Below, piece after piece: positions 1 through 64,000 of a stretch of DNA of 64,000 nucleotides. Numbering within the stretch: the stretch's first letter is position 1; each line of letters starts with the position of its first letter. A program made the position numbers and the translations under genes. Location of the stretch: assembly GCA_963969345.1 (NCBI GenBank), contig OZ017770.1, positions 9,185,246-9,249,245 on the forward strand. Direction: 5' to 3'. The stretch is from Turbatrix aceti. Its lineage: Eukaryota > Nematoda > Chromadorea > Rhabditida > Panagrolaimidae. The notes beneath the pieces are model-generated. The model had not been told where the DNA came from and searched no databases. It saw only the letters and a program-made list of their open reading frames with translations.

Positions 1-1151
1 GCAATGTGCAGCGGATTATCGCCTGCATTGTCGAGTGATCCAATTTTTGCACCGTTGTTTACGAGCATTTGACACAATGACATGTCCTTATTTTTGACCG
101 CGCGAAGCAGCGGTGAGTCGCCTTCTTTGTTTTTTATCTCCAGGTTTGGCTTTCGCTCTAGGATTGCCATGGCTATATCCACGTAGGATTTGTCTATGGC
201 AAGATGAAGCGCGGTCCGGTTGTCGGAATCACGGGTGTTTACGTCAACATGCTTTTCCAGCAGCATGCGAACAATTTTGATATTTCCACTTCGAACGGCA
301 TTTGACAGCACACTGCTCCCAAAATTGTCGGTCGTGTTTACGCTTGCATTGCTTTGCAGGAGTGTTTGTACGATGTCTGCGTAGCCCTCCCTGGCAGCAA
401 TGGCGAGTGCTGTGTATCCGTTTTGGTCGGCAATGTCGACGTTAGGGTTGCACGCTAGTATGGCCTCGACAACTTGCCCGTAGTTGCCTTTCGTGGCCAT
501 AATAAGTGCGCTGCAGTCCTGCATGCCTACGGCGTCAATGTAAATGCCAGCATTTAGTAAATCCACGACGATGGATAGAAAACCCCTTCTTGCCGCCCAG
601 ATAAGCGCGGTGCTGCCAAATTTGTCGCACGCGTTGACTTTTGCGTTGTTTGACAACAAGACCTGAACAATATCCTCGTATCCCCGACCTGCAGCCACCA
701 GGAGAGGAGTAAGCCTGTCTTCGTCGCCTACCACGTTGACATCTGCGCCGTGCCTTAGTAAAAGTTCGACAATTTCCTGCCGATTTTTGTACGTCGCCCA
801 CAGGAGGGGTGTCCATCCCATGAGATCCGGCATGTCAATGTTCGCTCCGTAACGGAGCAAGACGCGAACAACATCGACATGCCCTCGGTGAGACGCGTCA
901 AGCAGGGGTGTCCAGCCATCGTTGTCCGTCTCATCGACATCGATGGCGGTCACGAGGTGCGGTATGACCTTGGCGATACCTTGCTTTGCAGCCACGTGCA
1001 GAAATGTTTCTCCCAGATCGTTGCGCGATGATCGAAGTTGATCAAGAGTCAGGGGAATTTCAAAGTCCGGGGATGATCCACTTTCTAGCTTAGCGAATAG
1101 AAGATTGACGAATGAATCATCGGTTGTTGTCGTCGTGGTCGTCTCGCTCAT
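1..1151 (-). CDS. KIDINS220/ARMS-like ankyrin-repeat protein, 5' part
   Basis: An uninterrupted minus-strand frame of 383 codons starts at the ATG at 1149-1151 and runs off the left edge, so only the N-terminus is present. After a Thr-rich start (residues 4-9) and about 30 unique residues, ankyrin repeats follow one another at roughly 33-residue spacing, with motifs such as GWTPLLDASHRGH, GWTPLLWATYKN, DKFGSTALIWAARRG and GDNPLHIA. The order of these repeats resembles the N-terminal ankyrin block of KIDINS220/ARMS, a membrane scaffold that couples neurotrophin and ephrin receptors to MAPK signalling. The KAP P-loop NTPase and membrane segments of that family would lie beyond the edge and cannot be checked. 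A generic ankyrin protein is the alternative. No intron is visible in this part. Confidence 0.8.
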   Translation of the reverse strand, partial: MSETTTTTTTDDSFVNLLFAKLESGSSPDFEIPLTLDQLRSSRNDLGETFLHVAAKQGIAKVIPHLVTAIDVDETDNDGWTPLLDASHRGHVDVVRVLLRYGANIDMPDLMGWTPLLWATYKNRQEIVELLLRHGADVNVVGDEDRLTPLLVAAGRGYEDIVQVLLSNNAKVNACDKFGSTALIWAARRGFLSIVVDLLNAGIYIDAVGMQDCSALIMATKGNYGQVVEAILACNPNVDIADQNGYTALAIAAREGYADIVQTLLQSNASVNTTDNFGSSVLSNAVRSGNIKIVRMLLEKHVDVNTRDSDNRTALHLAIDKSYVDIAMAILERKPNLEIKNKEGDSPLLRAVKNKDMSLCQMLVNNGAKIGSLDNAGDNPLHI

Positions 1152-1599
1152 GCTTCAAGAATGCATAAAAAGTTTGGGGTAATTAATTCTTTATTTATAT
1201 TCCAGTTATTTACCTTAGAGTAGAATAGAAATTTATGTAATTAAATCATGAAACAGCCAACAATTGCTAAATTCACAACACCACAGCCCGTCTGGATAAT
1301 GCATCTGCGTCTTGTCTTCCTTCTAACAACTGTGTGTCGATAGATAAGACCGCATGGGCAGTGGTACAAGTAGGGTATTGATCAACTCTCTTTTTTTTGT
1401 TGTCGAATACAAACAAATCTCTCTCTGTGCGTAACCATATGCTGATAACGGTTTATTCTATATATACAGAGCCATAACGCTGGATGAATATCATGATCAA
1501 GTTTTACCAAAACAAACAACAACGATATCAAACCGTCAAAATAATTACAACCTGTATTTTCTTTAAGTAATTTACGAACGAACACAAGTAGCATCATTA
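1152..1599. other. intergenic, KIDINS220-like start to SWEET 3' end
   Basis: This holds the presumed promoter of the ankyrin gene and the 3' flank of the SWEET gene. No coding exon, RNA gene or repeat was recognised. Confidence 0.5.
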
Positions 1600-3745
1600 T
1601 TACTCGTCAATGTTGACCTGGGGTGCACTCTGTGCACGTCGAAGCTCGTTTTCCAACCAACTACTATCAAAGCCATCAGCCTCTGGAATATCATCAAACT
1701 GGAACGTCTTATTGGGCAACTCAATTGCAGAAGGCGAATTAAGGGGTGTCTCGGCGTCGACGTCGTCATCGTTGTCTTCGATTTCGTTGTCAGATGATGT
1801 GATCGTAATTCGGGCGGCAGGAATATCGGAAGGGTTGCATTGCTCGATTGGTGGTACTCCCGTTATGTACGACGTCGACAGGGATGTCATGCGTGTACAC
1901 GTAGACGCAGAGAATGAGTTTGCCAATGATGCGTCAAAGACCCCACTGCGCATTGCGAAGACGTTATGGCTAAAGAAGAGATAGATAAAGCACAAATTAG
2001 GTTATAAAACTAGTCAATTAGACGCTCGGTAGAGAATACATACCCATTGGAAAGGCTGGCGTCAAAGGGCAAGGGTTTGCGCTTTCGGTTTTCAGGGCAA
2101 TGACCGGTCTGTGTGACATCTTCAGCGGGTAGGGCAGGGACACGGACTGCGGATTTCTTTGCACCCTTTTCGGTGTCAGTTTGTTTTCGTGTTCGTTCGC
2201 TCGAGAATAGGCAACTAAGCGGCGGACTCGCTCCGACCTTCCTGGGGAAAATCAGGAACAAACTCAGTTGAATGAGAGCCAAAAATACGCCTGCAGAGTT
2301 GGGAATCTGGAAAAGAGAAAAATTTGTTGAACCAAAAGACGTCAAGTTACTGAAACTTACGATAATGTAAATATCGTCAATGAGCACACCGTACAAACAC
2401 CACTGGGAAGAAACGAGCAAATTAGCCGTAATCAAAGGCAGGGGCAGTGAGTCACAGCATTTTTTGTGCAACACAACTCTCTGAAACAAACATATCAAAA
2501 TAAAACTGCGAATTAGGAAAAATTTGTGCTACTTACCAATCCTGCAAGCGGTGCTCCAAAATTGACGATGTTGAAACTCATGCACATGAATCCGAGGAGA
2601 TCGGCTACGTTGTGTCCGTAGAGTTGGACGACAAAAAGCATGCCACCGACGAGTGAGGCAGCAGTTGTTACCTGCATGATTATGGCTGTCTGAAAAAAAA
2701 AACAAAGTAATTTTTTATTTTTGGTTGAGTGGAACAGAATGTGATGACGTACCTTATCCTTGGTGTACATGATATAGAAGAATGAGTACAGTAACATCAT
2801 CGTTACACCAACCAAGTTGACGGTTATCATCGTGGTATCCATTTTTAGGAAGCCATATCGAAGCCAAAATGAGCCTCTGAAAGCAGAAATTTAAATTAAT
2901 ATTTTTTTATTGCAGACAAAAAATGCTTACCCAAGGAAGCCCATAACAAAGGGAAATCCGCTGATTTCATAGGTGGATTTTCGCCTGTAGATTTCCACAC
3001 AAATGGGTCTAAAAAATATTTTTTTTGTAAGTCAACTTTAAAAAAAACAGGTAAATGCTTACATTCCACAAAAGAAGAGTGATACTGTAGTGATGATTGC
3101 CGAAATGGACAACACACTCAAGAATGTTATGGATTCGGAAACAGTGCTGAAACAAAAATATTTATGTACATATTGACAGTCATCCGAGTAGAGCCAAAGC
3201 ATAAGCATCCGTGTTATACTTATTGGTTCTTTGTTTTTCACATGTTGACCGATTCTTTGAGATTTCCAAAGATCAGAAACACCAATAAAGCAGCCGGCGC
3301 CTGCTGTGGTGATCGAAAACGAACTTTTGTGAATAACAAAAAAACAATGTAAATATTTTTTTGTTGAGCGTGCACTTATCAGGTGTTCCAAACGCTGATA
3401 GTAATAGATTTGTTTAAACCACTTTTCGGTTGTTATGTCTAATAGAAAATTAGAGCGTTCAAAATAGTGATTATTGCTCACCACAAAAATTGTTGTTGAC
3501 TACCGAAAAAAAATGTAACAGAGAGTACATATTTTTTTTGTTCCCATGGCGCGCCTTTGTTGTTGTGGCTGTTATTTTTGAATTATACACAGACGCTATT
3601 AAAAAAAAACAAAATAATAATCGGTTATCTCAGCCAGCAGTTGGCAAAAAAATAGCACAGCAACAGGAAAAAAAACATACATTGCAATATCCTGAGCAGT
3701 TTCGTTGAATACGGTATTTGTAGGATCCATTCCAAGTTCAGCCAT
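1600..3745 (-). CDS. SWEET-family sugar transporter (complete, 8 exons)
   Basis: Eight exons with GT/AG borders join in phase: 3745-3681, 3146-3063, 3008-2931, 2876-2753, 2689-2537, 2480-2361, 2306-2044 and 1969-1600. They give 418 residues. SWEET proteins are seven-helix bidirectional sugar carriers made of two MtN3/saliva repeats around a linker helix. Diagnostic stretches are visible: IPICVEIYRRKSTYEISGFP and a following FVMGFLG in repeat 1, then FNIVNFGAPLAGL, SLPLPLITANLLVSSQW, LYGVLIDDIYI and IPNSAGVFLALIQLSLF in repeat 2. The membrane part ends near residue 230. It is followed by an unusually long tail of about 190 residues, basic first and then acidic (DNEIEDNDDDVDAE). The start was chosen because it is the first ATG whose exon joins in phase to helix 1. 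Sugar specificity cannot be read from the sequence. Confidence 0.93.
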
Positions 3746-6403
3746 GTTTGATAGTATGGAAAGGTAGAGTGATATTCGTGTTTAAATACTCCAGTAACCA
3801 GTAGTCGTGAGAGAGAGATTCTTTATTGGTGAGCGTAAATAAATTTTTATGGAGAATTAAAAGAAGTTGGTAATACCGTTTCTCGTATACTTGTGCGAAA
3901 TGTCTAATATATCGTTTCTGTCTGCGATGAAACAATTTCTAAAAGTCACGTGTATTTAATTTATTACGATACAGTTAGAACAAAAAACAGTTTCAACGAA
4001 TTTTCTCGAAAGATCTCGATTTTGACTAAGTATGCCTATGTTTGTGACGTCTTTATCTTTGGTGGGAACGGATATCGGCCGCCTTCTTTCCACAAAAACA
4101 CAAAAAATAGAGTGTTTGAGCGGAAAAATAACTGACGTCACAGAGACACGCTGATATCCTTCAAACGCGAGCGATATATCTTAGGATTGACTTCGATTAT
4201 GAAAAATTGGATATTTTGTCATCTTGTCACGCGTATCAAATAACAATGATAACGGGTGATCTCTTTGAAGACCCCAGGAGATAGGAGGAGGAGAGAGGGG
4301 GTGGGAGGAGAGAAATTGGGAGGAAGACTGAGAAGTAAATTAGTGCAGCTGATTTGATTGTGATTTATACGAATGATGTGTACAGGTTTTTGGGTGATCA
4401 GATACTACGCACATGAACTTCTCGCGATCACTGAACAATTCATGTCAAACCGTAATTTTTCGCAAAGGGGCAATCCTATAGAATTTCTAATTTATGTACA
4501 ACTTGGTATTAATTGACGATAAAAAAAAATAGCGACGACCGAAGAATGTGGCACATAAAAAATAAGCAGAGCGCACATAGCATAAAAAAAGCTCCTAACT
4601 TGTTTTTTTTTCATTGCCTACGGGCTTATAGAGGGAACGTCAGCTTAGCCGCGGTTTGGTCAAACAATTAACAGGTTGAGTAGATTATAAGCACAAAAGT
4701 GAGAGGTATACTACTAAGTCAAGAAAGAATCAAGGCGGGATTTTTCTAGAAAACTATACACAAAAAAAAGCAGCATTTTTTGCAGCAGTACAAGAGGGCA
4801 TGGGGCGTTGGAAAACAAAAACACCCTGCCAGAACATTCTGGAGCTAGTGAGGCAGACGCACACTAGCTTACTTAGTAACACGACGTTGCAAGCCAGCCG
4901 CCGAACCCTGCAAGCAACAAAAAAGAACCCCTTAGCCTTAGCCGTAAGGCAGTAAAAAACATTTTTTTTGAAAAACAGGCAGCGCGGGCAGCGAGGGCAA
5001 CAAACAAACACATCAACACATCCGTTTCATACCCGAACGCGCCGGATTAAATGGTTTGAAGGATCTAATGTACTAAGGTACTTTCGAGGAGTTTACTGAC
5101 CATTTATACATACCTACTATGTATCACAGACCTTCAAACCTTTTGGGCGTTCCTTTAATCTGTTTTTTTCTCATCAATTAACCAAGAGAAAAAAAACACA
5201 CATGCATGCATGTCTTGGTGCAAGTCGGGTTTCTTTTTTCATTCAAGTCTGGATGGTTCCAAGTTAAGGCCAACTTGGTACTCTCGTCGTTTTTGACCAA
5301 GAAACAACCTACAAGCACTTCATCACACTTGTCAACGCTTGCAAAAGGCCCCCTATCTTCAAACCAAAAATCTGGAATACAACTAAAGATCAAAAAAGAA
5401 ACGACGTATGCATTCACGAGGTTGTCATTAATACACGCACTACTGCTCGCCGAAAAACAATTTAATTGAAACAAAACCATGAAACCTGATCTTAATGATG
5501 ATCACGTTGCGACAAGTTATCATTAATTTGATAAAACTTTCGTTTTTGATAGACTACCTTATTTTTACTACCGTTTTTGTTACGACACTGTGACATCATG
5601 AATTTTTTTATTTTGAAAGTTGACTTAATTATTCAAAGGTAAATAAATAAAAAAAAGCCATGCCAAGGGAAATAAAATGGGTGAAATTACCACGAAACCA
5701 CAGAGCGACAAAGAACCGAGTCGTTGGGTGTTTTTTTGTCACATCGTCTTGCGTAGGGGAGTGGTTCATTCACCTGTTAATGATAATCAACTGTGACGGC
5801 TCAGACTACCACCGACACCGACACTGCGCCGCCGAAGCCGACGCCAATGGCGTCAAGCATCGAACAACGATCATAATAAGATGAAGATGAAAAAACAAGA
5901 GAAAAACAACATGTAACGTTTTTGATCTTTTATTTTGTAGGGATGTATGACAAATTGCACTACTACTATGTCTGTTGAATTATGACTGGTCTTCTTTTAA
6001 CAATTGGGACTGGGGAGAATAGATTTTACTAGAAGGCTCGAGATCCCATCCTATCCCATTCAATCTCCCCTCTCTCTTGTGCAGTCGCTTTTGACGCCCA
6101 ATTATGCATAATTTACTAACGGGAGTACTACGTACACATAATGGAACAAAAAACCAACCCGCGTATTGGAGTGGAAGGATCGAAAAACATCCTGGATCTT
6201 TGAATGAACCCGTTGGAAGGACAGAGGTTGCTGCTCACAGTCACGTGAATGACAAACAACAACTGGGCTGTTGCTTTTTGTCTCCGTACCCCCTCACGAG
6301 TGTTTATCCTTCTCCCAGAGACACTCGTATATATCCAACAAACTTTCAGTAATTTGATGTGTTTTTTTATTTGATTCATTTTTTGACGTACTAAAGCATG
6401 TTT
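3746..6403. other. intergenic, SWEET start to GPCR 3' end
   Basis: A/T-rich DNA with many homopolymer runs. A short dyad (ggtttgaagg near 5053, ccttcaaacc near 5130) could form a loose stem, but it is not a convincing RNA gene. I saw no coding exon. Confidence 0.5.
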
Positions 6404-7620
6404 TTACAAGGGTTCCTGGGTCAGTGTTTTGAGATCGAGACTGGAGGGCGATTTCAGTTTGATTGATGTCGTTCTGAGCCATTTTTTTGACGTTGATTTA
6501 CCGGACCAAGTTGTCTGGAAAAAAATGATTGACCTGACAAGCTTCAAAAAAAGTATAGAAAAAAAAACTCACCCGCAAATCCCGAAATTTTTTGGTAAAG
6601 AGGAAATAAAACATTGGGTTGGCAAATGAGTTGATATTAAAGAGGATATTGATAAAATCCTTGGCAAATATAAAGCAAGGCAGGTATTCGTACGTTTCGT
6701 GATCGACAAAACGTATTACCAAGCCACCGGTATGACAGAGAAAAAACATAATTACAATTGAAATTAACAGACAGATTGAACGACGCTCCTTCGCCAGACG
6801 CCGCTTGTGTCCGACAGATTTGACCCGTTTCCATGCGATTTTGGTTAGAATTTGTAGGTTCAAGACGGATATCAATACCAGGGGTATCAGGTATACGGCA
6901 ATGGGATACAACACTTTATGCATCTAAAAACTCTCACATACGTCATAAAATGCTATTGATTGTATCAAAACTCACGATAATCTGATATTTTTTGTTCAAA
7001 AGCAGCTGTGAAGGTTCGTGTATCAAAAACCACCTTGACGTACCCTCGATGCCTATTAGCGACCACGAATACTGAAACCATACCGGGCTGTTGAATACGA
7101 GGGCCATAAATGCGATTCCTATGAGCGGGAGAAAATTAGACGTTGAATAGTGGTTGTCGATATAGATGGTAGACAGAGGCTGGACAATGGCTTTGTGTCT
7201 CTGGAGCGTGATGTAGCACATGGTCCAGATAGAAGCACAGTTTGACGTTAGCAAGCCACCGGCTAGCGTTCCAGTGGCAACGTAGGCAACTTGGGCTACA
7301 AATCCCCACTGATCCATTTCCATGTGATCGTGCAGGGCTGGCAGGTATAAAACAAATAGTGAAAAGAGTAATTGTAAACTATCACATATGCAGAGGGTAA
7401 TAAGAGTCGGCACAAGAGGATGTGTTCTCCTAAAAGTCAGAAAAAGTTAAAAACACTGGTGTGAACCCGTTTTTTCTCTCAAAAAAGCTTACAATTTGTG
7501 AAAAACAGTAATACATGCAATGTTAAGTGTCATACCGATAAAACAAATGCATGGCAGAAAATACAAGTCTAACAGCTTTCCCAAAGGTCGCCATGGATCA
7601 GTCTCGTTGCATGAAAACAT
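6404..7620 (-). CDS. class A GPCR, probably a neuropeptide receptor (complete, 4 exons)
   Basis: Exons 7620-7493, 7429-6976, 6923-6573 and 6514-6404 join in phase to give 347 residues. The sequence has a short extracellular N-terminus with an N-glycosylation site (NET), hydrophobic segments consistent with seven helices, and a helix-7 motif NPMFY matching the NPxxY signature of rhodopsin-like receptors, followed by FTKKFRDLR at the start of the cytoplasmic tail. The DRY position at the end of helix 3 reads LQRHK, keeping only the arginine. Overall form fits the FMRFamide-peptide-receptor-like group that is large in nematodes, but I cannot assign a ligand. The tail of about 36 residues is Ser/Thr/Lys-rich, suitable for arrestin regulation. 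Other peptide-receptor subfamilies remain possible. Confidence 0.82.
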
Positions 7621-10579
7621 CTTTCTCTCCCTTTACCCGGTACAGCAAATTTTTACAGGGTGATACCTAAAATATTTATTTATTTAAATATTTACACGAC
7701 AGTAAAATAAATAAATTGCGCGTTTAGAAAAAAATAAGTGCACATTTTGAAAAAAAAATAAAGCAGTTTTTTGGTATATTATTTTTTTATCCGGACGCGT
7801 CAAAAACTAAAAGAAAACAACTACCACCATATTATTTTTCACTTACTAACAAAAAAAATTAAATTGCATTCAAAATTTTTATTTTTCCGGGTACAAATGC
7901 GCACGTATAAAAGAATGAAACCAAAAACCTTTGGTAGTCTACGAAAAGACTTTTTTAACCCGTCCCCGACATTTAAAAAAAACTCTGCTAACTTTAGTAA
8001 TTCAATAAAAGAATCACCATGCAATTTTGAGTTTCCGCGTTGAAGCAACTTTAAAAGTATAAAAAAAATAACCGTCAAAAGTATCTACGTACTTTGTAAC
8101 AAAAAAGTATGACAAAAGGTAGATATATATTCGTCATCATCGTATTCTTTAACCGAAACAAAAGAAAGCGAAAAAAACCGAGAACAAGCACAAGTGTCAC
8201 AGTGTATTGTTTTTCAGGTATATGTATATTCAATTCTAACAAATGACAACGGCGCAGCAGTTTAGCAGGTAAATCATATACAAGAAGTGTAGAATGAAAA
8301 TTTCTTTTTTAATTAATGTTTTTATTTGTTGAAAACAAAATAGATAAATAAACCAGAATTAATTAGTGCTAATTGCCTATAGGTGAAAAAAAATGTTATA
8401 ACAGTTCTAATGAAATATTGAAATCTTTAAAACACGAATGGAGACAAATGAACTTATTTTTTTCTGTTTGCACTTGAAAAAAAACAAAGTAGGAGCGCAG
8501 AATGAAGGGAAAAAATTATAGTTACATTTAATCGAGACAAAAAGAAAAGAATTCAAAAATACCGGCAAGTACAGGTAAATAGGAAAATTCTTGGCAGCAA
8601 AGCATCAAAATATGCTAATTATAACATTTTTTTTAAACGAATAATTTATTTTCTATTTTATCGGGTTCAAATGCCAATTTTTAGTTCAATTTCTATTTTT
8701 TTAAATAAAAAAAAACAAATTGATTGTAAAATTTCCAAAAAAATGAAGCCAATTGGGCTATTTAAGCAAAAATGCCCAGTTCAAAGAAAAAAACGTCGTT
8801 TCGATTATACCATCTTTTTGTTAACTTTATGCGTCCACTGAAGTGGCGTTTGGATACAACGACCACATGCGTAGCCGCATATAAAGTTGAAAAAAACGAG
8901 TAGCAAAAAAAGGGGATAGGGGGACAAAATAGATGCATCTGCGGTATATTGGCGTAATTAGGCGATCCTAATCGTAAAAAAACCAACATTGACTCAAAAA
9001 GGGTATGAAATAAACTATTGCCAGTGCCATCTCCTGTGACGCCATTTTGAACACTGAACAGTGTACCTATAATTTGTGTCATATTGGCTAACCCCGAGCA
9101 TTTTTGACGTCTTCAAAAAAATGCTTCATTGCTCCGAATTAGCATAGGAGATCATCAAACTACGCTCAGAAAACCTATTATTATTTTTCTCGGTAATACT
9201 ATTCACAAAGTCCATCCAAGAATCAGTCAAAAAAAAAATCATGCAAAAATCCCTTTGCAAAAAAAGAGTGTGTAATCTTTGGAATCCCGTCATTAGAATA
9301 GCTTAGCAATGTAAGCAGACATCTAAAAACAACTAATTGTTATTCCTATCGTTTGCAAGCAAAGTATAAGCGTTGTAACATACTTTGTCAGAGCTAATTT
9401 ATGCTTATTTTTTACTATTTAATTCCAAAGAGTTATGGTGTTTGATTTGGATCAATTTTGTATTGTCCTAGAAAAAAAATTATATTTAAAACGGAAAACT
9501 TTTTTTGTTACCAAGTCTTGGCAAATGGGAAAACCCTAGGCAGTGTGCTGCGCCATTAACCCGACGATTACCAATACAAAATTAAAAACACAAACGCACT
9601 AGCCTGCAACTTTAAAGACTACGTAAATCTACCCCCGACGACGTGTATCGCTCTTTTTTTCCGCTCCTTCTCCCTCGCTTAAACACATTGTAAAACTTAC
9701 GTGTACTACTTACAATTAGTTTAACATTAGTAGTACTGCGTTACGTATATTTATCTGACAATAATGCAATAATACTGTTTTATTCGCCTGCTTTTTTCCT
9801 AACACCTCATTTCCGTACCAGCTCAGTAGAATTGCGATTTATGTCATTCTCGAAAAAAAATAATAAAAACAATTAAAAAAATGATTCAGGGATATTAAAA
9901 AGACAGGAGTTTTGTCGAGCACAAAGAAAATTGAAACAAAAAAAAGACAAATGGAAAAACAAAAAAAAATATAGTTCAATCTGTTCATTTTGTTAATTTC
10001 TGTTAAATGGAAAAAAAATCTACAAAAGGCAGGACACTTATGAGCTTTTTTTTCTCTGTTAAAGAAAAAAGTTGATAAAAAACATCGGGTGATTACCAAA
10101 AATTGTTGAAGGCAATATGTGATGAATGACCTCAAAATTATTGAGTCTGAAGAACACTTGTTGTTGAAAAAAATGACGGCAAACAAAAATCGTAAAAAAA
10201 AAAGTAAGGCGTTGGTGACATTAACAACTTTGTAAATGTAATTAGACTACGGTATTTGTGGTACAAAATAGTATACGGACTAGTGAACACGGTGACGAAT
10301 CATATATAATATTTGGCATTGTGGGGTGGTGGTAACTTTTTTGTTTTGCTAGCGCTAAAAACAGGAAGACGAGGGATATTAGTGACTCAATATTGTTGTT
10401 TTTTTTCTACAAAAAAAAGAAAGAAAGAAAAATAAAGAAACGAAGGCGACTTGTGCAGAGGAATACGGATACAACCAGACGGGCTTGCAAGGAAGGATTG
10501 TCATGTTCATCGCTGTGGCTGGAGATGATGTCAAGAATGGCATCAGGTGCGGATGAACCATTAAAGAACGAAATGACAA
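7621..10579. other. intergenic, GPCR start to vinculin 3' end
   Basis: About 3 kb of A/T-rich DNA with long A and T runs. No exon with splice signals, no RNA gene and no clear repeat was recognised on either strand. Confidence 0.5.
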
Positions 10580-17925
<7,346 letters not shown>

Positions 17926-20900
17926 TATGATGATCGGATTCTAATTGAGCAAGTGGAAAAAAAGCTAGGAATTCAAAGGCGATAGGAAACAATTCAACAC
18001 ATATCAAATAATATAAAACTAAAAAAATTAAAAAAATTATTAAAGCAGTGCACGAAAAAAATTAAACACCATGAAGAAAAAAATTATCAGCTTTAATTCG
18101 ATACGACACGTACGCGTAAAAATAAATTCGAAATCAAAGGAATAAACAATGCGGAGTGAAAAAAAATCAGGCAGGGATAGATGAGAAAAATAACAACAAC
18201 CGGAAGAAAACAAAGGCGCGCCAGGTGTAAAACTTATTTAAAAAATAAATTTATTTTCAGAGAGTATTAAATGGCTTTTCCGGAGACATGAATGATATTA
18301 AAGATAGGGGGTGGATAATCAACAGAACAAAACGTGGTGAGGGGGGTCTGGTGGGTATGCACTGACTACACACTCGATTTTTGTTTGTGGGAAGGAAGGA
18401 AGACCTCTTCTAGCTTGTCCTGGGTGTTGCAGTTGTGCTCGAGGCCTGTTGGGCAAGACGATACAAGCGAAGCAGGGGGGGGGGAGGGGGTGAGATTGTT
18501 GGGGGGAGGCTGTTCGCCCAGGCCTAGGCCCAGGACCAAGCTCCCTAGGACTGCAAAAAGAAAGCGCTGCCTTGGTGCTTACATGCTGCTTGCTTTTTTT
18601 GTTGCAGCATTGACGGCAAAAGCAAAAAGAACTACTAACACGCCATGCATTGCATTCATTCCTTCAAGCTTCCACTAAATATACATGCAAAAAGCTATTT
18701 AATAGAAAGGCGGCGAAAAATCAGTCAGACATCACTAATTATGATTTTGCGATAAAACGCGAGAACAGCCTATAAAACAGAATTTTTCTTCTACTGAACA
18801 GAAAAAAAACGAGCAAGTGTAAAATTATTATTGTTTATAGACACGCAAGCAAGTCACTGATTTGTCATTTGTCTGGCAGTGGCTTCTTCAAGCGTTCACA
18901 GAATATGAATCACTTTATTTTTTTGCTTCTGCGAGACTAGAAATAAGAAAATCAAACGATCGCAAGTGTATACTTCGCAGGGTTTAAAAATTTTGCATAC
19001 GTGAAGAAAATTCTGCAGAGCAAGAATGATTTGTGATATTTTTCCGGAATTTGTAACACCCAAGTGAAAATTGGATTAAAAACAAGTCAAGTTTTTCAGT
19101 CTTCAAGTGAGACATTTATCATTTCAGAAAATTTCAATCAAAGGCTGGCTCATGTCAGGTAAAGTGAAATAATGTCAGGAATAAAAAAAAATTCCTTGCG
19201 TCCAAAAGGTCAACTAAGAATAACCACACACGTGTGCGTTGAGATGTTCTCTTCCTCTTCCCAAAACAATCGCAAGGACTTTTTTGTCTACACACGCGCG
19301 TTAAATGTCAATGTGATGCAAATAAATGGACCTGAAAATATAGACTGAACGACAACTTAAACTTGGGAAGCAATAGAAAGCTGAGTAGAAAGCTGGTAGT
19401 GCCAATCAGGAGAACACACTTTTCATAAACTATCCACTTTGCCCAGGCTAGACAATTTATTCGAGGAGAAGGAAAAACAAAAACAAACTTCATAGTTCTT
19501 TTTGAAACGCATAAATCACGCAGCAAAGCATACAATTACTCAATGACCCATGGGCTAAATAACATTTAAAATTTGGTCACTGCCAGTCAGTCAGTCACCA
19601 AGTGGCGGTGAGAGCGCAACGCAACGAAGGTCAAACTGGGGACGACGCGGAATAGGCGATTGTGCTCTCCAAAACCCGTTAAAATGTACACACACGTGTC
19701 AGAGCTCAAAGCCACAACATACAAGCGGTGTGTAAATATTCCCAAAATTTAAAATGGGATTACACTGGACGAAAGACTTTATTTCCAAAAGGTAAGCGAG
19801 AGCGCAAGGTTGAAGGAGAGAAACAAAAATCATCTTAAACCTGGATAACACCCGTAGAGAAAGAAAAATGAGTCATTTTCGTAGTACTTCTCTATAATAA
19901 ACACATCAATGTGTCACACCACACAAACTGTCAAGGACACATTTTTTAATCCAGGGAGAAAGAGTAACGGCAGTCGGTTGGACAGGAAGAAAATCGCCGA
20001 CAAACCATGCGATTTTTTTTGCTTCTACGCGCAGCAATATGTATTTATTTATTTATTTATTTGTACATTTTTTTGCAAAAACAAAAAAAAATTCAAAAAA
20101 AAATATTGGCACTACAACTGCGTGCAATTATACGGCTTTAGTTTTAAGGTGGTTGTAAACATCAAAGGCAGACCAAGCAGCTGGCAAAGCAAGCAAAATC
20201 AGGTAGCTAGTTCGGCGGCCAACCAATACGTAGATACGCCTCCACAAACATTTTTTTGAAGCTCGCTAGCTAGCTAGCTAGCCGCTGCATCAAGGTTAGA
20301 GGGTGATTGTTGTTTTCTGCAAATTCCCACCCCCTTTCTCTTGATTTTGTGTTCTTTTTACTCGGCTGTATCCTCGATTGGAAGTTGTGATAAACAAATT
20401 TTGCGTCATCAACGTCAAAGTTATTTATTTGTTTATCTACAATAATTTGAGTTAAAAGTAATATCCTTGCATCATTAATTTTTTGGCAATAATTTGTTGT
20501 GTAAATTCTTTTTTTGTCAATAACGCAAATTTACACGGAAATGCCCAGCGAAGAAATGCAATGACAAAGTCAAAGCAATTGTTGTTGTCGCTGTGATACT
20601 TCTAAAAAAACAAAACTCTAACACAAAAATGTCAAAATCAAATTTGTCACCTTAAAAACAGGATCATTGACCCACTGACTGACAAATGTGTGCAAGAGAG
20701 AAGTCGAACAATCTGGGGGCAAAGAAATGATATCAATTGCAAGAGGCCAGCAGGGCTCGACCATCAAACCGCTTGCATCAAATGAAAATACAACATCGTT
20801 ATCAGAATCAAGCAGTCCAATGTGTAATGCATCACCGATTACATACCTAAAATTTTTTGTTTTATGTATAACGCAAAAAATAGGATAAACAAAAAAACAA

Positions 20901-21129
20901 ACGTATCAAATGTGCCGTTCGTTTTTTTTAACAGAATGTGAATCATTAAACCTACCCGCTGAAAAGTTAATTCTATGTATGTAGACTGAGTGATTACCGG
21001 CTGACAAAAGACGTACCACTGACCCAGTTATTTGGAGTAAAAACCATCAAACCAATTTATTTTTATGAACAATTCAAACACAGTTAGTACGAGAAAATAT
21101 AATTCTTGAACCGCATATCAATTTTTTGC

Positions 21130-21330
21130 ATTGGGAACGGTCAAACATTCGTGTTCGGATGAGTTCGTTTGCAAACAAATTCCAGTTTTTGCGTTCATGT
21201 TCGTTTGCGAACACAGATAAATTTTCCAAACAGGCAAAACTGACAAAAATTCTGTTAAAATTAGTTCAATTGTACCGAAATCGAAGTTATTTGACTAAAA
21301 ATAAAGTGGTTAAAAAACAACCCTTAAAAT
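21130..21330. repeat. dispersed GTTCG-rich repeat, diverged copy
   Basis: Shares ordered blocks with the copy at 25295-25700: a GTTCGTGTTCG-type start, TTCGTTTGCAAACAAAT, TAAAATTAGTTCA, then CGAAATC with a following GTTATT. The copies differ by substitutions and small indels, which suggests an old non-coding mobile element. Confidence 0.5.
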
Positions 21331-21654
21331 GAGCCTTTGTGACTAAATGGTAGAACCAGCTACGGAAACGGAAGTTTGACCAATCTTTTCAGCGTGATAA
21401 GACCCTAGTTTGGAAAATCGCAAATTTAAAAAAATATTTTTCATTTTTTTTCGTGCAGCAAAATTCTATCACGAAAAAAATTTACGCAGTCTGAAACGTT
21501 TTTCAAAAATAAAAAAATGTTTTTCTTGAACACCGGCCATTGATAAGACAACGACAGATATTCATTTAAAAATGTTTTGAAGCGATTAGCAGATTTCGCG
21601 ACGGCCTTGATTTGACAACAGATATTTTCCAAGATGCGACAAAAGTTTGTGGAC

Positions 21655-22350
21655 AGACGTTTTTTTATCAAAACATCTAAACTAGGAGGAATTGAACAAA
21701 AAAAATTGTAGCTTTAATACAGGTATTAGGAAACAATTAGTGTATAAGACTGGCTGCCATAAGCGGTGATCAACGAGCTTAAACACCATGCCGATTTTTT
21801 TGCGCCTCGCCCCAGGTCAGGGTGCATCTCCTTTTTCTGTTTTATTAATCCGGGAGCAGGCGCACAATCTTCAAAACAGTTTTATTTGAACAAGCAACTT
21901 ATTATGTTGTTAGAAAAAATTAAACGTCACAGTTACCCAAAATTTGTAAATTAGTTTCTGATATTGGCAAAATATACCTTGTTTTTTTTTAGATTTGGGG
22001 TTCTACATCGGCCAAAAAGTGCCCGAGACGGCAGTTTTGTTACTAATTTAATTCATCTGGTCTAGCAGCTTTATTACAGTCCAAAACAAACCATAAAGCA
22101 CACAAAAAGACAAAAAACTCGAAAAAGGGGTAAAAAATTGTATACTCAACTTCGGGACACCTGTCGATTGGTGGCCCTCCCGTCTGCATCTGAATTTGGT
22201 AAAATACGGCATATGGGAAATTTTTGAGGTGGTATCTAAACTAAACATCCCCAAAATAGATACCTTTCTTAATACCTGTACTAACGTTACAAATTTTTGG
22301 TTTTGTTCAATTCCCCCTAGTTTAGATGTTTTGATAAAAAAATTAACCCC
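21655..22350. repeat. foldback (inverted repeat) structure
   Basis: The arm at about 21655-21732 matches the reverse complement of about 22258-22350. Shared blocks include TTTTTTTATCAAAACATCTAA, ACTAG, GGAATTGAACAAAA and TACAGGTATTA. The spacer of about 525 bp holds no supported gene. The form fits a foldback or MITE-type element, or two inverted insertions of one repeat. Confidence 0.55.
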
Positions 22351-22482
22351 GAACTTTTGCTGCATCCTGTATTACGAAAAAATTAAATCAACAATTCAAT
22401 TAAAAAACACCCTGTAAATTTTACAAAAAAATTAAATTAACAATGCACTTTAAAAAGGCACGATCGGAAAAAAAAGCTGACA

Positions 22483-23294
22483 TTACTGCAGCCATGGTTT
22501 GTTTGCGACAAGGAAGACGTCGATGGCTAACCAAATGGACTCAAAAATGTCTTTGTCGAGGTGGCGCTTCGTCTTCGAGATTTCGACAACCGGGACATCC
22601 CATTTTGAAACATTCGGGTGCAATTCCGTATCATCGTACTTCAGGTGAATTCCACAAACGTGTTTAAGGATTTCGGTTGGAGTGCCGTTCGAAGGCCATT
22701 TCTTAAACTGCTCTTCTTGGCCTGAGACGAAGACGGCAACCACTCGATCCCATTGTTCCGGGATCAGTTTCTCGGGACTGCCGATGATTTCGTAAAACAT
22801 CGTCTCACCAGACGCACTGCGATGAGAAATGAGAGGATCGAAATTCTTCATACCAGTAGTTGACTTGTTGTCTTCGGGAGAGATGTACTTTAGCGTCTCC
22901 AGGATGCCTCGGGCGTTATCGGTCGTAATGAGTGAAATCGAGTCGCAGGGAACGATGATGATAGGAGCGGGACGTCTTTCCAGAGGTTTTTTCGACGAAT
23001 CGGTAATTCGGAGTTTGCGCTCTGAAGGTATGTATTGTAAAAAGTTAAAACAGACAAAAAAATTACTTTGAAAAGACATTCCGGGCCGGATGTCAAATTC
23101 TTCCTCGCCGTCATTGACTATTTGTTGATCGAAACGATCGTACACACCGAGAGAGAAAAACGGCGACAACATGAGGGGCGTGGTGTCCACAGATTGCTTC
23201 CCGTCTTCTGGAGTCTGAAATTATCGAAATATACACATATACATTCATCTAAATGCAAAAAAAAACATACCGAGGAAGGCATCTCCTGATCCAT
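22483..23294 (-). CDS. cdc-73: CDC73/parafibromin C-domain protein, copy 1
   Basis: Exons 23294-23271, 23214-23067 and 23021-22483 join in phase to give about 236 residues. CDC73 is a PAF1-complex subunit acting with RNA polymerase II in elongation and histone modification. Matches to the parafibromin C-terminal Ras-like domain are clear: PIIIVPCDSISLITTDNA, LIPEQWDRVVAVFVSGQEEQ, GIHLKYDDTELHPNVSKWDV and SKTKRHLDKDIFESIW, plus the preceding LGVYDRFDQQ segment. Family members are about 500 residues or more, and the N-terminal half is absent: the first in-phase ATG gives a short leader, and no N-terminal exon was found upstream. Its 3' end is native (last residues KPWLQ) because the duplication begins just inside its last codons. 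It could be a partial gene, a short isoform, or a 3' piece of a gene whose 5' exons lie elsewhere. Confidence 0.8.
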
Positions 23295-23454
23295 CCTTGG
23301 TTAACACCAGCTCTTTCACAAGACAAAAAACAGCACCATACAAAATCGTTCACTCAACGAAAACTGTGTTTGGCAAAACGTTCCGACAAAAAATATTTCA
23401 CTTAAAAAAAACTATGCGACTCACTCAGTGAACGCGATGATCATGCCAACCAGG

Positions 23455-23725
23455 GATGGGTGGGTGAACGTTCGTGTTCGTGTTCATGTTTGTTCATTAT
23501 TTCATTATTTCGAACAAACAAAAATTATTCACAAAATTCGGGTAGATTTAGAAAGGGTACTGCAAAAACGCTTTTCCATGATATACAATGACATAACGTT
23601 ACTCGGCAAAAACTATGAAGTGTATGTATCAAGACTCTTACAGATTTCAGATTATACGAATTTACTTATTTTTACCCAAATAAATCAAATTTTTACCAGC
23701 AGTAAAAAAAGCCTGTTCAATGGTC
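23455..23725. repeat. GTTCG-rich dispersed repeat, copy in segment 1
   Basis: Starts with GAACGTTCGTGTTCGTGTTC and ends near CGTTTGTGTTCGTC, matching the ends of the better preserved copy at 25295-25700. A long chance reading frame crosses it but has no support as a gene. Its twin lies 11,987 bp to the right. Confidence 0.4.
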
Positions 23726-23868
23726 GTTTGTGTTCGTCATCACAAAAAATATCTATCTTTGATTTGTCGAGATGTCAAAGGCTTTTGGAGTGCATGACCA
23801 ATGCGAATAACTGTTTCGGCCCCGTCGGCCCCGTACAACTTCTAGGACACCTTTTCTTCGGCTTTCTT

Positions 23869-24616
23869 TTATCGGTCGTTTTTGAGGGCCTGGAGCGTCT
23901 CAAGGATTTTGGCTTGAATTTGCTGGAGATTGACAATCGCCTTTTTGATGTGATCGAGTTTGGTCAAAAGAGCGAAGTCTTCTGACAGGATATCACGATA
24001 GGCTTGTGTCCAGTTCTCCAGGTTCGGGAGCGGTACGGCTTTTTTGACGAGAGCTTCCGTTGCGGCGTTGGCTGCCGTGACTCACTGCCCGTGAGATGTT
24101 TCAGGTACAGCGGCAGTCGTTGCCGTAGGGTGGTATGCCAGCCCCCATGTCAAATTTTTTCATGCTCATTTGGAAGTAGCTGCTTTATGGTCGTATGCAT
24201 AAATGGTTGCATGGGCATTTGATCCAATAGGACCATTTAGCTTCAGCAGAATCAGGAACTGCAGTGTATTTTGCGCGACGTTGATGACTTTTGTGTATCT
24301 CTTACTGTCGTAGCTGGAACTTTGTCCGTCTGATTCCGGCATCAGCCCTGCGTCGAATCGTGCCTGGGTGATCAGGCCAATTGTTTTGGTGATCCATTGG
24401 GAACCTGATTTGAAATGGTTTACTGCAGCAACGTCCCCCATCCGTCGTTCACATTCGGGAACGCCGATAGGGCTGCTTACTTCGGGATCAAAGCAAATGC
24501 TGCGAGAAGCAATCGTTCTGAAACGGTTTGGATATTCAGTGTTCAAAATAGGCCTTGGCTAATTCGGCCTGTGCTTTTATGCTCTCTGCTTCCTTCCTCT
24601 CTGTTGAGCTGCTCAT
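23869..24616 (-). pseudogene. decayed gene of unknown family, copy 1
   Basis: From the ATG at 24616 a protein-like frame begins (MSSSTERKEAESIKAQAEL) and hits a stop. The next frame continues as FRTIASRSICFDPEVSSP to QNTLQFLILLKLNGPIG and stops. A third stretch (TTAAVPETSHG, stop, TAANAATEALVKKAVPLP, NWTQAYRDILSEDFALL, KKAIVNLQQIQAKI) runs to a stop at 23869. The order, amphipathic composition and codon use look like one former coding region broken by at least two frameshifts and one stop. Introns of normal size do not fit between the pieces. I do not recognise the family. The same breaks are present in both duplicate copies. Confidence 0.5.
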
Positions 24617-25121
24617 CGTTACACACAGTAAGCTAATGTAATGCCTAATCATAGTGCGTGGCGGAGCTTTTTGGCCTATGTATATATTTTTTTTGACAGT
24701 ATGGCTACCTGAACAAAATGATATAAAATCCTCCCTTCTCTCTTTTTCTGATTCCCAAAAAAATTGTCACCCCAAAAAATTATGCTTAAAAAATTGAAAG
24801 AGCCAAAAAAATTGAAAGAATGATGCTTACTGCCCCAAGAAAAGGTATAAGAATTTTGGAAAGCAAGACATAAGCAAAATTGAAAACCATGTCCCATTCG
24901 TAATTAGCATAAATTTTGTAAAGTCTCGTCATAAAACAGAGTTTTTAAATTTTGCATATACCCGGTATACCATTTGGGGTAAGGTAGCTGAATTGGCTAA
25001 AGTTGAGCAATCTTTGCAGTTGATTGCATAGTTGTCGCCGTGTACGTCAGAACTTGTGGATACTGGTGTTGATTATATTCATGCGCTGTGAAACGGGAGC
25101 GTGTTGTGATCGCCACTCGGT

Positions 25122-25195
25122 TTTACATATAGTAATATATAGTGCTATATATTTACATATAGTAATATATTTACATATAGTAATAAATATAACAA
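25122..25195. repeat. AT-rich minisatellite
   Basis: The motif TTACATATAGTAATATAT recurs about three times with variants. Also present at 37109-37182. Confidence 0.6.
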
Positions 25196-25294
25196 CATAA
25201 TGGTATTTATATATCCTGAAAAAAAAGTTATTACAGGGATAATCGAAGGAAAAGTTTTTAGACACGGAAAAAAAATCAACCAACCAGCCAGCAG

Positions 25295-25700
25295 AAAACG
25301 CAAAACGTTCGCGTTCGTTTCAGTTTGTTAGCGAACAAATCCAACTTTTTATGTATGTTTATGTTTGTTCAAGAACAGATTTACTTTGTTTGAATTCGTT
25401 TGCAAACAAATATAAAATTTCCGAACAGGAACGAACAACATTTTAGGTAAAATTAGTTCAGTGGGGTCGAAATCAATGTTATTCGTCAAAAAATGGCAAT
25501 TGTTTAGTGTACATTGACTTCGGCCATGAAAAGTGTAAAAAGACCGTTATTGAAAAGTGAAAACGCATAGTATTGCAGTTTAGATTTTTCTGCCCAGGAA
25601 AAAAAAAATTAATACATAAATTATTAAAATAATTTGTTTGTTCGCGTTAATTTGAAAACACGGTCAAAAATGTTTGTGTTCGTTCAAGAACAAAAAAAAG
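25295..25700. repeat. GTTCG-rich dispersed repeat, best-preserved copy
   Basis: Begins CGTTCGCGTTCGTTTC and ends near GTGTTCGTTCAAGAACAA. The internal block TTTAGGTAAAATTAGTTCA is shared with 21130-21330. It has no coding capacity. The identical twin is at 37282-37687. Confidence 0.5.
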
Positions 25701-25951
25701 GCAGTTCACTTATCTCTGATCGAGACACGCATTCAAGACCAGTAGCCAGTGACACGACACCATCCTAGGAGACAAAAATTTAATAGTCAGTAAAGTCGAG
25801 AAGCAAGAGACAGAAGTGCTAAATCGAGGTTCGAAAGGCCTGACTACAAATGAAGAAGTGAAAAACAAGGAGAGTTGAGCGTGCTCGCAAAAAAAGCCAC
25901 AACATTGCTCGCAGAACAAAATATATCGCAGCAGCGATCTGCAAAAAAAAG

Positions 25952-26473
25952 ATGACAACGACGGCCGACGATCCCCCGCCGGCAAGTCTGAAATTGCGTC
26001 GAAAAGCCTTCATTCGATTAGAATTGTTCGATATAGGTGCTACTAGCCGGGGCTTGAAAGACTTTGCCCGCGAGACACCTTTATTGACTACGGACTGGCT
26101 TTTGATGACTTCAAACGTGCAACAATGGTCACCAATAACAAAGTCGTTGCCGAAAACGCAGCAGACATCGTTGATTGCCAGATGCAACAACAGGAGGGGC
26201 AATTGTTTAATTGCACAATTTATGTGGTATGTGGATATACGTAGAAAACGTTACATTCATGGATGGATGTCAACAACCAAGTGATTTCCATCAACGGACA
26301 ATTTCTCAAAATTTTATTCGGGTGCGACAGTTTTTGGAAACTCTGTAAACCGCAAAAAAATCACGGACAATGTCAAGTTGAAAGCGACATTGTCATGTCA
26401 AGCTGCTCATCTTTTCGAGCTGCAGACAAAGGTGACTTCAATCGAAAATACTACCGAAATATTTAAATATTAA
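25952..26473 (+). pseudogene. possible decayed gene, copy 1
   Basis: An ATG follows an A-rich tract, and the frame reads KLRRKAFIRLELFDIGATSR. Protein-like sequence then continues in another frame (DTFIDYGLAFDDFKRATMV, VVAENAADIVDCQMQQQEG) and later in further frames (NVTFMDGCQQPSDFHQRT; DNVKLKATLSCQAAHLFELQ to a stop at 26473). No plausible introns connect them: the GT..AG candidates are under 20 nt. I read this as a broken gene of unknown family. It could instead be chance. Confidence 0.3.
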
Positions 26474-28303
26474 TGAGCGTCCCAAAAAATATCTAAGCTA
26501 GTAAAAACGAAAAAAGCAACGAAACGGAGAACAAACTGAGCGCTTTGATACGAAGGACTAGCACAAGTAAACGCTCAGAAAGCTTCTGCTTTGCATGAAC
26601 GTTGGAATCACCGCTTTTCTTGATTTTCGATATCACCAGAAAGATCAGAATACGCGAAACAAACAAAGCGCAGAGCAAAGGTGAACACATTGGATGGAAA
26701 AGAAAATGTTTGGAAGCAAGCAGAAATGGATCAAAGTTTCGTGGAGCTCGATTGCAGTTATCAACCATAAAAATTGCTTTGTAATCACATCGCAAGCCAT
26801 CGCGTGCATTCAAAGAATCCTCCTGACTCCGATTTATCAACGGAAAGCCAGCAATGCAAGTTCTACGCTGTCTGCTCAATGCAAAAAGCTGCGATCGACG
26901 TTCATAACGTTGACGCTCGCGTAATTCACTCAAGTGATGCCCTGAATCGTCGTCTACGAGTCGATTGAGCGCGTTTGTCTGTTTTTTTCTGTTGTGAGGA
27001 ATCGAAGAAAAAAAAGCAGGGACAGACGAACACGCATTCTTTCTGCAGTCGCTACTCAGATTCGACTTTGGTGGTCCTCTTCTTTATCATTTTTGGTCAT
27101 TCTTATCATTCGTATCATTGTGGCCATACTCAAAGAAAGCCGGCAATAATGCTGTGATCATGTTCCCACGGCCACGGCACTTTTTTACGTAAATGGCGTC
27201 TGTTTTACGTCTTTAATCTCGCGCGATAACGCTTTTCATTGTTTGAGTAAACGAGTTTGAACGTGTACGCGCATTGTTCCTTTCGCTTGGAATTTTTTTG
27301 AAGGAGACTTACGTCTTGGATTGTTTAAAGAAAAAAACAAAATTAATTTACAATTTACAAGAATAATAATTAAATCAAGAGATTGTAAAACAAATCATTT
27401 AACAATTTTTATGCTTGTTAAAAAGTGCATGATTGCGCGGATAGGTAAAAAATTTCTAGCTTTTCTTTTCCTCTGTGATCACTTTGACAGTAGTTTTGCG
27501 TTATCCTGTTGTTCTGCAAACAAACCCGTCTTTTTAATGGATGCGTCGACATAAATTTGCTCGCGGAGCAAATCTCGTTTACCTCGTCGATTGCTGACTG
27601 AAATGCCCGAACATTACGGTGAATGAATGGATGAAAGTCGATTTTTCAACTTCTTTAGAAGATTTGAACGGCTACCTCTCGCATAAACGGCAAAAATTTG
27701 TATCCAGGTTCTCTGTGTCCGGATCAGCATCAGCATTACGTAGATATGATGTTTGAAAAAAGGATTGATAAACATTGCCGGTGTTTTGTATAAAAAAAAC
27801 AATGATACACTATTTATGATATTAAAAAAAAAGACTAGGAAACAAAGAAACCATTTGCGTGCCTCCGAGGTAATCTGCGTGCGGTTCGTGCAAGCAGAGT
27901 TGCTGATTAGTTTGACGGAGTAAATGAGCCAGTTTAAGGTGAATTGTCATCTCAAGCATAGGCTACCAACAATCACTTTTGAGCAGGTTTGAACGGCAGA
28001 CACTCCCTTTCACTCCAGAAATTTTTTTCACCCCAGAAACATATGTATTTAGTGACTTATACGTGTGCGAGTTAGAAGTTTTGATCCTAAGACGAATCGT
28101 TTCTACGGATCCCGTTGACTTTACTTCTGAATAAGGTTACTTGATAAGAAAATTAAATTATGATCTTGTTGTAGGACATCTGCAGTGTTGTACGTCTTGT
28201 TGATAAAATCTTTTTTAACAACAATTTACAAAATAATAAACAATCAAACAGTCTTTTTTGTTTTTGAGTGTATACAATTTTGATACCAGTTTTTTTAGCT
28301 GCA
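26474..28303. other. intergenic upstream of Deltex, copy 1
   Basis: Holds the presumed Deltex promoter. A perfect short hairpin (atttgctc / gagcaaat, loop gcg) lies near 27555-27573. No gene was recognised. Recurs at 38461-40290. Confidence 0.5.
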
Positions 28304-29519
28304 ATGGCGCTTTCTACCGAAGTTGGAAGAGTCAACGTTCGAGGCTTGCAGTTGGTGTTTACCAAAGTTAGTTGCATTGTATGTTTTATTTATTTATTTA
28401 TTTATTTCACCATTACTCAGTGGTTAGTTATCATTAGACCAGATGTTAGGAGGTACAAATGATGTCCACGTAGGTGTAAATAGATATGTATAGATGGTCA
28501 CTAAAGTATTAACTTTACATTTTTTAAGATGGATTCCCGGCCATATTTTCAAAATGAACTCGTGATTCTTCCACCTGGAAGAAAAACGAAAAATTCGATG
28601 TCTTCTGAGTTTCAAGTCCTGTTGTCCACGATCTTGAGAGAATGCGAAGGCGAAATCAACGTCTCCTTTCTCGAAGCTTATTGCGGGCATCGAGAAATAC
28701 TTGCTTTCTCCTCGGCTTTAATTGAAGTAATCTCTGAGCAGCAGGACTTTGGCCAAATTCAAAAGGTGACGTTTATTGACAAGGCGGTTTTCCCTCTTAT
28801 TTGCATGCGAGATGCGTTGCGCAAGGCCTTCTACCCTGATCTGGCAACGGCAGTGCAGGAGAACGAGTCGGCATTCTCGACGTTCTATTACGACGTCAAC
28901 GAGGTACCGGTCGACTCGGTTTGCGCAATATGTCTGTGTTCACCTGTCGAAATGGAGATGCCAGGCGACGAGGCTGTCAGGCTCATCGAATGCCCTCATT
29001 TTTATCACCGAAAGTGTATCGACGCAGCACTGAGACACGATCTGAAGTGTCCGGTGTGCACGAAAAAGTATACTTTCAACTACGGACCCATGCCGGGTGG
29101 CACCACTATGCATGTCAAACGTCTGCCCGAAACCGTGCCACATCGTCCGACGGCAAGCGGCTACTACAAGGTCAAGTTTGTCGTCCCAAGTGGCTTTCAG
29201 AACGTAAATAGATTTTACTACATTTTAAAATGCCCGAATTTTAAACACTGATTTTTAGGAACTTGATCCAAATCCTGGCATGCCATACATGGGTGGAACT
29301 CGCTCGACTTACCTTCCCATCGACCAAGAAGGAGACACAGCTTTGACATGGCTGCGGTGGGCGTTCGACTACCACAAGCTCTTCGTCATCGAAAACAACA
29401 TCATCGCGTGGACGATTCCGACCATGCTCAAGGCTGACAAAGACTCGCCGAATGATTTCTTCCAAAGCTATTTTGCTGTTCTCCATTCCAGACTGCAGGA
29501 ATTGGAAGTTCTTGACTAA
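28304..29519 (+). CDS. Deltex-type RING E3 ubiquitin ligase, copy 1
   Basis: Exons 28304-28366, 28529-29203 and 29259-29519 join in phase to give 332 residues. A RING-H2 finger lies mid-protein: CAIC, then ECPHFYHRKC, then CPVC. It is followed by a Deltex C-terminal (DTC) domain with PGGTTMHVKRLPETVPHRP, GYYKVKFVVPSG, LDPNPGMPYMGGTRSTYLP and LLRRAF-type WLRWAFDYHKLFVI. Deltex proteins ubiquitinate targets, classically in Notch signalling, and the DTC domain binds ADP-ribose or NAD in characterised members. No WWE domains are present, so this is the short DTX3-like architecture. The first intron carries a retroposon tail. The first exon was chosen because it joins in phase with a good donor; starting at the second ATG (28529) is the alternative. 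Confidence 0.88.
28401..28480 (-). mobile_element. 3' tail of a non-LTR retroposon in Deltex intron 1
   Basis: About 80 bp matches 57510-57589 with a few substitutions (core CACCATTACTCAGTGGTTAG and GACCAGATGTTAGGAGG). Read on the minus strand both copies end in A-rich tails, here AAAT repeats, as expected of 5'-truncated LINE or SINE insertions. Confidence 0.55.
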
Positions 29520-30217
29520 ATTTCTTTTTTCTGATTTGTTGTTTGTCTTTTTGTTTTTCGTAGTTAATGTTTAGATAAATTTTTAAAGTACATATATTGG
29601 GCAAGTAGTTTATGATACATATGTACTACCAACGTTTTTATACTTTACACAATGTTATACAACCAACGTTTTTACATAGCTTTGGACCGCAATCTCAGTT
29701 TTTCTGTTCATCCGCTGGTTTTTGTGAAACGTGCAGCCAAGGATTTGGTTTTAGTCTACGAAATCGAATCCTGTGCCGCATTTTGAATTTAATAACCTAG
29801 AGGTTGAAAAAAGTGCATTTAAGAAAATCTTTAATCGATGCGTCAATTCATAGAAATGGATTTCTACGGTTTGGGTACTGATTTTCTTGGGTTTGATAAC
29901 TTTAGACATATTGCGAAATGCTTCGCTAATTTTGACAATGACAACGCCTGTTTTTGTTTAAAACAGATATAATATTTACGCAATTCAAGAACAATAAAAG
30001 CTCAGCAACAATAAAACTTCAATTTTAGTGATGACTGTCTGATGCTCCTACGTCATTTTAACAATTGTTATAATCATGACTCACGTACTGGTTGTAGAAA
30101 AATATCGTCAACAACCTACATACGAACTAGAACGTTCCTGTAATTTCCGTTTACTAGATGACATATATATTTCCTTTAGGAAACCCATCGTCACCTCACA
30201 ACTTTTACTATTTAGAA
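29520..30217. other. intergenic, Deltex to TTL, copy 1
   Basis: Deltex 3' flank and TTL upstream region. No additional gene was seen. CTTTAG near 30175 and ATTTAG just before the TTL start are possible trans-splice acceptors. Recurs at 41507-42204. Confidence 0.5.
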
Positions 30218-30686
30218 ATGCAAGTGCTTGTCCTCATCGCTGCCCTAACGACCGTCGCTTACGGTTTTATCGGTCGCGATCAAGCTTCCGGTGCCTACGG
30301 CACTCTCATGTGTAACAACGTACCAGCTGCTGGCGTCACCATCAAGCTTTACGACGACGACAGAGGCTTGGATCTTGATGATCTCATGGGCAGAACTACG
30401 ACTAACATCAATGGCTACTTTCAGGTTGCCGGCTACACCGACGAGATCACAACTATCGACCCAAAAATTAACGTAAGATCTCTATTTTTGTACTTGACAA
30501 CGCCGTAATTTTTTTTAGATCTACACCGACTGTAATGATGGCGTTAGGCCCTGTCAGCGCAAAATTTCGATCATGATTCCTGACCAATACATCACGCCCG
30601 GCAAAGTTGCCCGAGCATTTTTCAACTTGGGCACCATCCAGCTTGCGGGCAAGTTCCCCGGCGAAACCCGCGATTGCATTCACTAA
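30218..30686 (+). CDS. transthyretin-like (TTL/TTR) secreted protein, copy 1
   Basis: Exons 30218-30472 and 30519-30686 join in phase to give 140 residues. A signal peptide (MQVLVLIAALTTVAYG) precedes a transthyretin-like fold with family hallmarks: ASGAYGTLMCNNVPAAG, TIKLYDDDRGLDLDDLMG, TTNINGYFQVAG and DPKINIYTDCND, then RKISIMIPDQYI. Conserved cysteines fit the family. TTL proteins are secreted and nearly restricted to nematodes; some act as bridging or signalling molecules, most have no known role. A poly(A) signal (AATAAA) lies about 90 bp past the stop. Confidence 0.93.
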
Positions 30687-31303
30687 CTTGTAAATTTGGT
30701 TTGAACGCTTTCTGCTTTATTCTAAATGTCTGCAATTATAAGTCAATTCTTCAAGCTATGCATGTAATGAGGGATAATAAAATACATACTGTATAACAAG
30801 GTGTATGCAGAAACGATTAAAAGTAGCGTGTAGCAGTTGTCAAGTAGAAGAACGGCGTTGTCAAGTACAAGTAGCAGTGTGTTACCCAAAATATCTAACA
30901 AGTCCGTAAAACAGAAAAAGGGGCCGTAACCAATTCGGAACTACTGCAAAGTAGACAACAAGCAAAGCACGGCGTTGGATTTTTATGCGCGAACAAAGCA
31001 TAAAGCACAAACATATTATATAGAACATGGAAAACTTTCTTTGTCGGGTACAGACGTATCGGACGCGATTTAACACACGTTAGATAAGAGTCTCGACGTA
31101 AGAATTGTTTTGTGTCCGCAAAGCACTTACTTAGTGAATCATTCATTCACCGTTGTTTTACGATGTCTGAAAAAATTTAACTTTTTGTATAAGGTTTTCG
31201 TACATCGTCACAAGGTTTATTATGCCGTTGCTCGTCAATTTGGGGAATGATAATGCCTTATGAATACGTTATTATCACATTTATTGCATCAGTAAAGAAA
31301 ATA
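30687..31303. other. intergenic, TTL 3' end to protease-like 3' end, copy 1
   Basis: Convergent 3' flanks. A 29-bp block near 30982-31010 (ATGCGCGAACAAAGCATAAA core) recurs at 33056-33085, so it flanks the protease-like locus. No gene was seen. Confidence 0.45.
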
Positions 31304-32403
31304 TTATTCTTTAACTTCCGCAAAACCAATGCGTTGCTGTCCAAAGTCGTAGATAATGCAATACAATTGAAAGAATATATCTTGCAAAAGAAATTCATTT
31401 TTATTATCAAAAATGTTTAAAATATAGTCATTTGCTTCGTTGTAATCCGTAAATTGTTTTTTAGGAATAGTGAAGTTCTTTTTGTTTATGGTTAGCACAA
31501 TGTCGGGTACCAAATGAATATAAAACACTACTAAATCCCCCCACGCATTACCATTACAAAATTTAGTCATGATAGCGTTACGAAAATCCGTAGGTACAAA
31601 TATATTTTTCGAATGACTACCAGGCACTGCGACGGCTTTATATGAATTTTGAAAGCTTAAGTTTCCAGCATATGCATTGGATATCGTAAAATGAAAATTG
31701 CTCAGATTTGACACATTTGTGTAGTGCACGTCGCTGGAGCAATGTTCTGTATCAAATCCACCAAGCGTCATAACACCGGTACTTTCCGAGACGTTGCCAA
31801 AAACAGTACTGACATTCATTGCTGACAAGTAAGCTGTAATAATAGGTTCGCCAAAAACACCCTGATTAACGGCTTCAATAAATGGAGATGTTTTGTCGCC
31901 GACTGCAAGTCCAAGAACTCCGTCAAATTCGTTAAAGCCAAAACTGAATTCATAAGACATTGCTTGACCAAATGTAACATTTTCAACGACAATTCGGTCG
32001 CCGGTTGCTGTACCGAATGCAAATGTGTCAACGCCAAGAAAACCTTCCACGGTTTCCATAAAGTCGTAGGAATAAGAAACGGAAAAAGGTGAACCATTTT
32101 TTTGATAAGTCGATGACAGGCTTGAATTGAAAAATCTTGATGCCGTAGTGTTGGAAAAGTTGGAAACGTTTGGAATCCAAAAGTCGGATGAATTGATGTC
32201 TAAAAGAACTTTGAACTGCTGCGGAGGAGTGCCGACAGTAATGTCAGCCACATATCCAAAGCTTGTCCAGTTATACACTCCTTGGTAGAATGAATGTTTG
32301 TTCCGAACATTTTCAGATACGGAAAAGCCTTCGGTACCTTGATGATTGCGAAGAACGCAAAACCGACAAGATCAAATAGAAAGAGTGTTTTCATTGTAAT
32401 CAA
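31304..32403 (-). pseudogene. pepsin-like (A1) pseudoprotease, copy 1, frameshifted near start
   Basis: Intronless. The same protein as the intact gene at 43291-44385, but where that gene has TAGCA this copy has ATACGGAAAA (about 32318-32327, plus strand), a net gain of 5 bp. The frame starting at the normal ATG (MITMKTLFLFDL) therefore leaves the protease frame after about 25 codons. The remaining 320 codons stay open. Translation could only restart internally, without a signal peptide, or be rescued by splicing that I cannot see. As in the intact copy, the active-site motifs are DIN and VPG rather than DTG. Confidence 0.75.
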
Positions 32404-32611
32404 ATGCTAATTTAGTAGCGCAATGAAAAAGGCACTGTCCGGCTGTTAGCGTTTTCACCATTCAAATGCATCGAAGCTCTGAACGATATCATTACAAATA
32501 AATGACAGTAACAGTAAAACCTTAAACATTGAAAACAAATGGTACTCTCATTGTATGAAAATACGTTTATCACACCGTGATACGGGCTTTTATTGTTATC
32601 AAAGAATAACA

Positions 32612-32930
32612 ATGCTAAACTTTGCACCATATGTTTTGTTGAGCACCTTTGTTTGAATTTCTTTTTCCGTATTTGTAACCGGGGAAATCAAAAATGCATT
32701 TTTGACAAAAAAATGGTTTCCTTCGTCATCGATTGATTACATAAAATTTTTTTCTGATTGTCAGTACAATGTCGGGCAGAGAATAATTAACTGATTGTAT
32801 ATCGCTTAGACAGCGACCCAGCGTCAAGACTCCACCGCTTTTCAAATAGTGGCCATTAACTGCTGACGTTCATTGCAGACAAGCAAGACGACCATAAATG
32901 CATATCCAATTCCCCCGCCATGCTTTGGCA
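32612..32930 (-). pseudogene. relic of a second pepsin-like gene, copy 1
   Basis: On the minus strand the order LSAMNVSS, then GGVLTLGRCLSDI, then LPDIVLTIRKKFYVI, then NHFFVKNAFLISPV to a stop parallels LSAMNVST, TGVMTLGGFD, VPDIVLTINKKNFTI and the C-terminal part of the neighbouring pseudoprotease. At least one frameshift and several stops break it. The N-terminal half was not found. It recurs at 46337-46655. Confidence 0.55.
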
Positions 32931-34038
32931 ACACACAAAGGCTATTTTGATACTTGTGGTAGCATTTTTACCTGCTCTGGAGTGTTCTCTTCATTGTCCG
33001 GTGCCAAAAAGAAAAAAGTACCACTCTGCGCAAAGCCTTCAACAGGGACAGAAACTCTATGCGCGAGCAAAGCATAAAGCACAAATGCCGTCAAAAAGTT
33101 ATGTTTAGAAAACAATTTATGTATCATTCGATAAAATAAAACGGTAAAAAAAGAAGGAGGAAAAAATTTGACTTTACAATAAATTTTAATTTTACTGATA
33201 AAATTTTTTTCGTCAAAACACAAAAAAGTCAATTTTTTTGATTACAATAAAACATCCAGGAAGCTAAACAATATTTCATTCGTCAAGGACATCGGGCAGA
33301 GGCGTCAGATTTGATTTTTGAAGAAAGTCATGCAACATTTTTTTTTGAGTTTTTGATGAACAAGAAGAGGACAACATGAATCATATTTTTGACAATTTTT
33401 TGAAAACGATCAAACTATGTATTTGATGCTTCTGGACGATGCTTTTCCTCGGAAAGACTTCATTGTCATAATCGATAAGTTCTGAAGGACGAAACGCCAA
33501 TCGAACGCCAACGAAGAGCAAATTGACGATTTTTTCATGCGTGTTTCTGATGTTGGTTTCTACTTTTATGTATAGCTATATTTTACCGTGGAAATGTTGT
33601 ACATACAGCTATGTTTTCCCGTGAAAGCGGCCGAAGCCGAAGAACAAGATCCTCAGCTTAATATAGCTATATTTTCCCGTGGAAATTGGCTGAATCCAAT
33701 ATCCTCATCATGGTGGAGCGCAACCTACAAATAAAAGTATCATGGTGGAGCGCAACCTACAAATAAAAGTATCATGGAACGCAACCTACGAATAAGTTCA
33801 AAAGTAAGTGATTTTTGCGGTTTTATTTGCAGAACTGTTCCAATTTTTGTTTCCAGAATGAATACGATGATTGACCACAGCATTCGCGTACCAGTGCCCC
33901 GCGAAGTCTACCGCCGGACACGATTCAATGCCACAGCCACCACGGATGCTTCACTTCGGCCATATTAATGATTGGAAGCGGAAAGTTGTGCAAACTGCGC
34001 AATTTCATTGACATATTTTTTTATTTTCTTTGTTTATT
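32931..34038. other. intergenic with short tandem repeats, copy 1
   Basis: Contains two small repeat sets (listed) and short open stretches without splice support. No gene was recognised. Recurs at 46656-47763. Confidence 0.45.
33566..33800. repeat. two short tandem repeat sets
   Basis: The motif TATAGCTATATTTTCCCGTGGA occurs three times with variants (near 33572, 33603, 33662). A 32-bp unit starting TCATGGTGGAGCGCAACCTA occurs twice exactly and once with changes (33708, 33740, 33772). Confidence 0.7.
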
Positions 34039-34493
34039 TTACACAAAGTATATTATACATGTAAAAAAAATGAATACAATAAATACATATGACAAAATGT
34101 AGATCTGATGAAAAAAGGGGAGGGGTGGGAGGAAAAATTTGAAAAACCACTGCGGACCGGGCGCTTGAACGACAGTTTGTGTTTTGCCTAAAAACCTGGG
34201 ATAAAAAGTGACCAAAATGTTGAAATTTTTTTTCAAATTCACTAACCAATATTTGCCACTAGGCAAAAGAGCGAAAAAAAAATATAAAAAAAATACCCAC
34301 CTGAGTCGGCGTGCACCATCCATCTGCCGGGGTCGCCGTATACATCGACACGTAGGTTGAGTGGGCAGACTTTGGCGCCCTGCGCTTGCCAAAGCGGCAC
34401 TTCTTTGACAACAGTCTCTCTGTTAACAAAGATTGCGGTCTGGCGAGCCGTCGGCAATACATAAACAACGGACGCTGCTCATTATCGCGAAAC
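34039..34493 (-). pseudogene. 5'-truncated unrecognised gene, copy 1
   Basis: The exon-like stretch ending at 34301 (donor CAG|GTGGGT) reads TARQTAIFVNRETVVKEVPL, then VCPLNLRVDVYGDPGRWMVH. A possible following exon reads GKTQTVVQAPGPQWFFKF. The duplication junction at 34493/34494 cuts it off from its native upstream sequence, which exists only at the copy 2 end (48219 onward). Family unknown. Confidence 0.4.
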
Positions 34494-35281
34494 GACAAGG
34501 AAGACGTCGATGGCTAACCAAATGGACTCAAAAATGTCTTTGTCGAGGTGGCGCTTCGTCTTCGAGATTTCGACAACCGGGACATCCCATTTTGAAACAT
34601 TCGGGTGCAATTCCGTATCATCGTACTTCAGGTGAATTCCACAAACGTGTTTAAGGATTTCGGTTGGAGTGCCGTTCGAAGGCCATTTCTTAAACTGCTC
34701 TTCTTGGCCTGAGACGAAGACGGCAACCACTCGATCCCATTGTTCCGGGATCAGTTTCTCGGGACTGCCGATGATTTCGTAAAACATCGTCTCACCAGAC
34801 GCACTGCGATGAGAAATGAGAGGATCGAAATTCTTCATACCAGTAGTTGACTTGTTGTCTTCGGGAGAGATGTACTTTAGCGTCTCCAGGATGCCTCGGG
34901 CGTTATCGGTCGTAATGAGTGAAATCGAGTCGCAGGGAACGATGATGATAGGAGCGGGACGTCTTTCCAGAGGTTTTTTCGACGAATCGGTAATTCGGAG
35001 TTTGCGCTCTGAAGGTATGTATTGTAAAAAGTTAAAACAGACAAAAAAATTACTTTGAAAAGACATTCCGGGCCGGATGTCAAATTCTTCCTCGCCGTCA
35101 TTGACTATTTGTTGATCGAAACGATCGTACACACCGAGAGAGAAAAACGGCGACAACATGAGGGGCGTGGTGTCCACAGATTGCTTCCCGTCTTCTGGAG
35201 TCTGAAATTATCGAAATATACACATATACATTCATCTAAATGCAAAAAAAAACATACCGAGGAAGGCATCTCCTGATCCAT
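34482..35281 (-). CDS. cdc-73: CDC73/parafibromin C-domain protein, copy 2, altered C-terminus
   Basis: Same exon structure as copy 1 (start at 35281), same protein until the last few residues. The tandem-duplication junction at 34493/34494 replaces the native final codons (ANKPWLQ) with three different residues (VSR) and an immediate stop in the neighbouring sequence. The last helix of the Ras-like domain is therefore slightly shortened. It has lost its native 3' UTR and must use whatever poly(A) signal lies in the joined sequence. Confidence 0.78.
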
Positions 35282-35855
35282 CCTTGGTTAACACCAGCTC
35301 TTTCACAAGACAAAAAACAGCACCATACAAAATCGTTCACTCAACGAAAACTGTGTTTGGCAAAACGTTCCGACAAAAAATATTTCACTTAAAAAAAACT
35401 ATGCGACTCACTCAGTGAACGCGATGATCATGCCAACCAGGGATGGGTGGGTGAACGTTCGTGTTCGTGTTCATGTTTGTTCATTATTTCATTATTTCGA
35501 ACAAACAAAAATTATTCACAAAATTCGGGTAGATTTAGAAAGGGTACTGCAAAAACGCTTTTCCATGATATACAATGACATAACGTTACTCGGCAAAAAC
35601 TATGAAGTGTATGTATCAAGACTCTTACAGATTTCAGATTATACGAATTTACTTATTTTTACCCAAATAAATCAAATTTTTACCAGCAGTAAAAAAAGCC
35701 TGTTCAATGGTCGTTTGTGTTCGTCATCACAAAAAATATCTATCTTTGATTTGTCGAGATGTCAAAGGCTTTTGGAGTGCATGACCAATGCGAATAACTG
35801 TTTCGGCCCCGTCGGCCCCGTACAACTTCTAGGACACCTTTTCTTCGGCTTTCTT

Positions 35856-36603
35856 TTATCGGTCGTTTTTGAGGGCCTGGAGCGTCTCAAGGATTTTGGC
35901 TTGAATTTGCTGGAGATTGACAATCGCCTTTTTGATGTGATCGAGTTTGGTCAAAAGAGCGAAGTCTTCTGACAGGATATCACGATAGGCTTGTGTCCAG
36001 TTCTCCAGGTTCGGGAGCGGTACGGCTTTTTTGACGAGAGCTTCCGTTGCGGCGTTGGCTGCCGTGACTCACTGCCCGTGAGATGTTTCAGGTACAGCGG
36101 CAGTCGTTGCCGTAGGGTGGTATGCCAGCCCCCATGTCAAATTTTTTCATGCTCATTTGGAAGTAGCTGCTTTATGGTCGTATGCATAAATGGTTGCATG
36201 GGCATTTGATCCAATAGGACCATTTAGCTTCAGCAGAATCAGGAACTGCAGTGTATTTTGCGCGACGTTGATGACTTTTGTGTATCTCTTACTGTCGTAG
36301 CTGGAACTTTGTCCGTCTGATTCCGGCATCAGCCCTGCGTCGAATCGTGCCTGGGTGATCAGGCCAATTGTTTTGGTGATCCATTGGGAACCTGATTTGA
36401 AATGGTTTACTGCAGCAACGTCCCCCATCCGTCGTTCACATTCGGGAACGCCGATAGGGCTGCTTACTTCGGGATCAAAGCAAATGCTGCGAGAAGCAAT
36501 CGTTCTGAAACGGTTTGGATATTCAGTGTTCAAAATAGGCCTTGGCTAATTCGGCCTGTGCTTTTATGCTCTCTGCTTCCTTCCTCTCTGTTGAGCTGCT
36601 CAT
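35856..36603 (-). pseudogene. decayed gene of unknown family, copy 2
   Basis: Identical to 23869-24616, including every frameshift and stop, so decay preceded the duplication. Confidence 0.5.
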
Positions 36604-37938
36604 CGTTACACACAGTAAGCTAATGTAATGCCTAATCATAGTGCGTGGCGGAGCTTTTTGGCCTATGTATATATTTTTTTTGACAGTATGGCTACCTGAA
36701 CAAAATGATATAAAATCCTCCCTTCTCTCTTTTTCTGATTCCCAAAAAAATTGTCACCCCAAAAAATTATGCTTAAAAAATTGAAAGAGCCAAAAAAATT
36801 GAAAGAATGATGCTTACTGCCCCAAGAAAAGGTATAAGAATTTTGGAAAGCAAGACATAAGCAAAATTGAAAACCATGTCCCATTCGTAATTAGCATAAA
36901 TTTTGTAAAGTCTCGTCATAAAACAGAGTTTTTAAATTTTGCATATACCCGGTATACCATTTGGGGTAAGGTAGCTGAATTGGCTAAAGTTGAGCAATCT
37001 TTGCAGTTGATTGCATAGTTGTCGCCGTGTACGTCAGAACTTGTGGATACTGGTGTTGATTATATTCATGCGCTGTGAAACGGGAGCGTGTTGTGATCGC
37101 CACTCGGTTTTACATATAGTAATATATAGTGCTATATATTTACATATAGTAATATATTTACATATAGTAATAAATATAACAACATAATGGTATTTATATA
37201 TCCTGAAAAAAAAGTTATTACAGGGATAATCGAAGGAAAAGTTTTTAGACACGGAAAAAAAATCAACCAACCAGCCAGCAGAAAACGCAAAACGTTCGCG
37301 TTCGTTTCAGTTTGTTAGCGAACAAATCCAACTTTTTATGTATGTTTATGTTTGTTCAAGAACAGATTTACTTTGTTTGAATTCGTTTGCAAACAAATAT
37401 AAAATTTCCGAACAGGAACGAACAACATTTTAGGTAAAATTAGTTCAGTGGGGTCGAAATCAATGTTATTCGTCAAAAAATGGCAATTGTTTAGTGTACA
37501 TTGACTTCGGCCATGAAAAGTGTAAAAAGACCGTTATTGAAAAGTGAAAACGCATAGTATTGCAGTTTAGATTTTTCTGCCCAGGAAAAAAAAAATTAAT
37601 ACATAAATTATTAAAATAATTTGTTTGTTCGCGTTAATTTGAAAACACGGTCAAAAATGTTTGTGTTCGTTCAAGAACAAAAAAAAGGCAGTTCACTTAT
37701 CTCTGATCGAGACACGCATTCAAGACCAGTAGCCAGTGACACGACACCATCCTAGGAGACAAAAATTTAATAGTCAGTAAAGTCGAGAAGCAAGAGACAG
37801 AAGTGCTAAATCGAGGTTCGAAAGGCCTGACTACAAATGAAGAAGTGAAAAACAAGGAGAGTTGAGCGTGCTCGCAAAAAAAGCCACAACATTGCTCGCA
37901 GAACAAAATATATCGCAGCAGCGATCTGCAAAAAAAAG

Positions 37939-38460
37939 ATGACAACGACGGCCGACGATCCCCCGCCGGCAAGTCTGAAATTGCGTCGAAAAGCCTTCAT
38001 TCGATTAGAATTGTTCGATATAGGTGCTACTAGCCGGGGCTTGAAAGACTTTGCCCGCGAGACACCTTTATTGACTACGGACTGGCTTTTGATGACTTCA
38101 AACGTGCAACAATGGTCACCAATAACAAAGTCGTTGCCGAAAACGCAGCAGACATCGTTGATTGCCAGATGCAACAACAGGAGGGGCAATTGTTTAATTG
38201 CACAATTTATGTGGTATGTGGATATACGTAGAAAACGTTACATTCATGGATGGATGTCAACAACCAAGTGATTTCCATCAACGGACAATTTCTCAAAATT
38301 TTATTCGGGTGCGACAGTTTTTGGAAACTCTGTAAACCGCAAAAAAATCACGGACAATGTCAAGTTGAAAGCGACATTGTCATGTCAAGCTGCTCATCTT
38401 TTCGAGCTGCAGACAAAGGTGACTTCAATCGAAAATACTACCGAAATATTTAAATATTAA
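37939..38460 (+). pseudogene. possible decayed gene, copy 2
   Basis: Identical to 25952-26473 in all frames compared. Same uncertainty. Confidence 0.28.
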
Positions 38461-40290
38461 TGAGCGTCCCAAAAAATATCTAAGCTAGTAAAAACGAAAA
38501 AAGCAACGAAACGGAGAACAAACTGAGCGCTTTGATACGAAGGACTAGCACAAGTAAACGCTCAGAAAGCTTCTGCTTTGCATGAACGTTGGAATCACCG
38601 CTTTTCTTGATTTTCGATATCACCAGAAAGATCAGAATACGCGAAACAAACAAAGCGCAGAGCAAAGGTGAACACATTGGATGGAAAAGAAAATGTTTGG
38701 AAGCAAGCAGAAATGGATCAAAGTTTCGTGGAGCTCGATTGCAGTTATCAACCATAAAAATTGCTTTGTAATCACATCGCAAGCCATCGCGTGCATTCAA
38801 AGAATCCTCCTGACTCCGATTTATCAACGGAAAGCCAGCAATGCAAGTTCTACGCTGTCTGCTCAATGCAAAAAGCTGCGATCGACGTTCATAACGTTGA
38901 CGCTCGCGTAATTCACTCAAGTGATGCCCTGAATCGTCGTCTACGAGTCGATTGAGCGCGTTTGTCTGTTTTTTTCTGTTGTGAGGAATCGAAGAAAAAA
39001 AAGCAGGGACAGACGAACACGCATTCTTTCTGCAGTCGCTACTCAGATTCGACTTTGGTGGTCCTCTTCTTTATCATTTTTGGTCATTCTTATCATTCGT
39101 ATCATTGTGGCCATACTCAAAGAAAGCCGGCAATAATGCTGTGATCATGTTCCCACGGCCACGGCACTTTTTTACGTAAATGGCGTCTGTTTTACGTCTT
39201 TAATCTCGCGCGATAACGCTTTTCATTGTTTGAGTAAACGAGTTTGAACGTGTACGCGCATTGTTCCTTTCGCTTGGAATTTTTTTGAAGGAGACTTACG
39301 TCTTGGATTGTTTAAAGAAAAAAACAAAATTAATTTACAATTTACAAGAATAATAATTAAATCAAGAGATTGTAAAACAAATCATTTAACAATTTTTATG
39401 CTTGTTAAAAAGTGCATGATTGCGCGGATAGGTAAAAAATTTCTAGCTTTTCTTTTCCTCTGTGATCACTTTGACAGTAGTTTTGCGTTATCCTGTTGTT
39501 CTGCAAACAAACCCGTCTTTTTAATGGATGCGTCGACATAAATTTGCTCGCGGAGCAAATCTCGTTTACCTCGTCGATTGCTGACTGAAATGCCCGAACA
39601 TTACGGTGAATGAATGGATGAAAGTCGATTTTTCAACTTCTTTAGAAGATTTGAACGGCTACCTCTCGCATAAACGGCAAAAATTTGTATCCAGGTTCTC
39701 TGTGTCCGGATCAGCATCAGCATTACGTAGATATGATGTTTGAAAAAAGGATTGATAAACATTGCCGGTGTTTTGTATAAAAAAAACAATGATACACTAT
39801 TTATGATATTAAAAAAAAAGACTAGGAAACAAAGAAACCATTTGCGTGCCTCCGAGGTAATCTGCGTGCGGTTCGTGCAAGCAGAGTTGCTGATTAGTTT
39901 GACGGAGTAAATGAGCCAGTTTAAGGTGAATTGTCATCTCAAGCATAGGCTACCAACAATCACTTTTGAGCAGGTTTGAACGGCAGACACTCCCTTTCAC
40001 TCCAGAAATTTTTTTCACCCCAGAAACATATGTATTTAGTGACTTATACGTGTGCGAGTTAGAAGTTTTGATCCTAAGACGAATCGTTTCTACGGATCCC
40101 GTTGACTTTACTTCTGAATAAGGTTACTTGATAAGAAAATTAAATTATGATCTTGTTGTAGGACATCTGCAGTGTTGTACGTCTTGTTGATAAAATCTTT
40201 TTTAACAACAATTTACAAAATAATAAACAATCAAACAGTCTTTTTTGTTTTTGAGTGTATACAATTTTGATACCAGTTTTTTTAGCTGCA

Positions 40291-41506
40291 ATGGCGCTTT
40301 CTACCGAAGTTGGAAGAGTCAACGTTCGAGGCTTGCAGTTGGTGTTTACCAAAGTTAGTTGCATTGTATGTTTTATTTATTTATTTATTTATTTCACCAT
40401 TACTCAGTGGTTAGTTATCATTAGACCAGATGTTAGGAGGTACAAATGATGTCCACGTAGGTGTAAATAGATATGTATAGATGGTCACTAAAGTATTAAC
40501 TTTACATTTTTTAAGATGGATTCCCGGCCATATTTTCAAAATGAACTCGTGATTCTTCCACCTGGAAGAAAAACGAAAAATTCGATGTCTTCTGAGTTTC
40601 AAGTCCTGTTGTCCACGATCTTGAGAGAATGCGAAGGCGAAATCAACGTCTCCTTTCTCGAAGCTTATTGCGGGCATCGAGAAATACTTGCTTTCTCCTC
40701 GGCTTTAATTGAAGTAATCTCTGAGCAGCAGGACTTTGGCCAAATTCAAAAGGTGACGTTTATTGACAAGGCGGTTTTCCCTCTTATTTGCATGCGAGAT
40801 GCGTTGCGCAAGGCCTTCTACCCTGATCTGGCAACGGCAGTGCAGGAGAACGAGTCGGCATTCTCGACGTTCTATTACGACGTCAACGAGGTACCGGTCG
40901 ACTCGGTTTGCGCAATATGTCTGTGTTCACCTGTCGAAATGGAGATGCCAGGCGACGAGGCTGTCAGGCTCATCGAATGCCCTCATTTTTATCACCGAAA
41001 GTGTATCGACGCAGCACTGAGACACGATCTGAAGTGTCCGGTGTGCACGAAAAAGTATACTTTCAACTACGGACCCATGCCGGGTGGCACCACTATGCAT
41101 GTCAAACGTCTGCCCGAAACCGTGCCACATCGTCCGACGGCAAGCGGCTACTACAAGGTCAAGTTTGTCGTCCCAAGTGGCTTTCAGAACGTAAATAGAT
41201 TTTACTACATTTTAAAATGCCCGAATTTTAAACACTGATTTTTAGGAACTTGATCCAAATCCTGGCATGCCATACATGGGTGGAACTCGCTCGACTTACC
41301 TTCCCATCGACCAAGAAGGAGACACAGCTTTGACATGGCTGCGGTGGGCGTTCGACTACCACAAGCTCTTCGTCATCGAAAACAACATCATCGCGTGGAC
41401 GATTCCGACCATGCTCAAGGCTGACAAAGACTCGCCGAATGATTTCTTCCAAAGCTATTTTGCTGTTCTCCATTCCAGACTGCAGGAATTGGAAGTTCTT
41501 GACTAA
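40291..41506 (+). CDS. Deltex-type RING E3 ubiquitin ligase, copy 2
   Basis: Exons 40291-40353, 40516-41190 and 41246-41506. Identical translation to copy 1, RING-H2 and DTC domains intact, about 12 kb of upstream sequence also shared. Both copies should be expressed alike unless distant elements matter. The retroposon tail in intron 1 (40388-40467) is present too. Confidence 0.87.
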
Positions 41507-42204
41507 ATTTCTTTTTTCTGATTTGTTGTTTGTCTTTTTGTTTTTCGTAGTTAATGTTTAGATAAATTTTTAAAGTACATATATTGGGCAAGTAGTTTAT
41601 GATACATATGTACTACCAACGTTTTTATACTTTACACAATGTTATACAACCAACGTTTTTACATAGCTTTGGACCGCAATCTCAGTTTTTCTGTTCATCC
41701 GCTGGTTTTTGTGAAACGTGCAGCCAAGGATTTGGTTTTAGTCTACGAAATCGAATCCTGTGCCGCATTTTGAATTTAATAACCTAGAGGTTGAAAAAAG
41801 TGCATTTAAGAAAATCTTTAATCGATGCGTCAATTCATAGAAATGGATTTCTACGGTTTGGGTACTGATTTTCTTGGGTTTGATAACTTTAGACATATTG
41901 CGAAATGCTTCGCTAATTTTGACAATGACAACGCCTGTTTTTGTTTAAAACAGATATAATATTTACGCAATTCAAGAACAATAAAAGCTCAGCAACAATA
42001 AAACTTCAATTTTAGTGATGACTGTCTGATGCTCCTACGTCATTTTAACAATTGTTATAATCATGACTCACGTACTGGTTGTAGAAAAATATCGTCAACA
42101 ACCTACATACGAACTAGAACGTTCCTGTAATTTCCGTTTACTAGATGACATATATATTTCCTTTAGGAAACCCATCGTCACCTCACAACTTTTACTATTT
42201 AGAA

Positions 42205-42673
42205 ATGCAAGTGCTTGTCCTCATCGCTGCCCTAACGACCGTCGCTTACGGTTTTATCGGTCGCGATCAAGCTTCCGGTGCCTACGGCACTCTCATGTGT
42301 AACAACGTACCAGCTGCTGGCGTCACCATCAAGCTTTACGACGACGACAGAGGCTTGGATCTTGATGATCTCATGGGCAGAACTACGACTAACATCAATG
42401 GCTACTTTCAGGTTGCCGGCTACACCGACGAGATCACAACTATCGACCCAAAAATTAACGTAAGATCTCTATTTTTGTACTTGACAACGCCGTAATTTTT
42501 TTTAGATCTACACCGACTGTAATGATGGCGTTAGGCCCTGTCAGCGCAAAATTTCGATCATGATTCCTGACCAATACATCACGCCCGGCAAAGTTGCCCG
42601 AGCATTTTTCAACTTGGGCACCATCCAGCTTGCGGGCAAGTTCCCCGGCGAAACCCGCGATTGCATTCACTAA
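42205..42673 (+). CDS. transthyretin-like (TTL/TTR) secreted protein, copy 2
   Basis: Exons 42205-42459 and 42506-42673. Identical translation to copy 1, with signal peptide and complete TTL domain. Confidence 0.92.
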
Positions 42674-43290
42674 CTTGTAAATTTGGTTTGAACGCTTTCT
42701 GCTTTATTCTAAATGTCTGCAATTATAAGTCAATTCTTCAAGCTATGCATGTAATGAGGGATAATAAAATACATACTGTATAACAAGGTGTATGCAGAAA
42801 CGATTAAAAGTAGCGTGTAGCAGTTGTCAAGTAGAAGAACGGCGTTGTCAAGTACAAGTAGCAGTGTGTTACCCAAAATATCTAACAAGTCCGTAAAACA
42901 GAAAAAGGGGCCGTAACCAATTCGGAACTACTGCAAAGTAGACAACAAGCAAAGCACGGCGTTGGATTTTTATGCGCGAACAAAGCATAAAGCACAAACA
43001 TATTATATAGAACATGGAAAACTTTCTTTGTCGGGTACAGACGTATCGGACGCGATTTAACACACGTTAGATAAGAGTCTCGACGTAAGAATTGTTTTGT
43101 GTCCGCAAAGCACTTACTTAGTGAATCATTCATTCACCGTTGTTTTACGATGTCTGAAAAAATTTAACTTTTTGTATAAGGTTTTCGTACATCGTCACAA
43201 GGTTTATTATGCCGTTGCTCGTCAATTTGGGGAATGATAATGCCTTATGAATACGTTATTATCACATTTATTGCATCAGTAAAGAAAATA

Positions 43291-44385
43291 TTATTCTTTA
43301 ACTTCCGCAAAACCAATGCGTTGCTGTCCAAAGTCGTAGATAATGCAATACAATTGAAAGAATATATCTTGCAAAAGAAATTCATTTTTATTATCAAAAA
43401 TGTTTAAAATATAGTCATTTGCTTCGTTGTAATCCGTAAATTGTTTTTTAGGAATAGTGAAGTTCTTTTTGTTTATGGTTAGCACAATGTCGGGTACCAA
43501 ATGAATATAAAACACTACTAAATCCCCCCACGCATTACCATTACAAAATTTAGTCATGATAGCGTTACGAAAATCCGTAGGTACAAATATATTTTTCGAA
43601 TGACTACCAGGCACTGCGACGGCTTTATATGAATTTTGAAAGCTTAAGTTTCCAGCATATGCATTGGATATCGTAAAATGAAAATTGCTCAGATTTGACA
43701 CATTTGTGTAGTGCACGTCGCTGGAGCAATGTTCTGTATCAAATCCACCAAGCGTCATAACACCGGTACTTTCCGAGACGTTGCCAAAAACAGTACTGAC
43801 ATTCATTGCTGACAAGTAAGCTGTAATAATAGGTTCGCCAAAAACACCCTGATTAACGGCTTCAATAAATGGAGATGTTTTGTCGCCGACTGCAAGTCCA
43901 AGAACTCCGTCAAATTCGTTAAAGCCAAAACTGAATTCATAAGACATTGCTTGACCAAATGTAACATTTTCAACGACAATTCGGTCGCCGGTTGCTGTAC
44001 CGAATGCAAATGTGTCAACGCCAAGAAAACCTTCCACGGTTTCCATAAAGTCGTAGGAATAAGAAACGGAAAAAGGTGAACCATTTTTTTGATAAGTCGA
44101 TGACAGGCTTGAATTGAAAAATCTTGATGCCGTAGTGTTGGAAAAGTTGGAAACGTTTGGAATCCAAAAGTCGGATGAATTGATGTCTAAAAGAACTTTG
44201 AACTGCTGCGGAGGAGTGCCGACAGTAATGTCAGCCACATATCCAAAGCTTGTCCAGTTATACACTCCTTGGTAGAATGAATGTTTGTTCCGAACATTTT
44301 CAGTAGCAGCCTTCGGTACCTTGATGATTGCGAAGAACGCAAAACCGACAAGATCAAATAGAAAGAGTGTTTTCATTGTAATCAA
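43291..44385 (-). CDS. pepsin-like (A1) predicted pseudoprotease, intact gene
   Basis: A single-exon frame of 364 residues. A hydrophobic N-terminus (KTLFLFDLVGFAFFAIIK) serves as signal peptide. The fold matches pepsin/cathepsin D: FGYVADITVGTPPQQFKVLL before the first active site, SSDFWIPN after it, a flap-like SVSYSYDFMETVEGFLG, FDGVLGLAVGD, TGVMTLGGFD, and DFGQQRIGFAEV at the end. Both catalytic motifs are changed: the first DTG is DIN (residues 67-69, first Asp kept, Gly lost), the second is VPG (258-260, Asp replaced by Val). Hydrolysis by the usual mechanism is therefore not expected. There are 13 N-glycosylation sequons and only three cysteines. A secreted, heavily glycosylated binding protein is the likely role, comparable in logic to mammalian pregnancy-associated glycoproteins. 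Substrate or partner unknown. Confidence 0.85.
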   Translation of the reverse strand: MITMKTLFLFDLVGFAFFAIIKVPKAATENVRNKHSFYQGVYNWTSFGYVADITVGTPPQQFKVLLDINSSDFWIPNVSNFSNTTASRFFNSSLSSTYQKNGSPFSVSYSYDFMETVEGFLGVDTFAFGTATGDRIVVENVTFGQAMSYEFSFGFNEFDGVLGLAVGDKTSPFIEAVNQGVFGEPIITAYLSAMNVSTVFGNVSESTGVMTLGGFDTEHCSSDVHYTNVSNLSNFHFTISNAYAGNLSFQNSYKAVAVPGSHSKNIFVPTDFRNAIMTKFCNGNAWGDLVVFYIHLVPDIVLTINKKNFTIPKKQFTDYNEANDYILNIFDNKNEFLLQDIFFQLYCIIYDFGQQRIGFAEVKE

Positions 44386-44437
44386 ATGCTAATTTAGTAG
44401 CGCAATGAAAAAGGCACTGTCCGGCTGTTAGCGTTTT

Positions 44438-45167
44438 GGTTAGCACAATGTCGGGTACCAAATGAATATAAAACACTACTAAATCCCCCCACGCATTACC
44501 ATTACAAAATTTAGTCATGATAGCGTTACGAAAATCCGTAGGTACAAATATATTTTTCGAATGACTACCAGGCACTGCGACGGCTTTATATGAATTTTGA
44601 AAGCTTAAGTTTCCAGCATATGCATTGGATATCGTAAAATGAAAATTGCTCAGATTTGACACATTTGTTTAGTGCACGTCGCTGGAGCAATGTTCTGTAT
44701 CAAATCCACCAAGCGTCATAACACCGGTACTTTCCGAGACGTTGCCAAAAACAGTACTGACATTCATTGCTGACAAGTAAGCTGTAATAATAGGTTCGCC
44801 AAAAACACCCTGATTAACGGCTTCAATAAATGGAGATGTTTTGTCGCCGACTGCAAGTCCAAGAACTCCGTCAAATTCGTTAAAGCCAAAACTGAATTCA
44901 TAAGACATTGCTTGACCAAATGTAACATTTTCAACGACAATTCGGTCGCCGGTTGCTGTACCGAATGCAAATGTGTCAACGCCAAGAAAACCTTCCACGG
45001 TTTCCATAAAGTCGTAGGAATAAGAAACGGAAAAAGGTGAACCATTTTTTTGATAAGTCGATGACAGGCTTGAATTGTAGAAAGAGTGCAGCCTTCGGTA
45101 CCTTGATGATTGCGAAGAACGCAAAACCGACAAGATCAAATAGAAAGAGTGTTTTCATTGTAATCAA
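44438..45167 (-). pseudogene. broken pepsin-like unit (middle copy)
   Basis: Begins at a normal ATG (45167) and signal peptide, but a deletion joins the leader (KVPKAA) out of frame to the SSLSSTYQK region, removing the first active-site motif. A single base change at 44669 (GTGTAG to GTTTAG on the plus strand) makes a stop after SSDVH. The 3' end also lacks the native C-terminus. Confidence 0.85.
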
Positions 45168-46128
45168 ATGCTAATTTAGTAGCGCAATGAAAAAGGCACT
45201 GTCCGGCTGTTAGCGTTTTGGTTAGCACAATGTCGGGTACCAAATGAATATAAAACACTACTAAATCCCCCCACGCATTACCATTACAAAATTTAGTCAT
45301 GATAGCGTTACGAAAATCCGTAGGTACAAATATATTTTTCGAATGACTACCAGGCACTGCGACGGCTTTATATGAATTTTGAAAGCTTAAGTTTCCAGCA
45401 TATGCATTGGATATCGTAAAATGAAAATTGCTCAGATTTGACACATTTGTGTAGTGCACGTCGCTGGAGCAATGTTCTGTATCAAATCCACCAAGCGTCA
45501 TAACACCGGTACTTTCCGAGACGTTGCCAAAAACAGTACTGACATTCATTGCTGACAAGTAAGCTGTAATAATAGGTTCGCCAAAAACACCCTGATTAAC
45601 GGCTTCAATAAATGGAGATGTTTTGTCGCCGACTGCAAGTCCAAGAACTCCGTCAAATTCGTTAAAGCCAAAACTGAATTCATAAGACATTGCTTGACCA
45701 AATGTAACATTTTCAACGACAATTCGGTCGCCGGTTGCTGTACCGAATGCAAATGTGTCAACGCCAAGAAAACCTTCCACGGTTTCCATAAAGTCGTAGG
45801 AATAAGAAACGGAAAAAGGTGAACCATTTTTTTGATAAGTCGATGACAGGCTTGAATTGAAAAATCTTGATGCCGTAGTGTTGGAAAAGTTGGAAACGTT
45901 TGGAATCCAAAAGTCGGATGAATTGATGTCTAAAAGAACTTTGAACTGCTGCGGAGGAGTGCCGACAGTAATGTCAGCCACATATCCAAAGCTTGTCCAG
46001 TTATACACTCCTTGGTAGAATGAATGTTTGTTCCGAACATTTTCAGTAGCAGCCTTCGGTACCTTGATGATTGCGAAGAACGCAAAACCGACAAGATCAA
46101 ATAGAAAGAGTGTTTTCATTGTAATCAA
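45136..46128 (-). CDS. pepsin-like pseudoprotease with a new C-terminus (third unit)
   Basis: 330 codons. Identical to the intact gene through VPDIVLT (about residue 303), then runs across the tandem junction into the former 5' flank, adding about 27 new residues (KTLTAGQCLFHCATKLAFDY and onward) before a stop at 45136. The last 61 native residues, including the final beta strands of the fold, are missing. It keeps the native promoter side and signal peptide, so it could be transcribed. Stability of the product is doubtful. Confidence 0.7.
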   Translation of the reverse strand: MITMKTLFLFDLVGFAFFAIIKVPKAATENVRNKHSFYQGVYNWTSFGYVADITVGTPPQQFKVLLDINSSDFWIPNVSNFSNTTASRFFNSSLSSTYQKNGSPFSVSYSYDFMETVEGFLGVDTFAFGTATGDRIVVENVTFGQAMSYEFSFGFNEFDGVLGLAVGDKTSPFIEAVNQGVFGEPIITAYLSAMNVSTVFGNVSESTGVMTLGGFDTEHCSSDVHYTNVSNLSNFHFTISNAYAGNLSFQNSYKAVAVPGSHSKNIFVPTDFRNAIMTKFCNGNAWGDLVVFYIHLVPDIVLTKTLTAGQCLFHCATKLAFDYNENTLSI

Positions 46129-46336
46129 ATGCTAATTTAGTAGCGCAATGAAAAAGGCACTGTCCGGCTGTTAGCGTTTTCACCATTCAAATGCATCGAA
46201 GCTCTGAACGATATCATTACAAATAAATGACAGTAACAGTAAAACCTTAAACATTGAAAACAAATGGTACTCTCATTGTATGAAAATACGTTTATCACAC
46301 CGTGATACGGGCTTTTATTGTTATCAAAGAATAACA

Positions 46337-46655
46337 ATGCTAAACTTTGCACCATATGTTTTGTTGAGCACCTTTGTTTGAATTTCTTTTTCCGTATTTG
46401 TAACCGGGGAAATCAAAAATGCATTTTTGACAAAAAAATGGTTTCCTTCGTCATCGATTGATTACATAAAATTTTTTTCTGATTGTCAGTACAATGTCGG
46501 GCAGAGAATAATTAACTGATTGTATATCGCTTAGACAGCGACCCAGCGTCAAGACTCCACCGCTTTTCAAATAGTGGCCATTAACTGCTGACGTTCATTG
46601 CAGACAAGCAAGACGACCATAAATGCATATCCAATTCCCCCGCCATGCTTTGGCA
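46337..46655 (-). pseudogene. relic of a second pepsin-like gene, copy 2
   Basis: Identical to the relic at 32612-32930. Confidence 0.53.
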
Positions 46656-47763
46656 ACACACAAAGGCTATTTTGATACTTGTGGTAGCATTTTTACCTGC
46701 TCTGGAGTGTTCTCTTCATTGTCCGGTGCCAAAAAGAAAAAAGTACCACTCTGCGCAAAGCCTTCAACAGGGACAGAAACTCTATGCGCGAGCAAAGCAT
46801 AAAGCACAAATGCCGTCAAAAAGTTATGTTTAGAAAACAATTTATGTATCATTCGATAAAATAAAACGGTAAAAAAAGAAGGAGGAAAAAATTTGACTTT
46901 ACAATAAATTTTAATTTTACTGATAAAATTTTTTTCGTCAAAACACAAAAAAGTCAATTTTTTTGATTACAATAAAACATCCAGGAAGCTAAACAATATT
47001 TCATTCGTCAAGGACATCGGGCAGAGGCGTCAGATTTGATTTTTGAAGAAAGTCATGCAACATTTTTTTTTGAGTTTTTGATGAACAAGAAGAGGACAAC
47101 ATGAATCATATTTTTGACAATTTTTTGAAAACGATCAAACTATGTATTTGATGCTTCTGGACGATGCTTTTCCTCGGAAAGACTTCATTGTCATAATCGA
47201 TAAGTTCTGAAGGACGAAACGCCAATCGAACGCCAACGAAGAGCAAATTGACGATTTTTTCATGCGTGTTTCTGATGTTGGTTTCTACTTTTATGTATAG
47301 CTATATTTTACCGTGGAAATGTTGTACATACAGCTATGTTTTCCCGTGAAAGCGGCCGAAGCCGAAGAACAAGATCCTCAGCTTAATATAGCTATATTTT
47401 CCCGTGGAAATTGGCTGAATCCAATATCCTCATCATGGTGGAGCGCAACCTACAAATAAAAGTATCATGGTGGAGCGCAACCTACAAATAAAAGTATCAT
47501 GGAACGCAACCTACGAATAAGTTCAAAAGTAAGTGATTTTTGCGGTTTTATTTGCAGAACTGTTCCAATTTTTGTTTCCAGAATGAATACGATGATTGAC
47601 CACAGCATTCGCGTACCAGTGCCCCGCGAAGTCTACCGCCGGACACGATTCAATGCCACAGCCACCACGGATGCTTCACTTCGGCCATATTAATGATTGG
47701 AAGCGGAAAGTTGTGCAAACTGCGCAATTTCATTGACATATTTTTTTATTTTCTTTGTTTATT

Positions 47764-48230
47764 TTACACAAAGTATATTATACATGTAAAAAAAATGAAT
47801 ACAATAAATACATATGACAAAATGTAGATCTGATGAAAAAAGGGGAGGGGTGGGAGGAAAAATTTGAAAAACCACTGCGGACCGGGCGCTTGAACGACAG
47901 TTTGTGTTTTGCCTAAAAACCTGGGATAAAAAGTGACCAAAATGTTGAAATTTTTTTTCAAATTCACTAACCAATATTTGCCACTAGGCAAAAGAGCGAA
48001 AAAAAAATATAAAAAAAATACCCACCTGAGTCGGCGTGCACCATCCATCTGCCGGGGTCGCCGTATACATCGACACGTAGGTTGAGTGGGCAGACTTTGG
48101 CGCCCTGCGCTTGCCAAAGCGGCACTTCTTTGACAACAGTCTCTCTGTTAACAAAGATTGCGGTCTGGCGAGCCGTCGGCAATACATAAACAACGGACGC
48201 TGCTCATTATCGCGAAACCCCGTCGGCAAT
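47764..48230 (-). other. exons of an unrecognised gene at the native right boundary
   Basis: Same exon-like sequence as 34039-34493 but joined to its native upstream flank. An in-frame stop lies just upstream of the first exon-like stretch, with a possible acceptor (GAGCAG) after it, so further 5' exons would lie to the right. None was identified. Confidence 0.35.
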
Positions 48231-49190
48231 ACGCGACTAAAGTAGGTTGCTCATGATGTTCGTGTATTACCGAACACACGAACACCATAAGCCTGGTTCC
48301 ATAATTAAGCTTCGGCTGAAAGAAAAAAAGGTACTTTTCAAAGTTTTTTGCAATTTTGTATTATTTGCGATCAAAAATGCGACAATGTCAAAGTCAAAAA
48401 ACTCACTGTTGTCCGGATGCAGTCATAAAAACTGCATTTTGGAAAATGCGTATCTCCGGAAGGCTTGTGCATTGCGCAGCAGCATTGTTTGTCATGTTTC
48501 GTTTTTCTAAAACCCGATTTAAAATTATATTTTTTTTACAATACAAAAAATCACCATTTTTTGAAAACAATATTTTGTTGACCTGTCGACAGTTTCGTGA
48601 GGTCTTTGCAAAATGTGACGTAAAGGTCGAATGGAAGGTTCACGATATCGGCCACTATACCGTCTGTTTTCACGGAAAGGAGTTGGGCTGAAAAAAAACA
48701 TATTTTTAATACCAAAACTGCAAGTCACAGACGAATAACAACTGCGCGATTGGCCTAAAAAATAAATAAAAAGTTAACCACACTCCACTTTTTTTTGCTT
48801 GAGTCGAATATTTTTTCCCTGCGAGAACACATGCGTAGAATATTTGCAAGCCGAGAGGGTGTATGATGTTTTTGCTTCGATGCGTGTTTTTTTTACGCGT
48901 GTACAAAAAAATAAGACGCGACGTTTTCGATGCGTGTTTTTTTTTACATGTGCAATTACCTGTATCGTGTATCTTTTGATTTTTAGGCTTCTACACATAA
49001 ACAAGGCAGGCATAATCGCTGAACACGACACAAACGAGCACGTTGGGTAAAGCAGGTTGTGTCTGGAAGCGCGTCTGCAGAAGCGCTTTCAGACACTTGG
49101 TTTTGCGGACATTGTGGTTGTAAGTTTTTCTGATCGCTTAGGTTGCATTTGTTTCACAAAAAAATTGATTTTTGTACAATTACTTTGAAA
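48231..49190. other. intergenic, no recognised gene
   Basis: Contains a dyad near 48256-48290 (TGTTCGTGT / ACACGAACA) and two copies of a CGATGCGTGTTTTTTT motif (48877, 48927). No supported coding sequence. Confidence 0.4.
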
Positions 49191-49207
49191 AAACATTTTT
49201 TCCGCCT

Positions 49208-50468
49208 AGAGCCGCCAAGGGCTACGCAATGCTCTCCAACCTCAGATGGTTGCCGTGGACAGCTACTAGAAAGCTGCAGTCTTCGTCAGTTGGCACCTTG
49301 AGGTTCCCCGAAAGCTTGTGGAAGCTCAACAAAGGTGTTTACGATCAACGCCATGTGCGTCAGCTGGAGAACAGCGCCTCTCCAGCCTGAAAGTGGGTTA
49401 ATTTATGTTTGTTTGATTTACTGATCAATATTGCAATAGTTATAATCAAAACTTTTGTCGAACACTACTGAACCGTCTGTTGCCTAGGAAATCGTTTTCA
49501 TGCTATTTTTTTTTATAAAACCTGATATGTAAAAGCAAAAGCTTTCGTTCTGTTGAAAAAAAAGTTTTCATCTACATATTTATGATAAATATAACCTTTA
49601 TTAACCATTTTTTTGGGGCTGTGACAATATTATTATATATTATATTTATTATTGCATGTTTTTCTGAAAAATTTTCACCAAACATCCCAGTTTAGAAATT
49701 TTATAATCCAAATCCAAAAAAAACTCAAAAAACTACTTGTTGGAGTCAAAGTGAACATGCCAGTTGAGTCGAATTGAAGTAGACTGCTGCATATGTCATA
49801 GAAAAAGAACAGAGCGACTTTTTTTGTCATCTTTTTTTTATGGAATTTTTAAAAATAGCCAGCAGTAGGAATTTTTTATGGAATTTTTAAAAATAGCCAG
49901 ATGAGTAACAAATAATAAAATCACAAAACAAATGTTTTTTTTTGTTCTGAAATCATGTAAAGTTGTTTTACAGGCGCGGAAGGTCGAATTCAAGTTTTTG
50001 GATGCTTGGCACATGTTCGTGCCGTCCTCAAGACTCCGATCAAGAGAATTTCGCCTGGTCAGTGGACCAATAATGATGTCGTTGTAAGTTCATTTGTTTG
50101 AAAAACAGAAAGTATGTACATCCATAAATTTTAATTTATGTTTTTTTTATTCACTGATCGAAGTTACTTTTTTTAGAAAAAAAATAAGTAAAAAAGCGGT
50201 CTTTAACACCTTTCATTGATTTTTTGCTCGTTTTTTAATGTAACGCAAAGTAAAACTTTTTTCTCTTCAAGACACTATAAAATCAACGGTTTCAAATTTT
50301 TTTTTGTCTAACTTTTTTTTGTTTTACAGGCGTGTCACACATCTCCGGTTTTTGTATGTTGTTCGTTTGCTGGCAGATTTCCTGCCTCAGGTCTACCAGC
50401 CCGAAGGTCATCGATTCCTGTCTTTCGTTGTAAAATCGAACTTGTCTCTTGTACATTTTTTTAAATAA
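49208..50468 (+). other. possible spliced gene or decayed gene, unrecognised
   Basis: Two exon-like blocks with good borders join in phase: 49973-50082 (acceptor ACAG, donor GTAAGT), reading ARKVEFKFLDAWHMFV and onward, to about 50331-50468 (acceptor ACAG), reading RVTHLRFLYVVRLLADFLPQ and VYQPEGHRFLSFVV to a stop. A third block at 49208-49390 (KGYAMLSNLRWLPWTATRKL) could be an upstream exon but ends in a stop or an uncertain donor. No known family is recognised. It may be a non-coding transcript or a relic. Confidence 0.3.
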
Positions 50469-50541
50469 AAAATTCCAATACGGCCTAACTGAAATGAGAA
50501 TTATTGGGGGCGCAAAAAAATTGAAAAAAAAAACTTTCTAC

Positions 50542-51226
50542 CTGAAGTGCAGCTTGTTTTTCCGGAAAATTCAATGCGTACAAAATGGCATAAATAATTG
50601 TTGTAGAAGTCGTTTCTTGACCCGCAATAAACATATCGTAAAGCACGTTGACGAGCCGTACATCGTCAAAGGTGTCCGTATTTTTGCCGGATTCAGTGAG
50701 GTATGCTTCGACGTAGTTCTCGATCAGGATCCAGTACTTCCGATGTTTGTCCAATTGTTTTTGACAATAGCCAACGATGGTTTTGTATCCCTGGACAAAA
50801 AGTTCATATGCGTCCCTCAGGCCGGGAATGTACTGCGCAACTGCGGGGTAGTGCATAGCGAGTATGACGGGATGAATCTTCCAATTATCTCCATCCACAA
50901 ACACCACGCCATAGTCACCGCCCCGGACAAGTTTCTGAAAGTCCCTCACGCACATTCTGCCTGCCGTAGCGTCGCCATTTCTGACAAAAGCCTCGTACAT
51001 GAGTTTGTAATCCGCACCAACAACCATGGGTCGCCCAGAGCGTGTTGATGTTGCCATATTTTTTGCGAAATTTATCTGCTGCCAAGTCCGCTTCTTTTTC
51101 GTTGAGTTCCAGTAGGTTGCCAATTAGCGGTAAAGGAATGGGACCCGGTGGAAGGTTTCTTCGCTTCCAGTAGAAGTTATAAAAACAAATTATGGAGAAG
51201 AATATCAAGATACATTCAATATACAT
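50542..51226 (-). pseudogene. cytochrome P450 pseudogene
   Basis: The N-terminus has a membrane anchor (ECILIFFSIICFYNFYW) and the hinge NLPPGPIPLPLIGNLLEL. The sequence then reads KYGNINTLW and shifts frame near 51030-51040 into GRPMVVGADYKLMYEAFVRN and GGDYGVVFVDGDNWK. At DNWK (near 50880) it jumps to a much later part of the fold (AVAQYIPGLRDAYELF), so 60 or more residues are missing. The I-helix AGQETTSTT is present, and the piece ends at a donor-like site (50542). No ExxR or heme-binding FxxGxxxC exon was found to the left. The gene is non-functional as a monooxygenase. The closest style is the nematode CYP2-clan. Confidence 0.85.
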
Positions 51227-52640
51227 TGTGCATGGAATAAAAAAAAACTAAATACGGAAGTATGCTTTATATTAGGGGTTCTTGGTATCAATTACTAATC
51301 TTCTTTTCTTGGTATCAAAAACAGATCAATTACTAATAAAACACACATTGACGAAACGTTTTTTACCTGGATGACTAAACGTTGGCTACACTCTAGTTAT
51401 GATATGAACAGACATGTCAAAAACAAGACGACCAACTTTGGTTACGTTGTGTTTTTGTCTCCAAAAGAAACTACAAATACCAGGTTTGTGTTTTGTGCTT
51501 AGCTGCCTCGTGCAAAAAAAAAACTGACCTTGTAAGCTGCCCGGAAACCCGTTTAAAATTATCAAACGTCGCTTGGTGCTCATCCTAAACCATGTTATGT
51601 TCCTTACTTTTAGGTTCAACGTTTTTATAATGAGCTTCTTTTTATTTGTCAAATGCAAAAAAATAAACTGCAAAAAAATAATATAAACAAATTCACAATC
51701 TACAACCATACATACTATGAAAGAGAATAATCGGGTATTGTAAACAGTACATATCTCAGTATTTTGTAGTCTCTCGGTAGTCGTTATGATAGATAAAATC
51801 AAAATATTAAAATTTGCCACTTGTGAATTTTTTTGACATTAAATATTTTGCAATCCGATCCAAATCGAAGCTTTTGATACATAAATTTACATATATAATT
51901 TACGTGTACATTATAATATAAAATATATAATATATATAAAATATATAAAATGATTACATAGAAAAATTCTATCGTTTGAGTCGCAGCAAAAGTTACCTGA
52001 AATTGAATAAATAATTGTAATTGTCAAAAAATTGTCCGCAAACATTTATCATTGATAATAAAATGCGGGTGAAAGCGAGATAATGTAAAAACGGCAATAT
52101 GAATTTAAAAAAAAGAGTAACGCTAACTTGAAAAAACTGCAACTAATGAAAAGATGCGGACTTTTGTTTACGCTAATGTCAACTACCAGTCGAAAGGTTA
52201 TGCATTGTTGTCATATTGAAGTGGACAAGTCTTCAACAGCGTCTTTTAAAAATTGCAATGAAAAGAACGTTTACTTTTGCATTTTACACAGACAAACGCA
52301 TCCTGTCGCATGCACACAGGATCAGTTATAAATATATTTATGTGTGTATGTATATTTAGTTTGCTCGCATGCAGATGCCGTTGACACTTTTTTTCTCTAA
52401 AAACGACACAGGTTTGTTACGAACATTGTCCACAACAAAAATAACGGCAGTCATATTCAATCGGAACATAATGTTGTGAGACAAAAAATTATATTGCCGT
52501 ATTGAATGCATTCAACTTAATTGTGCGAGTATCGCCCGTTAAACCATGCTGCCTTCTGCATCGTAATCCGAATAGTTTAATTTGAGGTAATTTTAGTCTT
52601 ATTGCTTCTATAATACATTTTTTTGAAGTCGCGATTGGAC
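51227..52640. other. intergenic, A/T-rich
   Basis: No supported gene. A very A/T-rich stretch with TATA-type repeats lies at 51890-51960. Confidence 0.45.
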
Positions 52641-52880
52641 CCAAGACTTCTATCAAAACATGAATGGATAAGTATCCGGCATCCAAGTACCCTGTTTTGG
52701 CGTTTACGGGTGCTGCGTCGGCTTATCTTGTTAAACAAGAGGATAGGCACCTTCAACAATATCTTAAGTTCAGGCCTGGCATTTACAATTTGGCGTTGAT
52801 ATTGTCAAAGAGAACTTGCCCAAGCCGTTTGTTTGGAATTCATTTGAAATACGACGTTGATTGAGTAAGTTTTTTGAAAC
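52641..52880 (+). pseudogene. fragment of the POFUT1 gene
   Basis: Matches the reverse complement of about 55339-55585 with scattered substitutions and compensating one-base indels: [33 protein letters not shown]. It continues past the exon end into the intron donor (GAGTAAGTTTTTT), so it arose by DNA copying rather than from mRNA. It ends in a stop replacing the Trp codon. Confidence 0.88.
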
Positions 52881-52921
52881 TTGACGTGGCTTTAATGACT
52901 TCAAACGTGGTTTTTTTTTAA

Positions 52922-53193
52922 ATTTATTGTTACTACGGATAAATGAAAGTCTACGGAGTGTCTAGGTTTTGGCAGTGTAAAAAAATGAAAAAAATATTGC
53001 CTCCGGCAGGGGTCGAACCTACGACCTTGGGCTTATTAGACCCACGCTCTAACCAACTGAGCTACGGAGGCGACGCTCTCAAGGATTCACAAATTTTTCG
53101 CAGTTTTAGTTTTTTTAAGATTTGTGTGTCAAACAATTTTTGTATTTGATAATCAGACAAACCAATTCAAGCAAAAAAACAAAAAACGTGATT
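52922..53193. repeat. left arm of tRNA-containing inverted repeat
   Basis: Reverse complement of 53966-54245 with roughly one difference per ten bases outside the tRNA. The arms are about 270-280 bp and separated by about 770 bp. Confidence 0.88.
52999..53071 (-). tRNA. tRNA-Ile (AAT anticodon)
   Basis: A 73-nt cloverleaf: acceptor GCCTCCG / CGGAGGC, D stem GCTC / GAGC, anticodon loop CTAATAA giving AAT, T loop TTCGACC on a GTAGG / CCTGC stem. No intron. A/T-rich 3' flank on the minus strand. Confidence 0.95.
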
Positions 53194-53965
53194 AGAATGT
53201 ATAACGAATAACGTTTTTGTCGTGTATCGTCATTTTTCAGGTCTAATTCCCCGTAAACAGTTCAGTTTTATAGGATTGCTTGATTGCGGAATTAAATCGT
53301 TTCAGATAAATAATTTACCTTTGACTCACATAAAACATTAGAATTTGTGAACACAACCATTTAGAAACGGGAAGCTTTTATCTGCGCGAGTACAAAACGT
53401 TAATCAAAAATGTTTCGGAAAAAGTATACGTCACAAAAACTCAAAATTTTTGGATCATGGCACGATATTTAACAATCCAGATACAGATCGTTTCCTGTTT
53501 GAATGCTCTCAGCGGAAATACTCGACATCGTGGAAGTCATCAAAAAAGCCAACGGACTTGTCAGAGTATCTATTTTACTTTCATAGCAAAAAGAAATACT
53601 TTTTTTATATTTTTTGCTTTACCAAATTTTTTTTATTTTTTTATATTTTTGCTTTAAGCTCGTCATCATTCTCAACACTCAACTCTGCTCTAACCACGAA
53701 CTATCCCTCCTCCAATCGAGCTGCGCATTCTGGGAGCAGTAGTGCAAACATGCCTTAAGACTTCACGACTTTCTGACTCCGAAGTCCACGTCGACATCCG
53801 TCGACAGAGGTAGACGTCTCATGAAATCGCATAATGATATATTGTATGTAATGTGGTGCTAACTATTGAGAAGGACGGTAAATAAATAACTAAATAAAAA
53901 AACATAGAGGCAGACTCACCTTACTAAATTATCTGGTGTCCGGTGTACGAGATAGCATTTCTATG
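53194..53965. other. spacer between tRNA inverted-repeat arms
   Basis: No recognised gene. One open stretch near 53450-53758 lacks conserved features. Confidence 0.4.
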
Positions 53966-54245
53966 TAATTACGTTTTTGTTTTTTCGCTTGAATTGGTTT
54001 TTCTAATTATCAAATACAAAAATTGTTTGTCACACAAATCTTAAAAAAACCAAAACTGCGTTGCGGATAGATTTGTGAATCCTTGAGAGCATCGCCTCCG
54101 TAGCTCAGTTGGTTAGAGCGTGGGTCTAATAAGCCCAAGGTCGTAGGTTCGACCCCTGCCGGAGGCAAAACATTTTTTCATATTTATTACACTGCCGAAA
54201 CGTAGACACTCCGTAGACTTTCATTTATCTGTAGTAACAATAAAT
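53966..54245. repeat. right arm of tRNA-containing inverted repeat
   Basis: Partner of 52922-53193, in opposite orientation. Carries the second tRNA gene. Confidence 0.88.
54094..54166 (+). tRNA. tRNA-Ile (AAT anticodon)
   Basis: 73 nt, same sequence as the copy at 52999-53071 but on the opposite strand. The A and B boxes are intact (TAGCTCAGTTGG and GGTTCGACCCC). Confidence 0.95.
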
Positions 54246-54733
54246 AGTACTACAACAACGATGGTATCTGCCCTGGATCTGGTTTATGATGACCTCGACT
54301 GCATACGCGTGTCCTCACAGGGACAAGCTACCTGCCTGCTGCTCACTCCCTGACCAGAATCTCGACTTTTTGTCATCAGTCGCTCACGATCGACCACCTT
54401 TTTCTTTCATTTTCATGATACGAAATTTTGCTTGTCCAATTATGTCATTCGCAACGATAAGGTGAACTTTTTTGTTGATGCTACTGCGTTAACGGATTTC
54501 AGTTTTACTACTACTGAAAGTGTCGCAGGTATAGTACATACTAAACTAGAATGGTCTTCAGGTTTGCTTATGAATCGATACACATAATAAATTCATTGTC
54601 AGAGTAAGAGGGATCGGAAAAACTAGATTGCATTTACATTAATTTTTATAAAGGGTCGCACAACGTAAAAAAAACCGTCATTTTTACAGATTTACAAAAA
54701 AAAAATCGGGTAAAACCTAAATTCATGGTGTTT

Positions 54734-56078
54734 CTACAATTCAGTTTTCGTCATCGGATTCGGATGATAACCGAAGAAAGTCGTTTTCTTGTGCTTAGTA
54801 TTTGGATTTTCATACTTTCTTGCGCGAACCACGTAGGCAGAGTACGTGCTGATGCAGTTGCCGATAAAGTGATCAGACAACGTCAAAACACTCAAGGTGA
54901 TGTAAGGATCGTCACTTGGCAGTTTGACGACTTTGGTTCCGTGATGCTTCAGTCGACCGTTGAGTTCGGGGATAAGATGATTGCGATCGGAAGCCACAAA
55001 GACGGTTTTGGCACGCATAGCGACAACGGCGGCTTCGACTTCTGCGAGCACGGTGGTTAAGGACGGAGCACACATGTCAAGCGTGATAGCCTGATCGGTG
55101 TTGTTGTATCCGAGACACTGGGGAGAGGAAAAGAGTTTTGTCGTTTGTTGGTATTTTTTTACAATGTTGCAGACGTTATCCTGAAAAAGAAAGTTTAGGA
55201 AAAGGCTTATTATTTTTGAAAAAAAAAAATGTTTCTAACAACTGTTAAAAAAATATTTTAACAACGAAAAAAAAGTTCTGTGACTTGTATTTATGTACTT
55301 TTAAAATCACAAAAGCCACGGAAATTTCCAAAAAAAACTTACCCAATCAACGTCGTTTCTCAAATGAATACCAACAAACGGCCTGGGCAAGTTCTCCTTG
55401 ACAAATATCAACGCCGAATTGTAAATTCCATGCCTGAACTTAAGATATTGTTGAAGGTGTCTATCCTCTTGTTTAACAGGATAAGCCGACGCAGCACCCG
55501 TAAACGCCAAAACAGGGTACTTGGATGCCGGATACTTATCCATCCAGGTTTTGATGGAAGTCTTGGAAACAACTGATCCGTGGTACTCATCTGCAACGAA
55601 ATTCACCTCGCTGTAGTCCCAAAAAAGTTTAAATGGGTTTCCCTCTTTGGCATGGCAGCCCAAAGAAGTTTTGTTGAAGAAGCTCTTCTTAGGACGCGGG
55701 CAGAAGGCAAGTCGCTTTTCGGGTGGCCAAATTGCAGGCGCAATCGTTTTCATAAATTTGGACATTTCTATCACGGGCAAGTAGGTGGCGATTGCACGGA
55801 TGCTGAAGATTCGGCCAAAGGGAACCGCCCGGGCAGACATCTTGAAGAGGATATTCAATAAACGGAGGAAGAATGAGGGTTCGGTTGATGCGTTTGGCGA
55901 AGGCTATGACGCCAAGGAGTTCGTCGACTTGAGTGCCAAAACGTCCCATGCACGGGCAGAAGGTCAGGTAACCATCGCCTACTTCTGTTGGAGAGTTTGT
56001 GGACAGATCGGTGGACAAAATGATAGGGGAGAAAAGGAGATAGGTCAAGACGATTAGAAATACAGAAGTTATCTGCAT
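54734..56078 (-). CDS. GDP-fucose protein O-fucosyltransferase 1 (POFUT1), one frameshift
   Basis: POFUT1 adds O-fucose to EGF repeats, for example of Notch, in the ER. A signal peptide ([16 protein letters not shown]) is followed by [38 protein letters not shown], then [39 protein letters not shown]-type [21 protein letters not shown] and [19 protein letters not shown]. These follow the order and spacing of the family. The C-terminus ends KTEL, a plausible ER-retention signal. Exon 56078-55343 is 736 nt and exon 55180-54734 is 447 nt, so the sum is one base over a multiple of three. The frame changes between FIEY and RAVPFGR (about 55835-55875) with no room for an intron. This is either a one-base sequence error or a recent inactivating insertion. 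Confidence 0.9.
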
Positions 56079-58322
56079 CCTGTATTTCAGAAAATGCTAA
56101 AATTTGTGGATATGAAAACGTTTGAACTAACTTGTATTAAAAATTCATAAATAAGCACGGCGGTGATTCATTGGGAAATTTTCAGACCAATAAAAAACAA
56201 CTTACAATAAAAAAATAGAATATTCTTTTTAAGCACGGCGGTGGAAAAAAAAATATTTTTAAACTACGATTGAAAAGAATTCGCGGTCTTAAAATAACAA
56301 ATTTTGATAAAGCTGAAATTGTGTGACAGCGTGGAAGATAAACTCAGTTTTTTAAGCCAATGAAAACTTAAAAACTAAAAAGCAGAAAAAAAAGTATAGG
56401 TATGCAGAACTCAAAAATAAAAGAAGAGACCGATTCAAGGATCGAATCACGGGTCTTTAGAGGAGGAGTTGCCTAGCACAACGCAGGCAGTTGCATTACT
56501 TAGACGCGCAGGGCAAAACAAGTCAGTCGGTATTTAACAAAAATTTTCAAGACTAATTTGCATACGGAGGTCACTCAGCTGCCAAAAAAAACCGATCCAA
56601 ACAGCAAAGACACCAAAAAAAACAAAAACCATTTTTTTATTCATTTTAATTTTGTTGAGGTAGAGGTTAGCCAACATCCAACTTCGTTAGGCACACACAC
56701 ACAAAGTATGCAAAACTGTTTTTGAAAAGCAGTTTGTCCCTGAAGAATCAAAAGAAGCGGTTACCTCACACTTCTTTTCAAACTGGGGTGGAAAGTTTTT
56801 TTTAGGGTGATCAACACCGCGCGCGGTCAGGTCAAGCCATTAGCTTAAACAAAGGATATCCCGTCTTTTCGCTTGACTTTTCGGCTGGCACAGTCATTAG
56901 CCCTAACGACCCATGGGTCGGCAATAAATCAAAATTCAAACCATCCATATCTTTGTCACCCGCCAAAAATGAGGACTCTGTCAACGCTACGTAAGCCCCT
57001 TTCAGAGAAAACGGCCTTTAGTAAGTTTACCCCTCCCCATTTTCTTCAAAAAGCACCGCGCTAGCTGGTAAATATTTTTGGGCAACAGTCTTAATACATG
57101 CATATGTACATAATTTTTCCTTTTTCATCTCTTCATATCAACGTTCTTTTTAATACAATCAACGTTTTTATACTTAAGGCTCGTAATAAATTTCAAGATC
57201 TCGATCTCGTCTTTTAAAAATCATTTCTCAAGCCTTCAAACATTTGTAACATTCCAATACACACCAAAACTACCACGACGCGTGGTTCTGTTAACAAAAT
57301 GATCATTCCAAAAGACACAAAAATTTCCGTTACTATTCTTTTTTCACAGTTAGTACAGCCGCATCCGCTATTCGTAAACTTTCATGCGCTTTTCAGGATG
57401 TTTTAAAAAAAAGACATTAAAAACATTCTCAAAAACCACCTTAATCTCTGGTCGACTCGTCGTTCCGTTTTTTTCCAATGTCCTATTTTATCCATATTTT
57501 TTTTTTTTTTTATTTCACCATTACTCAGTGGTTAGTTATCATTAGACCAGATGTTAGGAGGCACAAATGACGTCCACGTAGGCGTAAATGTCTCGTTTAT
57601 CCATATTATGACATAACATTTATTACTCTTACTCGTGCTTAATTACTGATCACAAAAAATTAAAAAGACAGGGAAGAGTATCAGGATCGCACGAAGAGGG
57701 CGCCGTCAATCGTTGCTACCTTCGCCACGTTGTAGTCCTTGACAGGAGTATCCATATTGTATTATACATACATTATCACGTTATTGTTTCGGTTTGATTT
57801 CATTTTGTTGCTTTTTTTGTTTTTTTACATGGGCTACCTTTGCCACGTTGTAGTCCTTGTATTAAACATTTTTGTTGCTTTGTTGTTTTTACGTGTGTAT
57901 AAATTAAAATCAAATTAAATTGATCAGTTTTTGTTCTGCCTTTTTGCTTAAATTAGTTGCTCCTATATAATTTTTTTGCTTCCAGTTTGTAAATTTTCAA
58001 TTCACCAAAAAATATCTGTGATTCATAACGAACAATTTTTTTTAACTGACCAGCGTTGTTTACGTGTGCCTCCCTGTGCAAGGCAGAACAAAGAGAGAAG
58101 TGTGAATCATGCCGCCCTCTTCATAACGGACCAAGAGAGAGGGCGGGAGGAAGGTGCTGACAAGTCATGCGATTGAGTCTCCGTTATTCAGTCAATCAGT
58201 CTTTAAAATTAGTAGTGATCGTGTGCGGTGGAGTAGTTAGGAAGACGTGGGAAAACTCGTGGAACATGGTTTTTCATTTGTATTCCGCCGGTAATTTCAG
58301 ATAACTTGACACCACCTTCAAC
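56079..58322. other. intergenic, POFUT1 start to small secreted protein
   Basis: No supported gene. Holds a retroposon tail (57510-57589), a duplicated 26-27 bp block (57715 and 57833), and on the minus strand a short protein-like stretch ending near 57687 (MDTPVKDYNVAKVATIDGAL) that may be a gene relic. Confidence 0.45.
57510..57589 (-). mobile_element. 3' tail of a non-LTR retroposon
   Basis: Second family member of the tail found in the Deltex intron. On the minus strand it ends in a run of A. Differences from the Deltex copy are few, mostly transitions at CG sites (CGTCCACG / TGTCCACG type). Confidence 0.5.
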
Positions 58323-58577
58323 ATGCTTTCCATCGTCGCTCTCGCTCTCTACGGTACCGTTCTCGGTGACGGTGACAAGCCCAAGACCACCACCGCCACC
58401 AAGACCCAGGGTGCCTCCGACGCGGAGGGCGTTCAGATTGTCGTCGATGCCCCCGCTGATGACTCTCAGGTTACCACCGTTGCCGGAGCTGTCGATGCCA
58501 CTTCCGCCGGACAGGCTGCCCCTGTCGCCGAAGGTGCCAAGGTCCAGGACACCGCTGCTCCTGTTGCTGACAAGTAA
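58323..58577 (+). CDS. small secreted Ala/Thr/Val-rich protein
   Basis: 84 residues, one exon. The signal-peptide-like start is MLSIVALALYGTVLG. The rest is low-complexity and probably disordered: KPKTTTATKTQGASDAEG, then repeated A/V/T/D segments ending APVADK. No cysteines. Codon choice is strongly C-ending (GTC, GCC, ACC, CTC), unlike the A/T-rich surroundings, which suggests high expression. A T-rich AG (ATTTCAG) 20-25 bp before the ATG may be a trans-splice acceptor, and AATAAA lies about 155 bp past the stop. The gene at 60544-60741 looks related. Function unknown. Confidence 0.72.
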   Translation: MLSIVALALYGTVLGDGDKPKTTTATKTQGASDAEGVQIVVDAPADDSQVTTVAGAVDATSAGQAAPVAEGAKVQDTAAPVADK

Positions 58578-59601
58578 ACCTTTTCACCGAAAAAACCTTC
58601 TTCGCGCGCTCAATCGACGTTGTATAACTCAACTCCTCTTTCCTATTTTTTTGTAAAATGTTTTCTGCTTTTTCTCTTGTAATGACTTTTTATCCAACAT
58701 TGATTGAATTCAGTGATGCGTTGAAGAGAAGACAATAAACATGTTTATTTGAGTAAAACTATTTTTTCTCATACTGGAAAAATTGTCGATGATCCAAGAC
58801 AGCTCATGTTGATCAAAAAAGATCATACATAGCATTTTTATGCTACTTGTACTTTTGTGAACTCTGCCTGATAGTATGTAAAAATATTTTCAACTGCAGC
58901 TGGAGCGCGGAACGAAAATCTGTTTTCCCTGTCACATGTTTGCAATGAAAGGCAATCGAAGTCCTGAAAAAAAAGAAAAAAATAAAGGATGCGAGATAGT
59001 GTTCCTGTCTGCTTGCCCTTTTGTATGTAAATTCAAGCAAGATGTTTGTGCCTCAAACACCTGCAAACGTCCTGCAAACGGACCTATTTTGTTTGTGTCA
59101 GATCGAAAAGAGCCTACACAAGGTGTCAAAAAATGTCTAAGATGCTTGCCATTGCAATCGCTTTTCTTAGACGTTGACTTATGATTTTTGTTTTAACAAA
59201 TTCAATATGAGTCGAGTATGTTTTATAGCGTGGTCGCGACTTTTATACACTATATATCATGAAAGTTTCATGAACGTTGTTTCTGTCTTCGTTCTTGCCG
59301 TCAACGGCGCTGTTTTCAGTGCCATGATGACACTGTAAAAATCACTTTTGTTTGTACTTTTGTATGCCAGCAAAATTTTTCTGCAATCACTTTTTTAAGC
59401 TGTAAGTACATATAAAAGTGCGTATCATTGGCGGAGCTTAAACTGTAAATTCTTGGAGGGCACGCCCTAATCGTTTTGCATTTATATTCGCATTTAGAAT
59501 GAGCAGTTTTTATCTCCGTCTCATTCTATAGATATATCATTTCCGCAGTGCCTAAACTTCTTCACTTAAATTTTTTGATAAAAACTTTCATTTTCAGCGC
59601 C
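58578..59601. other. intergenic
   Basis: 3' flank of the small secreted protein and upstream region of the next gene. No supported coding sequence. Confidence 0.4.
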
Positions 59602-59965
59602 ATGAACGAGCCCCCGGAGTACCTCATTGCTCTTTGCACCGAGTATCGCGATGCCATGAAGAGCGTAAGTTTTTTCGCATTGATTTTTTTGAAAAAAAAA
59701 TTATAAATTATTTCAGATTATCGAAAGCGCAAACAGAGTTCGCACAATTCCTGCCGAAATCATACCGATTGACTGGCGCGATACCGTTGAGAAAATGACA
59801 ACAGTCGGCACTGAGACCAGCAACGTCCTCTATCTTCTTGAATCCCTTCCAGACATGCCACCGCCAGAGCTTTTGACCGAAGAAGAAAAGATTATGAACT
59901 TCGTTCAAAACTTCTGCGATCTTCTCATTGGCTTTAATGCCGCTGAAAACACCGTTGAAAACTGA
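59602..59965 (+). CDS. unrecognised 103-aa protein, two exons
   Basis: Exons 59602-59664 (donor GTAAGT) and 59717-59965 (acceptor TTTCAG) join in phase. The protein starts MNEPPEYLIALCTEYRDAMK and is rich in Glu/Asp and aliphatic residues, with no signal peptide or membrane segment. Predicted to be mainly helical, with a proline-rich turn (LPDMPPPELLTEEEK). Codon use is C-rich and consistent with a real gene. A T-rich AG (TTTTCAG) lies 6 bp before the ATG, consistent with trans-splicing. I do not recognise the family. Confidence 0.7.
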
Positions 59966-60543
59966 AAGTGTTTTTTGTTGTTTCTTTTGAGTTTTTTTAG
60001 TTTTTAGTTTTTTTAAGTATTTTTTTTGTTCTTTATTACATATATTGTTTTGGGTTCAAAATAAATATTGTAATTTATGATCTTTAAGGTGTCATTGCTG
60101 AATCGCGACTTAAAAAAATAGTTTTCTGTTGAGCAAAAAAATTAAAGGAAGAATAATTTGTACTAGAGAAATTTTGATTCAAATTTTTAGTTTTTAACAG
60201 TTTGTATTTTTGGCAGCTTTGAAAATTACGATAAAAAATATTCAGCTGCCTAAAATACATACAAACCAAGTTGTTTTGTGACAAAAAAACACAAAACAAC
60301 TTGCATGCTTATTTTCTTTTTTTTTGCGCATCATAAATGTCATAGGATATTGATCGCTATTTGTTTGTCTCACGGTCGTACGTATTACTCAAAAATTTAT
60401 TCTTTTACTTCAACATATCATACAATCCTTTTTTTGGTCACGAAAATGAATTACAGTAAAAAAAGAAATGATTTGTTTCTCTTAAAAAAGTGAAAACAGT
60501 GACATCGTCGATTGTATGTAGTATGTAGGAAGGAGAATTGAGC

Positions 60544-60741
60544 TCACTGATTCGACTTCGAAGTTCCGGAGTCGTTTTTGGTAGAAATGGGTTTTGCAGG
60601 ACCAGTGGAAAAAAAGTCAGAAATGTCCGGGTAATTTTCAGCCTCAGAAGTTTCCTGAGTCTTGGTAGCAGGATTTTCGACCGGGGGATTTCCGCTAAAA
60701 ACGACACCATAGAAGACAACAGCGAGGATGGAGTTAAGCAT
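60544..60741 (-). CDS. small secreted protein, probable relative of the 58323 gene
   Basis: 65 residues from the ATG at 60741: MLNSILAVVFYGVVFSGN forms a signal peptide. The segment ATKTQETSEAEN aligns with ATKTQGASDAEG of the 58323 protein, and the two leaders share MLxS-I-A-YG-V. The tail is Ser/Thr/Lys-rich (STGPAKPISTKNDSGTSK). A longer reading from an ATG upstream is open but would bury the signal peptide. Function unknown. Confidence 0.6.
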   Translation of the reverse strand: MLNSILAVVFYGVVFSGNPPVENPATKTQETSEAENYPDISDFFSTGPAKPISTKNDSGTSKSNQ

Positions 60742-61816
60742 GTTTTTCGAGGTGTGTGTACGTGCAAGAGTGTGTGATCTAAAAAACATCATCAGGTATG
60801 CCTTAAAAATTTATTTTTATACTGAACGTAAAAGAAAATTAACCATGTCACGAAAACGCTGGCATCTTAAAAACCACGTTCGTAAACAAAACAGACGACT
60901 ATCTGTGAATCTTATGTATGACAATCGAATGATTGTTCTTTATACACAACGTCCTCACTGACAGTGACTAGGATCGGATTGTCTTTGTCTTACACATCGC
61001 GTCACTACACTGTACAGCAATGACACATGTTTTTAGCGGCTTGATATTTATGTATAGCGTCATTTTTCTTGCACATCCTTGCACGAATCATTGGTATGTA
61101 TATGATGCATGGAACAAAAACTGCAGCAATGAACAAAACACAAAAAATATGTACTAAAAACTATATCAAGGGAGCAAGATCATAAGCAAGAATAAAAAAG
61201 GATACTCGCGAGCGAAAAAAATTATTATAATTTTGAAGAGCAAGAGCATCGCAAGCACATTTTTTTGGATCCTATAAAGAACAAGAAAAGAGCAAGCAGA
61301 AAAAGTTGCGATTGAAAAACCCTGCTTAATATTCAAAAAAATGAGGAATATGCTTTTCTGTTTTTGTTTAATTCCGTGTCTGCCTGTGCAAGCCAAAAAA
61401 TAATGTGAAAGACAAGATCATGGAATAAGGGACTGAGAATATTTTATCTAATAATAGTCTGATTGAAGAAAACTTTAACACAAAGTCCGAGACATGATCC
61501 GCATGTTCAACATTCATTGATAGCTCACAAATTTAATCGGTGTAACAATAAACTACAAGTCTGTAAACCGGTAAATATACAATACGCGAAAAACAAGGCG
61601 ATTGCGATTTTTTGATTCTGTTTTTTTTTCTCTTACTGAGAATGAGTGTTCATTGGTAGATTCCTGAGTTCCAGGCAATCAAGTAAAACATAGGATATTT
61701 ATGTAATTCACTAGACAGAGAATAGATTATAAATACCCCAAATTGTTCTTGAATAACGAAAATTTGCAGTTTTTTTTTCTTCTTACAATGTTAACAGAAC
61801 AAGCAAGCCGTGCTGC
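60742..61816. other. intergenic before the satellite
   Basis: No supported gene or RNA. Confidence 0.4.
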
Positions 61817-64000
61817 ATTGTAGTGAAAAAAAACATTCTTTATCCAAGTTAGACATAAATTACCATGGATTTTTTGTTGCGACGAAAAATACCTGATTTT
61901 TGTTTACTCTGTATTTAGAATCAACCAGAAGCGTTTTGATGCCAAAATACTTCAATTGATTTTGTTGAAAAAAAAGAATGCCTCCTGCCACCCAAAAAAC
62001 AGAAGTAAAAAATATATTGACAAAATTTTTGATTTGAGAAATTTTTTTTGTACGGCATCCTCTTCTCCCCTTTTCTAACCACCCAATGCCACCCACAGCG
62101 ACTCACAGCGACCCACGGCACGACAAAATTTTTGACCTGAGAAAATGTTTTTGAACGGCATTATAAGTGTAGTTTTCCCGCAAGTCACAGCGCGGCCCAT
62201 TTTCCCGTTATTGTGCATCCACAAATTATGCATAAAATTCTACTTTCGACTTGATTTGATCAAGGAGCATGTATTATTGTGAAAAAAAAGTTCTATATCC
62301 AAGTTAGACATAAATTACCATGGATTTTTTGTTGCGACGAAAAATACCTGATTTTTGTTTACTCTGTATTTAGAATCAACCAGAAGCGTTTTGATGCCAA
62401 AATACTTTAATTGATTTTATTGAAAAAAAAGAATGCTTCCTGCCACCCAAAAAACAGAAGTAAAAAATATATTGACAAAATTTTTGATTTGAGAAATTTT
62501 TTTTGTACGGCATCCTCTTCTCCCCTTTTCTAACCACCCAATGCCACCCACAGCGACTCACAGCGACCCACGGCACGACAAAATTTTTGACCTGAGAAAA
62601 TGTTTTTGAACGGCATTATAAGTGTAGTTTTCCCGCAAGTCACAGCGCGGCCCATTTTCCCGTTATTGTGCATCCACAAATTAGCATAAAATTCTACTTT
62701 CGACTTGATTTGATCAAGGAGCATGTATTATTGTGAAAAAAACAGTTCTATATCCAAGTTAGACATAAATTACCATGGATTTTTTGTTGCGACGAAAAAT
62801 ACCTGATTTTTGTTTACTCTGTATTTAGAATCAACCAGAAGCGTTTTGATGCCAAAATACTTTAATTGATTTTATTGAAAAAAAAGAATGCTTCCTGCCA
62901 CCCAAAAAACAGAAGTAAAAAATATATTGACAAAATTTTTGATTTGAGAAATTTTTTTTGTACGGCATCCTCTTCTCCCCTTTTCTAACCACCCAATGCC
63001 ACCCACAGCGACTCACAGCGACCCACGGCACGACAAAATTTTTGACCTGAGAAAATGTTTTTGAACGGCATTATAAGTGTAGTTTTCCCGCAAGTCACAG
63101 CGCGGCCCATTTTCCCGTTATTGTGCATCCACAAATTAGCATAAAATTCTACTTTCGACTTGATTTGATCAAGGAGCATGTATTATTGTGAAAAAAACAG
63201 TTCTATATCCAAGTTAGACATAAATTACCATGGATTTTTTGTTGCGACGAAAAATACCTGATTTTTCTTTATTCTGTATTTAGAATCAACCAGAAGCGTT
63301 TTGATCCCAAAATACGTCAATTGATTTTGTTGAATCAAAAGAATGCCTCCTGCCACCCAAAAAACAGAAGTAAAAAATATATTGACAAAATTTTTGATTT
63401 GAGAAATTTTTTTTGTACGGCATCCTCTTCTCCCCTTTTCTAACCACCCAATGCCACCCACAGCGACTCACAGCGACCCACGGCACGACAAAATTTTTGA
63501 CCTGAGAAAATGTTTTTGAACGGCATTATAAGTGTAGTTTTCCCGCAAGTCACAGCGCGGCCCATTTTCCCGTTATTGTGCATCCACAAATTAGCATAAA
63601 ATTCTACTTTCGACTTGATTTGATCAAGGAGCATGTATTATTGTGAAAAAAAAGTTCTATATCCAAGTTAGACATAAATTACCATGGATTTTTTGTTGCG
63701 ACAAAAAATACCTGATTTTTCTTTATTCTGTATTTAGAATCAACCAGAAGCGTTTTGATCCCAAAATACGTCAATTGATTTTGTTGAAACAAAAGAATGC
63801 CTCCTGCCACCCAAAAAACAGAAGTAAAAAATATATTGACAAAATTTTTGATTTGAGAAATTTTTTTTGTACGGCATCCTCTTCTCCCCTTTTCTAACCA
63901 CCCAATGCCACCCACAGCGACTCACAGCGACCCACGGCATGACAAAATTTTTGACCTGAGAAAATGTTTTTGAACGGCATTATAAGTGTAGTTTTCCCGC
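61817..64000. repeat. 455-bp tandem satellite, about 4.8 units, continuing past the edge
   Basis: The landmark TAAATTACCATGGATTTTTT occurs near 61857, 62312, 62767, 63222 and 63676, a period of 454-455 bp. Units are 95% or more alike. Open frames within it are by-products of the repeat. It contains CACAGCGACTCACAGCGACC and the dyad CTTGATTTGATCAAG. Confidence 0.97.

Follow-up and report, generated by a model that had tools for sequence, protein, structure and literature searches.

A pepsin-like pseudoprotease gene of Turbatrix aceti in an A1-family cluster whose members range from intact to fully eroded

Proteins of peptidase family A1 (pepsin) that have been disarmed at the catalytic site are already known. 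The German cockroach allergen Bla g 2 is described as having a bilobal pepsin-like fold whose catalytic site carries inactivating substitutions (PMC3137622); it is reported from tergal gland secretions, with its function given as unknown (PMC9541408). The A1 family is presented as comprising active members as well as inactive ones that keep their binding specificity, and pregnancy-associated glycoproteins (PAGs) are reported to bind pepstatin A (PMC6221303). HRG-7 of C. elegans is described as a secreted A1 homologue whose signalling is independent of its two Asp residues (PMC10377359). The clade of Turbatrix aceti genes described here would belong to the kind known from Bla g 2 and the PAGs; the more interesting part is the series of active-site erosion that lies side by side in one cluster.

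The window (the whole stretch of 64,000 nucleotides analysed) carries on its minus strand one whole copy, T1, of a gene for a pepsin-like (A1) pseudoprotease, which is a single open frame (43291..44376). The frame from 43291 to 44385 reported in an earlier note on this DNA is indeed open, with the natural start at the ATG at 44376, giving a protein of 361 residues, and an AATAAA on the same strand 3′ of the stop codon (43267..43272) is a candidate, presumably, for the poly(A) signal. The protein matched Pfam Asp (PF00026) with 137 bits (curated cut-off, 19.9; residues 49–362 of the query protein), and its structure was confidently predicted as a bilobal pepsin-like fold. The pepsin fold and the three cysteines claimed earlier were borne out, and the profile match and the predicted fold both place T1 in family A1 by descent.

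T1 is similar to Bla g 2 in that the pepsin fold is predicted to be kept and the catalytic site is substituted, but Bla g 2 is an insect protein for which five disulfides and a zinc site are described (PMC3137622), against the three cysteines of T1; it was neither among the 54 database matches listed for T1 nor among the best 60 of another listing. Three rows named as PAGs were found among the profile-search matches listed for the T1 family. These ruminant proteins differ, however, in being mammalian, made by the trophectoderm and the product of a separate expansion, in which BuPAG 7 is reported to keep both Asp residues (PMC6221303). HRG-7, likened here by description alone, is like T1 a nematode A1 protein, but is reported to keep both active-site Asp residues (PMC10377359). 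One C. elegans A1 protein, 25% identical to T1, lacks a catalytic Asp in the alignment (GTG at motif 1), and has thus lost the first Asp, whereas T1 has lost the second. The titles of the 50 structure matches listed revealed no inactive A1 structure, which is not evidence against one, and a search by title and start of abstract, outside which most subscription papers lie, found no paper on a comparable nematode A1 clade. Beyond its own genome, only distant relatives and no orthologue of T1 were found among the database matches listed, with identities of 24–37% among the 54 matches listed for the T1 protein (from 1555 candidates) and of 22–36% among the 58 listed for a seven-row alignment (from the 7999 best word-sharing candidates), apart from two exceptional rows at 56% over 7% of T1 in the latter search.

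The genome searched (59.9 Mb in 28 contigs, in which the TTAGGC telomere repeat is present) yielded at least 41 matches with Pfam Asp and at least 38 with the T1 protein, counts that include exons and fragments, and single-frame relatives of T1 share its chromosome, C6. For COX1, with 7998 candidates considered, the highest-scoring database row was an ENA protein at 96%, and the highest with a species or genus name were a Caenorhabditis briggsae entry (90%), Litoditis (89%) and Rhabditophanes (88%), as for a rhabditid-like nematode. The 17-row tree unites T1 with three genes, PA, PB and PC, in one clade (P clade) with a support of 100/100, the end branches of T1 (0.79) and PC (0.56) being among those flagged as long by the tree program. 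T1 is 52, 51 and 48% identical to PA, PB and PC, respectively, and 41–45% identical to the genes of the groups a, b and c. Since PA and PB are near copies, the clade contains two further lineages besides T1, not three. The a and b groups are DTG/DTG at the two active-site motifs, and the two c genes are DTG/ETG. The earlier note had reasoned that homologues with DTG at both sites throughout, together with neutral evolution of the locus, would speak for a decaying protease; the P clade and the c genes deviate from DTG/DTG. The c pair (C6:8251577-8252527 and C6:8258540-8259487, with eight sequons each and a tip dN/dS near 1) is, as far as its motifs indicate, a second and separate active-site erosion in the same A1 family as T1. 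Near-identical DTG/DTG genes at C6:8001596, 8005979 and 8010363, ~4.38 kb apart, represent another recent tandem amplification. Short relics of the family are found at C6:8348784 and C6:9934266, the latter resembling by eye the P-clade C-terminus, with which it shares LQD in place of LGD.

At motif 1 of T1 (residues 64–66; 44179..44187, minus strand), DTG is replaced by DIN, as the earlier note had read it, and the first Asp is retained. Motif 2 lies in the stretch VPGSH (residues 255–259; 43600..43614, minus strand), which contains no Asp in either of two registers. In the HMM register, which comes from a profile of 28 DTG-type rows, VPG falls on DTG with a two-residue insertion. In the ungapped register, GGT-AGT-CAT of T1 is identical to GAT-AGT-CAT of PC at 8 of 9 bases, and AAT-GAA-TAT of PA is found at an equal distance from the following Pro as the motif 2 codons of T1 and PC. 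On the basis of this codon register, the change is read as Asp to Gly in T1 (GSH) and Asp to Asn in PA/PB, the Asp codon GAT of PC being one transition away from GGT (T1) and one from AAT (PA). Thus, the loss of the second Asp claimed earlier stands, but its replacement by Val holds only in the HMM register, and the register matching PC would give Asp to Gly.

Read in this way, motifs 1 and 2 are DIN and GSH in T1, DTS and NEY in both PA and PB, and DTS and DSH in PC. The motif 1 Gly is gone in all four members, as is the motif 2 Gly in the preferred register (H, Y, Y and H for T1, PA, PB and PC), the HMM register leaving T1 a Gly in motif 2. All four also have Gln at the position of the C-lobe psi-loop Gly (Gln336 in T1; 43369..43371, minus strand), at which 112 database homologues listed show Gly (107), Ala (2), Ser (1) or a gap (2); as these rows compared at the active-site positions include partial and loosely aligned ones, some apparent Asp losses among them are artefacts. 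The N-lobe psi-loop Gly is retained in T1. The flap Tyr is kept in T1 and lost in PA, PB and PC, so that the kept flap region proposed earlier is right for the Tyr, but the T1 flap has an insertion and an Asp where most relatives carry Gly.

Active A1 peptidases have two Asp residues, in a D-T/S-G motif of each lobe, and a hydrophobic-hydrophobic-Gly psi-loop in each lobe; T1 departs from them on both counts and, judging from its sequence, cannot work by the normal two-Asp mechanism. With the fold predicted to be kept and catalytic residues substituted, T1 is best described as a putative inactive A1 homologue. By parsimony, the Gly losses shared by all P members would place the first active-site damage in the P ancestor. 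A single loss of the second Asp in that ancestor was considered and rejected, PC keeping Asp at that place, and this residue has probably been lost separately in T1 and in PA/PB. Because PC keeps both Asp residues, some P members might retain activity. The histo-aspartic protease of Plasmodium, which is without one catalytic Asp, serves as a model for the explanation that some members are still active with non-standard motifs (DTS/DSH in PC) and that the clade consists of altered proteases and not of binding proteins. We consider this explanation quite improbable, because all four members have lost the C-lobe psi-loop Gly and the motif 1 Gly (in the preferred register, also that of motif 2), and PA, PB and PC have lost the flap Tyr as well.

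The window contains two tandem units, the first of ~12 kb (22506..34493) and the second (34493..48218) longer by two extra broken copies. They are 99.94% identical over 9950 aligned bases in the first part (1 mismatch and 5 gap bases); another 3010 bases differ by 1 mismatch and 6 gap bases. The first unit contains T0 (31304..32394), in which the frame is shifted, just past the signal peptide, by a small complex indel. The second contains, besides T1, copy B (44433..45158), with an internal deletion, a premature TAA and its 3′ end missing, and copy C (45215..46119), in which the 5′ flank of copy B takes the place of the 3′ end; all are on the minus strand, and T1 is the one whole copy of the four in the window. 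A relic of a further A1 gene (like GGVLTLG ... PDIVLTI) was recognised by eye upstream of copy C on the same strand (approximate limits, 46450..46640). The pair of ~12-kb units may reflect a duplication that took place very recently, or else an artefact of the assembly. Conservation of the open frame across these copies, taken in the earlier note as a sign of selection, was rejected as evidence, since the units are nearly identical in coding and non-coding DNA alike, and three of the four copies are broken; the window copies are therefore uninformative on selection. Each ~12-kb unit also carries a gene for a RING-finger protein and one for a transthyretin-like protein, the latter adjoining T1 on the opposite strand. 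A database protein of Diploscapter pachys (587 residues) is listed with transthyretin-like and A1 domains, which may be a fusion or a gene-model error. A tandem repeat with a period of ~456 bases and copies 96–99% identical occupies 61814–64000, reaching the window end.

All 14 family genes examined (PA, PB, PC, four a, five b and two c genes) have a TATA-like box at −46 to −37 from the ATG. This box is absent from the family position in all four T copies (T0, T1, B and C), and two outgroup genes are also without it. T1 shares with T0 and C only 61 bases of the upstream region (44377–44437), followed by the tail of copy B. T0 and C have a different upstream region, in which TGATAA occurs twice (at −207 and −178), unlike in T1 and B, so that another promoter is possible. 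The missing TATA-like box is the strongest indication that expression of T1 may differ from that of its relatives, and T1 probably has weak expression, if any. The broken copies, the lack of the TATA-like box in every T copy and the family relics at C6:8348784, C6:9934266 and 46450–46640 of the window all favour the explanation that T1 is simply a decaying protease and the P clade a dead end of a birth-and-death cluster, with frames open only because the decay is recent. We regard this as doubtful, though of appreciable probability, because PA, PB and PC (two of them near copies), only 48–52% identical to T1, keep whole frames and the TATA-like box, and because of the substitution pattern of the clade.

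For the latter, dN/dS was estimated with a custom-written GY94-type codon model (F3x4, one fixed tree) over 14 rows and 329 codon columns. The broken copies T0, B and C were left out, as were PB, two of the three near-identical copies of the C6:8005979 type, the C6:8024490 row, which has an internal stop, both outgroups and two b-type genes that are split. A single dN/dS for all 14 rows was 0.403. The P crown gave 0.505 against 0.374 for the rest, with a value of 1 being rejected (2dlnL, 33.79; p = 6.1e-9), which argues against decay; it is slightly relaxed in comparison with the rest (p = 0.026) and close to the DTG/DTG groups (a, 0.486; b, 0.439). The T1 branch itself has a dN/dS of 0.57, not significantly below 1 (p = 0.078), a result that counts for decay, and T1 may therefore have been released from constraint recently. 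The values for PC and PA were 0.612 (p = 0.066 against 1) and 0.514 (p = 0.045), that for the branch ancestral to both was 0.541 (p = 0.28), and the T1 and PA tips jointly gave 0.535 (p = 0.0035); where the second Asp was lost, the estimates cover the time before that loss together with the time after it. No weight was given to the P stem branch (0.115; length, 5.4), which is saturated. The two ETG c genes bear on decay in both directions, their tips giving 1.01, in its favour, and stem plus tips 0.663 (p = 0.019 against 1), against it.

Neutral simulations left T1 frames without a stop in 82 of 2000 runs at 0.25 substitutions per codon, in 3 of 2000 at 0.5, and in none of 2000 at either 1.0 or 1.3, and therefore a long neutral drift of T1 is excluded, a further point against decay. 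Neutrality is rejected for the P clade but not for the T1 branch alone, and the selection for a non-catalytic role proposed in the earlier note finds its support at the level of the clade and not of T1. As PA, PB and PC share an eroded site, whole frames and the TATA-like box, such selection is supported for the clade. In the P crown, dN/dS was 0.360 for the N-lobe and 0.556 for the C-lobe (139 and 160 of the 329 codon columns), the corresponding values outside the crown being 0.312 and 0.414; the stronger constraint on the N-lobe is seen family-wide and is therefore not special to the P clade.

T1 has 13 N-x-S/T-(not P) sequons, the number given earlier, against a shuffle mean of 4.71, and none of 5000 shuffles reached 13. 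Strict sequons number nine in PC, six in each of PA and PB, eight in the c genes, and four or five in the nine DTG/DTG paralogues on C6 that were counted. The excess over shuffles is clear in T1 and PC (p = 0.003), modest in the c genes (p = 0.02) and not significant in PA and PB (p = 0.083), and two DTG/DTG b genes likewise exceed shuffles (p = 0.03 and 0.04). A rise of sequons with active-site erosion, resting on two lineages, is suggestive. The signal-like N-terminus of T1 is unusual, having by eye an Asp within the hydrophobic stretch and no A-x-A site, and secretion and cleavage are therefore uncertain; secretion and glycosylation of T1 would follow from this N-terminus and the sequons. 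The earlier description of a secreted, sugar-coated binding protein agrees with the sequon richness and the lack of a normal catalytic pair, but is better supported for the P clade than for T1. A broader proposal holds that the cluster shed catalysis at least twice (in the c pair and in the P clade) while gaining sequons, and that the P clade was kept as sugar-coated binders with a broken C-lobe catalytic half and a surviving N-lobe half, which in the gut lumen or body cavity might, for example, carry peptides or act as decoys of protease inhibitors. The family-wide nature of the lobe difference in dN/dS lowers the probability of this proposal, which we consider unlikely.

We therefore favour, as the probable explanation, that the P clade consists of disarmed A1 proteins kept for a non-catalytic and likely secreted binding role within a birth-and-death cluster, with T1 as the most decayed member. 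The P ancestor had probably lost part of the active-site geometry, namely the C-lobe psi-loop Gly and the motif 1 Gly, together with the motif 2 Gly in the preferred register, and the second Asp would have been lost later and separately in T1 and in PA/PB, by one codon step each. The frames of the clade as a whole, for which purifying selection was detected, would have been kept for the non-catalytic role, most likely as secreted and N-glycosylated proteins whose surviving cleft or surface serves to bind peptides or protein partners; binding in the cleft is suggested by analogy with other inactive or non-catalytic A1 proteins. T1 itself, lying in a recently duplicated and mostly broken array without the family TATA-like box, would have weak expression or none.

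The T1 locus illustrates that selection cannot be deduced from frames that are open in near-identical tandem copies. Insects and mammals are known to have disarmed A1 proteins, with functions that are for the most part obscure. A nematode cluster in which members range from intact through partly to fully eroded would allow the steps of catalysis loss to be ordered, and the same series would allow us to ask what is kept when catalysis goes.
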